Shown piece by piece: positions 1 through 44,654 of a DNA stretch of 44,654 bases; the stretch's first letter is position 1, and each line of letters starts with the position of its first letter. A program made the translations under genes and the position numbers. Origin of the DNA: a virus. The notes beneath the pieces were generated by a model. It saw nothing but the letters and a program-made list of their open reading frames with translations. It did not search any database and was not told where the DNA came from. The stretch is taken from positions 1-44,654 of IMG/VR virus record IMGVR_UViG_3300032323_000977; one strand, written 5' to 3'.

Positions 1-4
1 ATCA

Positions 5-355
5 TTATTTACCTCTTACGGTATCTAATTCTTTTTCTAATTTATCTACTTTTTTTTCTAATTGAGATATTAATACTTTTGTATGAACGTTTTCTTCTAA
101 TTGTTTAGTATGTTTTTCTATTGTTTTAGCTTGATACTCAATTAACATAAATAATTCTTGGTTCTTAGGAGTTTGATCTGCTTTTTTAAGAAGATCTTGA
201 GCCATTAATTTTTCATTAGTCTCAAGTCTATTTAATCTTTCAACAATACCAAAATATGTCCATACTGCTACAACAATAGCAGATACAATAGCAACTATAT
301 TTTTAATAGGTAGTGCTATATTTGTTTGGTCACTTAATTTAAATTCGCTACTCAT
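5..355 (-). CDS. small membrane-anchored coiled-coil protein
   Basis: 116 residues. A single hydrophobic segment (about residues 17-36, with IVAIVSAIVVAVW) near the N-terminus is followed by a charged, heptad-like helix to the C-terminus, so it is probably inner-membrane anchored with a long coiled coil outside or in the cytoplasm. That topology fits an i-spanin or a holin accessory protein, but no family was recognised and it lies far from the holin at 6433-6861. The stop overlaps a following ATG at position 5 (TAATG), so another gene starts on the minus strand and runs out of the window. It abuts the upstream 219-residue gene. Confidence 0.75.
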   Translation of the reverse strand: MSSEFKLSDQTNIALPIKNIVAIVSAIVVAVWTYFGIVERLNRLETNEKLMAQDLLKKADQTPKNQELFMLIEYQAKTIEKHTKQLEENVHTKVLISQLEKKVDKLEKELDTVRGK

Positions 356-1015
356 TTATTTTTTTTCCTTGTCTATTATATCATAAAAAAATTTGTCTGT
401 GTTATCAGTTACAAATTTTTTATTTTCAACATTCCATTCAGTAGTTTGAACTTTATAATCAGGTACAGATGGTTTAGTAGTAAAGCTAGGGATATCCCAC
501 AAAATGCGATTATTAGGTTGAGCTGCAAAATTACCGTTATCAAGAGCCAAAATATGTGCACACTTATGTTGATCAGGAATTTCGGAATGTTCAGTATCAA
601 GTATATTACTTTCTGGATGTGCCCAATCCACAGTGAATAAATATTCTCCATGATAAAATTTTTTATCCTTTCCTAAATATTTACAACGTTGCCCGATTAA
701 AAAATCAAAAGTAGTAACAGAAGGATAATAACTGAATGAATTCCATAGCTGAAGATCTTCGAGATCTTGATGTTCCATTTCTGTGCTATACAAAGTATTG
801 CCGCTTCCTCTTTGAATAAAAGCAGAGATAGGAAGTCTCCAATAGATTGCACCATTCGTAAGTAAACAGTGAAACAATAATGCACGCCCGCTAATACTCC
901 CCAAACCGAATACCACACAGTCTTCAGTTTCGCCTTGATGTTCTCGTAAGTCATATAAATATTCTCTCCTTATTTTGCAATAGATGGGCGGGATATTAGC
1001 ATTTAAATAAGACAT
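356..1015 (-). CDS. conserved phage protein of unknown function
   Basis: 219 residues starting MSYLNANIPPIYCKIRREYL. The overall pattern (aromatic-rich, N-terminal statement of many I/P/Y, W-H-P motifs such as VDWAHPES and PDQHKCAHILAL) resembles a family I associate with marine and T7-like phages that is annotated only as hypothetical; function unknown. No signal peptide or membrane segment. Immediately upstream of the 116-residue membrane protein with no spacing, so the two are almost certainly co-transcribed with the virion block. Confidence 0.8.
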   Translation of the reverse strand: MSYLNANIPPIYCKIRREYLYDLREHQGETEDCVVFGLGSISGRALLFHCLLTNGAIYWRLPISAFIQRGSGNTLYSTEMEHQDLEDLQLWNSFSYYPSVTTFDFLIGQRCKYLGKDKKFYHGEYLFTVDWAHPESNILDTEHSEIPDQHKCAHILALDNGNFAAQPNNRILWDIPSFTTKPSVPDYKVQTTEWNVENKKFVTDNTDKFFYDIIDKEKK

Positions 1016-1022
1016 TGCAAGC

Positions 1023-1421
1023 TTAACATTTCCATCTTTTTCTTGCTTGTCTTAGTCTAGAGTTAGGATCTTTTGCTGCTTTTGGAAACATTTTCATTTG
1101 CCCAGCAGATCTTGCACAATATGATTTTCTTCTTGCTGCTCTTTTTGGACCTGGTTTATCTTCTGTAACAGCTGTACTTAATTTTGAACCTGGGTTCATT
1201 CTTCTATAAGCTTTAACTCCAGCTTGTGTCATTCCTGCACCAGCTTTTGTAGATCTAAAATTTTTTTTATTTCTTGCTGGCATTCCACCTTCTGCAAGAT
1301 CAACAATTGTTCCTAAACTTGCTCTTAGTTGTTTTGATTGTTTATTTTTATCCGATTCTTCACCAAGACCATAATAATCTTGTAGTGTATCGTAGTAAGT
1401 GCCTGATCTTAAAATAGGCAT
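1023..1421 (-). CDS. small basic Cys-containing protein, DUF6321-like
   Basis: 132 residues, strongly basic. The C-terminal 70 residues (GAGMTQAGVKAYRR, then KRAARRKSYCARSAGQMKMF, then DPNSRLRQARKRWKC) match my memory of DUF6321, a short module found in phage and cyanophage proteins that carries the invariant RRKSxCAR and xxWxC ends. The two cysteines near residues 102 and 132 and the basic charge suggest nucleic-acid binding, which is inference. An internal EGGMPARN segment near residue 45 resembles the K-x-G-G motif seen in other virion-block proteins here. Confidence 0.75.
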   Translation of the reverse strand: MPILRSGTYYDTLQDYYGLGEESDKNKQSKQLRASLGTIVDLAEGGMPARNKKNFRSTKAGAGMTQAGVKAYRRMNPGSKLSTAVTEDKPGPKRAARRKSYCARSAGQMKMFPKAAKDPNSRLRQARKRWKC

Positions 1422-1428
1422 TTGAATA

Positions 1429-1764
1429 TTATTTATCTATAAATACAACTACACTTAAACCAGAAGTATTTCCTGTAACTCCGATACCATCAATGATACC
1501 AGTGCCACCTCTTTCTGCGTATAGAACACCGTCTTCTGGAAGATTTAATGTTTCAGTTGAATTAGCTCCAACATAAACTGGAATAAATACTTGTGTATTA
1601 ACTGAAGAACTTACTGTTGTAGAATTTGCTAAACCATTAATGTAACAAACTCCTGATGATCCTGTTGATTGGATCATAAAACCTCTTAATCTTGTTGGGC
1701 CTGTAAATAAAACTCCACTTGTTTCATTAAATGGAAGTCGGACTGGTTTTACATCTGATTTCAT
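1429..1764 (-). CDS. small beta-rich virion-type protein
   Basis: 111 residues, Gly/Ser/Thr/Val rich, no membrane segment, no charged helix; composition typical of a beta-sandwich structural protein. It lies between the capsid gene and the small basic DUF6321-like gene. The pattern (RGFMIQSTGSSGVCYINGLAN) resembles, in general layout, the 112-residue protein at 44200-44538 (CPANSRAVIQNIQVTNESGS), so both may be decoration or joining proteins. A terminator-like hairpin lies just upstream at 1789-1808, so this gene is expected to be expressed at a lower level than the capsid or by read-through. Confidence 0.65.
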   Translation of the reverse strand: MKSDVKPVRLPFNETSGVLFTGPTRLRGFMIQSTGSSGVCYINGLANSTTVSSSVNTQVFIPVYVGANSTETLNLPEDGVLYAERGGTGIIDGIGVTGNTSGLSVVVFIDK

Positions 1765-1788
1765 AATTTTATTTTACCTTAAAAATAC

Positions 1789-1808
1789 TGGGGCGTAAAG
1801 ACGCCCCA
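1789..1808 (-). terminator. rho-independent-type terminator downstream of capsid gene
   Basis: TGGGGCG (1789-1795), a 6-nt loop, then CGCCCCA (1802-1808): a perfect 7-bp GC-rich stem. Read on the minus strand it is followed by GTATTTTTA, a T-rich tract. It sits 17 nt after the capsid stop codon, inside an otherwise continuous virion operon, so it would set the level of capsid mRNA relative to the downstream genes. Confidence 0.75.
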
Positions 1809-1824
1809 ATATAATAATTACTTA

Positions 1825-2751
1825 TTAAGCTCCAATAGAACCGAAGATTCCTCTAGGGTCAGACCAGCCGTAGCTGTATCTTTCTCTAGCTTTGAATCTA
1901 ACGTTTCCTGTGTCAAAGTCACCTTCGATAGCCGTTTTAATTGGCGATCTTACAAAGTGTTTTAACCCATTTGGTGCGTCAGTCATGATGAAAAATGCAT
2001 CAGTGTCTGTTAAGAAGTGGTTAACTCTGTAACCCTCTGGGATCATTCCCATATTTAACATAGCGTTGATGTCGTTTTTCGCGAACGCATTAGAACCACC
2101 TGGAGTAGTTGATAAAGGTGTTCTTAAGATTCTCTCAGCAGTAAATTGTAATTCTTTTGGAATTATCAATTTTTTACCCATAAGAGCAACTTTTAGACCT
2201 CTTTCGTCTACAAATGCAGCAATATCAATTAGAGATTGCTCAAGTGATGTTTCTGATAAGTCAGCAGCAGTAGAAAGTATATTTCTAAACGTTCCACCGT
2301 TAGCAAGTGGGTGATCGTTAGCTAATAAAGCTTTTCCGTCTCCACCTGGGAAAGATGAACTAAAACCATTGTTTAAGATGTTAGCCGCAATCGTTTGCTT
2401 AGTTTGCGACATTGATCTTGCCAATGCTCTAGTATATCTCGCAGCGAGTCTGTCATACAAGTTATCTTCAATAGCTTCCTCAGTAATCGCGAATGCTAAA
2501 GCAATCGTGTTATGAGTGTATCTAGAAGTGTATGCTTCTGTAGCATTATCAAATACTACTGGAGCACCTTCTTGTTTAACTTCAGCGCTTGCAAATCCTG
2601 ATAACATTACTTCTTCTTCGAAAGCTCGATCTGAAGTTTCTGTTACAAAGATTTCTGCGTCTTCGTTATCGTATCTGTTGTATTCAAGTCCGAATAGTGC
2701 ATTCAAACCTGGCTCTAGTTCTTTTACTAGTTGTGATCGTGATATAGCCAT
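1825..2751 (-). CDS. major capsid protein
   Basis: 308 residues. It has the layout of an HK97-fold, Mu gpT-like major head subunit: an N-terminal helical arm (SQLVKELEPGLNALFG), a P-domain region (AFAITEEAIEDNLYDRLAARY), an A-domain region (KLIIPKELQFTAERILRTPL) and a conserved C-terminal stretch (KARERYSYGWSDPRGIFG) typical of such proteins. It forms the icosahedral head shell. The position downstream of the scaffold-like gene and a putative decoration gene supports this call, and a strong terminator follows directly. No separate protease domain is visible nearby. Confidence 0.9.
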   Translation of the reverse strand: MAISRSQLVKELEPGLNALFGLEYNRYDNEDAEIFVTETSDRAFEEEVMLSGFASAEVKQEGAPVVFDNATEAYTSRYTHNTIALAFAITEEAIEDNLYDRLAARYTRALARSMSQTKQTIAANILNNGFSSSFPGGDGKALLANDHPLANGGTFRNILSTAADLSETSLEQSLIDIAAFVDERGLKVALMGKKLIIPKELQFTAERILRTPLSTTPGGSNAFAKNDINAMLNMGMIPEGYRVNHFLTDTDAFFIMTDAPNGLKHFVRSPIKTAIEGDFDTGNVRFKARERYSYGWSDPRGIFGSIGA

Positions 2752-2764
2752 AAATTATCTCCTA

Positions 2765-3340
2765 TTATAGACCTGTTCCTTGATTATAGAAATGATTGCT
2801 AATTCTCACCATAATATTAGCGTTCGATACTAAAAGATCGCTATTAAGAGGGTTTTGAGAAATATCAATCGCCTGAACTACGAATGTAGAAGCAGTTCCT
2901 GAAGTCGCTACGTCCAATTGAACTTGCGATATTCCAGTTTGCGTGCTTCCTGATACGTTAGTTACTGAATAGTTTTGAAACAAATCCGCAACTACGAACG
3001 ATAAGTTCGCATTTATTTCATAAACCGTGTCTGGACCATCAATTACAAATGCAGTGATGTCTGAAGCATTTGTGCTTGCTGGATAATAATTTTTCCAAGT
3101 CGGTTTTTGAGTTGTTGGATCTGTATAAAAACAACCATTAAAAACACCTACTACAGCGTTAGAAGTTCCAGCAACATATCTTGTGATGTTTCCAGAAGTA
3201 GTTGGTATAACCAAATCTCCTTGGAAAATCGCAGTAGTATTGTTAGCTGCAATTCTGTATCTGTTTTGAGCGTTAATAAATGGGCTACCATTTAACTGTC
3301 TAGATGGTCTTAGACCAAATTTTTCTAGTACATTTGCCAT
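2765..3340 (-). CDS. putative head decoration / virion protein
   Basis: 191 residues, beta-rich, rich in N, S, T and V, without membrane segments. Features include a conserved-looking N-terminus (MANVLEKFGLRPSRQLNG) and repeated short strands. It lies between the scaffold block and the major capsid gene, a place where tailed phages commonly encode a head decoration or head fibre protein. No family recognised; structural role is inferred from position, length and composition. Confidence 0.7.
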   Translation of the reverse strand: MANVLEKFGLRPSRQLNGSPFINAQNRYRIAANNTTAIFQGDLVIPTTSGNITRYVAGTSNAVVGVFNGCFYTDPTTQKPTWKNYYPASTNASDITAFVIDGPDTVYEINANLSFVVADLFQNYSVTNVSGSTQTGISQVQLDVATSGTASTFVVQAIDISQNPLNSDLLVSNANIMVRISNHFYNQGTGL

Positions 3341-3394
3341 TTTTTATACTCCTTGTTATAGTTTATATTTATTTTGGTTAGTTTAATAAAAAGA

Positions 3395-3868
3395 TTACTT
3401 TTTATTTCCACCACCAAAAGTTACGCGAGATTGTCTATTAATATTAATAGGCATCTCAGGTCGTTGTTCCTTCATTAGATCTGAATCAATCGCGTTAACT
3501 CTATCTTGAGTAATTCTTTTGAAATACTCTGCGCGAGATTTCACAATCTCTTCTGGTATCCTAGCCAACACTAGGCCAGCAACCCCGATCAACCCTGCGT
3601 ACTTACCGTCATGGATAATTGGATATTGGTTTTTTCCGAATCTACTTATAATTTCCTCGGATCTAACAAATTCCCAACCTTCTCTCATTTTCTTCGATAC
3701 GTTTGCAGTATCTTGAAAACCCATTGACTCGACTCTGATCCATCTATGGACATAGCCGTCTGGCGCAGGTGGTGCATCCAGAGATGATGGTGGCGCCCAA
3801 GGTTTATTTCTATCAACCTTAAATTCTTCGGACGCGCGTGAAGATCTTTTATTTTCTTTATCGCTCAT
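3395..3868 (-). CDS. conserved head-region protein of unknown function
   Basis: 157 residues, charged, no membrane segment. It has a proline-rich N-terminal part (KPWAPPSSLDAPPAPDG), a central alpha/beta part (RWIRVESMGFQDTANVSKKM, EGWEFVRSEEI) and a basic C-terminus. The gene ends where the capsid neighbour begins and starts one base from the scaffold gene stop. The same gene order (scaffold, this protein, decoration, capsid) recurs in marine phage contigs as I remember them, which suggests a head-assembly role; the molecular function is unknown. Confidence 0.7.
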   Translation of the reverse strand: MSDKENKRSSRASEEFKVDRNKPWAPPSSLDAPPAPDGYVHRWIRVESMGFQDTANVSKKMREGWEFVRSEEIISRFGKNQYPIIHDGKYAGLIGVAGLVLARIPEEIVKSRAEYFKRITQDRVNAIDSDLMKEQRPEMPININRQSRVTFGGGNKK

Positions 3869-3869
3869 A

Positions 3870-4886
3870 CTAATTTGCCTCCTTCACGTATTTAGCGTAT
3901 TCTTCTAGTGGCACCCCTAATTTTTTAGCAATAGCAACTTGTGATTTGGTGAGTCTCACAGTTCTGCGTCCCTCCTGTTTTCTTCCAGCGGAAGCAACAG
4001 TTTGAACGGGCTTACGTTGTTCTTGTTCAACAACAAACTTATGAGGGAAGTATCCCTTCATACGTTTATTTATCTCATTATAATACTCATCGCTCTCTAC
4101 TTCAACACCACTGCCAACTAGTTCTTCATGGATTGAAAAGGCGGCCTGGGTCATGATTTTATCATCCCCGAACCAAGTATTTTTAGTAGCCCAATCCTTA
4201 GCTTTTTCACTAGGTTTGGGTATAACAACGTTGTCTTTTTGTGTTTTAGCTTCTTCAACTTCAAGTTTTCTTTGTTCTTCAAGTTGTTTAGCTCTTATCT
4301 CACGATCAGCCATTTGCAGTTTAGCCTTCTCTTTTTGAACGGCTAATTGCGTTAACTCATCGTTAGCTTCCATGATCTTATTAGGATCATTGGCTTCAAT
4401 AGCTGCTTTAAGTTTATTTTTTACTTGTTCTCTTTGAGCATCTACTCTTGCATCAAATTCTTTCAAGTAATTACTATCAGCAGTATCAAATTTCTTCTCG
4501 TAGTCCGTGTATTTTTTTTGCAAACCTTTTGCAAATTCTACAGCAGCCTGTTCTCTTCTTTCGGCTTCTCTGTATCTACGAGTTAATTTATCAATTCGCT
4601 TTTGAACAGAATCTGAAATTTCTGATAAGTCATCAGTTTTAGTTTCTTCTTTTTTCTGTTCGACTGGTTTAGTTTCAACAGGAGCAGATTTTTCTTCTGC
4701 TTGTTCAATCTCAACCTTTTCTTTTTTGTCTTCTTTAGAATGAGTTGTATAACCAAGATCAACTTCACCAACATTTAAGTTTGGTGCTTTTTTATCGGCT
4801 TTTGACTCTTCTTTTACTTGTATTTCTTGTTCTTTGACATCGTCAAGATCAAGTTCCACTTCTGGAGTTTTCTTTTCATCTACCAT
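3870..4886 (-). CDS. putative head scaffolding protein
   Basis: 338 residues, very rich in K and E, with a long predicted coiled coil (about residues 90-225) between an acidic disordered N-terminus and a basic C-terminal helix (KQEGRRTVRLTKSQVAIAKK). No cysteine-rich or catalytic motif. Scaffold proteins of this type guide capsid assembly and leave the head; the short basic C-terminal helix is the usual capsid-binding part. Position between GroES-like and capsid genes fits. Assigned on composition and synteny rather than on sequence identity. Confidence 0.75.
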   Translation of the reverse strand: MVDEKKTPEVELDLDDVKEQEIQVKEESKADKKAPNLNVGEVDLGYTTHSKEDKKEKVEIEQAEEKSAPVETKPVEQKKEETKTDDLSEISDSVQKRIDKLTRRYREAERREQAAVEFAKGLQKKYTDYEKKFDTADSNYLKEFDARVDAQREQVKNKLKAAIEANDPNKIMEANDELTQLAVQKEKAKLQMADREIRAKQLEEQRKLEVEEAKTQKDNVVIPKPSEKAKDWATKNTWFGDDKIMTQAAFSIHEELVGSGVEVESDEYYNEINKRMKGYFPHKFVVEQEQRKPVQTVASAGRKQEGRRTVRLTKSQVAIAKKLGVPLEEYAKYVKEAN

Positions 4887-4903
4887 TTGTTTTCCTTTTT
4901 AGT

Positions 4904-5344
4904 TTAGTATAAGTGAAGAATATCTTGAGGACGTTTAACAACACCGATAATCTCATCATCATTTAAAATACGGTGTTCACCATATTTTGTTTTGAAACGA
5001 GATCCAGCATATCTTCCATACATTACGAACTGGCCTTCTTTGCACCAAGCTCCTGTAGGGAATTTATCTTTATCTAAATAACAAAGATCACCCATTTTAA
5101 CTACAATTCCAATAACTGTAGTCATAGCAATAGTATCTTGAGTTTGCTCAGATAGAATAAGTCCACCTTTAGTTTTAGTTTCTCCAGCGTATGGTCGCAC
5201 TAACATGCGGTAACCAATAGGGTCTGGAAGACAATCTAAATACTCTTGGATGCCTTTTGCGTCTTTTGGGATTTTTGTCTCGTTAGATTTTTCAGAAGAA
5301 CTAGTTGGAAGAACTAATTTCTGATTCGGTACTACTATCGTCAT
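4904..5344 (-). CDS. GroES-like co-chaperonin
   Basis: 146 residues. Residues about 40-146 match the Cpn10 fold: GYRMLVRPY at the start of the barrel, the mobile loop ETKTKGGLILSEQ (E. coli GroES has ETKSAGGIVL at the same place), then GIVVKMG and the roof/C-terminal strands (EGQFVMYGRYAGSRF, EIIGVVK). Expected to cap host GroEL and help fold the capsid, as T4 gp31 does. An N-terminal extension of about 40 residues is not in bacterial GroES (about 97 residues). No GroEL is in the window. The gene overlaps its upstream neighbour by 44 nt. Confidence 0.85.
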   Translation of the reverse strand: MTIVVPNQKLVLPTSSSEKSNETKIPKDAKGIQEYLDCLPDPIGYRMLVRPYAGETKTKGGLILSEQTQDTIAMTTVIGIVVKMGDLCYLDKDKFPTGAWCKEGQFVMYGRYAGSRFKTKYGEHRILNDDEIIGVVKRPQDILHLY

Positions 5345-5531
5345 CTATACTCTCCTCTTTATGTTGCAGGTCTTTTAGATCCTGTAGCAGCGTTTCTAAT
5401 GCGCTGAGCCTGCCCTTAGCATAGTGGAGCCTATCTAACGTGTCTATACCATAGCAAATATCTTGCCTGGTTTCTTCTATACGTTTTCTTACGTAATTCC
5501 TTATAAATTGCAATGTGTTTATATCCATCAT
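5301..5531 (-). CDS. small helical protein overlapping the co-chaperonin gene
   Basis: 76 residues beginning MMDINTLQFIRNYVRKRIEE, entirely helical and acidic at the C-terminus. The last 44 nt are read in another frame as the start of the GroES-like gene, so the serine/acidic tail may only be there to accommodate the overlap. The N-terminal 55 residues look like a genuine, conserved phage protein rather than a shadow. Function unknown; perhaps a capsid-assembly accessory. Confidence 0.7.
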   Translation of the reverse strand: MMDINTLQFIRNYVRKRIEETRQDICYGIDTLDRLHYAKGRLSALETLLQDLKDLQHKEESIDDDSSTESEISSSN

Positions 5532-5535
5532 GGAT

Positions 5536-6153
5536 TTATTTAATAAAATTACTAAACATTACCTTTTTTTCACCTTCATAGCAAACAAAATAATCATGTA
5601 TTTTAACTTCGTTTTCTATAAAGTTTAAGTTAAATGATTTAACATCATCTATCATAATTAATTGTTGTTCTGGAGATCTATTCATAAAGAACTTCATTTC
5701 ATTTAATATAGACTGTGTATCGTGTGGACCGTCTAATAAAACAAAATCATATTTATTAATTAATATCTTTTTTTTATTATATATTGGATATCCATCTGAA
5801 AACTTATTAAAAAATTCTGTATCTTCTAAATTAATTAAATTAAATTCTGGATAACCGTGTGACATGTATACTAACATGTCTTGTTTCATTTTATTGTTAT
5901 ATCCTGTGTAATCAATACCTAATGATGAATCAGATTCGTTATATGGAATATCACCATAAGGATCTATTCCTAAATGTATTAATGGTGTTTTTTGGTGTTT
6001 TCTCCAAGCATCTATTATAAGCTTACTTGCAAAGCCGTCTCTTACACCAATTTCAACTGTATTACCTATTGGGTTTTTTAAGAATTGAATAGCTTGTTCA
6101 ATTAAATCATACTCAAGACTATCGCCTTGAGGCTCGTTTGATTTAATCAACAT
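5536..6153 (-). CDS. class I SAM-dependent methyltransferase-like protein
   Basis: 205 residues. AdoMet-binding motif I is TVEIGVRDGFASKLI (about 32-46), followed by the acidic second strand GIDPYGD, then FVLLDGPHDTQSILNEM and LIMIDDV, the arrangement of the Methyltransf_24 (TylF/cephalosporin hydroxylase-like) group. Substrate unknown; in phages such proteins are thought to modify sugars, lipids or proteins. Its start overlaps the end of a 33-residue tiny gene. Coding strand and spacing place it in the virion/lysis transcript. Confidence 0.75.
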   Translation of the reverse strand: MLIKSNEPQGDSLEYDLIEQAIQFLKNPIGNTVEIGVRDGFASKLIIDAWRKHQKTPLIHLGIDPYGDIPYNESDSSLGIDYTGYNNKMKQDMLVYMSHGYPEFNLINLEDTEFFNKFSDGYPIYNKKKILINKYDFVLLDGPHDTQSILNEMKFFMNRSPEQQLIMIDDVKSFNLNFIENEVKIHDYFVCYEGEKKVMFSNFIK

Positions 6154-6244
6154 TCTTATTTCTTTTAATCTTTCTTTTTAATTCTTGTCTCCAGATCCAA
6201 TAATCTAGCCAAGAAGAAAATTTTTTAATTAAATTAAATATCAT
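6143..6244 (-). CDS. 33-residue basic peptide
   Basis: Starts at ATG 6244 (ATGA overlap with the preceding tiny gene) and ends inside the methyltransferase start. The product begins MIFNLIKKFSSWLDYWIW and ends in a run of K and R. Amphipathic and tryptophan-rich at the front, basic at the back. No family. Supported by the chain of overlapping stop/start codons from holin to methyltransferase rather than by homology. Confidence 0.4.
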   Translation of the reverse strand: MIFNLIKKFSSWLDYWIWRQELKRKIKRNKNVD

Positions 6245-6336
6245 TTTTTTAACTTCTTTTTTAACTGTTTAATTTGTTTTTGTAAATTAGATATTATCTT
6301 TTCTAAATCGTTTGGGCCTTTATCTTTCAAGTTCAA
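6241..6336 (-). CDS. 31-residue coiled-coil peptide (TTG start)
   Basis: Only a TTG start (6336) is available because an in-frame stop precedes it. The product is a single lysine-rich helix (IISNLQKQIKQLKKKLKK). It overlaps the end of the small lipoprotein gene and its TGA overlaps the ATG of the next tiny gene. Could be an i-spanin-like fragment or not translated at all. Confidence 0.3.
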   Translation of the reverse strand: MNLKDKGPNDLEKIISNLQKQIKQLKKKLKK

Positions 6337-6433
6337 TTAGAAACCTCTTAATTACGACTTGTCCTGTTGATACATTAGGTGTGTTTATATTACTGCAAGA
6401 AAAAAGCAATAATAAAATAACTAGGTATTTCAT
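6320..6433 (-). CDS. 37-residue lipoprotein, candidate o-spanin
   Basis: MKYLVILLLLFSCSNINTPN is a classical short lipoprotein signal peptide with a lipobox (LFSC, Cys13). The mature peptide would be only about 25 residues, as in Rz1-type outer-membrane spanins. The start codon overlaps the holin stop (TAATG), so translation is coupled to the holin. I see a lipobox and lysis-gene context; the spanin role is inference, and no proline-rich Rz1 signature is present. Confidence 0.65.
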   Translation of the reverse strand: MKYLVILLLLFSCSNINTPNVSTGQVVIKRFLIELER

Positions 6434-6861
6434 TACCCGTTTTCTTGTTCTTTAGGCTGTGGTTTGTTAGCCATTGTTCTAGCAACGGATTCTGCGCTTC
6501 TGCCGACCACATACCCTCCAAGACCTATTTGTAATAATGTCCAAACATCTCCTGGAAGAGTTATAGTTATAGAAGCTTTGAAGAAAAATAATATTACTGG
6601 TCCTAGTACATAATTCCATATTAATATAAATATTAATACGTACATTAATAATGGTCTCCAGCTAGATGCAAACCAACCAGCTTTAGCTTCAGCTTCAATA
6701 ATTTTAGCTGCTGCTGTTAATTCTTGAGTATGAGATTGCAACATCTGCGTTTGCAGATCTGCTTTTAATTTAGCGGCAAGGTCTTTATCGGCGACTGTTT
6801 TGTCAACTGTGTTAAATAAGATTTTCGCAAGTGGGGCAACTGCTTGAATGATTGGCAACAT
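6433..6861 (-). CDS. holin, 3-TM family
   Basis: 142 residues with an amphipathic N-terminal half and hydrophobic segments at about 70-92 (LLMYVLIFILIWNYVLGPV) and 105-122 (VWTLLQIGLGGYVVGRSAE). The signature SSWRPLLMYV and GGYVVGRSAESVAR matches the GTA/phage holin_3TM family (PF11351). It would permeabilise the inner membrane to release endolysin. A lipoprotein gene follows with a TAATG overlap. The first 97 nt are shared out of frame with a homing-endonuclease gene upstream. No endolysin gene was recognised in the window. Confidence 0.85.
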   Translation of the reverse strand: MLPIIQAVAPLAKILFNTVDKTVADKDLAAKLKADLQTQMLQSHTQELTAAAKIIEAEAKAGWFASSWRPLLMYVLIFILIWNYVLGPVILFFFKASITITLPGDVWTLLQIGLGGYVVGRSAESVARTMANKPQPKEQENG

Positions 6862-7187
6862 TGTTCAAATTTCTCCTTTCTTCTTATACCAAGAAAAGGA
6901 GCCATTTGCAACATCACATCCATTGCTCTATCTCCAGCTACAGTCCATTTCCAAGATTTTTTTAAATGATTTTTTTTAGGTATGTGTGAATTAACGTAAC
7001 CGAGTTTGAAAAAATCAACAAATCTGACAACGATATCTTCATCAGTCATTCTTACTTGAATTCTAAAATATCTATTATTTTTATTATCTTTCCCCCAAAA
7101 ACCAAACGACCCTTCTCCTTCAAATACTCCAGCAAGAAAAATTAGTTTTTGTTCTTTTGTTAACTTATCGTATGTTTGTTGAATCAT
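6765..7187 (-). CDS. LAGLIDADG-type homing endonuclease
   Basis: 140 residues with one LAGLIDADG-type motif, LAGVFEGEGSFGFWG (about 19-33), followed by strand-rich FRIQVRMTDEDIVVRFVDFF and KSWKWTVAGDRAMDVML typical of the family. Single-motif members act as homodimers. It is free-standing, not in an intron or intein that I can see, and its 3' end runs 97 nt into the holin gene in another frame, suggesting insertion next to the lysis gene. The extra C-terminal residues (after about 110) are probably the by-product of that overlap. Confidence 0.8.
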   Translation of the reverse strand: MIQQTYDKLTKEQKLIFLAGVFEGEGSFGFWGKDNKNNRYFRIQVRMTDEDIVVRFVDFFKLGYVNSHIPKKNHLKKSWKWTVAGDRAMDVMLQMAPFLGIRRKEKFEQCCQSFKQLPHLRKSYLTQLTKQSPIKTLPLN

Positions 7188-7216
7188 ATATCTCCGTTAT
7201 TTTAAGAAGATATATA

Positions 7217-7399
7217 CTATTTATTTTTGTTTTGTCTAGAAATATATCCACCCATTCTCATTCCTTGAGAAGCTGGGCCTTTTTTAGGAGGTGGGCCAAA
7301 TCTTACACCTGGCATTTTGATCTTTTTGATTTTTTGTATAGAAGGTTTCTTAATTTTACTTATTTTTGGACTTTTAATTTTTGGAATACCAATTTTCAT
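7217..7399 (-). CDS. 60-residue lysine/proline-rich basic protein
   Basis: N-terminal part is an imperfect repeat of (I/K)PKI-K-S/K (IPKIKSPKISKIKKPSIQKI), followed by MPGVRFGPPPKKGPASQG and a C-terminal RMGGYISRQNK that resembles the K-x-G-G motif of neighbouring proteins. Located directly after the portal gene (2-nt gap). Small basic proteins at this place recur in marine phage contigs; a virion-internal, DNA-binding role is plausible but not shown. Confidence 0.7.
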   Translation of the reverse strand: MKIGIPKIKSPKISKIKKPSIQKIKKIKMPGVRFGPPPKKGPASQGMRMGGYISRQNKNK

Positions 7400-7401
7400 G
7401 G

Positions 7402-9747
7402 TTATCTTTTAGGAACGAACATTTGCTGATTCTTTTCTCTAGCAATTTTTAGTTTTTCATTAGCAACTTTAATTCTTTCTGCTGCTTGTTGTTCTTGATT
7501 CTCTAATTTCATCTTCTCAACATCAATTCTATCTTCAAATTCAAAAGATTTTCTCTCCATATCTTGTTGAGACTCTCTAGCACGTCTTTGAATGTCTAAA
7601 GCTTTAAGATCTAGCTCTCTTTGTTTTAACATTACTAGTGGATCTTGTTGTTCTCCACCTTCTGCTTGTACTAATTGTTGAGTTAATTCTACAACTCGTT
7701 TAGCAACTAGTGAATTAAATTGAACTTGATAACCATTTGGATCTTGTTGTTGCATAATTGCATTCTGTGGGTTCTCCATCATAGCTGCACCAATCTCTCC
7801 GTGTGCTTGGTACGCAATGTGATCTGAAATATGTCCTTGAAGTAGAGCATAAACCATTGGATTTGTTTGAACCATTCTACTTTGCATGAATATTGCGTGA
7901 GCATTAATGTGAGAAACGTGATCTTGCTCTGGAAATACTTTTAATAATTCCATTCTAAGTGCTTTAGAGTTCTCCGTAGCTGGATCTTCTGGTGTTGGTT
8001 CTCTTTCTGGAACTAATAAATCATCAATTTGTCTAGTTCCTAATGCTTCATACACTCTTCTGTACGCTTCTCTTAGGTTGTGCATCTGTGGATTAGACAT
8101 TGCAATCTTTAAATTCTCATTTGCAAGTGTAACTCTTTGTGCCATTGAATAAATACTTGGGTCTGCAACTGGAATAACATCAACTCTATCGTTAAAGTCT
8201 TCCATTTTAATTGTTCTATCTGCACCATAAACCGCATATGGGTATTCTGGTGGTAAGTAATCTGCAAATACTCCTGCTAAAATTCTAAATTCTTGTTTCA
8301 TTGCGTAGTAACATCGCTTATGAATAGCTGACATTACACGTGATCCGCGTTCTAATAATGCAATTGTAGTTCCAACAGCTGCTTGTTGGTTACCATCTCC
8401 TACTTGCATGTCTGCAATTGATGCAAATCTTTGACCTGCTTGTACTACAAATCCTAATAATTGGAATAAAGTTTGCGAAGGTTCTTTAAAAGGTAGTATT
8501 TGGAACTGATCTTTTATGTTTCCACCTGGTGCATCTACATCTCTAAACTCACCTGGCTGGAATGGTTGGTCATCATCCCTGATTCTAATTCCACGGCTCT
8601 TGAATCCTGCTGGTAAATTAGCAAGAGTACCTGCATCTAGTAATTGTCTTAAGCTAGAAGTAGCAGTTCTAGATAATCCACCTATCATGTGAATTAATCC
8701 AAAGCCATAAAATCCTAAACCTGGTAAAAATTTGTAATGTACAAAGTATTCTTTTCTTGTTTTTAATGGATCATCTTGATCATAGTTTCTATATACAGAT
8801 AAAATTTGTTGTGAACCCTCATCAATAGTTACAATGTAAGGTACTTTAATATTTTTCTCTTCTGTGTTTGCTGTTGTTTCATATTCATTTAAATCTAAAT
8901 CAACATGCATTTCTAAAATGTTATATTGATAAGTTGTATCTCCACTTGGTTTTACACCTTCAATCTCTGATAGCTTTTGTTGTATAGCTGTTTGTTCTGG
9001 TTGTTTAGGTATTAATTCTACATCTAAATAGAAGCCAGCTTTTTGATATTTAATAACATCGTTCTCATTCATTTTAACGATATGAGTAATACGTTCTGAA
9101 TCTTTTAAATCAGTTGCATAGTATGGAACTACTAAATCATCTGCGGGTACAAATTTAGATACTGCTCTTTGTAGTATTTCATCATAATAAACTTTTTTAA
9201 ATGCAGATCCTGATAATGGTAAATAAAATAATAACTGATCAAAGTCTGGAGTATACTCTTCCATTTTTTCCATCAACATATAGTTCATGAAATCTTTAAC
9301 TCTTTCTGCTTGTCTTAAAATATCTGGTGTCTCTAATCCAACAACTTCTGCTCTTACAGGTCCTTCTGCTGGTAATAATTCTTTATAGGCTTGTGCTTGA
9401 AATTGTGTAACTGATTCTGCAAGAAGTGGATGTGTAACTCCTGTTGCTCCTTGGAACGGTCTAGTCATGTCTTGGTATTTAAATCCTAATAGATCTAAAC
9501 CTTGAACATAAGTTTGTTCCCAATCTAATCTTGATACTCTATCTTTTTTATAGTCTGCAATAAGATCTAATGCGAGACGACCTAATGATCTGTCATCCAT
9601 ATCTTCCGCAAGGTTCTTATAAAAATTTTCTTCTACAACTTCTTGTGGAATTTGTTCTTCTTCAGGAAGAACAACATCTAATCCTTCTTCAGGAATAGTG
9701 TTGTCTTCCATTGGAAGCTCTTCATTAATCTTATCTACTTCAGCCAT
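7402..9747 (-). CDS. portal protein (P22-like)
   Basis: 781 residues, close to the size of P22-type portals. Recognisable stretches include GATGVTHPLLAE, KEYFVHYKFLPGLGFYGFGL, the conserved TLANLPAGFKSRGIRIRDDD region and GTTIALLERGSRVMSAIHKR, which together mark the portal family found in marine podovirus-like contigs. The last 100 residues form a K/E/Q-rich coiled coil. It makes the dodecameric DNA-entry ring of the head. It is followed upstream by small basic proteins and then terL, a standard packaging order. It contains about 15 GATC sites, in contrast to the terS-ardC region. Confidence 0.9.
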   Translation of the reverse strand: MAEVDKINEELPMEDNTIPEEGLDVVLPEEEQIPQEVVEENFYKNLAEDMDDRSLGRLALDLIADYKKDRVSRLDWEQTYVQGLDLLGFKYQDMTRPFQGATGVTHPLLAESVTQFQAQAYKELLPAEGPVRAEVVGLETPDILRQAERVKDFMNYMLMEKMEEYTPDFDQLLFYLPLSGSAFKKVYYDEILQRAVSKFVPADDLVVPYYATDLKDSERITHIVKMNENDVIKYQKAGFYLDVELIPKQPEQTAIQQKLSEIEGVKPSGDTTYQYNILEMHVDLDLNEYETTANTEEKNIKVPYIVTIDEGSQQILSVYRNYDQDDPLKTRKEYFVHYKFLPGLGFYGFGLIHMIGGLSRTATSSLRQLLDAGTLANLPAGFKSRGIRIRDDDQPFQPGEFRDVDAPGGNIKDQFQILPFKEPSQTLFQLLGFVVQAGQRFASIADMQVGDGNQQAAVGTTIALLERGSRVMSAIHKRCYYAMKQEFRILAGVFADYLPPEYPYAVYGADRTIKMEDFNDRVDVIPVADPSIYSMAQRVTLANENLKIAMSNPQMHNLREAYRRVYEALGTRQIDDLLVPEREPTPEDPATENSKALRMELLKVFPEQDHVSHINAHAIFMQSRMVQTNPMVYALLQGHISDHIAYQAHGEIGAAMMENPQNAIMQQQDPNGYQVQFNSLVAKRVVELTQQLVQAEGGEQQDPLVMLKQRELDLKALDIQRRARESQQDMERKSFEFEDRIDVEKMKLENQEQQAAERIKVANEKLKIAREKNQQMFVPKR

Positions 9748-10244
9748 TAAAAAAGTTTAGTAGGTTTACTTCTTGCTAATTTGTTTCCTCTTGCAACTAC
9801 TGATCCGCCTTTAGACGCTTTCATCATTTTACCTGCCTTAGCACCTTGCATTCCACTTAATCTTGCTCTTAGTTTTGCTCTAGGACTATCAGAAAGTTCA
9901 TCTCCTCTTAATGATGCTATTCTTTGTTTTCTAGCTGCTTCATCTAATTTAAATGCTTCTACTGATCCTCTTGTTGGTGCAACAGTTGATGCCATTCTGT
10001 CTGCGCCTTCCATTTGGTTAAATGCAGTATCTCTTGCTTCTCTTCTTGCAATATCAATACTTGATTCAGGTGCTGCGTACATTGATCTACGTGCTGGGCC
10101 TTCCATTGCGTTGATGTCTGCTTCTGCTCCTTCTAACTTAGCAATTTCCATTGGACTTTTTTGTCCTAATACTTTAGACGCGCCGTATGCTGCAGCGAGA
10201 CCTAAACCTATTTTAGCTAAATCGTTTAATTTTTTTCTTGCCAT
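9747..10244 (-). CDS. basic virion-block protein with C-terminal KGG motif
   Basis: 165 residues, Ala/Arg/Lys rich. N-terminus has a short hydrophobic helix (LAKIGLGLAAAYGASKVLG). The C-terminus ends KASKGGSVVARGNKLARSKP then TKLF, a pattern shared with the protein at 11192-11704 (SKGGAVRGTGAAIRGTRP then AKLY). Start overlaps nothing; stop adjoins the portal ATG. Probably an internal or head-neck virion protein; no family recognised. Confidence 0.7.
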   Translation of the reverse strand: MARKKLNDLAKIGLGLAAAYGASKVLGQKSPMEIAKLEGAEADINAMEGPARRSMYAAPESSIDIARREARDTAFNQMEGADRMASTVAPTRGSVEAFKLDEAARKQRIASLRGDELSDSPRAKLRARLSGMQGAKAGKMMKASKGGSVVARGNKLARSKPTKLF

Positions 10245-10308
10245 GGTTGTTTCTCCTTGTTGTTATAACAAGTTTATTTTAACATGCAATGATAATTAGA
10301 ACTATACT

Positions 10309-10479
10309 TTACAGTAAATCGCTAATGTATCCACCGCTTTTTACCTTGATTTCTCCACCTTCTTGCTTCTTATTCTTCATGATATAAAGCTCTTGTTCTA
10401 ATATATCTACCTTATCTACATCGCCTTTCATTTTGGCTTCTTCTAATAATTGTAATAATTGTGTGTATCTATTTGCCAT
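10309..10479 (-). CDS. 56-residue helical protein with KSGG C-terminus
   Basis: Starts at ATG 10479, overlapping the stop of the previous gene (TAATG). The product MANRYTQLLQLLEEAKMKGD is followed by an acidic/hydrophobic helix and ends IKVKSGGYISDLL, parallel to the end of the neighbour (RFKSGGSVEVGKGKDYIKDL). The shared ends suggest a common binding or packaging signal. Function unknown. Confidence 0.6.
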   Translation of the reverse strand: MANRYTQLLQLLEEAKMKGDVDKVDILEQELYIMKNKKQEGGEIKVKSGGYISDLL

Positions 10480-10871
10480 TAAATTAAATCCTTTATGTAA
10501 TCTTTTCCTTTACCTACTTCTACAGATCCACCTGATTTAAATCTTTTAGTAATACCAAATCTAATTTCTTTTCCTTGTGGATTTTTTGATACACCCACAC
10601 CAGCAGTTGTTGATTTATCTTCTGAAGTATATTGTGCACCAAGTCCGAGGTCCGTGGAGCTTGATCCTGCAATACCGTATTCTGTTTGACCCTTCTTAAC
10701 ATTTGCTCCTATGACTGGCTTTTGTTTTTCAACATCTACACCAGCAGCAATATTTGCGTATTCACCTTTTGACTTATCTAATAAATCTTTATCAACTAAA
10801 TTTGTAAGATCAATTGCAGATCCTACAACCCTGTCACCAAGTGTTCTAGAAATTTTATTTAACGTACCCAC
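10479..10871 (-). CDS. virion-block protein with KSGG C-terminus
   Basis: 130 residues: an N-terminal helix (GTLNKISRTLGDRVVGSAID) and a beta-rich Gly/Ser middle (GVDVEKQKPVIGANVKKGQT, GLGAQYTSEDKSTTAGVGVS) that looks like amphipathic beta-strands. Ends with FKSGGSVEVGKGKDYIKDLI. One base from the next upstream gene. No family recognised. A single heptamer-type GTCCGTG lies inside at 10650-10656. Confidence 0.65.
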   Translation of the reverse strand: MGTLNKISRTLGDRVVGSAIDLTNLVDKDLLDKSKGEYANIAAGVDVEKQKPVIGANVKKGQTEYGIAGSSSTDLGLGAQYTSEDKSTTAGVGVSKNPQGKEIRFGITKRFKSGGSVEVGKGKDYIKDLI

Positions 10872-11183
10872 TTAGAACACGCCTCTAAAAGGAACCTTCT
10901 TCACTTGAATTGGTTTTTGTCCTCTAGCGAAACCACCTTCTCTAAAAGATTCTGTGTCTGTAACATTTGGAATTTTTTTAGCTGCTGTACCTTTTAAACT
11001 TTCATATGATACAGGGGGTTTTTCTTGATCGTAGAATCCTGGTTTAAATTCATTACGACTCATGTAAGGATCTTCTTTTGATACAACAGAAATTTTTCCA
11101 GATTGTGAATCTCGAATTGCTTTTGTGTTTTCCGATATACCTAGTTCTTTTAATTGTTTCTTGCTCATTGTCTTTTGTGACAT
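10872..11183 (-). CDS. small virion-block protein with EGG C-terminal motif
   Basis: 103 residues, hydrophilic, with a C-terminal segment REGGFARGQKPIQVKKVPF that again fits the G-G-x-x-x-R-G pattern of neighbouring proteins. N-terminus MSQKTMSKKQLKELGIS is helical. No membrane or catalytic motif. Between terL-side and portal-side genes; role unknown. Confidence 0.65.
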   Translation of the reverse strand: MSQKTMSKKQLKELGISENTKAIRDSQSGKISVVSKEDPYMSRNEFKPGFYDQEKPPVSYESLKGTAAKKIPNVTDTESFREGGFARGQKPIQVKKVPFRGVF

Positions 11184-11191
11184 ATTATCTC

Positions 11192-11704
11192 CTAGTATAG
11201 TTTAGCGGGTCTTGTGCCACGGATCGCGGCTCCTGTGCCTCTTACAGCGCCACCTTTAGAGAATGCTTGTCCCATTCCTCTTTCAGCCATTCCACCGCCT
11301 CGTTTGTTTTTAGTTCTTAACATTTTAAAATCTTCTCCAGATATTTTACCATCTTTGTTAACATCTAGTTTAGATTGCTTACCTGATAATCCACCCATCA
11401 TATCACCTTCTGCTGCTTTTTTCATTTTAGATTGACCTGCTTCAGATAATGCAATAGCGATTGCTTGTTTAGGATTTTTTACAACGGGTCCTTTTTTACC
11501 AGAATGTAATTCTCCTTTTTTAAATTCTCTCATTACTTTTCCAATTTTCTTTTGAGATTTAGTCATAGCACCTTTAGCTGCTTTAACCATTTTACCAGAT
11601 TCAGTTTCTTCGTAGCCTTCTTTTTCCATTTTAGTTTCTCTACCTTCTTTCATTGTAGATTCTCTGTCTTCATGTAGCTTAGACATGTCTTTAGCTTTTT
11701 TCAT
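11192..11704 (-). CDS. DUF6496-like protein with EF-hand loop and KGG C-terminus
   Basis: 170 residues from ATG 11704, chosen because AGGAG lies 5 nt upstream; an in-frame ATG at 11776 inside terL would add 24 unlikely residues. Middle part (KVMREFKKGELHSGKKGP, then NPKQAIAIALSEAG) matches DUF6496. It is followed by a canonical EF-hand calcium loop, DVNKDGKISGEDF, and ends SKGGAVRGTGAAIRGTRP. The N-terminal third is charged and repetitive. Placed directly after terL with a 7-nt gap. Function unknown; calcium binding is a motif-based inference. Confidence 0.75.
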   Translation of the reverse strand: MKKAKDMSKLHEDRESTMKEGRETKMEKEGYEETESGKMVKAAKGAMTKSQKKIGKVMREFKKGELHSGKKGPVVKNPKQAIAIALSEAGQSKMKKAAEGDMMGGLSGKQSKLDVNKDGKISGEDFKMLRTKNKRGGGMAERGMGQAFSKGGAVRGTGAAIRGTRPAKLY

Positions 11705-11711
11705 AGGGCTC

Positions 11712-13187
11712 CTAATAATATTTATATTCCTTTTGAACTCTATCCATAGGGTCTTTCCAATCGGACCCTGTCTCAATAAAGTTACCTTGTCGGTATCTTA
11801 ACACAGCTTGCGTAGTACTATCAACATAGTCATCATACTCTCCATGAGGAAAGGCGGCACATTCCTCAATAACCTCTTCTGCAAAGTGTTCTCCTTCTGG
11901 ATACCATACGGACCCTCCTTCAAATACAGGGGCACAAGCATTAACTCTAGAATGCTTATCTTTTCCACGTGATGGTGTAAAAGGAATTACGGGTATACCC
12001 ATTCTTCTAAACTCATGGGTTAAAGGCTCACCAGAAGCTTTAGCTTCAATAATAACAGAATCAGGTTCCCAGTATTTATATTGTTCCATAGCAACTGCTT
12101 TTAATTCTGGAAAATCATATTTACCTTTCATAGCATCTAATAATATTAAATTAGGACCCCCACCTTCTTCTGGAGTAAATATACCCCACGTAGTAATAGC
12201 AGAATAATCCGCAGACTCCTTTGCACTGAATGCAGTATCATAACTTTGTATAACATGTTGTAGATGTGGGATGTGTTCTTTCTCCCAAGGCTTCCACCAA
12301 TCTCGTTTTAATATAGCACCTTCTTCTGATGTAGGGTTCTGCATATATTGAGCAGACCAGTTACGAACAGGTAGTGTTGCTTTAACTCTTTCTAATTCAT
12401 CTATTTGCCAAAACTCTGGCCACAATGGTTTACCTGAATCTAGTATTGCAGGAAAAGATATTAGTTTCCATTTGTCTGCTTTATTTTCTTTTTGTCCTTT
12501 TATCAACATCCCTGTTAAATCGTTCTCGGCCCATCTTGTCATAACAAGAACTATAGATCCGCCAGGTTGCAAACGCTGTCTGGGTCCTGATGAATACCAT
12601 TCAAATGTTCTCTCCATTGCTTTCTTAGATAAGGAATCCTGTTCTGTATGTGGGTCGTCTATAATTAATAGATCGGCACCTCGTCCAGTAATTGCTCCGC
12701 CGACCCCCGCAGCAAAGTATTCACCGCCATGATTAGTTTCCCATCTACCTTTAGCTTTAGAATCTTCTCGTAATTTAACATCTCCAAATATTTGTTTATA
12801 TTCTTTTGAATCGATCAAGTTACGGATCTTCGCTCCGAATCTTGCTGATAATTCAGCGTTGTGTGTTACTTGCATTAATTTTAATTTTGGAAACTTGCCC
12901 ATCATCCAAGCAGGAAAGAATACAGAAGCAAATTCTGATTTGGTATGTCGGGGAGGCATATTAACAATAAGGCGCCCTTTTTTCTGATTTGCTATATCAG
13001 TAAATTCTTTAGACATAATTTGGTGATGGCCCCACTTTGAAGGGTCCTTTTCTTTACGCATGATAATATCAGGCCAAACCTCCTGAACAAAATATAAAAA
13101 ATTGTCCTGACAAAGTTTAATGTGTTGAATCCATTTCTTTTCTACTTCTTCGCGTAATCGTTCAGTTGTTAAGAATTCTTTTTCCAT
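11712..13187 (-). CDS. terL: terminase large subunit
   Basis: 491 residues. ATPase half: Walker A-like MPPRHTKSE (about 77-85), Walker B LLIIDDPH (173-180), coupling motif VLVMTRW (213-219). RNase H-like nuclease half: SYDTAFS with Asp317, EAKASG with Glu391 and YDDYVDS around 451-457 supplying the acidic residues. It packages DNA into the prohead and cuts concatemers. In most phages terS is directly upstream; here terS lies 4.8 kb away, beyond the nuclease and a plus-strand block. Confidence 0.93.
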   Translation of the reverse strand: MEKEFLTTERLREEVEKKWIQHIKLCQDNFLYFVQEVWPDIIMRKEKDPSKWGHHQIMSKEFTDIANQKKGRLIVNMPPRHTKSEFASVFFPAWMMGKFPKLKLMQVTHNAELSARFGAKIRNLIDSKEYKQIFGDVKLREDSKAKGRWETNHGGEYFAAGVGGAITGRGADLLIIDDPHTEQDSLSKKAMERTFEWYSSGPRQRLQPGGSIVLVMTRWAENDLTGMLIKGQKENKADKWKLISFPAILDSGKPLWPEFWQIDELERVKATLPVRNWSAQYMQNPTSEEGAILKRDWWKPWEKEHIPHLQHVIQSYDTAFSAKESADYSAITTWGIFTPEEGGGPNLILLDAMKGKYDFPELKAVAMEQYKYWEPDSVIIEAKASGEPLTHEFRRMGIPVIPFTPSRGKDKHSRVNACAPVFEGGSVWYPEGEHFAEEVIEECAAFPHGEYDDYVDSTTQAVLRYRQGNFIETGSDWKDPMDRVQKEYKYY

Positions 13188-13465
13188 GGGTCCTATTTTG
13201 ATTATACCGTGCTAATTCTTACCTTACTACGTTTATGAATCCTGCTCAAGCTTATCTTGCCTGAGCCTTACTAATTCGCGTTTAGGTTGTATTTTTGGAA
13301 TTTATTAAAAAGCATAAGGTCAACTGAGTAATGACCCTTAGGACATAGAGCCGTGCCTAACGCCTCGCGCCTCTATGTACTTGTGTGAATATACGTGAAG
13401 TTATTGGGAGTGATAAGTATAGTTATCGGAAGTAATGCGCCACGTTCACACAATGTCACACAACA
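13188..13465. other. intergenic region upstream of terL
   Basis: 278 bases without a convincing gene. It holds an 8-bp hairpin (13343-13378) and inverted and tandem TCACACAA boxes (13381-13475). The region is visibly richer in C and G than its surroundings. The 10-mer CCTCGCGCCT occurs here (13363-13372) and again at 13541-13550 inside the nuclease gene. Confidence 0.6.
13343..13378. other. hairpin with GC-rich loop
   Basis: ACATAGAG (13343-13350) pairs with CTCTATGT (13371-13378); the 20-nt loop is CG-rich and itself can fold. Neither strand shows a T-run after the stem, so a terminator is not clearly supported; a structured 5' leader of the terL transcript is possible. Confidence 0.45.
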
Positions 13466-13475
13466 TCACACAACG
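13381..13475. promoter_or_regulatory. TCACACAA box cluster (operator candidate)
   Basis: TTGTGTGAA (13381-13389) is the inverted copy of TTCACACAA (13445-13453). Three head-to-tail 10-bp units follow: TCACACAATG (13446-13455), TCACACAACA (13456-13465), TCACACAACG (13466-13475). The last unit contains the stop codon of the nuclease gene. Further copies of TCACACAA lie at 15199-15206 and 15268-15275. Spacing of one helical turn is typical for cooperative protein binding. Confidence 0.55.
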
Positions 13476-13840
13476 CGTTTGGCTAAGTCAGTCAGTAGGT
13501 ACTCGATACCTTGCGCGGTATCATCGGCGCTAGCTAAAAGCCTCGCGCCTAACGGCTCGACCTTATAAGTTTTAAGGTGGCCTTGCTTGCCTACCTTAAC
13601 TAAGTTAAATACGTGACCGCCGTACTTTATAAGCCTAAGTTGCCACGCTATCTGGTACTTACTAAGTCCTAAATTCTTAGCTGTTGTGTGTTTAAATTCC
13701 AACCAAAAGGCGCGCCCGTTTACTATACAAAAGCAGTCAGCACAACCTAGCGTTGTATATGTTTCAATTGATTGAAAGTAATAGTTTTTATTAACGTTTT
13801 TAACTCTTTTAATGAAAACGTTTTCGGGCTTTTTACTCAC
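13466..13840 (-). CDS. VRR-NUC-like PD-(D/E)XK nuclease
   Basis: 124 residues. The core GCADCFCIVNGRAFWLEFKH (about 32-51) gives the D...ExK signature of small VRR-NUC/Holliday-resolvase-like nucleases, preceded by a helix and followed by LSKYQIAWQLRLIKYGGHVF, the usual Q-x-x-W helix and strand. Likely cleaves branched or structured DNA during replication or packaging. It is transcribed with terL, and starts next to the promoter-rich gap that feeds the plus-strand block. Confidence 0.8.
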   Translation of the reverse strand: MSKKPENVFIKRVKNVNKNYYFQSIETYTTLGCADCFCIVNGRAFWLEFKHTTAKNLGLSKYQIAWQLRLIKYGGHVFNLVKVGKQGHLKTYKVEPLGARLLASADDTAQGIEYLLTDLAKRVV

Positions 13841-13909
13841 GTTTTATAATACAACTTATAAGCGAATTATACAAGTTAATAACACAACTATAAAGTTAAT
13901 AAAAAATTA

Positions 13910-13937
13910 TTGACAACTATTATTTAATAAGTAAATT
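13910..13937 (+). promoter_or_regulatory. sigma70-like promoter for the ardC block
   Basis: TTGACA at 13910-13915 and TAAATT at 13932-13937 with a 16-bp spacer, 35 nt upstream of the first plus-strand gene. The surrounding sequence is very AT-rich. Divergent from the nuclease gene. Confidence 0.5.
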
Positions 13938-13971
13938 GAGCATAACTTTAATAAAAAAAAGAGGATGTAAA

Positions 13972-14178
13972 ATGAAAAAAATGACAACGTTTACCTACTT
14001 TGAAAAAAAAGTATCTATTGACTGTTTAGGCAAAGGCCTTTTCAAAATATGGATATTAGATAATTTAGGGAATAGGGACTATGAGCCATTATATACAGTG
14101 AGAGACGCTCGCGTTAAAAAATACCCTCATTTAATTGACGCCTTTTGCGACAGCTGGGTTGCAAAAAACTTTAAATAA
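13972..14178 (+). CDS. 68-residue protein of unknown function
   Basis: Start at ATG 13972 chosen because it follows AAAGAGGATGTAA, the same leader as the ArdC gene; a TTG at 13936 would add 12 residues and lie in the leader. Product MKKMTTFTYFEKKVSIDCLG continues as a compact alpha/beta protein ending CDSWVAKNFK. First gene of the plus-strand antirestriction block. No family recognised. Confidence 0.65.
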   Translation: MKKMTTFTYFEKKVSIDCLGKGLFKIWILDNLGNRDYEPLYTVRDARVKKYPHLIDAFCDSWVAKNFK

Positions 14179-14190
14179 ATTTAATTAACT

Positions 14191-14233
14191 TACAGCGCTA
14201 TTCGTAGCGCTGTAGGATAGTTAAAAAACTATC
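14191..14233 (+). other. two tandem hairpins, one with a UUCG tetraloop
   Basis: TACAGCGCTA (14191-14200), TTCG (14201-14204), TAGCGCTGTA (14205-14214) is a perfect 10-bp stem closed by the extra-stable UUCG loop. GATAGTT (14216-14222), AAAA, AACTATC (14227-14233) follows at once. They lie between the 68-residue gene and ardC, 27 nt before the ardC start. No T-run follows, so an mRNA-stabilising or attenuating role is more likely than full termination. Confidence 0.65.
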
Positions 14234-14259
14234 ATTAACAACTAAAAAGAGGATGTAAT

Positions 14260-15195
14260 ATGTTTAGTAAATATACAAAAGACGCGTTAACTATCTTACA
14301 ACAAGAAATAGTTAACGGCTTAAAAAAAGACGGTTTAAAATATTTTAAATCGTTCAAAGGCTATGGATATCCTAAAAACGCGTTAACTCTTAAAGAGTAT
14401 AACGGCGTTAATTTCTGGGCTTTAAATATCCAAAAACGCGCATTAGATTTTAAATCTAATTTATGGGCAACTAAAAAGGCGTGGTCAAGTGTTGGCGCGA
14501 CTATTATTGACGGTCAAGAAAAAAACGGGCGCGCAATATTTTATTATAGCACGTTCAAAAAAAACGAGACTGAAAACGAGCAAAAACAATTTGCTTTTTT
14601 AAAAGTCTCTTATGTTTACAACGTGGCGCAAGTTGACCTAAAAAACTCAACTTATCACGTGCCTAGCGATACACCAGAAAACAAAGTTATTACTAATGAT
14701 GAGATTGAAAACTTTGTAAATTCTATTCGTGGCTTAGAGTTAAAACACTCAATAGACGGCCGTTGCTATTATAATTTAACTAGTGATGAGATTGTAATGA
14801 GTGACAAGGCAACGTTTACCGACACGCCCGACAATAGCGCAACGGGCAATTATTACTCGGTATTATTTCACGAGTTAATACATTGGTCGGGCGCTAAAAA
14901 TAGACTAGCGCGATTTGAAAAAAACAAAAAACGCTTTAAAGATAATGCACAACTTGAGTACGCGCACGAGGAATTAATAGCCGAGATTGGCGCGGTTTTA
15001 TTGTCGCAACGTTTTAATATGCAACAAACGATTAACAATAATAATTTAGCTTATTTAAAATCGTGGATATCCGCATTAGAAAACGATAATAAGTTTTTAA
15101 TTAGCGCGCTTTCGCAATCATACCGCGCAAGCGAGTTTTTGCTAAATAAAGGTAAGTTAAAAGAATATCCCGAGCAATTAAGGAAAGTTGCCTAA
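14260..15195 (+). CDS. ardC: ArdC-type antirestriction protein
   Basis: 311 residues. N-terminal half (about 1-125) matches the ArdC N-terminal ssDNA-binding domain (NGLKKDGLKYFKSF, NFWALNIQ, WATKKAW, GQEKNGRAIFYYSTFKKNE and VYNVAQVD). C-terminal half is a zincin: HELIHWSG (His204, Glu205, His208) with YAHEELIAEIGA supplying the third ligand. ArdC proteins coat incoming DNA and protect it from type I/II restriction; some carry the metallopeptidase domain as here. The leader AAAGAGGATGTAA repeats that of the preceding gene. It sits in the middle of the GATC-free segment. Confidence 0.88.
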   Translation: MFSKYTKDALTILQQEIVNGLKKDGLKYFKSFKGYGYPKNALTLKEYNGVNFWALNIQKRALDFKSNLWATKKAWSSVGATIIDGQEKNGRAIFYYSTFKKNETENEQKQFAFLKVSYVYNVAQVDLKNSTYHVPSDTPENKVITNDEIENFVNSIRGLELKHSIDGRCYYNLTSDEIVMSDKATFTDTPDNSATGNYYSVLFHELIHWSGAKNRLARFEKNKKRFKDNAQLEYAHEELIAEIGAVLLSQRFNMQQTINNNNLAYLKSWISALENDNKFLISALSQSYRASEFLLNKGKLKEYPEQLRKVA

Positions 15196-15207
15196 ATATC
15201 ACACAAT

Positions 15208-15231
15208 AAAGCGGGCGTAAAAGCCCGCTTT
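15208..15231 (+). terminator. hairpin terminator after ardC
   Basis: AAAGCGGGC (15208-15216), loop GTAAAA, GCCCGCTTT (15223-15231): a perfect 9-bp stem 12 nt after the ardC stop. T-tract is limited to the three Ts closing the stem, so termination may be partial. A new promoter starts 10 nt downstream. Confidence 0.7.
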
Positions 15232-15240
15232 AAAAAATTA

Positions 15241-15275
15241 TTGACAACAATATAAATTAATATAATTTCACACAA
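15241..15275 (+). promoter_or_regulatory. promoter and operator upstream of the GP88 gene
   Basis: TTGACA at 15241-15246 and TATAAT at 15261-15266; the 14-bp spacer is short, a weaker TAATTT at 15263-15268 gives 16 bp. TCACACAA at 15268-15275 directly abuts the -10 box, as expected for a repressor site over the start point; the same box also lies at 15199-15206. Confidence 0.5.
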
Positions 15276-15292
15276 AAAAAGGACGGTATAAA

Positions 15293-15994
15293 ATGGAATA
15301 TAAAACACAAAAAAAGTTATTAAGTTTTAATAACTTTAAAATGCAAAAATCAGTTAAATTTGGATATTTGACGGCTATACTACATTTAGCGCCATACAAC
15401 CTAAGCGGGTACAATATTTGCCCTAAGGCCTCGCAAGGTTGCGCTATGGCTTGTTTAAATACGGCGGGACGTGGCCAAATGAATTGTGTACAAAAGGCAC
15501 GAATTAATAAAACGTTATACTTTTTAAAAGACCGCCAAAAGTTTTTAGAGCATTTATTTAACGAGATAACAACATATGAAAAACTAGCCAAAAGTAAAAA
15601 TTTAAAATTAGCCGTAAGATTAAACGGGACTAGTGATTTACCTTTTGAACGATATAGATTTAAAGATAATAAAAATTTAATGGAATTATTCCCGAACGTT
15701 CCATTTTATGATTATACAAAAATATTAAATCGTTTTAATCAAGTGTTGCCAAAAAATTACAGTCTTACGTTTTCGCGAAGTGAAAGCAACGAAAACGAAG
15801 TTAAAGAATTAATAACAACTGATAATAATATTGCGGTTGTTTTTAATAAACTACCTAAAAAATATATGGGTAGACGCGTTGTGACGGGAGATGAAAGCGA
15901 TTTGCGTTTTCTTGACCCGAAAAAAACAATAATCGGTTTACTAGCTAAGGGACGCGCGAAAAAAGACAATAGCGGGTTTACGGTTATTAATTAA
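15293..15994 (+). CDS. GP88-family protein
   Basis: 233 residues. The N-terminal two thirds fit the phage GP88 family (PF17338): SVKFGYLTAILHLAPYNLSG, NICPKASQGCAMACLNTAGR, then KARINKTLYFLKDRQKFLEH and KLAVRLNGTSDL. Cysteines 43, 50, 54 and 65 are arranged like a metal or Fe-S site. Biochemical function of the family is not established to my knowledge. Own promoter and operator upstream; ribosome site AAAAAGGACGG. Second conserved gene of the antirestriction block, suggesting a host-takeover or defence-evasion role (inference). Confidence 0.8.
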   Translation: MEYKTQKKLLSFNNFKMQKSVKFGYLTAILHLAPYNLSGYNICPKASQGCAMACLNTAGRGQMNCVQKARINKTLYFLKDRQKFLEHLFNEITTYEKLAKSKNLKLAVRLNGTSDLPFERYRFKDNKNLMELFPNVPFYDYTKILNRFNQVLPKNYSLTFSRSESNENEVKELITTDNNIAVVFNKLPKKYMGRRVVTGDESDLRFLDPKKTIIGLLAKGRAKKDNSGFTVIN

Positions 15995-16009
15995 AAAAGG
16001 ACATAAAAA

Positions 16010-16213
16010 ATGATAACAAAAAATGACGCTCTTAACTTAATAGACGCTTTAAACGAGTGGTACGAAATAGTTGAGCCTAAAGAATTAGAAAAAAATGAAA
16101 TAGGTTTAAATATTGAACGTTATGAAAGCCTTATATTTAAGTTGCATTTAATAGCAGAAAACATAAAAAAAGTTGGTAATAAAATAATAGTTAACAATAG
16201 AGGGTTAAATTAA
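16010..16213 (+). CDS. 67-residue helical protein
   Basis: MITKNDALNLIDALNEWYEI then an acidic helical middle and a basic end (NIKKVGNKIIVNNRGLN). Preceded by AAAAAAGGACATAAAAA, the leader shared by several genes here. One base before the next gene. No family. Confidence 0.6.
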   Translation: MITKNDALNLIDALNEWYEIVEPKELEKNEIGLNIERYESLIFKLHLIAENIKKVGNKIIVNNRGLN

Positions 16214-16214
16214 A

Positions 16215-16409
16215 ATGAGACAATTAACAAAAAAGCAGAAAAAAATATTAGATGTTTATCAAAATATTTATAGACTTGAGGACTTGCCTAATGGCGTTTT
16301 TGAGCAACTAGAAAAAATAAACGATACTGAAATTTTATGGTCAGAGACAAATAGGTATTTGTCAGATAATTACTATAAAAATTTATATAACAACAAAGGA
16401 GTAAATTAA
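16215..16409 (+). CDS. 64-residue helical protein
   Basis: MRQLTKKQKKILDVYQNIYR opens with a basic helix, followed by an acidic segment and a tyrosine/asparagine-rich tail. One-base gaps to both neighbours; the ribosome site lies within the end of the previous gene. The first 20 residues resemble the helical start of many small phage proteins. No function assigned. Confidence 0.55.
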   Translation: MRQLTKKQKKILDVYQNIYRLEDLPNGVFEQLEKINDTEILWSETNRYLSDNYYKNLYNNKGVN

Positions 16410-16410
16410 A

Positions 16411-16593
16411 ATGAAAACATATAAATTAGAGACAAGGACGGTTGAAATAATAACACTTAACGCCGAAAACGAGGAGCAAGCAAAAGAAATGGCGGTTAGT
16501 GGATATTGCGATAACGTAAGGTCACTAGAATTTTTTATAGATGATATAGAAAATATAACACCAACTAAAAAAGAGGACATAAAAAATGACTGA
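16411..16593 (+). CDS. 60-residue protein with DpnD/PcfM-like pattern
   Basis: The sequence MKTYKLETRTVEIITLNAEN then EEQAKEMAVSGYCDN shows the beta-strand, (N/D)(A)xNEExAxE helix pattern seen in small DpnD/PcfM-like phage proteins. Similarity is a pattern only. ATG follows CAAAGGAG by 9 nt. The end overlaps the next gene by 8 nt. Confidence 0.6.
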   Translation: MKTYKLETRTVEIITLNAENEEQAKEMAVSGYCDNVRSLEFFIDDIENITPTKKEDIKND

Positions 16594-16804
16594 AAAACAA
16601 AAAATAGATTTATTATATTTTTTAGATGTTTATAAAGACGATTTAATAATTAATATGACTGATAAAAAGTTATATGACGACCCGTGGCAAAAGTCGGATA
16701 TTAATTTACTTAATAAACATTTTAAGCTTATTAAAAAATTAATAGGCGCAAAATTAATATTTAATAAAAAACTAAAAAAATGGAGTTTAAAATATGAAAA
16801 CTAA
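16586..16804 (+). CDS. 72-residue basic protein
   Basis: MTEKQKIDLLYFLDVYKDDL acidic-hydrophobic start, then a basic C-terminal half (HFKLIKKLIGAKLIFNKKLK). Leader AAGAGGACATAAAAA. Overlaps both neighbours by a few bases. No family recognised. Confidence 0.6.
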   Translation: MTEKQKIDLLYFLDVYKDDLIINMTDKKLYDDPWQKSDINLLNKHFKLIKKLIGAKLIFNKKLKKWSLKYEN

Positions 16805-17051
16805 AAAAATAAACATAATGGAAAACGTGCGAGGATATAAGAATATATCTTTAAAATTAGATACCTATTCAAAGTTATTTGATTTGTCGCAAAAAGTTTT
16901 TGGCGTGCCTATTAGTATCGCGAAAACGGTTGAGTTTTTAGCAGATAATTACACTAATGGCGCGGGGGTCAATAATCACGTGCCTAGCAATTACAATGTA
17001 GTTATCCCGCAATACTTGCCTAAACAAATTAAAAAAATAGGTAGAAAATGA
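16794..17051 (+). CDS. ribbon-helix-helix-like regulator candidate
   Basis: 85 residues. After a short basic start, YKNISLKLDTYSKLFDLSQK forms the beta-strand plus helix 1 pattern of CopG/Arc-like proteins (strand NISLKLD), followed by SIAKTVEFLADNYTN as helix 2. Such proteins bind DNA as dimers at short tandem operators; the TCACACAA and TTTTCCCAG boxes nearby are possible targets (inference). Overlaps the previous gene by 11 nt and the next by 4. Confidence 0.6.
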   Translation: MKTKKINIMENVRGYKNISLKLDTYSKLFDLSQKVFGVPISIAKTVEFLADNYTNGAGVNNHVPSNYNVVIPQYLPKQIKKIGRK

Positions 17052-17242
17052 CAATAAAAAACTTTGAAATTGGAAATAAAGTTAAACACGTTGACCAAGA
17101 TATAATTGGTAAGATTGTTTCATTACATTACGATACTAATGAAATAACTATAAAAGATATTCACTCGGAATATAATTATCCAGATAATTTATTAGTTTAT
17201 AGGCCTAGTGAACTAATTAAAATAAACAAAGGAGGGTTTTAA
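17048..17242 (+). CDS. 64-residue SH3/KOW-like small protein
   Basis: FEIGNKVKHVDQDIIGKIVS has the G-x-x-V-x-h-x-x-x-x-x-G-x-I pattern of a small SH3-like barrel, and the following strands (TNEITIKD, LLVYRPSELIKI) fit. ATGA overlap with the RHH candidate. Could be a nucleic-acid-binding adaptor; function not known. Confidence 0.55.
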   Translation: MTIKNFEIGNKVKHVDQDIIGKIVSLHYDTNEITIKDIHSEYNYPDNLLVYRPSELIKINKGGF

Positions 17243-17243
17243 T

Positions 17244-17579
17244 ATGGCGCAACATATTTCAATTAAACATTATTTAAACGAGGACTGGCTATTTAATTTA
17301 ATTGACCAATGTAAGACAATAGCGTGGCAATATAGAGAAATTGAAAATAGTACTACTTATTTTAAACAAATAAGCGAAAACGTTAAATTATTACCTATTG
17401 AATATGCTTGCGATTATGACAAGCCAAAAGTATTTAGGAGGGTTAATAAGGTTTTTAACTATAAATGCAATATAGATAAGCCGTTAACAAAAGAGGATGA
17501 CAATCTTTTTATTAGCGATTGTAATATAGAAATACATTTAGATAAAAGTAAACTAGTTGATATTTTTATAGTTGCTTAA
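17244..17579 (+). CDS. 111-residue protein, end of the ardC block
   Basis: Sequence MAQHISIKHYLNEDWLFNLI then mixed alpha/beta; no motif recognised. Ribosome site AAAGGAGGG. It converges with the minus-strand gene at 17576-17875 and the two stop codons overlap by 4 nt, with no hairpin between, so antisense read-through is expected. Confidence 0.6.
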   Translation: MAQHISIKHYLNEDWLFNLIDQCKTIAWQYREIENSTTYFKQISENVKLLPIEYACDYDKPKVFRRVNKVFNYKCNIDKPLTKEDDNLFISDCNIEIHLDKSKLVDIFIVA

Positions 17580-17875
17580 ATCTTTTTAATATCAATTATA
17601 ACTGAATTAGGAATTAGCGTTGTGTTGGCAATTTCATCAATTACGCCCGTTTTTTCATCTTTAAGGGCGTAGTCGCCAAATACTCGCGTAATGCCCTTAG
17701 ATTGCGTTAATAAGTGCCCTTTTGTAGTGCATATAGGCAATTTCGCGTTGATTAAATCGTTGATATCTTGCCACGCGCTATCGCTAGTTATATCGAGCCA
17801 TTTTATTTCAACTAGCGGATATTTTTCTATTTCTTTTTTAGCTTTTTTATTTATTGTTAATTTTCTTTTTATCAT
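17576..17875 (-). CDS. small conserved phage protein
   Basis: 99 residues. The pattern VEIKWLDITSDSAWQDINDL, then AKLPICTTKGHLLTQSKGIT and IPNSVIIDIKKI, resembles a small beta-rich family frequent in phage genomes (W-x-D-I-x-x-D-S-x-W, then C-x-T-x-G). Function unknown. Likely co-transcribed with terS. Converges with the plus-strand block. Confidence 0.65.
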   Translation of the reverse strand: MIKRKLTINKKAKKEIEKYPLVEIKWLDITSDSAWQDINDLINAKLPICTTKGHLLTQSKGITRVFGDYALKDEKTGVIDEIANTTLIPNSVIIDIKKI

Positions 17876-18014
17876 TTATTTTTATTGCTACAATTCCAAG
17901 TTTAGCGCTTAGGTGGCTATTATGTACTTTGTTAAAAGTATTGATAAAAGTTTCCCAGTCGCTATTTAACAATTTCTGTTTCAGAAGTGATGTCGATAAT
18001 CGATTTATTTTCAT
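17847..18014 (-). CDS. 55-residue overlapping gene between terS and the 99-residue gene
   Basis: ATG at 18014 lies inside terS; the frame is open through the 87-nt gap and closes inside the next gene. Product starts MKINRLSTSLLKQKLLNSDW and has a central helix (ETFINTFNKVHNSHLSAKLG). No clear ribosome site, so coding is uncertain; a TTG at the terS end is an alternative start. The overlap chain with both neighbours supports it. Confidence 0.4.
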   Translation of the reverse strand: MKINRLSTSLLKQKLLNSDWETFINTFNKVHNSHLSAKLGIVAIKINDKKKINNK

Positions 18015-18474
18015 TTAATTTATTTTCTAATTCCGATAATCTTTTTTCAAGTTGCTCGCGGGACATACCCTCGAGGCCAACGTGTGACACTTCTTTTTTA
18101 TCAATATAAAAACCAGATAATTGACCCATACGAAATTCGCCTTGTATTGCAGAATTATATTGATTTTTTTCTTCAGCTTTATTTCGTAAACGTTCTAAAG
18201 TTTTATAAGAACGTAATTTATCTTTTTCATATTTTTGCAATTCTTGCGATAGTCTTTTTTCTAGATATCTTACAACGTGCGGATTTAATTCTGGATTAGT
18301 TAATTTGCTCGCGGTTTCATATGGTTTACTTCCGTCTTTAGTTGTATAGCCCGCCTCAATACAAGCGTCAGCTTTTGTTATATTGCCCCAATTAGACGCT
18401 AAAATATCCACAAACTTACGTTGTTTTAAAGTTAAATCGGATATTGTTTTTAAAGTGTTTTTCTTGGACGCCAT
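17962..18474 (-). CDS. terS: terminase small subunit
   Basis: 170 residues. LTLKQRKFVDILASNWGNIT followed by KADACIEAGYTTKDGSKPYE and ASKLTNPELNPHVVRYLEKR is the helix-turn-helix region of the Terminase_2 family. The rest is coiled coil ending in a flexible tail. It recognises the packaging site and activates TerL. Unusually it is separated from terL by 4.8 kb, including the plus-strand ardC block. A TTTTCCCAG array lies 135 nt upstream of its start. It contains no GATC. Confidence 0.82.
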   Translation of the reverse strand: MASKKNTLKTISDLTLKQRKFVDILASNWGNITKADACIEAGYTTKDGSKPYETASKLTNPELNPHVVRYLEKRLSQELQKYEKDKLRSYKTLERLRNKAEEKNQYNSAIQGEFRMGQLSGFYIDKKEVSHVGLEGMSREQLEKRLSELENKLNENKSIIDITSETEIVK

Positions 18475-18608
18475 AGAAAATCATTTTAACTGTTTTCCCT
18501 AAAGTAATCTATATACAAATATTTTTTAAAAATTATTTTTCTATACAAGTGTTTCCGTTTAGTAATCATTTAATTACTATTTATTAAAAAAGTATTGTAT
18601 TTATTGAC

Positions 18609-18821
18609 TTTTCCCAGAGTTGTCAATAACTGGGAAAAAATAACCCTTGATATTGCTATCTTTTCCCAGTTTGACAAAACTTTTAGGAATGAATAACCCA
18701 TTGATATATATGTATTATTTGGCATATTTGTCAATTTTTCCCAGTTTTTGACCTATTTCCAAACTACTTTTTAAAATTTTTTTTGTATACAACTACCTTA
18801 GTGGGTACATTTCTGGGAAAA
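18609..18821. repeat. TTTTCCCAG iteron/operator array
   Basis: Five exact 9-mers: TTTTCCCAG at 18609-18617, 18661-18669 and 18736-18744, and the inverted CTGGGAAAA at 18630-18638 and 18813-18821. The first two form an inverted repeat with a 12-nt spacer. TTGACA or TTGTCAA lies within a few bases of the first three sites. Weaker copies: GTTTCCCAG near 17950 and TTTCCTAG at 18830-18837. No copy was noticed elsewhere. Confidence 0.8.
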
Positions 18822-18900
18822 TTGGCGTATTTCCTAGCTTATTTTTTCCGAAAGTATTGACAAATTCCTAGTTTCAAAAAGCTATATAAATCAATACTTT

Positions 18901-18966
18901 GTCCGTGAGCCGTGAGCCGTGTATCGTTTTACGCGGTATTTTGAACAAGCCCCACGCAACACGGAA
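18901..18966. repeat. NNCCGTG heptamer repeats, two orientations
   Basis: GTCCGTG (18901-18907), AGCCGTG (18908-18914), AGCCGTG (18915-18921) in tandem; then, inverted, CACGCAA (18953-18959) and CACGGAA (18960-18966), the reverse complements of TTGCGTG and TTCCGTG. The two arms can pair imperfectly into a GC-rich structure in an AT-rich region. Confidence 0.75.
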
Positions 18967-19009
18967 CTCGTGCCTACTCACTCAAACCGACTTGTTATGA
19001 ATTTTTAAA

Positions 19010-19035
19010 CTAGTGGTGGGTAAGGCCACCACTAG
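19010..19035 (+). other. 10-bp hairpin ahead of the leader ORF
   Basis: CTAGTGGTGG (19010-19019), 6-nt loop, CCACCACTAG (19026-19035). No T-run follows. The ribosome site AAAGGACG of a 19-codon ORF begins 7 nt downstream, so this may be a 5' mRNA structure. Confidence 0.65.
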
Positions 19036-19053
19036 CAAAGAAAGGACGTAAAA

Positions 19054-19113
19054 ATGTTTAATGATTTTTACAGCAATATATTAGTATTTCTAAATAAAAG
19101 TGTCAACAAATAA
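19054..19113 (+). CDS. 19-residue leader-like peptide
   Basis: ATG 19054 preceded by AAAGGACGTAAAA, the same ribosome-site leader as the ardC-block genes. Product MFNDFYSNILVFLNKSVNK. Too short to classify; either a leader peptide, a remnant of a gene start, or chance. Confidence 0.35.
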   Translation: MFNDFYSNILVFLNKSVNK

Positions 19114-19127
19114 TTTTTTTAAGTTAT

Positions 19128-19187
19128 TTGACAATAAAATCAAGGACTTAACTTTTTTGTCAATTTTTCTTTTGACAACAATTGACG
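19128..19187 (+). promoter_or_regulatory. cluster of -35-like boxes upstream of the early genes
   Basis: TTGACA at 19128-19133 and 19172-19177, TTGACG at 19182-19187, and inverted TTGTCAA near 19157. -10 boxes are not well matched at ideal spacing (TTAATC/TAAATT around 19190-19200), so the boxes could instead be protein-binding sites like those in the upstream array. Confidence 0.4.
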
Positions 19188-19229
19188 AATAAATTAATCG
19201 TTAATCATTAACAAAATAAAGGAGTAAAA

Positions 19230-19400
19230 ATGATAATAGAAGTAGTAGACAAGATAAACGGAAGTAAATTTGATTTATCAAATATACCGTTTGTTTATGA
19301 CATTGAAAGTGCAAAAACTTTTCTAATGGAAAGCTCGCCTTTTTTTAATTCCGAAGATGATTTTCAAAGGTATGAATTTAACATAATAGGAGTTAAATAA
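19230..19400 (+). CDS. 56-residue early protein
   Basis: Start ATG 19230 after AAAGGAG. Product MIIEVVDKINGSKFDLSNIP continues acidic (SPFFNSEDDFQRYEFNIIGV). First gene of the long early tiny-gene operon. Stop overlaps the next ATG (TAATG). No family recognised. Confidence 0.6.
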   Translation: MIIEVVDKINGSKFDLSNIPFVYDIESAKTFLMESSPFFNSEDDFQRYEFNIIGVK

Positions 19401-19633
19401 TGACTAAAAAATATAAATACGAGGTAGAAGAATACTCACAAGATACAAGAAGTTTTTATGTTGAAAGTGATATTGAACTAACTCACGATGAAATAAATGA
19501 GTGTGTTTCAAATGCCTCGTTTAATGAACATACTAAAACAGGGACAGAAATAAAGGGGCACAAAGTATATACCCAATACACTGGAACTGATTTCGGCGAT
19601 GATTGCCAAATAAATATATCGGAGGTGGAATAA
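19400..19633 (+). CDS. 77-residue early protein
   Basis: MTKKYKYEVEEYSQDTRSFY then an acidic middle (DIELTHDEINECVSNASF) and beta-type C-terminal half. The layout (strand, helix with E/N, strands) resembles small phage proteins of the DpnD/PcfM-like pattern only loosely. TAATG overlaps at both ends. Confidence 0.6.
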   Translation: MTKKYKYEVEEYSQDTRSFYVESDIELTHDEINECVSNASFNEHTKTGTEIKGHKVYTQYTGTDFGDDCQINISEVE

Positions 19634-19800
19634 TGAACGAAGATATAAAAACAATTAAACAGTATATAAAAACTTTTAATGACAGAAAATTAAGAGAGGA
19701 ATATAGACTATATACCTCGCTTGAAAGACCAACAATACTTGAAAACTATTTTAAAGATTTCATTAAAAAAGAAATAGATACAAGGGGGATTGGAGTATGA
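19633..19800 (+). CDS. 55-residue early protein
   Basis: ATG 19633 preferred over an upstream TTG because GGAGGTGG lies 5 nt ahead and the ATG overlaps the preceding stop (TAATG). Product MNEDIKTIKQYIKTFNDRKL is a charged two-helix peptide. Overlaps the next gene by 4 nt. Confidence 0.6.
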   Translation: MNEDIKTIKQYIKTFNDRKLREEYRLYTSLERPTILENYFKDFIKKEIDTRGIGV

Positions 19801-20078
19801 AAAAAGAAAAGACATTATTACGTTTTAGAATTTATGACGGCGACAGAGAATATACGGACTACGCCATTATAGATAATAAACAATTATTAACTTTAAATTA
19901 TAAAGAAATAATTTCTAAATTTTTTTATGATGACAAAGTTAATGATGAGCAATTCTTATCGGACGGCAGAGCCGTTAGAGTTGAAAGCGAAATACCTATA
20001 ACTGATGCAGATGTAAAAAAGCTAGAAAACTTAAGTATGGCTTACCTACACGACTTTAAATTAAAGGAGGTCGCATAA
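19797..20078 (+). CDS. 93-residue early protein
   Basis: MKKEKTLLRFRIYDGDREYT, then strand-rich region and an acidic helix (EIPITDADVKKLENLSMAYL). Ribosome site GGGGG within the previous gene. Alpha/beta, soluble. No family recognised. Confidence 0.6.
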   Translation: MKKEKTLLRFRIYDGDREYTDYAIIDNKQLLTLNYKEIISKFFYDDKVNDEQFLSDGRAVRVESEIPITDADVKKLENLSMAYLHDFKLKEVA

Positions 20079-20266
20079 TGGCTATAACAATTAATGACAT
20101 TAAAGACTGGCTAGAGAACGAAATGTTCGTATATGAAGATTACGTTAAGGCCAGAGAAAACGGGGACGAGCCATTACACGATGACGGCACGGATGACATT
20201 AATTGCGGTCGTCATAAATGTGCAGAGCAATTATTAATGTATATAACTAGAAAAGAAAAAGAATGA
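20078..20266 (+). CDS. 62-residue helical protein, paralogue-like
   Basis: The pattern INDIKDWLENEMFVYEDYVK then GRHKCAEQLLMYI parallels the gene at 21522-21728 (DIKDVVAWLEEELAHFEMAV, then AQEQLAWIL), so the two look like diverged copies of one small helical family. Preceded by AAAGGAGG. Function unknown. Confidence 0.6.
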   Translation: MAITINDIKDWLENEMFVYEDYVKARENGDEPLHDDGTDDINCGRHKCAEQLLMYITRKEKE

Positions 20267-20433
20267 AAACTTTTATTATAACTGAATACCCAGAACTTTA
20301 TAGAAAATGGAAAGTTTTAGGAAAAAATAAAAAAGAGGCTTGGGAAAATTGGTTAAACGATAAAATAGAACTTATAGAAGAAGATTATGACGAACAATAT
20401 AAACCTGTAGAAATGGAGAAGTTAAAACAATGA
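20263..20433 (+). CDS. 56-residue acidic protein
   Basis: ATGA overlap at both ends. Product MKTFIITEYPELYRKWKVLG then KKEAWENWLNDKIELIEED: strand, E-A-W helix, acidic tail, a pattern common in small phage proteins. Function unknown. Confidence 0.55.
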   Translation: MKTFIITEYPELYRKWKVLGKNKKEAWENWLNDKIELIEEDYDEQYKPVEMEKLKQ

Positions 20434-20684
20434 CTACAATACTAGACGCAGTAAAAAAGTTAGATGAAACAATCGCTAGACAAAAAAGTATTGCTAATAA
20501 ATTAGTAGAAGAACACAAACAACTACAAGAGGCGTTAGCAATAGTATGTTGTAATGCAGATGAAGATTGTCCGTTAGAGTATAGAACTGAACATTTTAGA
20601 TCAGCTATAACCGATGGTTATGACTTACTTAAAAAAGTAGGATACTTTAAAAACAAAAAGAGGGTAAACAAATGGGACATTTAA
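20430..20684 (+). CDS. 84-residue coiled-coil protein
   Basis: MTTILDAVKKLDETIARQKS then NKLVEEHKQLQEALAIVCCN is one long heptad helix; C-terminal half is less regular (DEDCPLEYRTEHFRSAI). Overlaps the zinc-finger-like gene by 13 nt. Contains the first GATC (20599) after the GATC-free segment. Confidence 0.6.
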   Translation: MTTILDAVKKLDETIARQKSIANKLVEEHKQLQEALAIVCCNADEDCPLEYRTEHFRSAITDGYDLLKKVGYFKNKKRVNKWDI

Positions 20685-20917
20685 AACCTAATAAACATTG
20701 TAAAACTTGTGATGTAAGAGGCGACTACACTTGTTTAGAGTGTGAAAGCATACAAATAAAAAATAAAGGTCTTTATGTTTTAGAGTGTGAATATTGTATG
20801 GAATATCCATTAAAATCTTATGTTGAAGATGAACTTGGTGGAGTTTTTTGTAATGAACATTGTTTTAAACAAATGCCTTATGAAAATAAATGGAAAATAA
20901 TAGGGAGGTCAGCGTGA
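20672..20917 (+). CDS. cysteine-rich, probable zinc-binding protein
   Basis: 81 residues with two sets of metal-type cysteines: C10-x2-C13 and C21-x2-C24 (KHCKTCDVRG, YTCLECE), then C39-x2-C42 and C60-x3-C64 (LECEYCMEYP, VFCNEHCF). This fits two small zinc knuckles or ribbons. Possible regulator or inhibitor of host transcription (inference). Ends in a GTGA overlap with the next gene. Confidence 0.65.
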   Translation: MGHLKPNKHCKTCDVRGDYTCLECESIQIKNKGLYVLECEYCMEYPLKSYVEDELGGVFCNEHCFKQMPYENKWKIIGRSA

Positions 20918-21168
20918 GCATACCAGATGTAGATATGCCTATTGGCTTTCTTTATGAAACAACATTGATGAAATATGCTAGTGGTAAATTAACTAAAGAC
21001 GGAATGATTATGACGCCAGATGAGGCATTAGAACATTTTAAGCAATTAGCTATTGATGAGGGCTTTGCAGAAAGCACAATAGAAAATTCGGCAGAGGAAC
21101 TAATTTACGATTTAAAAGAAGTAGAAGAACGAAAGTATCAAGAATACCTAGAGGAGAAAGATGGCTAA
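20914..21168 (+). CDS. 84-residue acidic protein (GTG start)
   Basis: GTG 20914 chosen: GGGAGG lies 5 nt upstream and the GTGA overlaps the previous stop; an in-frame ATG at 20890 lies inside the previous gene. Product V/MSIPDVDMPIGFLYETTLMK, acidic helical C-terminus (EELIYDLKEVEERKYQEYL). No family recognised. Confidence 0.6.
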   Translation: MSIPDVDMPIGFLYETTLMKYASGKLTKDGMIMTPDEALEHFKQLAIDEGFAESTIENSAEELIYDLKEVEERKYQEYLEEKDG

Positions 21169-21346
21169 AGCATACATAGTACATAGGAAAGATTTGTCGT
21201 TCGGAATTTATTACACCCTAGATACATTGTTTAGGGAAATAAATAACAGAGAAATAAAAGCAAACGATTATTATTTCTTTGCAAATGAAGAAAAGGCATT
21301 AGCCTTTCAAGACCAACTAATAAACAAACAAAGGAGCAAGAAATGA
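21161..21346 (+). CDS. 61-residue protein
   Basis: MAKAYIVHRKDLSFGIYYTL then EEKALAFQDQLINKQRSKK: strand-strand-helix layout typical of small phage regulators of unknown role. Ribosome site GGAGAAAG within the previous gene. Confidence 0.55.
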   Translation: MAKAYIVHRKDLSFGIYYTLDTLFREINNREIKANDYYFFANEEKALAFQDQLINKQRSKK

Positions 21347-21525
21347 GTAAAGATAAACTAACAGAAAGACAATGGGACGAACTTAGAGCAAGTACTGTTG
21401 AACGCATTATGGATATGAACGAAACAGAGGCAAAAGAAGAACTTGAAGAATATATCTTTGATGAAATGAGCAATAAACCAAAAGACTACTTACTTGAATG
21501 TGGTTGGATAACGGAGGAAAAATGA
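21343..21525 (+). CDS. 60-residue acidic helical protein
   Basis: MSKDKLTERQWDELRASTVE then NETEAKEELEEYIFDEMSNK; strongly acidic helices, ends LLECGWITEEK. ATGA overlaps both neighbours; AAAGGAGC precedes. No family recognised. Confidence 0.55.
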   Translation: MSKDKLTERQWDELRASTVERIMDMNETEAKEELEEYIFDEMSNKPKDYLLECGWITEEK

Positions 21526-21728
21526 AAGACATAAAAGACGTTGTAGCGTGGCTCGAGGAAGAATTGGCACACTTCGAAATGGCAGTAGAACAACATAACT
21601 ATGTATCTAAAGCAGATGAGATTAGATACAGAATGGCACAAGAACAACTAGCGTGGATATTAGGTGCAAAGTTTGATCCTAAATATTCCGTGAGCCGTGT
21701 TCCGTGCAACTCGGAACAGGGGGCTTGA
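21522..21728 (+). CDS. 68-residue helical protein, paralogue-like
   Basis: ATG 21522 chosen: ACGGAGG lies just upstream and ATGA overlaps the preceding stop; an earlier in-frame ATG (21498) lies inside that gene. Similar in pattern to 20078-20266. The last 15 codons are written across an NNCCGTG heptamer cluster (21686-21706), so the C-terminus may be derived from that insertion. Confidence 0.6.
   Translation: MKDIKDVVAWLEEELAHFEMAVEQHNYVSKADEIRYRMAQEQLAWILGAKFDPKYSVSRVPCNSEQGA
21686..21706 (+). repeat. NNCCGTG heptamer x3
   Basis: TTCCGTG (21686-21692), AGCCGTG (21693-21699), TTCCGTG (21700-21706), then CAACTCGG. The downstream AACTCGGAAC and GGGGGCTTG recall, in reverse complement, the CAAGCCCC and ACACGGAACTCG of the 18901 cluster, so the two places share more than the heptamers. 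Confidence 0.75.
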
Positions 21729-21922
21729 TGGGAATGCACAAACGCTTTTATTTACTATTCAACGAACTCGCTTTTGATTACGACAGATTAAGCGATCACG
21801 GACAAAAGACCTATTGCGAAATGCAAAAGATACTCGGACTTATAACTGAGGAAGAAATGCAAATGGCATTAGATTACGAGAAAGAAAAACTAAACAACAA
21901 ATCATTCGGGAGTAGAACATGA
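21728..21922 (+). CDS. 64-residue protein
   Basis: ATG 21728 overlaps the previous stop (TGATG). Product MGMHKRFYLLFNELAFDYDR, then acidic helix (GLITEEEMQMALDYEKEKL). The usual ribosome site is replaced by a GGGGG run from the adjacent repeat. No family. Confidence 0.55.
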   Translation: MGMHKRFYLLFNELAFDYDRLSDHGQKTYCEMQKILGLITEEEMQMALDYEKEKLNNKSFGSRT

Positions 21923-22101
21923 ACGTAGAAGATTACGGAGTAAAAAAATCTTGGGACGGATGGCGTACCTTTGCTTATGTTCGTGATGGTACACCTATGG
22001 GACTGATGCCTATAACTTGGGCTAATGAACTATTTAAAACTAAACAACAAGCTAAAACATTTATAAATGATTTAGCTACAAAGAATGGATGGAAGAAATG
22101 A
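21919..22101 (+). CDS. 60-residue protein
   Basis: MNVEDYGVKKSWDGWRTFAY then strand-rich (VRDGTPMGLMPITWANELFK) and helix with QQAKTFINDL. ATGA overlaps both neighbours. No family recognised. Confidence 0.55.
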   Translation: MNVEDYGVKKSWDGWRTFAYVRDGTPMGLMPITWANELFKTKQQAKTFINDLATKNGWKK

Positions 22102-22322
22102 AAGCGTGGACACCACCAACAGATTATTTAGACCCACCTAAACCACCACGACACTATAAATACGTATGGTTAAGGTTTGATATTAAAACTAAAAAGTTTA
22201 AATATCCATTGGTAAGGCATAAACAACTTAAAAATAAAAAAAGATTTCCTTTTATTTACATTAAACATTATGGTAAATGTGTAGGAATAGAGGGACTAAC
22301 ACTAGCTAAAATAAAACTATGA
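22098..22322 (+). CDS. 74-residue basic proline-rich protein
   Basis: ATG 22098 gives an ATGA overlap; an ATG 9 nt earlier would also fit. Product MKAWTPPTDYLDPPKPPRHY followed by basic strand-rich sequence (YVWLRFDIKTKKFKYPLVRH) and GKCVGIEGLTLAKIKL. Could bind nucleic acid; unknown. Confidence 0.55.
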   Translation: MKAWTPPTDYLDPPKPPRHYKYVWLRFDIKTKKFKYPLVRHKQLKNKKRFPFIYIKHYGKCVGIEGLTLAKIKL

Positions 22323-22471
22323 AACCAATTGTAATAATTATGTGCTTACTTCTATCTGGTTGCTTTGGCGCTGAATTATTTAAACTAGGTGGCATTGGTA
22401 TAAAAACGGGGGATGTAATTACAGTACCTCACAAAATAGAAACACTAACAAAGGATAAAAATGATAAGTAA
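22319..22471 (+). CDS. 50-residue lipoprotein
   Basis: MKPIVIIMCLLLSGCFGAEL is a lipoprotein signal peptide with a perfect lipobox LSGC (Cys15). The mature part is about 35 residues, Gly-rich then basic. ATGA overlap upstream. An early-region lipoprotein would sit in the host periplasm and could act in superinfection exclusion, as known phage lipoproteins do; that role is inference. Confidence 0.65.
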   Translation: MKPIVIIMCLLLSGCFGAELFKLGGIGIKTGDVITVPHKIETLTKDKNDK

Positions 22472-22577
22472 ACACTTACAAGCAATAAAGAAGTTATTGA
22501 AAGCATATCACAAGAAATATGACGCTTTTGGTAAGCAAAGAAATAAACCAACTAAGAGAAAGAGAAGAAGAAGATAA
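22461..22577 (+). CDS. 38-residue very basic peptide
   Basis: MISKHLQAIKKLLKAYHKKY, ending in KPTKRKRRRR. ATG lies inside the lipoprotein gene end, and the stop overlaps the next ATG (TAATG). Strong positive charge suggests nucleic-acid contact. Confidence 0.5.
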   Translation: MISKHLQAIKKLLKAYHKKYDAFGKQRNKPTKRKRRRR

Positions 22578-22858
22578 TGGCAACAGAAAAACAAAGACTA
22601 CATAACAATCTAGCAAGTCTAAGAGGCGTAGATAAGTTTATAGACTTTCTATTACATCACGTTGATAAAACAGTGAAGATACAAGGGACATTATTTGTAT
22701 CGGAATACATTGTAAAACTTTGTAAAGATAGGAAGAAATATAATCAAAAATACAGAGAAGAAACAATAGAAAAAATCAAAGAAATAAACAATCAACGCTT
22801 TGATCAAGATTACATATACAATAATCATGGCGAAGATGAAATATACAGATGGGGCTAA
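22577..22858 (+). CDS. 93-residue helical protein
   Basis: MATEKQRLHNNLASLRGVDK then charged helices (DRKKYNQKYREETIEKIKEI). Soluble. No family recognised. Confidence 0.6.
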   Translation: MATEKQRLHNNLASLRGVDKFIDFLLHHVDKTVKIQGTLFVSEYIVKLCKDRKKYNQKYREETIEKIKEINNQRFDQDYIYNNHGEDEIYRWG

Positions 22859-22859
22859 T

Positions 22860-23126
22860 ATGAAAATAAAAGACTTAATTAGAGAACTAAAACGCTATAA
22901 AGAAGATACTGAAGTTATCTTTAAGATCATACCACCAGAAGAAGTGTGTGATGATGACACGAGAGATATCCCTGTGACGTGGTACGGGAGTATTGGTACA
23001 TCACTCGCAGATCACGATAACCCAGCAATAGAGTTTGGCTTACAGTACGAGGACTCAGAAGATTGGGAAGAAGAATGGAAAAAGGGTTATGATAGATACT
23101 ATGACGATGCAGGACAAGACATATAA
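22860..23126 (+). CDS. 88-residue small phage protein (KIKDLIREL type)
   Basis: ATG 22860 preferred: starts MKIKDLIRELKRYKEDTEVI, the typical beginning of a small family widespread in phages (K-D-L-I-x-x-L-x-K-Y-x-x-D-T/A-E-V). An ATG at 22800 lies inside the previous gene. The C-terminal half is very acidic (YEDSEDWEEEWKKGYDRYY). Function unknown. Confidence 0.65.
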   Translation: MKIKDLIRELKRYKEDTEVIFKIIPPEEVCDDDTRDIPVTWYGSIGTSLADHDNPAIEFGLQYEDSEDWEEEWKKGYDRYYDDAGQDI

Positions 23127-23141
23127 CAACGAGAGGAAACA

Positions 23142-23279
23142 ATGACAAACAAACAATGGGTACAAAAAAACAGAGAAAGACTAAAACAATACCAAGCCGA
23201 CTACTACTTAAAGAACATAGATAAACTTAAAGAGTATAAACGTAATTGGTATCAATCAACTAAAAAGGAGAACAAATGA
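23142..23279 (+). CDS. 45-residue basic helical peptide
   Basis: MTNKQWVQKNRERLKQYQAD then YYLKNIDKLKEYKRNWYQ: repeats of a N-R-E-K/Y-Q-x-x-Y-Y pattern that also forms the start of phage HNH endonucleases, here without the catalytic part. Ribosome site GAGAGGAAAC. Possibly a stand-alone DNA-binding piece. Confidence 0.5.
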   Translation: MTNKQWVQKNRERLKQYQADYYLKNIDKLKEYKRNWYQSTKKENK

Positions 23280-23338
23280 GTTTTAAAGGAAAACTATTAA
23301 TGTTTTACATAATACTTGTTGTAATATCATTATTATGA
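23276..23338 (+). CDS. 20-residue single-TM peptide
   Basis: MSFKGKLLMFYIILVVISLL: basic start plus one hydrophobic helix. ATGA overlaps at both ends, with AAAAAGGAG upstream. Very short, but the overlap chain supports translation. Confidence 0.4.
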   Translation: MSFKGKLLMFYIILVVISLL

Positions 23339-23499
23339 AAATAAAACGTTGGACAAGTAATTTCTTTTGGTATATGAATAAAAATAGGTATGACGGCCAA
23401 AGGATTACTTGGTTAGAAAGATTTAAAGTTTTTTGGGCATTGCGCAATGAAAAGACTTGGGACGAGAAGTTTCAAGAATGGCGCAGTATGAAACCATAA
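23335..23499 (+). CDS. 54-residue tryptophan-rich basic protein
   Basis: MKIKRWTSNFFWYMNKNRYD followed by a helix (WLERFKVFWALRNEKTW) and ending EWRSMKP. Six tryptophans in 54 residues. Last gene of the early operon; a terminator follows at 23556. Confidence 0.55.
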   Translation: MKIKRWTSNFFWYMNKNRYDGQRITWLERFKVFWALRNEKTWDEKFQEWRSMKP

Positions 23500-23555
23500 C
23501 GATCTTTGTATGTATATAGTTTTTGTACATACAATGCACACGTAGACGTGTAGTA

Positions 23556-23588
23556 GGGGTAGTTAGAATTAGGAACTTTAACTACCCC
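23556..23588. terminator. bidirectional hairpin terminator
   Basis: GGGGTAGTTA (23556-23565), 13-nt loop, TAACTACCCC (23579-23588): perfect 10-bp stem between convergent genes. No long T-run on either strand, so efficiency is unsure. Confidence 0.6.
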
Positions 23589-23605
23589 GAATTATACACT
23601 ACTAT

Positions 23606-23743
23606 TTAGTCTTCGTCTTCTTCGTCTTCAAACTCAGAATCTTCGACTTCAGATTCTAATTCTTCAACTTTTTCTCTAATAGTCTCAATATCTTCATTGA
23701 TTCTATCTAGGATATCTTGAATTGTTTCTTTTTTCTTAGCCAT
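23606..23743 (-). CDS. 45-residue acidic coiled-coil protein
   Basis: MAKKKETIQDILDRINEDIE then a very acidic end (EDSEFEDEEDED). Ribosome site AGGAGATCTC before ATG 23743. Likely a DNA-mimic or adaptor type peptide by composition only. Confidence 0.55.
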   Translation of the reverse strand: MAKKKETIQDILDRINEDIETIREKVEELESEVEDSEFEDEEDED

Positions 23744-23793
23744 GAGATCTCCTTTCGAACGCATTATGTGCATTCATGAATATGGGATCAAGT

Positions 23794-24228
23794 CTATGCA
23801 GAAATAAATACACAAGAAAAAAGAGCAGTCGTTGCATCTTTTACACAATTACGTAAATATTCTAATCTTGTTCTATGATATTTTTTAGATTCAGTGTCTT
23901 TTGATTTTTTATATATAATATATTGTTTATAATATTTAGCCCAAGCAATTTGTTTTAAATTAAATGTAATGTCGCCTTTTTCAATAGCTTTAACATATTT
24001 TTCTTTTACTTTATTTGGCTCAAAGCCAGACCAATAACAAACTTTTTCAAAGTTTTCATCGGATAACATAATCCATTCATGAGCATTAACTTTATAAATG
24101 CTTGATTTTCTATCAGATTGTTTAATTAGTGTATCTTCTAGCGCATTAACTAATACACCACGCCAAAGTTTTTGTTCAGGTACTAATTCTTCTGTTTTAA
24201 GAGATATAGTGGCAAATTCAATGCCCAT
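23794..24228 (-). CDS. conserved phage protein with WR-V motif
   Basis: 144 residues from ATG 24228 (11-nt overlap); an ATG at 24258 would add 10. The pattern LVPEQKLWRGVLVNALEDTL, then NAHEWIMLSDENFEKVCYWS and GFEPNKVKEKYVKAIEKG resembles a family common in marine and T7-like phages (E-x-x-L-W-R-A-V, W-x-x-S-x-x-x-F-x-x-V-C, A-G-x-D-P). Function unknown. Confidence 0.65.
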   Translation of the reverse strand: MGIEFATISLKTEELVPEQKLWRGVLVNALEDTLIKQSDRKSSIYKVNAHEWIMLSDENFEKVCYWSGFEPNKVKEKYVKAIEKGDITFNLKQIAWAKYYKQYIIYKKSKDTESKKYHRTRLEYLRNCVKDATTALFSCVFISA

Positions 24229-24427
24229 AATTTTTAACAAGGTAAGCGAGTAAGTCACGGTAATATAGTGTTATTTCTGGACTTTCCCTTGTCTTGAGGT
24301 AAAAATTGTAATCATCATATACATCCTCTATCAATTCTGAGATTTGCTGTCCAGACCATTGCTTTCCTTTCAATACAAATTCATCAAATCTATCGTTCAT
24401 TTTCATATTGTAATCATTATTTTTCAT
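24218..24427 (-). CDS. 69-residue protein
   Basis: ATG 24427 chosen over 24436 because GGGGTGG lies 5 nt upstream. Product MKNNDYNMKMNDRFDEFVLK then KGKQWSGQQISELIEDVYDD: helical, mixed charge. Overlaps both neighbours. Confidence 0.55.
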   Translation of the reverse strand: MKNNDYNMKMNDRFDEFVLKGKQWSGQQISELIEDVYDDYNFYLKTRESPEITLYYRDLLAYLVKNYGH

Positions 24428-24671
24428 TTTTACCACCCCTTATGACCTTTAATTTTAGTATCTTTGCTTGTTTTTCAATCTTTTTTTTATGATTAACTTT
24501 CCATATAAGATGAATATCTGTCAAGAATTGTTGGTCGTGTTTCTTATAACCAAAGCTATATCCGCAATGTAATTGAAATAAAGTACCTGAAACCAATGCG
24601 TAATCTTCAATAGAAAGTCTTTTAGCACAAACCTGTAATGATTTATGTAAATCAGTTAATGGATTTTTCAT
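24417..24671 (-). CDS. 84-residue basic protein
   Basis: MKNPLTDLHKSLQVCAKRLS then a basic C-terminal helix (NHKKKIEKQAKILKLKVIRG). Overlaps upstream gene by 20 nt. No family recognised. Confidence 0.55.
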   Translation of the reverse strand: MKNPLTDLHKSLQVCAKRLSIEDYALVSGTLFQLHCGYSFGYKKHDQQFLTDIHLIWKVNHKKKIEKQAKILKLKVIRGGKNEK

Positions 24672-24906
24672 TTGTTTCTATTGGCTTAATTAACTTAGCA
24701 TCTTTGATTATTGTATCTAATAATTCATTAAAACTTTTATCATCTAATGTACCACGATATAATCTAAGTCCTTGTGAAAGTAATGTGGAAGCAACTAATT
24801 GATCGTCTTCATATTTATCTAATAGACGATAAGTATAATGTAGTACTTCTTTATAAAGATTAAATAATCTGGCTTGTTGTAATATATTTAATTTTTTAAC
24901 GGGCAT
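24652..24906 (-). CDS. 84-residue helical protein
   Basis: MPVKKLNILQQARLFNLYKE then HYTYRLLDKYEDDQLVASTL: helical bundle type, no motif. Start overlaps the end of the small TM peptide gene. Unknown role. Confidence 0.55.
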   Translation of the reverse strand: MPVKKLNILQQARLFNLYKEVLHYTYRLLDKYEDDQLVASTLLSQGLRLYRGTLDDKSFNELLDTIIKDAKLIKPIETNEKSIN

Positions 24907-24991
24907 TGAAATAAAATATTGAAAAGATAATTAAACAAACAACTATAAAAATAAATTCATACCAAAATAAACTTTTAATTAATTCAATCAT
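24896..24991 (-). CDS. 31-residue single-TM peptide
   Basis: MIELIKSLFWYEFIFIVVCL then IIFSIFYFNAR: one long hydrophobic helix. ATGA overlap with the RHH-like gene and an 11-nt overlap with the next gene. Phage mini membrane peptide; function unknown. Confidence 0.5.
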   Translation of the reverse strand: MIELIKSLFWYEFIFIVVCLIIFSIFYFNAR

Positions 24992-25179
24992 TTTTTTAAT
25001 AATTTTTTTAAATAAGCATCAACAGTCATTTTACTTTTACTTGCTCTAAATTTTACATAGTCGTGTGTAAGTTTTGAAATCATTGATGCAGGGTTTCTAA
25101 ATTTTTCGTCACATAACGCTTTCAGAATTTTATAATCACTAATTCTAACAGCGACACTTTTCCATTTTGTTATATCCAT
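24988..25179 (-). CDS. ribbon-helix-helix-like regulator candidate
   Basis: 63 residues: WKSVAVRISDYKILKALCDE gives strand (SVAVRI) then helix, followed by PASMISKLTHDYVKFRAS as helix 2, as in CopG/MetJ-like proteins; basic tail. Divergent from the plus-strand gene at 25303 and so well placed to regulate the promoter between them. Confidence 0.6.
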   Translation of the reverse strand: MDITKWKSVAVRISDYKILKALCDEKFRNPASMISKLTHDYVKFRASKSKMTVDAYLKKLLKK

Positions 25180-25202
25180 ATTATTTTCCTTAGAATCTTA
25201 AT

Positions 25203-25230
25203 AGCTATATTGTTCGCAAGGACGTGTCAA
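25203..25230 (-). promoter_or_regulatory. promoter for the 23.6-25.2 kb minus operon
   Basis: On the minus strand TTGACA (25230-25225) and a TATAGC/TAGCTA -10 region around 25209-25203 with 15-17 bp spacing, about 25 nt from the RHH-like start. Lies in the divergent gap. Confidence 0.45.
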
Positions 25231-25302
25231 TGCCTAAAAAGTCAATAAAATAGCCACTTTTTAATCGTTGCCCATGATAGCAAAGATATGATAAGATATC
25301 AT

Positions 25303-25497
25303 ATGAAGTTATATAGATACCACGTTAGATATGCTGGTCATTGTATTAGTCATGACGTATGGGCGTCCAACGATGAGGAATCTAGGAATAATTTCGTAAA
25401 AGAACTCAATGATGGTAAATACAAGATGAGAAAAGAAATCACGTATTCGCCATCAAAGATGTTTATAACATATGAGGAACTAAATGTTTCTAAATAG
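25303..25497 (+). CDS. 64-residue protein
   Basis: Starts MKLYRYHVRYAGHCISHDVW; the upstream ATG at 25288 is possible and neither has a strong ribosome site. Beta-rich first half, charged helix, ending TYEELNVSK. No family recognised. Confidence 0.55.
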   Translation: MKLYRYHVRYAGHCISHDVWASNDEESRNNFVKELNDGKYKMRKEITYSPSKMFITYEELNVSK

Positions 25498-25699
25498 TGA
25501 AGCCTTACTAGCAAGAAAAATGATTCTTGAATCTAAATGGAATCAACAATTTCTTGAACAAGGTAAAGAAACTCTAGATATGTTAAAGTTTGAACTTGAA
25601 TTGAAAGAAATTAAAAAACAATTAAGAGTTCAAGCAATACATGATGAGATATCTAGATTAAAAAGTGAAGAAGAAGATATAAATTATATCGCTTCTTAA
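25484..25699 (+). CDS. 71-residue coiled-coil protein
   Basis: MFLNSEALLARKMILESKWN then a heptad helix (DMLKFELELKEIKKQLRVQA). Overlaps the previous gene by 14 nt; converges with the ParB-like gene 2 nt away with no hairpin between them. Confidence 0.55.
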   Translation: MFLNSEALLARKMILESKWNQQFLEQGKETLDMLKFELELKEIKKQLRVQAIHDEISRLKSEEEDINYIAS

Positions 25700-25701
25700 G
25701 T

Positions 25702-26160
25702 TTATTTTAATTTAATTACGTTCTCTGTAAAGAGATGAAGACACTTCTCTGTGTATTTTTTCATTTTGCCTTCAAATAAAAATTCAAAATCAAATATATT
25801 TTCATTTGCAATATGTTTTTCCCAAACCGCTACGTTTAGTCTAGCTAAAAAATTAACTTCCTCTGGTGTTTTAGCTTTATAAAATAAACTACCATCTGCA
25901 AGTTTTCTTTTTTTTATTACATCAAATCTATTAGCGCCATTTCTAATTTCATTATTCCAATCAACAACCATAGGACAAAGTAATCCATCCTTTTCCATAG
26001 AATCTCTTACTTTATGTTTAAAATCATTATGTGGCGTATGTATTTGCTTTACATCACTAAACCACAATAACTCTAAACGCATTGGAAATAACTGGTAAAG
26101 CGGATGAACAATGATCCGTGAGTCGTGGTGCGTGGTTCTAGCTAGCTTGTCCAAAGTCAT
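25702..26160 (-). CDS. ParB/Srx-like domain protein
   Basis: 152 residues. VKQIHTPHNDFKHKVRDSME then KDGLLCPMVVDWNNEIRNGA and NRFDVIKKR follow the ParB N-terminal pattern (V-x-x-I, F, V-x-x-S-I-x-x-x-G-L-L-x-P-x-V-V, E-I-x-x-G-x-x-R). A nuclease or NTP-binding role in replication is possible. Overlaps the polymerase stop region by 23 nt. A heptamer cluster (26114-26134) is written into its first codons. Confidence 0.6.
   Translation of the reverse strand: MTLDKLARTTHHDSRIIVHPLYQLFPMRLELLWFSDVKQIHTPHNDFKHKVRDSMEKDGLLCPMVVDWNNEIRNGANRFDVIKKRKLADGSLFYKAKTPEEVNFLARLNVAVWEKHIANENIFDFEFLFEGKMKKYTEKCLHLFTENVIKLK
26114..26134 (+). repeat. NNCCGTG-type heptamer x3 (two degenerate)
   Basis: ATCCGTG (26114-26120), AGTCGTG (26121-26127), GTGCGTG (26128-26134). 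Falls inside the N-terminus of the ParB-like gene (minus frame), 4 nt from the polymerase stop. Confidence 0.65.
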
Positions 26161-28006
26161 CTCCTATGCTTATGTCTACGACACTCGGCACTTTAAACTC
26201 CATACACGTTTCCATGATTTCTTTTATCTTCAATTCATCTCCCTCTTTTACATTGAAACATAATTCATCATGTATTTGTAATATAGGAAGATAGCCTTGT
26301 TCATAACAAGATACGATTGCTTGTTTAGTTTGATCGGCTGCCGACCCTTGTATCAATCTATTTAATGCTTTGTATGTAAAGGCACGTTTAATTCCGTCTT
26401 TACCATATTTAGCAACAGCGTTTTCAAATGTTTCAGCAGTATGAATACCAAAGTCTTTGGTTTCCCACATATCAAATCTACATTTTCTACCTTTTTTAGT
26501 ACGAATAATACCCTCATCGTTTGCTTTTTTCATACATCTATCAGATAATTGTTTTACAAATGGAACTTTACGATTATATTTTGATATTAATACTTCTGCT
26601 TCTTCTTTTGATAATCCTAAAGAGTTGGCCAGTTTATTTTTTCCCATACCATACATTAATCCAAGTCCAATAGTTTTAGCTTGAGATCTTTCTATACCAA
26701 CTAATTCTGCAATTGTTTGGTGAAAATCTGCTGAAGCATTAGCATAGGCTCTAACTAGTTCTTGTGAACCCTCATAACCTTCGCCAATAGATGCCGCATA
26801 GTGAACAACCATTCTTGGTTCTTGTTGTGAATAATCAAACGAACCCCACTTATGATCTTCTTCTGGTAAGAACAAACCCCTAATCTTTTTAGCAAATTCT
26901 TTATTACGTGCAGGAAGCTGTTGTAGATTTGGGTTAGACATAGAAATACGACCAGATACTGTTCCACCTTGATCTGATCTTAATTGATTAATTTCTGCAT
27001 GAACTCTTCCTTTATGTTCATACTTTAAAATATTTGCAAGGAATGTATTATGAAATTTATTAATTTCTCTTGCTTGTACAATCAATTGAGAGATTTGATG
27101 TTTAGAATTGTGTAACCAGTTTTGTGTAAAGGATGGTGCACCTGTATTTTCAGTTCTAGGGTATTCAATCTTTAATTTATCAAAAGCTTCTCCTATTTGT
27201 CTTGCCGCCCAGATATCTATATCTTTACCAACAAGCTTATTAATCTTTTGTAGTAATACTTTTTCCTGCGCCGCAAACTCTACAGTTAATCTACCTGCTT
27301 TCTCAACATCAACTCTAACACCTCTTTGGCGCATCTTAATTAATATTGGAAGTATTTTAGATTCTAATTCCCATATCGTAGTTAAATTTTGAGTTACGAT
27401 TTCATGTTTAAATCGTTGCCACAATAGATACGTTAGCCGTGCATCTTGTTCCGCGTAGAAACCAACATGCTCTGCTGGTAATTTCCACATCTCAGATTTA
27501 GGATCAATACCATGATCTTTAGCCGCTTCATTTAAATCAGTTTCAGCTTTAATCTCGCCTAAGTAATCTTTAGATAGATTATTTAATGAATAAGACCATC
27601 TATTCTCATCTATAAGAGCGGCCGCTATCATAGTATCAATAATAACGCCATTAACAGTCATACCCATAGCTTCTAACCAACCTAAATCGTATTGAGCATT
27701 ATGAAATATTTTTTTATTAGGTAATGCACATACAGTTTTAATATATTTAAGAACTTGTTCAGGAACCATGTTGCCACCAGCAAAGTGATTAAATGGATAA
27801 TAGCCCTGCCAACCATCTACGGCTACTGCAAAACCAATTACTTCTCCGCTTTTAGTTGCCCAACCAGCACCTAATCCTTTAGTAATTCCATCATCTCTTG
27901 TTTCTAAGTCGATTGCGATTTCTGGATAACCAGATAAATCTTTATATTCACTTGGACATGACCAAATACTTTTCTTAAACGTCATTGATAATTGTAAACT
28001 AGTCAT
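26138..28006 (-). CDS. family A DNA polymerase with 3'-5' exonuclease
   Basis: 622 residues. Exonuclease: DLETRDD (Asp33, Glu35), FHNAQYDLG (Asp107), YAEQD (Tyr184-Asp188). Polymerase: motif A DYSQQEPR (391-398; E. coli DYSQIELR), motif B SQAKTIGLGLMYG (441-453; Lys444, Tyr452), motif C QIHDE (577-581). The position equal to E. coli Phe762 is Leu448, a substitution discussed for marine phages as linked with slower or more accurate synthesis and temperate life. No 5' nuclease domain. Replicative polymerase of the phage. Confidence 0.93.
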   Translation of the reverse strand: MTSLQLSMTFKKSIWSCPSEYKDLSGYPEIAIDLETRDDGITKGLGAGWATKSGEVIGFAVAVDGWQGYYPFNHFAGGNMVPEQVLKYIKTVCALPNKKIFHNAQYDLGWLEAMGMTVNGVIIDTMIAAALIDENRWSYSLNNLSKDYLGEIKAETDLNEAAKDHGIDPKSEMWKLPAEHVGFYAEQDARLTYLLWQRFKHEIVTQNLTTIWELESKILPILIKMRQRGVRVDVEKAGRLTVEFAAQEKVLLQKINKLVGKDIDIWAARQIGEAFDKLKIEYPRTENTGAPSFTQNWLHNSKHQISQLIVQAREINKFHNTFLANILKYEHKGRVHAEINQLRSDQGGTVSGRISMSNPNLQQLPARNKEFAKKIRGLFLPEEDHKWGSFDYSQQEPRMVVHYAASIGEGYEGSQELVRAYANASADFHQTIAELVGIERSQAKTIGLGLMYGMGKNKLANSLGLSKEEAEVLISKYNRKVPFVKQLSDRCMKKANDEGIIRTKKGRKCRFDMWETKDFGIHTAETFENAVAKYGKDGIKRAFTYKALNRLIQGSAADQTKQAIVSCYEQGYLPILQIHDELCFNVKEGDELKIKEIMETCMEFKVPSVVDISIGDDFGQAS

Positions 28007-28093
28007 TTAAATAATCCAAAATAAAAAAGTTAGAATGCATACACACGTAATAAAACCCATATCATAAACTAAAGGTTCTTGATTATTTTTCAT
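28007..28093 (-). CDS. 28-residue single-TM peptide
   Basis: MKNNQEPLVYDMGFITCVCI then LTFLFWII: short polar start and one hydrophobic helix. Overlaps the DUF3310 gene end by 11 nt and adjoins the polymerase start. Probably translated with the operon; role unknown. Confidence 0.45.
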   Translation of the reverse strand: MKNNQEPLVYDMGFITCVCILTFLFWII

Positions 28094-28301
28094 TGTAGTC
28101 CCTTTCTATAATCATCTCTATATAATGTATTGCTTTTAACAAATCTTGTTTCTTTCCTTTATCTTGATGGCGACATATATACTTGATTGCATTACCTTCT
28201 GCAAACAATATTTTGTTTTTATTAATAAACTCAGATGGTTGTATGTCATACTTTTTATAGTGTGCACCACCAACTTGTTTAAAGAACACCTTATTGCTCA
28301 T
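28083..28301 (-). CDS. DUF3310 protein
   Basis: 72 residues. VGGAHYKKYDIQPSEFINKN then GNAIKYICRHQDKGKKQDLL and KAIHYIEMII is the complete DUF3310 pattern (H-Y, I-Q-P, A-x-K-Y-I-x-R, K-G-x-x-Q-D-L-x-K-A). Common in phage replication regions, sometimes called nucleotide kinase-like without proof. ATGA-type overlap with the helicase stop. Confidence 0.85.
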   Translation of the reverse strand: MSNKVFFKQVGGAHYKKYDIQPSEFINKNKILFAEGNAIKYICRHQDKGKKQDLLKAIHYIEMIIERDYNEK

Positions 28302-29947
28302 TTCTTCTCCTGTAAGTAAACTAAGTAGTCTTTACCGACAGGATAGTTATATTGGTTATCACTTGAAAGCAAATGTAATGTTTTCTTTGCTCTAGTGAAC
28401 CCTGTGTAATAAACCTTTAGTTCGTCTATTTTGTCTTGTTTATTCTTTCTATTAAAATCAGAGGCATAGTCGTTTTTAGCTGATACAATTACATGATCAG
28501 CTTCTCCACCTTTAACAGAATGAATAGTATCTATAATGATTTGGGGTCGTTTGTCCAATTGTTCTTGCCCATATCTTTTTAATAATCTTATAAAATAAAT
28601 CTTTTGTTTAGAACTAAAGTTTCTTCTTAGTATCCACCACCATTCTTTTGTTTGGCTTTCATCATCTAAGGATAAACCACACCATTCTTTTAATTGTTTA
28701 AAATCATATGTAGTAAAATCTGGTTGATCTATCCAAAACTTTTCATCTCTGTAATTAGAGTTCTCAACTTCTCTTATGTACTTATACATATTCTCTGCAT
28801 TCTTCTTATCAATAGATTTACCTTTTGATATTGCAGTCCATGATTTAATAGCATTCCATTGTTTTTGATCAAACGATTTAGTTTCTTTACTATCTTCAAA
28901 ATATAATCCTGCGGCTTTAGCGCCCATTCTTAATTCATTAACAACTTTAGTAACTCTACCTAAGATGTACCAAGTACCATCTAACTGATTAAATGGTATC
29001 TCCATAAAACTCATATAACGTTTTACATAACCATGTTCTTTATTAATTGTTTCAAAGTTTTTCTCTACGCTATCTAATATTCCTCTACGAACTATTTGAG
29101 AGAAATCATATATAGCTTGATTAAATCTTCTTGTTTTATGTAATACAACTTTTCGACCTGGAAAATATGTAGTAAAATACTTTGGATCTGACCCATTCCA
29201 TTTATATATAGCCTGATCATCGTCTCCTGCTAAATAAATACGTTTAACATTGTCTACAATCTTATAAATAACTGACCATTGTAATGGTGTAAAATCTTGA
29301 GCTTCATCTAATATTAAAATATCTAATGGAGGAAAAGTTACTTCATTAATAGCTCTTTCAATCATATCTGTGAAATCAATTAAAGGTCTTTCTCTTCCAT
29401 TAAGTTTATAATGTTCGTAGGTAGATATCTTTCTTTGAAATACATCTATGTTATCTTTCTTATAAGATTCCATTTTATAAACAGACACTGGGTCTTTCAT
29501 CATGTTTCTTGATTTATCATATATACCTAATGACCAATCTTTATAAACAAAGTCATCATCTTCTAATCTGTTATCCGAATGCTTTATAAACTTTTCTTCT
29601 AATGCAAAATCAATTAAACAATTTTTAATATCAAATATTTCTTCTTCAAAATATCTTCTGCAATACTTATGTAATGTTTTAAATCTAGAAAAATCTTTTT
29701 CTGTATATTGTGGAAATGCAGCAAGGGTTCTATCTTTTGCAGTGTTAACAGCTTTATTTGTAAAAGATATAAAAGCAATATTATTAGGATTAGTTCCTCT
29801 TTTAATATGTCCCTTTAATACTTTTTCAATTAAAGTATATGTCTTTCCAGTTCCAGGCGGCCCAAATATCTTAACTGTCTTTTTGTATATTTGTTTTAAT
29901 TTCTGGAGTTCTAAATTTTCCTGTGTGGTAGTCATCGTCCATTTCAC
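28298..29947 (-). CDS. UvrD/Rep-like superfamily 1 helicase
   Basis: 549 residues. Walker A GPPGTGKTYT (29-38), motif II LILDEAQDFTPLQW, motif III AGDDDQAIYKWNG, motif V TIHSVKGGEADHVIV and motif VI YTGFTRAKKTLHL are all present, so it should be an active 3'-5' helicase. The N-terminal 77 nt overlap the primase gene in another frame; ATG 29935 is an equally good start. Likely unwinds DNA for replication or recombination next to the polymerase. Confidence 0.88.
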   Translation of the reverse strand: MKWTMTTTQENLELQKLKQIYKKTVKIFGPPGTGKTYTLIEKVLKGHIKRGTNPNNIAFISFTNKAVNTAKDRTLAAFPQYTEKDFSRFKTLHKYCRRYFEEEIFDIKNCLIDFALEEKFIKHSDNRLEDDDFVYKDWSLGIYDKSRNMMKDPVSVYKMESYKKDNIDVFQRKISTYEHYKLNGRERPLIDFTDMIERAINEVTFPPLDILILDEAQDFTPLQWSVIYKIVDNVKRIYLAGDDDQAIYKWNGSDPKYFTTYFPGRKVVLHKTRRFNQAIYDFSQIVRRGILDSVEKNFETINKEHGYVKRYMSFMEIPFNQLDGTWYILGRVTKVVNELRMGAKAAGLYFEDSKETKSFDQKQWNAIKSWTAISKGKSIDKKNAENMYKYIREVENSNYRDEKFWIDQPDFTTYDFKQLKEWCGLSLDDESQTKEWWWILRRNFSSKQKIYFIRLLKRYGQEQLDKRPQIIIDTIHSVKGGEADHVIVSAKNDYASDFNRKNKQDKIDELKVYYTGFTRAKKTLHLLSSDNQYNYPVGKDYLVYLQEKK

Positions 29948-31460
29948 TTACGTTGTTAATTTTTCCGTTGCTCTTTTTTATTGATTGGTGATTAATAAAT
30001 TTAGGCATAAGAGTATTCCAAACATTTTTAACTCCCTTATGATATTCTAATCTAGTGCAATTTAATAAACGTAATGCATCTATTGTAGAATTAAATACTT
30101 TGCTCTTTTTATCTTTAAGCCATTTGTCTATTGTTGCTCTAGTAAAATAACAAATATTTGTTTTAGAGTCTAATACGATATAACCATCTTTTAATTTATC
30201 AAAGTCATCTTGTTCTATTTTATCTTCAAAGAAATCTTTTAATGTTTGATATCTTTCATCTTCAACAATATCCGCATAATTAAAGTGTTCATTCTCTTTA
30301 AATCTTTTCATTAATGCTGATAACATTACTTCATATGGATTTGGATTAGCTTTAGACTTAGGTAATGTTTTCCAAAATATTCCATGTCTCATTAATTTTA
30401 ATCTCCAAGCTTTCTCATCAATCATATTTTCTGGTTGCATAACAATATGTTGATTATCATAATCAAATTCATAATAAGTTGTTTTTAAATCAAAAGACTT
30501 CATAGGGTTTTTAAATTCATCTATGATTTGTGGTACTTCAGCTTGTATACCTAAAGATCTTGTCATACATAATTCTTTATTACATATAGGTGATAGTTCT
30601 GGATGTTTACTTGGACATAAATAAAAGTATCCACCTTTTTTAACAGACTTTGCAGTATTCTCTACTTCTCTATCATCTAATGGATTAGTAAATATTTCTC
30701 TATTTCTATTCTTACCTATTCTAACTAAATCTTCTAAAGTTATTAAAGGATTCTTTTTAGTCTCAAGTGTAAGTACATTAAATAAAAAATTGTTTCTATT
30801 ATTGCCAGACCATTTCTCTTGTATTAGTTTTTGTACACAAGGAGGATAATTAGACCATTGTGATTCTGGTTCGTATGTTGGTGTTTCAAAATTATTTAAT
30901 TCTTGAATATTCATTTTCTTTTTATTTGCTAATGCAATAAAAGACTGAAGATTAATTCCCATACCGTTTTCTGCTATTGCATATTCAGAAGTTAATTCAG
31001 CATTGGTATATGGCATACCAACAGCTTTGTTCATTGGAAATACTTCATTAGAAAGAAAATATAATGTATTCCACTTATCTAAAACTTTTCTAATATCTTC
31101 TACTTTAGCCCAGTCTTTTAAAAATAAAAATAAATGTAATCCACCAGATTTAGATAATACTGGAATTAATGGTAACTTTGAATTTGTAATTATATCTACA
31201 TATTTCTTTGATGAATAATCTTGATAGTTTTTTGGATCAATATCTATACAGCCCCAGATAGCTTTATCTTCTCTTTCTGGTTTAAGACCAATAACAATTT
31301 TACCGTCAATATGGTCTTTCCATATTTCCTCTGTTAGTGGTTTATGAATGGTTAGGTAATCTGCCTTTCTTTTACCCCTTTCATCCTTGCCACCCGTTAG
31401 AGTGGCTTGGATGTATTGGGTATTGTTTCCAGCAAATAGTTCCGCTAATTGCTTATACAT
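29871..31460 (-). CDS. archaeo-eukaryotic-type primase (PrimPol/TOTE-like)
   Basis: 529 residues. WGCIDIDPKNY (Asp73, Asp75) and VLSKSGGLHLFLFL (S105, G107, H109) form the catalytic D-x-D and S-x-G-x-H motifs of AEP primases, here the TOTE-type. A cysteine cluster (YLCPSKHPELSPICNKELCM, about 288-307) suggests a zinc element. The C-terminal part (WNTLMPKFINH) is like primase-helix additions. It is not a DnaG-type primase, and no DnaB-type helicase was found. Confidence 0.85.
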   Translation of the reverse strand: MYKQLAELFAGNNTQYIQATLTGGKDERGKRKADYLTIHKPLTEEIWKDHIDGKIVIGLKPEREDKAIWGCIDIDPKNYQDYSSKKYVDIITNSKLPLIPVLSKSGGLHLFLFLKDWAKVEDIRKVLDKWNTLYFLSNEVFPMNKAVGMPYTNAELTSEYAIAENGMGINLQSFIALANKKKMNIQELNNFETPTYEPESQWSNYPPCVQKLIQEKWSGNNRNNFLFNVLTLETKKNPLITLEDLVRIGKNRNREIFTNPLDDREVENTAKSVKKGGYFYLCPSKHPELSPICNKELCMTRSLGIQAEVPQIIDEFKNPMKSFDLKTTYYEFDYDNQHIVMQPENMIDEKAWRLKLMRHGIFWKTLPKSKANPNPYEVMLSALMKRFKENEHFNYADIVEDERYQTLKDFFEDKIEQDDFDKLKDGYIVLDSKTNICYFTRATIDKWLKDKKSKVFNSTIDALRLLNCTRLEYHKGVKNVWNTLMPKFINHQSIKKSNGKINNVSEMDDDYHTGKFRTPEIKTNIQKDS

Positions 31461-31463
31461 AAT

Positions 31464-32297
31464 TTAAAACGGAACTGATTCTGTATTACCTTTAACTTGT
31501 TGTGTTTCCTCTTTACCGAAATCAACTTTACCAAAGATATCTGACTTAACAGCACTTTCATAAAATGCTTTAGTCATTTCTAATAACTTGGCATACTGAG
31601 GATCGTTTAGGTATTTGTTAAACTCTATTACCCAACCGAACCAATTGTTTCCAGAATTAGATTCTTTAGTTGTGATTAATTTGTAAGCTGTTGCCCAAGA
31701 TGGAGGACAAAAGAAACCTTTAGATCCCTGTAGTCTTCTACTTTGCATCATAGAATTCCAAGTCTTAGATTTTTTCTTTTGTGTAGACTTCATAGCAATC
31801 AAAGCTGTTTCAATTGGATTGTAATCTTTATCCAATATATAAACAAAATGATTTCCAGTATCTTCAATGTAGTTACCGTTTTCTAATCTGTCTTTATTGT
31901 CTTCTCCTCTTTTTGTTTGTCTCATTATAGCAGGATCTAAATGAATACCTACAGGACGACCTTTGCTTTCGCCTCTGTCTTTCCATTCATTGAAAGTATT
32001 TATATACAAACAAGGAACTACAATAATTCCTTCTTTACCTTTATATAAATTTCCTGTTGTTTCATTATAGATATCTCCTTGCTTTGCATTAGGATTATAT
32101 CTTCCACTACCTTCATCTAATACTTCTGAACTTGCATATAGTATTTTTAAGATTGGTAGTTTCGTGTCACGTGCTGTGACATACTCTGAACCTTGTCCAG
32201 CTGACGCTTCTAAGTCAATTGTACTAGGTAGTGGTGCTTCTTTTTTTACAGCTACTTCAGTTTTTACTGAAGCAGGTTTTACTTGCGCGTTTGCCAT
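31464..32297 (-). CDS. putative ssDNA-binding protein
   Basis: 277 residues, low-complexity N-terminus, then strand-rich middle (IIVVPCLYINTFNEWKDRGE, HFVYILDKDYNPIETALIAM, KSTQKKKSKTWNSMMQ). Its tail KGNTESVPF resembles the acidic/aromatic ends of bacterial SSBs in shape only. Place beside primase and helicase suggests an SSB analogue such as T7 gp2.5. No family certainty. Confidence 0.55.
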   Translation of the reverse strand: MANAQVKPASVKTEVAVKKEAPLPSTIDLEASAGQGSEYVTARDTKLPILKILYASSEVLDEGSGRYNPNAKQGDIYNETTGNLYKGKEGIIVVPCLYINTFNEWKDRGESKGRPVGIHLDPAIMRQTKRGEDNKDRLENGNYIEDTGNHFVYILDKDYNPIETALIAMKSTQKKKSKTWNSMMQSRRLQGSKGFFCPPSWATAYKLITTKESNSGNNWFGWVIEFNKYLNDPQYAKLLEMTKAFYESAVKSDIFGKVDFGKEETQQVKGNTESVPF

Positions 32298-32299
32298 GT

Positions 32300-32845
32300 T
32301 TACTCCTTCGTGGTTAGTTTTGTTTTATTCGTTGTATATATCCCGAACAAGTCTTCAGGTAATCCTCTGCCATCATTTATTTGTTCCTTAATGAAAGCTT
32401 TTAAAGTACCAGAATGTACTGTCGTAGATTGAAAAACATTATATCCTTTTGATTTTAATTGTGCAACAAGATTATTTGCTTCTAAATCTTGATTCATACC
32501 AAAATCTAAAGATATGTTGTTTTTTATTAGATCTCCAAAGTTATTTTCACGAAGCCAAGCAAATGCTTCTTCTTTTTTATCTTCAGAGATTCTTCCGTAG
32601 TAGTATGGACTGACTTTTACTTCAGTGCCATCTTCTAGTTTTAGCATAGATATACCTGCTGACTGCATTAAGCTAGGGATAGCCTGTTCAGAAAGAAATT
32701 TTTCTTGATCTTTAACTTTGTTTAGTTTTTCTTCAATCGTTTTTATTTCATTCTGAAGATCTATTAGCTCATTACATTTTACAGCTATATCTTTTGCCGT
32801 ATTTGTATCAACCCTTATTTTGGTTGATTCGCGTTCTAAGTCCAT
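32300..32845 (-). CDS. conserved replication-region protein with coiled coil
   Basis: 181 residues. Residues 20-55 form a heptad helix (NELIDLQNEIKTIEEKLNKV), then beta region LKLEDGTEVKVSPYYYGRIS and charged C-terminal helices. A family of similar layout is frequent in T7-like and marine phages; function unknown. First gene of the minus replication operon; divergent from the SNF2-like helicase. Confidence 0.65.
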   Translation of the reverse strand: MDLERESTKIRVDTNTAKDIAVKCNELIDLQNEIKTIEEKLNKVKDQEKFLSEQAIPSLMQSAGISMLKLEDGTEVKVSPYYYGRISEDKKEEAFAWLRENNFGDLIKNNISLDFGMNQDLEANNLVAQLKSKGYNVFQSTTVHSGTLKAFIKEQINDGRGLPEDLFGIYTTNKTKLTTKE

Positions 32846-32880
32846 AAAGACCTCCTATAGATATGCTTATATTTATTTAT

Positions 32881-32909
32881 TTGACAATGTAAAGCGAAAA
32901 ATGTAAAAA
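32881..32909 (+). promoter_or_regulatory. promoter for the SNF2-like helicase
   Basis: TTGACA at 32881-32886 and TAAAAA at 32904-32909 with a 17-bp spacer, 35 nt before the start codon, in an AT-rich divergent gap. Confidence 0.5.
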
Positions 32910-32943
32910 TATTAATAATACTTTTTTAAGTATAGAAACACGA

Positions 32944-34353
32944 ATGACGAAACAATTTGAATATAAGACCAAGCCCTTTGAGCATCAAAGAGAAGCTTTA
33001 AAGAAAGGTGCAAAAGTAAAGAACTTTGCATATTTCATGGAGATGGGGACTGGGAAAACTAAAGTAGCTATTGATAACGCTGCATATTTATATACTGTAA
33101 ATGAAGTAAATACAGTAATAGTAATAGCCCCTAATTCTGTTTATCGTAATTGGGAAAAAGAAATAACAACACATTGTTCTGTAGAACACACAATATCTAT
33201 ACATAAAGAACATAATAAATTTGATTATCAACACGAGAAATTAAACTTTTTTTTAATTAATGTAGAAGCATTAAGTCATCCTAGTGGTGTTAAAACATTA
33301 GAAAAAATCATAAAACCAACTAAAGATAAGTTAATGATGATAATAGATGAATCTACAACTATTAAAAACAAAGGTGCTAAAAGAACTAAAAATTTAATTA
33401 AACTTGGTTTAGATGCTAAGTATAAAAGAATACTTACAGGATCCCCTGTAACTAAATCTCCTTTAGATTTATTTAGTCAATGTGCTTTTTTAAATAAATC
33501 ATTATTAGGTTTTGATTCTTTTCTTGCTTTTAGAAATAGATATGCTGTAATGAGATTAATAGATATGGGAGGAAGGGCAATAGAAATACCACAGTATTAT
33601 ACTAATTTAGATGAATTAGAAAGCAAACTTAAAACATTTTCATTTAGAGTTAAGAAAGAAGATTGTTTAGATTTACCAGAAAAAATATATCAAAGAAGAA
33701 GTTTACATTTAGGTAAAGAACAACAAGAAGTTTATAATAGATTAAAGAAAGCTGCCTTTGTTATATTACAAGATTCAGAAGTTAGCTTTACTAATAAATT
33801 AACAGAGATATTAAGATTACATCAAGTATGTAATGGCTTTGTTAAAATGGATAATCAAGAAATAACTGTGTTTGAAAATTGTCCTAAATTAAAAGAACTA
33901 TTAGATATAATAGAAGAAGCTGACGGTAAATTCATTATATGGGCTAACTATGTTCATAATATAGAATCTATTGTTAACACATTAAAAAAAGAATATGGCT
34001 CTGATAGTACTGTAAGTATATATGGAGAGATAACACCAGAACAAAGACAAGAAGCCGTTAGACGTTTTCAAGAAGATGATAAGTGTAGGTTCTTTGTAGG
34101 TAATCCAAGTACAGGTGGTTATGGTTTAACTTTAACTAAAGCATCATATGTAGTTTATTTTAGTAATAGTTATAATTTAGAAGTTAGACAACAATCAGAA
34201 GATAGAGCACATAGAATAGGTCAAACTAAAAATGTTCTTTATATAGATTTAGTTGCTGAAAAAACTATTGATGAATTAATAATAGCAGCTTTAAAAAATA
34301 AGATTAAGATATCCGCAGAAACACTAGGAGAAGTTATTAACAAGTGGTTGTAA
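32944..34353 (+). CDS. SNF2-family helicase / DNA translocase
   Basis: 469 residues. Motif I MEMGTGKTKVAI (33-44), motif II IIDESTTIKN (133-142, DEST in place of DEAH), motif III LTGSPVTKSP, motif V SYGLTLTKAS-like region and motif VI QQSEDRAHRIGQT are present. These are the landmarks of SNF2 ATPases, which translocate on double-stranded DNA and remodel protein-DNA complexes. It is the only large plus-strand gene in the right half and has its own promoter and terminator. Related helicases occur in marine phages. Confidence 0.88.
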   Translation: MTKQFEYKTKPFEHQREALKKGAKVKNFAYFMEMGTGKTKVAIDNAAYLYTVNEVNTVIVIAPNSVYRNWEKEITTHCSVEHTISIHKEHNKFDYQHEKLNFFLINVEALSHPSGVKTLEKIIKPTKDKLMMIIDESTTIKNKGAKRTKNLIKLGLDAKYKRILTGSPVTKSPLDLFSQCAFLNKSLLGFDSFLAFRNRYAVMRLIDMGGRAIEIPQYYTNLDELESKLKTFSFRVKKEDCLDLPEKIYQRRSLHLGKEQQEVYNRLKKAAFVILQDSEVSFTNKLTEILRLHQVCNGFVKMDNQEITVFENCPKLKELLDIIEEADGKFIIWANYVHNIESIVNTLKKEYGSDSTVSIYGEITPEQRQEAVRRFQEDDKCRFFVGNPSTGGYGLTLTKASYVVYFSNSYNLEVRQQSEDRAHRIGQTKNVLYIDLVAEKTIDELIIAALKNKIKISAETLGEVINKWL

Positions 34354-34410
34354 ATTTAATTTGACTTTAGTTTAAATATAGTTACTAATCTATATTAATA
34401 ATGTCTTGTG

Positions 34411-34437
34411 ATTTGGGCCACATGTGGTGGCCCAAAT
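34411..34437. terminator. bidirectional terminator
   Basis: ATTTGGGCCAC (34411-34421), 5-nt loop, GTGGCCCAAAT (34427-34437): perfect 11-bp stem between the convergent helicase and Hsp20 genes. Followed by TTTAATT on the plus strand and by CACAAGAC on the minus strand, so it serves mainly the helicase transcript. Confidence 0.8.
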
Positions 34438-34482
34438 TTAATTAGGAAACAAATTCCCATTCAGATTCGTTGTAGGGTATCA

Positions 34483-34905
34483 TTACTTGATATCAATTTT
34501 AACGCCTTCAATTTCTTTAGGCTCATTGTATCCAAGTTTAATTTTTAATAGACCATCTTTCATTTCGGCTTCGTCAACTATTACATCTTTAGCTAACTCA
34601 AACTGTTTGAAGAATTTTCTAAATGCTAGACCTTTTTGTACATAGTCTATATTTTTATCGTCTACTTTACCTTCAATAGTTAAGATACCGTCTTTAACTT
34701 CTACAAGTACATTTTCTTTATTGTAGCCAGCTAAACCGATTTCTAAACCATACTTTCCTTTTGAATATTTTACTACATTGTAAAATGGGAAAGATTGAAC
34801 TTTTGACCAACTGTCAAAAATTGTTTCAAACGCATCATCAAAAAACTTTGTTGATCCGTTAAATAGTTGCTTATTTAAATTATTGAAAACTTCTAAGTTT
34901 GTCAT
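34483..34905 (-). CDS. small heat-shock protein (Hsp20/IbpA-like)
   Basis: 140 residues from ATG 34905, chosen for AAGGAG 7 nt upstream; the ATG at 34929 is less likely. Alpha-crystallin domain: FPFYNVVKYSKGKYGLEIGL, ENVLVEVKDGILTIEGK, then GLAFRKFFKQFELAKDV and DGLLKIKLGY, with a C-terminal I-x-I-type GVKIDIK. ATP-independent holdase; phage copies (known in cyanophages) are thought to protect proteins during infection. Confidence 0.9.
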   Translation of the reverse strand: MTNLEVFNNLNKQLFNGSTKFFDDAFETIFDSWSKVQSFPFYNVVKYSKGKYGLEIGLAGYNKENVLVEVKDGILTIEGKVDDKNIDYVQKGLAFRKFFKQFELAKDVIVDEAEMKDGLLKIKLGYNEPKEIEGVKIDIK

Positions 34906-34984
34906 AATTATCTCCTTTGTTAAAAGCAAGTTTAATTAGCCCACCCCCATGGTGCAGCTATGACTATTATATAATAACTATTTA

Positions 34985-35572
34985 TTAATTTTCAAGTACT
35001 GACTTTTCTCTTGTAATATGACCTAGAACTGTTCCTTTATGAACACCTTCTTTAATTCTATATCCATGTGTTCCACTACCATTAATCTCAACTTCTTTTC
35101 TACTTTTTAATAAAGCATTATTTTTCTTTTCTATTTCTTTATTTTGATAATTTGTAACAATAGGATTTTGAACAAAATTAATTGCGCTTGCTTGTTTAAT
35201 ATCTTTTAAATCATGTTCACGATCTAAAAATTTATATTCTATTTTATGAACTGTAAAATCTTTTTCAATTTTATTACAAATAGTTTCTGGATTAAATTCT
35301 CCACAACTGTATACGTCAAATTGCATTAAAGCAGGATGAACTTCATCCCATACGTGCATTACAATGTGTGATGTTTCTATAATAGCTGCACCAGTGATAC
35401 CACGGTTACCCACCATATTAGAGTATTGAACAAATGGACCCATCATTACTTTCATTCCAATTTCTGAAATGAACTCTTCTAACCAACGCCTAAGAAACTC
35501 CTCGTCCATCGGCGGTCGATAGACTTCAGCACGAACAATTAAATGTTTGTGAACAAGTAATTTATTATCCAT
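34985..35572 (-). CDS. speD: S-adenosylmethionine decarboxylase-like
   Basis: 195 residues from ATG 35572, which overlaps the preceding stop; a start at 35623 would put 17 residues in the nuclease gene. The core IIETSHIVMHVWDEVHPALM followed by FDVYSCGEFNPE matches class 1 AdoMetDC: the Ser of TSH is the self-cleavage site giving pyruvoyl, with the downstream His and Cys conserved. Makes decarboxylated AdoMet for spermidine synthesis; phage copies are auxiliary metabolic genes. The C-terminal 60 residues (basic, GTHGYRIKEGVHKG) are extra. Confidence 0.78.
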   Translation of the reverse strand: MDNKLLVHKHLIVRAEVYRPPMDEEFLRRWLEEFISEIGMKVMMGPFVQYSNMVGNRGITGAAIIETSHIVMHVWDEVHPALMQFDVYSCGEFNPETICNKIEKDFTVHKIEYKFLDREHDLKDIKQASAINFVQNPIVTNYQNKEIEKKNNALLKSRKEVEINGSGTHGYRIKEGVHKGTVLGHITREKSVLEN

Positions 35573-36284
35573 TAACTGACATTGTATGATATTTTTGGAC
35601 TCTGTCAAACCACTTACTCTCATATTCTAAAAGTTTTTTTTGATCCATTTTGAACTGCTGATATACTCCATCCTTAGTGCATATGCAAATCAAACCCTGT
35701 TCTATGTTTCCATAGTTCTTTTTATGGGCAAGAGAGTAGGCAGCGATTTGATAAAAATAGTCTTCAATCCAATCTTCTCTTTTTGGTTTATTTGCTTGCT
35801 TAAAATCTATAATAGTATCCTTACCATCAAAGTTACCCACAAGGTCCGTGGATCCTGCCCATTGATCGTCATAAGCAAGGCTAACCTCATTTCCATATAT
35901 AATCTTTAATGGTTCTAGATTCTCTATGATCTTATGGGCCATAATGCGTGATTCTGCCCCTTTAGAGCTTAGATTTAGGTATCCAATGCCATTCATATAG
36001 TTCTCAAGGACATAATGCATCTCTGTGCCTCTATTAGCGGCCTGTGTGGTTATAGCTTGAGCCTGTTGATAACCTACTCGTTCTCTCCAAGCATCTAATG
36101 AAGCTTGTTTCTCTTTTGAAGCTGTTTTTGACAATATAGTGGTAACGGATGGTACTTTCTTCTCTCCAACAAGATAGGTCCGTGGGCCGTGGTCATCGTC
36201 CCTTGAATATTTAGTGTATTGGTATTTGTCTACTCTTGTAAAATCAGTGACAATAAAACTAGTATCTTGTCTAATAAGTTTCAT
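35565..36284 (-). CDS. RecB/Cas4-like PD-(D/E)XK exonuclease
   Basis: 239 residues. RGTEMHYVLENYM (85-97), Glu133, GSTDLVG (Asp147), TIIDFKQAN (Asp160, Lys162) and YQIAAYSLAHK (Gln179, Tyr183) are the standard RecB-type nuclease motifs. Probably a DNA exonuclease in replication, recombination or host DNA breakdown. A heptamer cluster is written into its N-terminal region (36178-36191). Confidence 0.85.
   Translation of the reverse strand: MKLIRQDTSFIVTDFTRVDKYQYTKYSRDDDHGPRTYLVGEKKVPSVTTILSKTASKEKQASLDAWRERVGYQQAQAITTQAANRGTEMHYVLENYMNGIGYLNLSSKGAESRIMAHKIIENLEPLKIIYGNEVSLAYDDQWAGSTDLVGNFDGKDTIIDFKQANKPKREDWIEDYFYQIAAYSLAHKKNYGNIEQGLICICTKDGVYQQFKMDQKKLLEYESKWFDRVQKYHTMSVNG
36178..36191 (+). 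repeat. NNCCGTG heptamer x2
   Basis: GTCCGTG (36178-36184) and GGCCGTG (36185-36191), followed by GTCATCG. In the nuclease gene, read on the opposite strand as codons for the DDDHGPRTYL region. A single GTCCGTG also occurs in this gene at 35844-35850, followed by GATCCTG. Confidence 0.65.
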
Positions 36285-36321
36285 ACCTCTTATTAGATTA
36301 ATTATTTAAAATAATCAATAA

Positions 36322-36552
36322 TTATTTAGTGAATTTAAACGCTATAACTATAAGCGTAAGAATCAAGGCTCCCATACCACCGATCATGGACCAAAGGATC
36401 TTGTCTACTTTCTTTTCAATCTTATAGATAGCACAACTCATGTGTTTTAAATGATTATTTTTAATTACAGATATATCTTTTTTTAAATTATCTACTCTGT
36501 TATATAAATCTATCATATGCTCATCTAGTCGTGATTTTACAATTCTTCTCAT
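36322..36552 (-). CDS. 76-residue coiled coil with C-terminal TM
   Basis: A charged helix (DEHMIDLYNRVDNLKKDISV) is followed by a C-terminal membrane segment IGGMGALILTLIVIAFKF. Tail-anchored type, like some phage lysis accessory or ejection-channel proteins. Four-base overlap with the large ejection-type gene upstream. Confidence 0.6.
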   Translation of the reverse strand: MRRIVKSRLDEHMIDLYNRVDNLKKDISVIKNNHLKHMSCAIYKIEKKVDKILWSMIGGMGALILTLIVIAFKFTK

Positions 36553-38831
36553 ATTCTTCCAAACAAATTAGTATATTGATCAATACGTTCTTGAGGAATG
36601 TTAGTTACTCCACCAGCAACTGGTTTTGGTGCAGCTACTTGTGGTGATACAGCTTGTGTTTGTAAATTAGTAACTCTTGTATTTACTGCTGGCATTTGAG
36701 GTGCAGGTTGTTGAACAATTGGTTTTTTATTAAAGTCATTAATATTTTTAATACCTGCTTTTTCAAATTCAGACTGTACTTGTTTAGATTCTTCAATTGC
36801 TTTTAATCCATCTTCAGAATTAACATAACCTTCATCAACTAATCTACCTACTAAATTTCTAAATAATATACCTGATTTAGCTGGAGAAATTTTACCAACG
36901 TTTTGTTTAGCTGTTTCTTCAAATAAAAATTTATTAACTTTTGGATTTAACATCATTTTAGAAAAAGCAGCAGGAGCAATTAAAATAGTTGCAAGACCTT
37001 TATCTGCAAGTAAACCAGTTAAATTTCCAGCAGCACCATAACTTAAAGCGTTTCCTAATGCACCAGCTTGTTTTAATTGAATAAATACTCCGCCAGGTAA
37101 ACCTGTTTTCTTATCTATTGTTCCTTGTGAGTAAGCTAAATTTTTTAAAAGAGTATCTATTGTCTTTCTTTCATCAGCATTTTTAAACATTAAATTATAT
37201 ATTTCTTTTTCATCTGCTGTTCCTTCTAAATTACGAGCAACTTTAGAGGCATCAATAAAATTACTGTAAAGAGGAGAACCTGCTACATCTCCTAATTTTG
37301 ATCTTTCAAATATGTTTGCAAGATATTGACCTTTTAATGAATCATTTAACTCAACAGCTTTTGCTTTATCTAAATAACCTCTATTAACAAGTTCATCAAT
37401 TTTCTTTTGAGTTACTCTAATAGTTTCTGGTTTAGATTTTCCTTTTACAATTGCACTGAATATTTCATCAACTCCACCATCTTTATTTCCTTTTTGTAAA
37501 ATAGTAGCAAGAATTCCATCTTCAAATAAAGGTGTTGTTTCTCTATAGTCTTTACGTATTCCTTTTATTGATTCTACTGCTTTTGTTGGTATGTTATATT
37601 TTTTAAGCATTTCTGGATTGTCTAATAAATCATCTATACCTTGTCTTGCGCTATCATAGGCTTTACCTATTTTAGTATCTCCTTTTCTAAAAGCATCTTT
37701 TGCATCTGATATAAATTCTCCTCTTAATCCTTCTAAAGCTTTAAAATCAAAACGTTTATTACTTAATCTATCAACTATATTTTTTTGTAAAGTTAAAAGA
37801 TCCTTTGGTGGTAACTGTAAAGTTTTAACATAAGTATTTAAAGAATCTAAAACTGGTTTTCCACTTATTAATTTAGGTATAGCTTGATCAACTCTAAGAC
37901 CTAGTTCTTCTTTTATTAATGCATCTACTCCATCATACTGACCTTTAAAATATGCTTTTCTTGCATTTTTAGCTCCAGTAAGAGAATCAAAAAATAAAGT
38001 TCCTAAATCTGTTTTATTTAAATTGTTAGTCAGACCTTCAATAAAATCTCTTTGCGCTGTTTGTCCAACAAAGGCTAAAGCTTCTTTTCTACCTATTAAT
38101 TCTTCTGCACCAAAAAATGATTTAGCTGAAATGTTTTCCATTGTATCTAAAAATCTAGATTCTGTTTTCATTCCTGGTGTTAAACCTTTTTTAGCTTCAG
38201 TAGCCATTTCTATAACTTTATTTACATCATAAAACTTATTCGCATATCTTTCTGGATTAGCTAATATAGCATCTGCTTGTGATGCTTTGCCTGTAAATAA
38301 AACTTCTTCTGCTTGAACAGCATCTTCAAATGGTTTTAAAAATTCTTTTGGACCTGATCTATTAAATGTTTTAGAAAGTAATTGTCCACCTTTAATAACA
38401 ACAGGAGCTCCTATTGCTTCTCCAATAGCACCTTCAACTCCACCTCTAACCATTTCTCTAACAATATCATCTTTAGGATCAAACACTTGAGAAACTCCAG
38501 CACCTGTAGCGCCACCTAATCCAGAACCTAATGAACTTTGTGCAAGTCTAGTTAAAAATGGTCTAGCTAATATACCTCCTCTAACTGCTAAAGCTGGTAA
38601 TGCTAACCCTCCTGTAGCAACTGTTCCTAATATAGAAAGGCCTACTTCAGTTGCAAACCTTGCAACCTTTGGAGCAGTAAAAAATGTATCTGCTACTTTT
38701 TCAGCTTGTGGTAATAAACTTTCGTCTTTAAATTTTTCTGCAGCTCTTTTAATTGCTTGTGTTTCTTTTTCATTAGGAACATCCCCTTCAATTTCTACAG
38801 TCCCTAAACCTTCAACAAAGATTTGACCCAT
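36549..38831 (-). CDS. large internal / DNA-ejection virion protein candidate
   Basis: 760 residues. Short N-terminal strand region (GQIFVEGLGTVEIEGDVPNE), then a glycine-rich hydrophobic stretch (about 65-150, VGLSILGTVATGGLALPALA), then long helices with many K, D and N to the C-terminus. This layout is like podovirus internal core/ejection proteins. No lysozyme or transglycosylase motif noticed. Start next to a 304-residue gene; role inferred from size, composition and position. Confidence 0.6.
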   Translation of the reverse strand: MGQIFVEGLGTVEIEGDVPNEKETQAIKRAAEKFKDESLLPQAEKVADTFFTAPKVARFATEVGLSILGTVATGGLALPALAVRGGILARPFLTRLAQSSLGSGLGGATGAGVSQVFDPKDDIVREMVRGGVEGAIGEAIGAPVVIKGGQLLSKTFNRSGPKEFLKPFEDAVQAEEVLFTGKASQADAILANPERYANKFYDVNKVIEMATEAKKGLTPGMKTESRFLDTMENISAKSFFGAEELIGRKEALAFVGQTAQRDFIEGLTNNLNKTDLGTLFFDSLTGAKNARKAYFKGQYDGVDALIKEELGLRVDQAIPKLISGKPVLDSLNTYVKTLQLPPKDLLTLQKNIVDRLSNKRFDFKALEGLRGEFISDAKDAFRKGDTKIGKAYDSARQGIDDLLDNPEMLKKYNIPTKAVESIKGIRKDYRETTPLFEDGILATILQKGNKDGGVDEIFSAIVKGKSKPETIRVTQKKIDELVNRGYLDKAKAVELNDSLKGQYLANIFERSKLGDVAGSPLYSNFIDASKVARNLEGTADEKEIYNLMFKNADERKTIDTLLKNLAYSQGTIDKKTGLPGGVFIQLKQAGALGNALSYGAAGNLTGLLADKGLATILIAPAAFSKMMLNPKVNKFLFEETAKQNVGKISPAKSGILFRNLVGRLVDEGYVNSEDGLKAIEESKQVQSEFEKAGIKNINDFNKKPIVQQPAPQMPAVNTRVTNLQTQAVSPQVAAPKPVAGGVTNIPQERIDQYTNLFGRI

Positions 38832-38832
38832 G

Positions 38833-39747
38833 TTATTTTACTCGTTGAAGTTCGCCGTCAGCGCCTAATCTAAATACATTACCAGAACCCGTTGGTTTAG
38901 CATAATCTAAAATTGAAACACCTTTGTTTTCTAATGCTTTAGCAGCTAAATTTATATTTTGTAATCCTTGGGCTTCTTTAATTTTTATTAAATCTGAATA
39001 ATAACCTTTTAATGCTGCTGTCTTTGCTTCAAATGCAGACTCTGTATCACTTGATGATGGTAGGAATTTTTTTAAATTTTCTCTTTCTTTATCAGAAACT
39101 GTTAATCCAGAAGTTAATTTAATGTAGTCTGTTTCAAATCTTGAAAGATTAGAATTAAATTGTTTTACTTCTTTTCCATACTCTCCTCCAAATATACCAC
39201 TTACAAAACCACCTATCTTTTCTGGATCTAAATTATACCAAGGGCCAACAGGTTTACCTAATCTTTTATAATCAGATTCTATTTGATTTAATGTATTTAT
39301 GTTTGATAATAAAGATTCAGATTCTTGTATTTCTTTTTCACTAGGTTTACTTATAATATTAATTTTTCCAGAAGAATCTACTTGAGCAATAGTGCCAGCA
39401 GGTAATTTTGCTAATTTAACTTCATCAGCTGTTAAATTTCTAACTCTTTCTACTGGCTTTGGTTGGCCAGCTAATTCTAATTTTTTAATATTTAATGCAA
39501 CGGCTGGTACTTGTGATACTCCTTCTCCAACTGCTCCAAATAAAGAAGCTAATGAAGATTCACCTTGTCTTTGTTTTGCTTGTAATAAGCTGGCAGCAAC
39601 TGGTGCTAACATATAACCAAGTTTTTCACCTTCAGAGAATACTTCTCCACCTTGATTAAATTTTAAAACAGCAATACCACCTTTTTTAGGTTTAATTTCT
39701 TCTACGTATTTCTCACGAAATAATTTTCTTGATAAAACTGTATCCAT
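38833..39747 (-). CDS. putative internal virion protein
   Basis: 304 residues, helical, with a K-x-G-G-type segment near the N-terminus (VLKFNQGGEVFSEGEKLGYM) and a DPEKIGGFVSGIFGGEYG loop mid-way. No membrane helix of typical length. In a run of one-base-apart genes with the ejection-type proteins. No family recognised. Confidence 0.6.
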   Translation of the reverse strand: MDTVLSRKLFREKYVEEIKPKKGGIAVLKFNQGGEVFSEGEKLGYMLAPVAASLLQAKQRQGESSLASLFGAVGEGVSQVPAVALNIKKLELAGQPKPVERVRNLTADEVKLAKLPAGTIAQVDSSGKINIISKPSEKEIQESESLLSNINTLNQIESDYKRLGKPVGPWYNLDPEKIGGFVSGIFGGEYGKEVKQFNSNLSRFETDYIKLTSGLTVSDKERENLKKFLPSSSDTESAFEAKTAALKGYYSDLIKIKEAQGLQNINLAAKALENKGVSILDYAKPTGSGNVFRLGADGELQRVK

Positions 39748-40613
39748 TATTTTTTCGCAATGTTATAAGCCGCATATGCACCTAGACCAGCGCCTGCTGC
39801 TTGAGCTAATGGATTAGCTCCTGGAGCTGTAGTAGCTGTTATAGAACTTTGCGTAGTTGGTAAATTAGTCATTATATTTTTTAAGAACTCTGTTCTTTGA
39901 TAAGGTTCATAAGCTTGTTGCAATTGAGTTTGTCTTGCAGCTTCTAAAGCTTGTTGACCTAATTGTTGTTGGATTCCTCCAGCTTGTAATAAACTTTGTA
40001 TATCACCTTGTTGCATAGCTTGTTGTTGTGCTCCTGCTCCAAGTAATGCTTGACCAGCACTTAATCCTGTTTGTGCTTGTAAATTTTGTTGTGCTTGTGC
40101 AGCTTGTAATGCAGATTGATATCCAGCTGCTTGTGCTTGTCCTACTTGTCCAAGTCTTCCTCTTTCTTGTTCTGCTCTTTGTACACCTTCTCTGCCACCA
40201 CCAAATGCACCAGCGCTTACTGCTTGTGCAGATAATTCATTTTGTTTTTGTTGTGCTTGTCTATTAATTTCATCAATTACATATGATTGATATGGATTAT
40301 AAAATTGTGAAATGTTTGGTCCACCATAAGCAGCACCTAAACCAGCTTGTAAACTTTGAATACCTTCTCCAACCGCTTGTTGTCCAACACCTGTTTGACC
40401 AGCCATACCAAATCCAGTTTGTTGTAATTGACTTGGTGCAGCAACTTGTATTGCTGGTAATGAAATTGGTTGTTGTGCTAATTTTACAGCTTCATCATAT
40501 AAAGCAAGCTTACGTGCTTCTACTTCTGGTGCTTCTCTAGCGATTTGAACTTGTGTTCCAGATGTAGCTCCACCGCCACCGCCACCGCCTCCTCCTCCAA
40601 ATATACCGCCCAT
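39747..40613 (-). CDS. Ala/Gln/Gly-rich virion protein
   Basis: 288 residues. N-terminal run of ten glycines (IFGGGGGGGGGGA) followed by a repetitive Q/A/G-rich helix; the segment SAGAFGGGREGVQRAEQERG is a motif I recall from marine phage virion proteins. Ends in a small hydrophobic stretch (LAQAAGAGLGAYAAYNIA). Probably inside the capsid or in the ejection apparatus. Low complexity hampers homology claims. Confidence 0.65.
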   Translation of the reverse strand: MGGIFGGGGGGGGGGATSGTQVQIAREAPEVEARKLALYDEAVKLAQQPISLPAIQVAAPSQLQQTGFGMAGQTGVGQQAVGEGIQSLQAGLGAAYGGPNISQFYNPYQSYVIDEINRQAQQKQNELSAQAVSAGAFGGGREGVQRAEQERGRLGQVGQAQAAGYQSALQAAQAQQNLQAQTGLSAGQALLGAGAQQQAMQQGDIQSLLQAGGIQQQLGQQALEAARQTQLQQAYEPYQRTEFLKNIMTNLPTTQSSITATTAPGANPLAQAAGAGLGAYAAYNIAKK

Positions 40614-41071
40614 TAAAATAACTCCTTTTGTAATTCTACGTGTTTAACATTCCAACCATATTGTTTTACTACTTTACTCCAACCTGGTCTAGCCAACATA
40701 CATAATCTTTTACAATCATTTTGTATTGCAAAATTTTCAATCATAGATACCATATCGTCTTGCCATAATTCTCTTTTTTCCCCAGTTAAAACAATACCTT
40801 CTAATTGTCTTAAATTAGGTTGGTCCGTGATCCGTGTAACGAGGCAACCGAATACTTTCTGTTTAAGCCCGTCATCAGAACCAAATACCACGAATAGTTG
40901 CATACTACCCTCTATTAAATAATCTTTAATATGATGGGCATTAGCATATCCTCCTGAATACTTTAAAGCCTCGGCAATCATAAAATTTACCAATGGCCAA
41001 AATCTTTCTACATCTGAACTATGGATGTGAAGGACGTCTACTCGTTTCTCAATTAGTCTTTCTGCTTGCAT
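40613..41071 (-). CDS. GNAT-like protein of the virion block
   Basis: 152 residues. The pattern WPLVNFMIAEALKYSGGYAN, IKDYLIEGSMQLFVVFGSDD and GCLVTRITDQPNLRQLEGIV resembles the acetyltransferase fold found next to internal virion protein genes of T7-like phages (T7 gp13 place). No strong AcCoA loop (R/Q-x-x-G-x-G/A), so enzyme activity is doubtful; structural use is possible. Heptamers at 40823-40836 fall in its middle. Confidence 0.6.
   Translation of the reverse strand: MQAERLIEKRVDVLHIHSSDVERFWPLVNFMIAEALKYSGGYANAHHIKDYLIEGSMQLFVVFGSDDGLKQKVFGCLVTRITDQPNLRQLEGIVLTGEKRELWQDDMVSMIENFAIQNDCKRLCMLARPGWSKVVKQYGWNVKHVELQKELF
40823..40836 (+). repeat. NNCCGTG heptamer x2
   Basis: GTCCGTG (40823-40829) and ATCCGTG (40830-40836), followed by TAACGAG. 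Located inside the GNAT-like gene, minus frame (LVTRITDQ). Confidence 0.65.
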
Positions 41072-42041
41072 CTAATAAATCAAATATTCTTTTAAATTTA
41101 GCTTGTTGATCATAGAAGTAAGCAGCACCTAATTTTCTCATTTCTCTCATATTGTTTGGTGATGCTCCTGCCATAATCCCAGCACCTAAAACTGCATCAG
41201 AACGAGATACGAATTCTCCATCAGCTAATTGCGCTAAAATAGTATCTGTATCTTTATCGCCTGTGCCTGATCCATCTTCCACGTATCCTGAAGCTCTAAC
41301 ATAATTGTTTTCGTCATTTTCGTCATGTGAAACTTTTGATGGTAAATAATTAACTCCACCTACTGAAAACTTTGGTAGTGTATCTACAATACCACCTTTA
41401 TTAAATGTATACAATTTATTTGGGCTATAGTTATAAGGACTAATAGCTGTATATTGTGGTTGAGTAATAGATCCTAAACCTTTTAATTTTTCTGATTCAG
41501 TTGCATAAGCTTTTGCATAATCTTCATTTGTGAATGGTGGTTTAGGTTCTTCTGGTGTATCAGCAAATGCTGACGCTACTACTGGAGCTGCAACTGAAGT
41601 TGCAAGAAATTTTTCTCCTGTGCCTAATGATTGGAAACCAGTTCCTCCAACTGCTTTTGTAAATTCTGGTGTGCCTTTTTCAAGGCCTTTTTTAAGTGCT
41701 TCTTCTGTTGATATAGGTTTTGTTCCATATAAAGATTTAATACCTTCTCCAGCAAAAGTACTACCTAATTGTTCTCCAAGTGTTAAACCAGTAGCCTTAG
41801 CTCCTCCAATATAACTTCCTTCAGCACCAAATCCTGGTACTAAACTTCCTATACCATCACTAGAACCGAAAGCTTGAAATAGATTACTTCCGCCAGGTCC
41901 CATACCTTGACCAACTCCACCCATACCAGCTAACTGAACTCCTCCAGCTGCTAATAATGCATCTCTAAATGATCTACCTGTAGATTTACCTCTTAATTTT
42001 TGTACGCCAAATACGGCTAAAGCGACTGTGAATGGATCCAT
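41049..42041 (-). CDS. virion protein with DGEFV motif
   Basis: 330 residues. N-terminus MDPFTVALAVFGVQKLRGKS hydrophobic/basic; Gly-rich first half; the C-terminal stretch GSGTGDKDTDTILAQLADGE then FVSRSDAVLGAGIM is the known phage virion motif (P-G-T-G-T-S-D-S-I-P-A-x-L-S-D-G-E-F-V). K-x-G-G segments occur twice (FNKGGIVDTLPKFSVGGVNY). Overlaps the GNAT-like gene by 23 nt. Confidence 0.7.
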   Translation of the reverse strand: MDPFTVALAVFGVQKLRGKSTGRSFRDALLAAGGVQLAGMGGVGQGMGPGGSNLFQAFGSSDGIGSLVPGFGAEGSYIGGAKATGLTLGEQLGSTFAGEGIKSLYGTKPISTEEALKKGLEKGTPEFTKAVGGTGFQSLGTGEKFLATSVAAPVVASAFADTPEEPKPPFTNEDYAKAYATESEKLKGLGSITQPQYTAISPYNYSPNKLYTFNKGGIVDTLPKFSVGGVNYLPSKVSHDENDENNYVRASGYVEDGSGTGDKDTDTILAQLADGEFVSRSDAVLGAGIMAGASPNNMREMRKLGAAYFYDQQAKFKRIFDLLDASRKTN

Positions 42042-42104
42042 ATTTTTAATTTAGTTAACTAATAGTTATTATAACTAATTAATGAAATATGTACAATATC
42101 GTTG

Positions 42105-42932
42105 CTATTTATCTGATTTTTCTAGGTCTTTTGGATCTATATTACTATTGATAGTATTTGATGATATTTTAGGTTTATTATCAGTCATTGTAAATTCATC
42201 AATAAGTCTACCTGTATAAGTAAATTCACCGTGGTGTGATATATATTCATCAACTAAAGCATACATTTTAATACCTGCATGTTTAGCTAATTTACAGAAA
42301 TAAAAGTCTTCTCCAGTATATGTTTTATCTTCTGGGTTCCAATAGGTATCAAAGAAATTATACATATGTGGTCTTTTAACTAACTTACCATCAATTAGTG
42401 TATGTTGTTCAATTGTAAATTCTGGATATTCTTTTATTAGTTTATCAAGCGCTTCTCTTTTAATTAACATGCAACCAGCAGGTCCTCTTTCAACTTCTAT
42501 AAAACCATTTTCCATTTTTATATTTGTAGGATCTGTAATAGACATTGTATATTGATTACCTAAAAGTTTAGCGTCTAACTCACTACCTGCTTTAATTTTT
42601 GCTTTTATTTTATCTGAATCCATAGATTTAATTGGATAAGGAATTAATGTTATATCCTTATCATAAGCCAATAAACGTTCTATAGCTTTATAACTAAATG
42701 AAATATCTGAATCTATAAATAATAAATGTGTACAGTCTGATTGTAAAAAAGAAGCTACACACAATTGTCTACCTTGTGTAACTAAACTACTTTTCATTAC
42801 TTGAAACATTATAGGTATCTTTCTTACAAAACATTCTTTTTGAAATTCAAGACATGCTTTAAAATAATGAATAGACACATCACTGTGTACTGGTGTTCCT
42901 ACGAACAAACGAATAGGTGCTTTAGATGCCAT
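42105..42932 (-). CDS. glycosyltransferase, GT-A type
   Basis: 275 residues. VGTPVHSDVSIHYFKACLEF start, THLLFIDSDISFSYKAIERL with the D-x-D metal motif at about 90-92, then GPAGCMLIKREALDKL and GEDFYFCKLAKHAGIKMY. GT2-like family that moves sugars from nucleotide donors. Overlaps the next glycosyltransferase by 11 nt; the pair may modify virion proteins or host surface sugars. Confidence 0.8.
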   Translation of the reverse strand: MASKAPIRLFVGTPVHSDVSIHYFKACLEFQKECFVRKIPIMFQVMKSSLVTQGRQLCVASFLQSDCTHLLFIDSDISFSYKAIERLLAYDKDITLIPYPIKSMDSDKIKAKIKAGSELDAKLLGNQYTMSITDPTNIKMENGFIEVERGPAGCMLIKREALDKLIKEYPEFTIEQHTLIDGKLVKRPHMYNFFDTYWNPEDKTYTGEDFYFCKLAKHAGIKMYALVDEYISHHGEFTYTGRLIDEFTMTDNKPKISSNTINSNIDPKDLEKSDK

Positions 42933-43836
42933 TTAAAAATCTCTCCCAATATTGTTTTATAACGTCCCAATGATAAAACTGTTTATAATATTTCATTTGA
43001 AACTTTATCTTCTCATCTTCTACATTTTTTACAACCTCAGGTAAAGACTCTATTGCATATGCAAACTGATTTGCTAATTGTTTCTTATCAGATAAGTATG
43101 GAACATATATTGGAAAGTCTGCGCAGGTTTCATATAAAGCACCATAATTAGTGACAACACTTAATAATCCACAAGCCATAGCTTCAATAGCCGCTATACA
43201 TGATGTTTCTTCCCAATGGTTAGGATAAACAAATGCATCATAAGTATGTAACACTTTAACTAATTCATCGTGATGTAAAAAACCTTTATAGTTAACATTC
43301 TTTAAACTTTTAGCTTTTTCATATAAATCTACAAAACCTTTATCGTTTAATTCTTTAAATTGATCTCCATATATTTGAGTGCTTGAATAAACATCTAATT
43401 CTACTTTATCAGATTTAACTAATTCCATAGCATCTAATAAAACATCTAAACCACGCCAAGGAGTTGAGGTATAAACTAGTTTTAATTTTTCTGCTGGTTT
43501 AAATTCTTTTTTAAGAACAAGACTGTCATCAAATCCATTTTTAATAATTAAACATTTTTCTGTAGGTACCTTAAAGAAGTATCTATACTTTTCATAAGAC
43601 CAATGAGAATTGAATACATACCAATCATATTTTCCATGATTAAATGAATTTTTAAACCAAGGATGTAGATTAGCTTGATCATAACTATTTTGAATCCAAA
43701 GTACGTTTGCTTTATCAATAACTACTGGAGTTTTTTCTGGAACAGATAAAGTAAGATTTATTTTATTTAATAAATCTTCTGATACGTATTTTTTTAAATA
43801 CGCTAATTGTATTTCAGTTCCACCAAATGGTTGCAT
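42922..43836 (-). CDS. glycosyltransferase, GT-B type (GT4-like)
   Basis: 304 residues. FGGTEIQLAYLKKYV near the start gives the G-G-x-E-x-x-x-x-x-L pattern; C-terminal donor site YPNHWEETSCIAAIEAMACG then LLSVVTNYGALYE has the usual E-x-x-x-x-x-x-x-E-A-M-A-C-G. Retaining GT4-type enzyme. Shorter than free-living relatives; the first Rossmann domain seems reduced. Adjoins a 73-residue virion-type protein gene. Confidence 0.82.
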   Translation of the reverse strand: MQPFGGTEIQLAYLKKYVSEDLLNKINLTLSVPEKTPVVIDKANVLWIQNSYDQANLHPWFKNSFNHGKYDWYVFNSHWSYEKYRYFFKVPTEKCLIIKNGFDDSLVLKKEFKPAEKLKLVYTSTPWRGLDVLLDAMELVKSDKVELDVYSSTQIYGDQFKELNDKGFVDLYEKAKSLKNVNYKGFLHHDELVKVLHTYDAFVYPNHWEETSCIAAIEAMACGLLSVVTNYGALYETCADFPIYVPYLSDKKQLANQFAYAIESLPEVVKNVEDEKIKFQMKYYKQFYHWDVIKQYWERFLNGI

Positions 43837-44057
43837 TACTTAGTTCTACCAACTACTTCTAAAGATGCAACTGTTATTTTTAAATCTCTTTGTAAATGTT
43901 CTGCTTTTGTAGGTGTACTAGGATCAGCCACATCTGCATGAAATGCATCAATAGTTTCGTATGTTTGTCCTGTAACTTTATTTATAATGATTTCTTCAGC
44001 TTTTGCTGGAAGAACTGGTACTTCTACGCCATCAATAATTACTGTTTTATTTGCCAT
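43836..44057 (-). CDS. small conserved virion-type protein
   Basis: 73 residues: MANKTVIIDGVEVPVLPAKA, then INKVTGQTYETIDAFHADVA and TKAEHLQRDLKITVASL. The N-K-x-T-G-x-x-Y and Q-R-D-x-x-I-x-V pattern is one I recall from marine podovirus contigs. Role unknown, probably structural. Confidence 0.7.
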   Translation of the reverse strand: MANKTVIIDGVEVPVLPAKAEEIIINKVTGQTYETIDAFHADVADPSTPTKAEHLQRDLKITVASLEVVGRTK

Positions 44058-44075
44058 AAGTTTATTTATATACTA

Positions 44076-44207
44076 TTATCGTCTACCTTGTCCACGATAT
44101 TCTTTATGATCGTTTCTTTTATTTGGACTTTTTGAATGTCTACCTGGTCTTTTTTTATTGGTATGCCTAACAAAGGATCCTGAACCGTTACTTACTTTTC
44201 TAGCCAT
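44076..44207 (-). CDS. 43-residue very basic protein
   Basis: MARKVSNGSGSFVRHTNKKR then PGRHSKSPNKRNDHKEYRGQ and GRR; almost a third of residues are K or R. ATG at 44207 overlaps the upstream gene end by 8 nt. Small basic proteins of this kind with K-R-P-G-R-H and Y-R-G-Q-G-R are known from marine phages; DNA-binding is likely. Confidence 0.65.
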   Translation of the reverse strand: MARKVSNGSGSFVRHTNKKRPGRHSKSPNKRNDHKEYRGQGRR

Positions 44208-44538
44208 TCTGATCGTTTCTATTCATTTCTAATATAGACAATACAGCAGATATAGCTGTTGTATCATTAGTTTGCAATAATATAGAATCACTTTCTTCTA
44301 ATATAATAGGACCATTTGCAATATTACAAATAGTAGGCCCAGATATACTAGCGTAAGCTATTTGATAAGTTGTGCTTACAGAAGAGTCTATAATTGAAGC
44401 TTTTAATATTTTAGATCCAGATTCATTCGTTACTTGTATATTTTGTATAACTGCTCTTGAATTAGCAGGACAAGCATATACTGTAACAGTATTAGTTGTT
44501 GTTGGATCGTAGAATGCGTTTTTATAATAATTAGCCAT
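44200..44538 (-). CDS. small beta-rich virion-type protein
   Basis: 112 residues, Ser/Thr/Ala/Ile-rich, e.g. VYACPANSRAVIQNIQVTNE and ILEESDSILLQTNDTTAISA. Predicted beta-sandwich. Similar in layout to the protein at 1429-1764. Role unknown, likely in the virion. Confidence 0.65.
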   Translation of the reverse strand: MANYYKNAFYDPTTTNTVTVYACPANSRAVIQNIQVTNESGSKILKASIIDSSVSTTYQIAYASISGPTICNIANGPIILEESDSILLQTNDTTAISAVLSILEMNRNDQNG

Positions 44539-44542
44539 TATA

Positions 44543-44654
44543 TTATTGTGTTAAATCATAAAAAGTTAAAGAACCAATTATATCACCAGTACCTGAAAAA
44601 GTTCTTACACCTATAGTATATACATCACTTACTCCTGCAAGAGATGCTCCTAAT
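44543..44654 (-). CDS. partial gene at window edge
   Basis: 37 codons of an open frame ending at TAA 44543-44545; the 5' end lies outside the window. Visible C-terminus: GVSDVYTIGVRTFSGTGDII then GSLTFYDLTQ, beta-type, likely a virion protein like its neighbour. Confidence 0.6.
   Translation of the reverse strand, partial: LGASLAGVSDVYTIGVRTFSGTGDIIGSLTFYDLTQ

Follow-up and report, generated by a model that had tools for sequence, protein, structure and literature searches.

Exchangeable GG tails at the C-termini of unrelated late proteins suggest a head-docking tag in HTVC023P-type podoviruses

Late proteins with unrelated bodies, encoded beside the head genes of HTVC023P-type podoviruses and on the same strand, share C-terminal tails composed of a glycine pair (GG) followed by one of several exact endings. 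The tails, which are anchored at the C-terminus and conserved as protein sequence, can be exchanged between bodies and occur largely in phages with one type of head module. They are rather likely to act as a modular docking or cargo tag that loads unrelated late proteins into the assembling head. We infer that a head component is the receptor, and that the tagged proteins are carried in the virion and ejected from it. A capsid-targeting or ejection signal had been proposed in a sequence-only reading of the same DNA, and this interpretation is the one that the evidence favours.

The window, that is, the whole 44.7 kb virus contig that was analysed, represents an HTVC023P-type, pelagiphage-like podovirus; as it is shorter than its relatives of 58–61 kb, the record is probably incomplete. 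Its portal protein is 68% identical to gp31 of HTVC023P, and its major capsid protein (MCP) is 76% identical to the HTVC023P capsid protein and 70% identical to the MCP of phage DSL-LC04. The head module is arranged in the order terminase large subunit (TerL), small genes, portal, small genes, GroES, scaffold-like gene, two small genes and MCP, as in HTVC023P, HTVC027P and DSL-LC04, so that both marks of the HTVC023P-type lineage, a portal and capsid like those of HTVC023P and the TerL–portal–GroES–scaffold–MCP order, are found in the window. No close solved structure was found for its portal or capsid, and the MCP profile gives only a faint match to GpT-like capsid chains (E about 0.5).

Table 1 Head-module landmarks, genes A–F and their C-terminal tails in the window
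Feature	Coordinates	Strand	C-terminal tail (to the stop codon)	Tail coordinates	Class, basis or remark
TerL	11712..13187	-			PHROG 38, 8e-111
Gene A	11192..11776	-	SKGGAVRGTGAAIRGTRPAKLY	11195-11260	Class II/III hybrid, class regex match; DUF6496 domain (Pfam 4e-10) and EF-hand-like loop
Gene B, 103 aa	10872..11183	-	REGGFARGQKPIQVKKVPFRGVF	10875-10943	Class II
Gene C	10479..10871	-	KSGGSVEVGKGKDYIKDLI	10482-10538	Class I
Gene D, 56 aa	10309..10479	-	KQEGGEIKVKSGGYISDLL	10312-10368	Class I variant
Gene E, 165 aa	9747..10244	-	SKGGSVVARGNKLARSKPTKLF	9750-9815	Class III
Portal protein	7402..9747	-			PHROG 1216 portal, 4e-45; tail-less, between genes E and F
Gene F, 60 aa	7217..7399	-	RMGGYISRQNKNK		Atypical C-terminal sequence
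GroES-like co-chaperonin	4904..5344	-			Head-module landmark; synteny with annotated GroES of HTVC023P and DSL-LC04
MCP	1825..2751	-			Identity to HTVC023P and DSL-LC04 capsid proteins

Nine peptides had been quoted as carrying a K-x-G-G motif. All are present in the sequence, and the six from positions 7217–11704 are the C-termini of genes A–F (Table 1). They share a GG tail but not the strict K-x-G-G pattern, genes A and E reading S-K-G-G, gene B R-E-G-G and gene F R-M-G-G; the conserved unit is the tail as a whole. The other three segments, from the genes at 38833, 41049 and 1023, had been taken for the same feature and are not, being all internal: FNQGGEV lies at residue 33 of 304, FNKGGIVD at residue 215 of 330 and AEGGMPARN at residue 44 of 132, and of these only AEGGMPARN is kept in orthologues, where it reads KGGMP[AP]RN. 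In the TerL–portal block, 6 of 7 proteins have GG 6–30 residues from the C-terminus, compared with a mean of 1.5 after residue shuffling (P = 0.00035, with shuffles that ignore relatedness). Early proteins do not carry the feature equally often: a C-terminal GG is present in 10 of 29 late and 4 of 51 early proteins (Fisher P = 0.005), and class-specific tails in five late ORFs and no early ORF of the window. Many genes of the block run up to or into the start codon of the gene that follows.

Nor is the motif absent from orthologues, in which the tails are conserved. Orthologous gene B tails are present in loci L005, L007, L008 and L010, and the gene D tail is kept in L001 and L003–L008. Among 37 relatives of gene E, consensus identity is 72% in the last 28 columns versus 42% in the middle of the protein. 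Gene F ends in GGYISRQNKNK, which matches none of the defined endings, and the same body in relatives carries a class II tail (..KKFIGVK).

Tail classes I–V were drawn from the C-termini in 80 loci chosen by their portal only, and every ending runs exactly to the stop codon. Class I has the form GG(x)nK-G-x-DYIKDLL (in a fuller example, GGxVxxGKGxDYIKDLL); class II, GGxxRGxGxAIRGxxFxGV[FKR] (for example, GGxVRGxGAAIRGxxFxGVF); class III, GGxVxARGxKLARSKPTKL[YF] (for example, GGSVxARGNKLARSKPTKLF); and class V, GGEVVISSNVDKSLL. Class IV, GGLVVN[IL]FA, is found on a 740–780-residue protein of relatives that is absent from the window. Class VI, KGG...RGDGIAxRGKTxGxxV, is common in relatives of higher G+C content. 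Classes II, III and VI intergrade, and RGTGAAIRGTRPAKLY of gene A bridges classes II and III. Patterns I–V, which were partly defined on the same sequences in which tails were counted, match 448 distinct ORFs of 6410 and none in residue-shuffled copies; the shuffles and the strand bias described below rule out chance or composition as the origin of the tails. Scans of IMG/VR that did not demand the GG recovered it nonetheless. Of 110 ORFs ending in DYIKDLL, 104 have GG within 40 residues, mostly 15–17 residues from the end. The pattern RGDGxAxRGxTxG, searched for with neither GG nor a stop required, retrieved 84 ORFs; in 83 of these the motif stops exactly three residues short of the C-terminus, and GG lies upstream in nearly all. 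Searches of phages and plasmids with tail peptides (tblastn) gave no useful matches, probably owing to the short, low-complexity queries, and a limited, word-based literature search found no description of the GG tail.

The bodies that precede these tails are diverse. The 448 tail ORFs fall into 43 blastp clusters, an approximate number, as single linkage may merge or split some, and include small basic proteins, a beta-meander protein and, in relatives, polyvalent-like proteins of 740–780 residues. Conversely, 240 pairs of homologous bodies (E < 1e-8) carry different tails. Those of L169 and L089 match at 1e-70 and end in GGEVVFGKGKDYIKDLL (class I) and GGRAEIKGTRPAKLT (class III), respectively, those of L027 and L163 match at 2e-38 and bear tails of classes I and II, and the body family GKAAAKRKFKVYPSAYAN has at least three different endings. 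In HTVC023P, which like HTVC027P is cultured on HTCC1062, tails are borne by gp30, gp32, gp51 and gp53. The sequence-only claim of a short linear motif common to late proteins with unrelated bodies is supported by nearly every test that was run. Concerted evolution of the tails within a genome was not seen. Co-evolution of the tails with a receptor would predict that they co-vary within genomes, and no co-variation was found (permutation P = 0.77, in a test weakened by the one-residue sliding between ..DLID and ..DLL endings).

Tail ORFs lie next to head genes. Many loci were fetched by tail patterns, which biases tail counts and leaves strand and distance unbiased: for all 684 of the 684 tail ORFs in loci with a landmark, the nearest head gene is on the strand of the tail ORF, at a median distance of 545 bp and in 96% within 3 kb. 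At least one tail ORF occurs in 73 of the 80 portal-selected loci, many of which span only 4–8 kb. Nearly all loci with the DYIKDLL ending encode window-type head genes, and homologues of the window-type portal, TerL, MCP, scaffold or g3395 are present in 75 of 118 class II loci and, on contigs of which many are only 4–6 kb long, in 42 of 92 RGDG loci. Where class VI loci have an MCP on the contig, it is 57–81% identical to that of the window. Loci chosen from cellular genome assemblies by MCP only, many of them truncated, contain class-pattern tails in 11 of 54 cases, so the tails are not universal in the capsid lineage; other GG endings, such as KGGMADYYKDLV and KGGMARACGAIMEGKRKITKFS, were seen among them by eye. 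The tail is a feature of the head lineage of the window, though not of every member.

This distribution bears on the possibility that the tails recognise a component of the host or a chaperone (for example, a target in the membrane or in transcription, or GroEL acting with the GroES of the phage) and are grouped with head genes by late timing only. The GroES gene is part of the same module in annotated relatives, the tail-bearing bodies look effector-like, and a host-facing signal could equally be C-terminal. Against this, such tails are absent from HTVC010P and HTVC019P, two pelagiphages of the same SAR11 strain whose virion is of another type, and tail-bearing phages, which include SAR11 isolates and a freshwater gammaproteobacterial phage and range in GC from 0.32 to 0.56, keep the same head module across differing hosts and habitats. 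We therefore regard host binding as unlikely, and a SAR11-host-specific motif is ruled out by the same two pelagiphages without tails and the freshwater-type phages with them. The tail patterns are absent from T7, and Syn5 and P-SSP7 have other endings.

The composition of the tails raises a second alternative, of slightly lower probability, in which they are self-association or DNA-binding elements that condense the tagged proteins with the packaged DNA and need no specific receptor in the head. Tails of classes II, III and VI are indeed basic and RG-rich, and many bodies are basic, but those of classes I (GGEVEIGKGKDYIKDLL), IV (GGLVVNIFA) and V are not, and the exact endings and fixed distances from GG to the C-terminus argue for a specific pocket rather than for composition. 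Structure models of two tails, built without partners, are consistent with a flexible docking peptide. In gene C, the body is modelled as an eight-strand beta meander (core mean pLDDT about 83–91) and the last nine residues, 122–130, are predicted to be disordered (pLDDT < 50), as are residues 725–736 of the large class IV protein (pLDDT < 50).

It is improbable that GG marks a maturation cleavage site beyond which the chain is a signal to be removed, after the manner of prohead proteins that undergo proteolysis. Proteases commonly cut at GG, and the tags of T4 internal proteins are cleaved; the most conserved part of the tail, however, is the sequence after GG, ending exactly at the C-terminus, and a family S78 prohead protease was found neither in the incomplete window record nor among the late proteins scanned. 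A DNA- or RNA-level origin of the shared 3' ends without a protein role (the Shine–Dalgarno sequence of the next gene, or a recombination site), for which the abutting and overlapping start codons and the capacity of AAAGGAGGT to encode KGG might speak, is effectively refuted: GG lies about 25–60 nt from the stop codon, is written GGAGGT in just 2 of 407 tails, and the DYIKDLL codons of unrelated bodies are no more alike than chance (identity 0.544, versus 0.572 expected from codon usage), which points to selection on the protein and rules out a Shine–Dalgarno or recent-copy explanation.

In the favoured docking-tag reading, the short, disordered C-terminal GG tail of each late protein would dock to a common partner in the assembling head, the candidates being the scaffold, the portal/adaptor vertex and the inside of the capsid shell. 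After docking, these proteins would be taken into the particle, and they would probably pass into the host by ejection. Where one genome has several tail classes, there would have to be multiple binding sites or a single site of degenerate specificity. A bolder version, which we hold tentatively and place a little short of even, is that of a cargo-loading code, in which the GG tail, left uncleaved and existing in six or more 'dialects', would send swappable, unrelated payload to the head, payload genes being gained by tail acquisition. Such a code would span a large phage lineage, to which the most abundant pelagiphages known from the ocean belong; the phage group of the window is itself among the most abundant in the ocean. 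Should the tails prove to be cargo tags, the last 20 residues of hundreds of unannotated proteins would suffice to class them at once as virion payload; metagenomes could be surveyed for the payload repertoire, and proteins given the tag could be loaded into such heads.

Four known systems resemble the GG tails; for those of T4, encapsulins and T7, the resemblance is one of likeness and not of relatedness. The T4 capsid-targeting sequence (CTS) is N-terminal, a single sequence and cleaved, whereas GG tails are all C-terminal, form several exchangeable classes and are apparently retained. The T4 internal proteins are nevertheless a highly diverse set with only the CTS in common, and this cargo counters host defences (PMC3012670); GG tails are likewise common to otherwise unrelated proteins, as the 43 body clusters and the tail swaps illustrate. 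In encapsulins, cargo proteins unrelated to one another are docked within an HK97-fold shell by short C-terminal peptides (PMC8346489). GG tails are also short C-terminal peptides on unrelated proteins; they differ in lacking the TVGSL-type motif, their endings being DYIKDLL, FxGVF, KPTKLY, NIFA, DKSLL and RGDGIAxRGKTxG, and in belonging to phages with a DNA-filled head, where the shell is only a candidate partner.

Packaging and injection are predicted for large polyvalent proteins of phages as a class (PMC5512222). In fold searches (Foldseek against BFVD, LPD/ART-PolyVal-annotated matches, E 3e-4 to 7e-4), the class IV tail protein of relatives is similar to large phage proteins annotated as polyvalent; in Pfam it has no significant domain match; the published account, in the portion available, makes no mention of such a C-terminal tag (PMC5512222). 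In T7, gp7.3 and gp6.7 are small, ejected proteins encoded just upstream of the portal gene, and gp7.3 is ordered only at its C-terminus, which is docked at the adaptor–nozzle junction (PMC11784390). Genes A–F similarly flank the portal gene, and gp36 of Syn5, also encoded just upstream of the portal gene, ends in ..SLRIPLNTGSAKGASKGGGLNIPK. The T7-like proteins lack GG tails, and there is no sequence relation to gp7.3 or its C-terminus. In T7 a docking end belongs to a single protein; in the GG-tail phages, a small set of tails is spread over as many as five or six proteins of a genome.

Relatives of this podovirus carry, in the interval between the TerL and portal genes, a large protein that is missing from the window and whose C-terminus reads ITPEMKxxPFKxYxxGGLVVNIFA, a class IV ending among the GG tails common to unrelated late proteins. 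Its fold is similar to that of large polyvalent phage proteins (BFVD, E as low as 3e-12), and a Pfam search with it returned nothing significant. A small basic family (GKAAAKRKFKVYPSAYAN), with members in the related loci L001, L019, L078, L082, L198, L231, L453 and others, has a constant N-terminus and ends in several different tails, GCGxVMxxRRKxTKxx* among them.

Coordinates of the features described
Feature	Position	Location
740–780 aa protein	L019:5513-7723; L027:7117-9432	TerL–portal interval in relatives
Membrane protein ORF	window 6433-6861	directly downstream of gene F
LAGLIDADG-like homing-endonuclease ORF	window 6765-7187	directly downstream of gene F
Gene C	window 10479-10871	
Gene A	window 11192-11776	
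DUF6321 protein	window 1023-1421	
RVTFGGGNKK protein	window 3395-3868	adjoins scaffold-like gene

The LAGLIDADG-like ORF overlaps the start of the membrane protein ORF. The DUF6321 protein contains an internal segment, KGGMP[AP]RNKKNFRST, kept in its orthologues, with a conserved C-terminus (..RQARKRWKC) downstream of it. The protein ending in RVTFGGGNKK has several distant relatives that retain FGG near the C-terminus, which may be a separate C-terminal feature.

Among the small genes of the TerL–portal block, gene A joins DUF6496 to an EF-hand or dockerin-like loop (LDVNKDGKISGEDF), which scores under the EF-hand cut-offs. The gene C product could tentatively be considered a candidate membrane-active ejected protein from its structure model, in which the body is a predicted eight-stranded antiparallel meander and the top solved-structure matches, at middling Z scores (≤ 8.3), are the membrane β-barrels VDAC, FadL and porins.

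Follow-up and report, generated by a model that had tools for sequence, protein, structure and literature searches.

The window analyzed here is the whole of a 44,654-bp stretch of DNA whose source record is that of a virus. Domain and family searches of its encoded proteins identified a TerL, a portal, a DNA polymerase A, a UvrD-type helicase, and a primase-like protein. The portal is 68% identical to that of Pelagibacter phage HTVC023P and the TerS is 59% identical to the HTVC023P TerS. The genome was categorized as HTVC023P-type based on its related portal, TerL, and TerS and on the multi-gene block that separates TerS from TerL; the location of these two genes several kb apart with a block in between is a family trait that is also found in HTVC023P and HTVC027P. 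The late genes run leftward from terL (start at 13,187). Scans of the contigs and the window returned no tRNA or Rfam matches. The features of the locus are as follows, with clades A and B as defined below.

11,712–13,187, minus strand: terminase large subunit TerL (PF17289, phrog_38); site density normal up to the start codon
12,829–20,598, no strand: GATC-free interval, as given in the initial annotation
13,188–13,465, no strand: intergenic step upstream of terL, where site density drops from approximately 10–12 per 500 bp to zero
13,241–20,598, no strand: restriction-site desert, with 1 site over 11 restriction-type motifs in 7.36 kb
13,466–13,840, minus strand: small ORF (phrog_2165)
14,260–15,195, plus strand: ArdC-type antirestriction protein (ArdcN PF08401 and MPTase-PolyVal PF18818; HELIH at residue 204)
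15,293–15,994, plus strand: GP88 family protein (PF17338, phrog_1617)
16,010–17,579, plus strand: series of small rightward ORFs, presumed early genes
17,576–17,875, minus strand: small ORF (phrog_25889)
17,962–18,474, minus strand: terminase small subunit TerS, a core gene; sites purged in clade A only
18,475–19,399, no strand: control region, largely non-coding, in which direct and inverted TTTTCCCAG repeats overlap TTGAC-like boxes
19,400–20,684, plus strand: additional early ORFs at the desert's far end
20,599–25,200, no strand: graded edge, where observed/expected sites in 2-kb bins climb from 1/11 to 6/15, 8/14, and 15/20

The antirestriction protein was assigned to the ArdC family as it combines an ArdcN domain with a zincin-like metallopeptidase domain containing an HExxH motif, and both PF08401 and PF18818 scored above the cut-off. 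The initial annotation had reported that positions 12,829 to 20,598 contain no GATC, which is exact: the neighboring sites are at 12,825 and 20,599, leaving a gap of 7,774 bp in a window that holds 130 GATC sites and has a second-largest gap of only 1,604 bp. Under uniform placement of 130 sites, the probability of such a gap is approximately 2e-9. The estimate of about 15 GATC sites in the portal gene was also confirmed by counting (15). A count of eleven motifs (GATC, GANTC, GCNGC, CCNGG, CCN7GG, CCNNGG, GGNCC, GGNNCC, CATG, CCGG, and GTWAC) resulted in 268 sites in 1–13,186, 1 site in 13,241–20,598, and 266 sites in 20,599–44,654. Besides GATC, the motifs CCNGG, CCN7GG, GANTC, GCNGC, GGNCC, GGNNCC, CATG, and CCGG are all at zero in 13,241–20,598. 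The left part of the GATC gap, 0.4 kb that lies within terL, lacks GATC but contains sites for other motifs. The depletion is specific to restriction sites and broader than GATC; some ten further type II-like motifs are purged to an equal extent, which leaves the proposed GATC specificity or GATC-methyl-sensing system without support. No phage-encoded GATC methylase was found among the window proteins scanned.

Relatives were collected using TerL, ArdC, TerS, and GP88, and the block from the TerS start minus 2 kb to the TerL start was compared. Contigs with a TerS identity of 70% and up were categorized as clade A (14 contigs, 87 kb), and those with a TerS identity of 54–62% were categorized as the distant clade B (17 contigs, 114 kb of homologous block). 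The clade-A contigs are mutually related, with TerL identity down to about 75%, and their counts are not independent. Against a Markov-2 expectation, GATC was observed/expected 6/124 times in the clade-A block, 479/403 times downstream of terL, and 379/397 times in the clade-B block. All two-plus-two tetramers with gaps of 0–11 were also scanned (1,632 tests) with a threshold of below 25% of expectation. Nine motifs fell below this threshold in the clade-A block, all of them palindromes: CCNGG (0 observed/64 expected), GCNGC (1/97), CCN7GG (CCNNNNNNNGG; 1/64), GATC (6/145), CCGG (6/64), GANTC (16/145), CCNNGG (8/64), GGNCC (14/64), and CATG (52/213). These nine are the known type II sites of ScrFI, Fnu4HI, BslI, MboI, HpaII, HinfI, BsaJI, Sau96I, and NlaIII (REBASE). 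Type II sites are underrepresented in the block relative to composition-corrected expectation, and in this comparison of tetramers among relatives other palindromes are as absent as GATC, which again speaks against GATC specificity. The same bipartite scan returned only CCGG and TCGA below 25% in the DNA downstream of terL and no motif below 25% of expectation in the clade-B blocks; nearly all of the purged motifs have normal density in both of these controls.

The purge is exact with respect to spacing: CCN7GG, which has the BslI spacing, is purged, CCN4GG is present at 62/64, and CC/GG pairs with spacers of 5, 6, or 8 were not flagged. The 5-mers GTWAC, GAAGC, GAAGG, and GAACC are depleted as well; to our knowledge no enzyme matches GAAGG, GAACC, or GTWAC, which counts against a restriction-based reading. 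The purge holds even though members do not carry the same set of genes in the block. Other motifs vary by member: CGCG and GCGC are at zero in G002, L013, L096, L100, G004, and L099, whereas the blocks of the window, G001, and L008 contain about 30, and avoidance of CATG and GGCC likewise varies.

Base composition was rejected as a cause, as the clade-B blocks L028 and L029, equally low in GC, have normal GATC. Codon usage and protein sequence were excluded with a null in which synonymous codons were shuffled within each gene, keeping the protein and the codon usage. In clade-A TerS, the observed counts compared with the shuffles were 0 versus 12.4 for GATC, 0 versus 5.4 for GANTC, 1 versus 14.5 for GAAGC, 2 versus 13.8 for GAAGG, and 0 versus 6.2 for GAACC; the GATC count in clade-B TerS was 41 versus 34.3. 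Within the window, GATC was observed 0 times versus 7.8 in the desert ORFs and 32 times versus 28.6 in the late genes. The share of palindromes among the top-ranked depleted tetramers was discarded as evidence, being partly an artefact: control segments from this window and from T5 also contained 1–8 palindromes in the top ten. Palindromes rank high in any short segment because their expected count is half that of other tetramers and their counts vary more, and the inference therefore rests on pooled clade counts, with an expectation of at least 64 for each motif, and on the clade-A downstream and clade-B controls.

The two edges of the desert differ in shape. The boundary near 13,240, which falls within the terL upstream gap, is sharp: clade-A contigs contain approximately 10–12 sites per 500 bp as far as the terL start codon and 0–1 per 500 bp thereafter, and the position of the step is identical in all of them. 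The last clade-A sites before the desert are at +2 and in a conserved element approximately 40–65 bp upstream of the terL start; this element, TACTACGTTTATGAATCCTGCTCAAG, retains one GAATC. Homology of four relatives ends at 13,358–13,359. The far edge is graded and fades over about 4–6 kb, with observed/expected counts in 2-kb bins rightward from terL of 2/18, 1/10, 0/15, 1/11, 6/15, 8/14, and 15/20 in the window and of 1/12, 0/8, 1/15, 0/14, 2/10, 9/16, 11/18, and 20/18 in the 61.9-kb relative G004. Across 2-kb bins from terL, no trend is seen in the distant G011. Judged from these sequence features, the gap upstream of terL is a candidate genome terminus or packaging site. Upstream of terL, contig ends are enriched over the first 1 kb (about 27 of 76 contigs), where they are scattered and do not converge on a single base; this enrichment is suggestive of a terminus, and differences between strains at the border of a module would be another possible cause.

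Phage T5, the record of which annotates positions 1–10,219 as FST DNA that is first to enter, was used as a positive control in the same scan. The most depleted motifs were GGNCC, CCNGG, CCNNGG, and GGNNCC, most strongly in the first 10 kb, where counts per 5 kb were 0.14 and 0.28 of expectation compared to 0.33–1.01 in later bins up to 80 kb; the first EcoRI site is at 30,220. Pre-early genes of the FST are involved in restriction insensitivity, and EcoRI sites are found only elsewhere in T5 (PMC9345386). Like the FST, the block in the window lacks restriction sites that the rest of its genome has (268/1/266). Depletion in T5 is partial (0.14–0.28) and moderate elsewhere in that genome too, whereas in the block about ten motifs drop almost to zero and the edge is a step; T5 also has two-step entry, which is hypothetical for the block, and the phages are unrelated, with no homology claimed.

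Phages also avoid short type II sites genome-wide as passive antirestriction, for example T7 (Rusinov 2018, PMC6286503). The window genome resembles these phages in avoiding CCGG and TCGA throughout, but its purge is confined to about 12% of the genome, and elsewhere most motifs reach or exceed expectation. In conjugative plasmids, the leading regions contain anti-defence genes that enter first (Samuel 2024, PMC11541004), restriction-site loss has been reported for some plasmids (RP4), and ArdC is found on IncW plasmids (PMC7690428). The likeness to these regions lies in an ArdC-family gene in DNA thought to enter first; unlike them, the window is double-stranded phage DNA with terminase genes, and its purge is regional, covers many motifs, and has a step edge. 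In T7, the antirestriction gene 0.3 (Ocr) is located about 1 kb from the entering end and terL is near the opposite end. The antirestriction gene of the window is similarly approximately 1 kb from the proposed entering end, but it encodes ArdC and not Ocr, and we infer the terminus and the entry order. Genome-wide site avoidance (PMC6286503), the T5 FST as a regional case, and anti-defence genes in plasmid leading regions (PMC11541004) were thus already known, and our searches of the open-access literature turned up no description of a phage whose purge is regional, covers many motifs, and has a step edge.

We consider it likely that the block at 13.24–20.6 kb is the first-entering end of the genome and has been selected for the near-absence of type II sites. 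Incoming DNA would meet host restriction enzymes before any phage protein is made, and since restriction kills phages that are cut before protective proteins exist, sites would be lost where exposure is unprotected; those in the first 7–9 kb would be costly and hence lost. Later-entering DNA would be shielded by the products of the first block, with ArdC as a candidate, and could keep its sites. In lambda and T7, packaging begins at the terminase-gene end, which is the last to enter the cell; the same polarity is predicted for this genome, with the terL and late-gene end as the first part to be packaged and the last to enter. The block, nearly cleared of common restriction sites, probably enters first and looks like a built-in shield until protective proteins are made. 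This supports the shielded leading region put forward in the initial annotation, with the entry order as a prediction: relatives share the purge, which extends to the core gene TerS, survives the codon null, and has one sharp and one graded edge, with ArdC close to the former. The GATC specificity and the alien composition that accompanied that proposal were not supported.

Restriction could instead select on a block that is exposed or unprotected at another step, such as an early-replicating segment, which would suit the complex control region and the TerS located there. A sharp edge on one side and a graded edge on the other fit a terminus, and a replication origin predicts gradients on both sides, so we regard selection at another step as unlikely. 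Import of the block from a lineage or element of other composition, with the missing motifs as a by-product, would account for some members having CGCG and GCGC contents strongly unlike those elsewhere in the window, but it is very improbable given that the TerS is homologous to the clade-B TerS, which has normal sites, that low-GC clade-B blocks have normal GATC, and that the purge is motif-exact (CCN7GG and not the neighboring spacings), survives codon shuffles, and is common to members that differ in their genes and in their CGCG content. RNA-level selection on early transcripts, through an RNase or a translation effect, would be compatible with the early-type genes of the block and deserves very little credence, as the purge extends to non-coding DNA and to genes of either strand, and the motifs are DNA sites with two-fold symmetry, including one whose spacer is fixed at 7 bases, a pattern typical of dimeric DNA enzymes. 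A GATC-specific function (methylation sensing, Dam-like regulation, or a GATC nuclease), for which GATC being absent in the block and slightly overrepresented outside could be cited, has next to no chance of explaining the gap and is refuted as the sole cause by at least eight other palindromes that are absent to the same degree.

If the block does enter first, its ArdC is the named candidate for the protector, judged from family and position. The distant relative G004 likewise has ArdC and GP88 as the first large rightward genes. Searches for ArdC in the desert members G002, L013, and L097 did not find it, and L028 and L029 have ArdC-like sequence without the full desert; other early genes must therefore matter too, and ArdC is not the sole explanation. 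In cultured HTVC027P, phage transcripts rise only from 3 h, and those of gp30, gp33, and gp34 are high at 3–9 h, early-to-middle (PMC12753301). These three genes map between TerS and TerL and have a bearing on the window via homology only. LD12 is one plausible host type; a Lake Biwa LD12 genome has GANTC methylation only (PMC6329791), and thus either the host differs or the host enzymes are unsampled. A TerL match, sought in bacterial genome contigs as an indication of the host, was found in one marine MAG contig only.

More tentatively, and as a possibility that we would not yet favor, a podovirus-like lineage unrelated to T5 may use a paused, T5-like two-step entry in which a restriction-proof beachhead of approximately 8 kb enters ahead of the rest and disarms the host, with the exact combination of purged motifs (a common core and lineage-specific additions such as CATG, GGCC, CGCG, and GCGC) being a readable record of the restriction enzymes of uncultured hosts. 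Regional purges of this kind would offer a sequence-only route to locating the first-entering end of phage genomes, uncultured phages and hosts included, and a readout of the restriction specificities used by hosts without culture. Restriction-site avoidance can be strictly regional and directed at many enzymes together, and the old T5 question of why only the leading DNA must lack sites becomes testable in abundant aquatic phages. Contigs of intermediate depletion also occur, namely G005 (TerL 83%) and a few others with TerL identities of 74–83%.

CCGG does not occur at all in the window and TCGA is scarce, with 23 sites along its whole length; avoidance of these two motifs therefore looks genome-wide and not regional. 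Within the block nearly free of restriction-type motifs (13,241–20,598 of the window), the relatives divide by their content of CGCG and GCGC. Both are plentiful (about 30 sites each) in the block of the subgroup of contigs L007, L008, G001 and G003, whereas the block of a second subgroup (G002, L013, L016, L097 and G004) is essentially without them. This contrast between subgroups suggests lineage-specific avoidance or composition. In phage T5 (AY543070, positions 1–10,000; L206), the first-step-transfer DNA seems poor in several palindromes beyond EcoRI.

Conserved non-coding elements, among them a AGTGATAA...TTATC dyad present in many relatives, lie at 13,188–13,465, 5' of the terminase large subunit gene (terL). 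Among the relatives' contigs L004–L083, assembly breaks are concentrated in the stretch 0–1,000 bp 5' of terL, where about 27 of the 76 contigs end. Between the gene for the terminase small subunit and the early genes, direct and inverted TTTTCCCAG repeats overlap TTGAC-like boxes at 18,598–18,821, an arrangement that probably represents a divergent operator-promoter region.

Two further genes of the window were annotated as follows.

32,944–34,353, strand opposite to its neighbours: SNF2/ResIII-type helicase gene
34,985–35,623: S-adenosylmethionine decarboxylase gene (PF02675)

In PADLOC the helicase gene matches best to the helicase portion of ZorD and DpdE. The S-adenosylmethionine decarboxylase is an unusual auxiliary gene for a phage.
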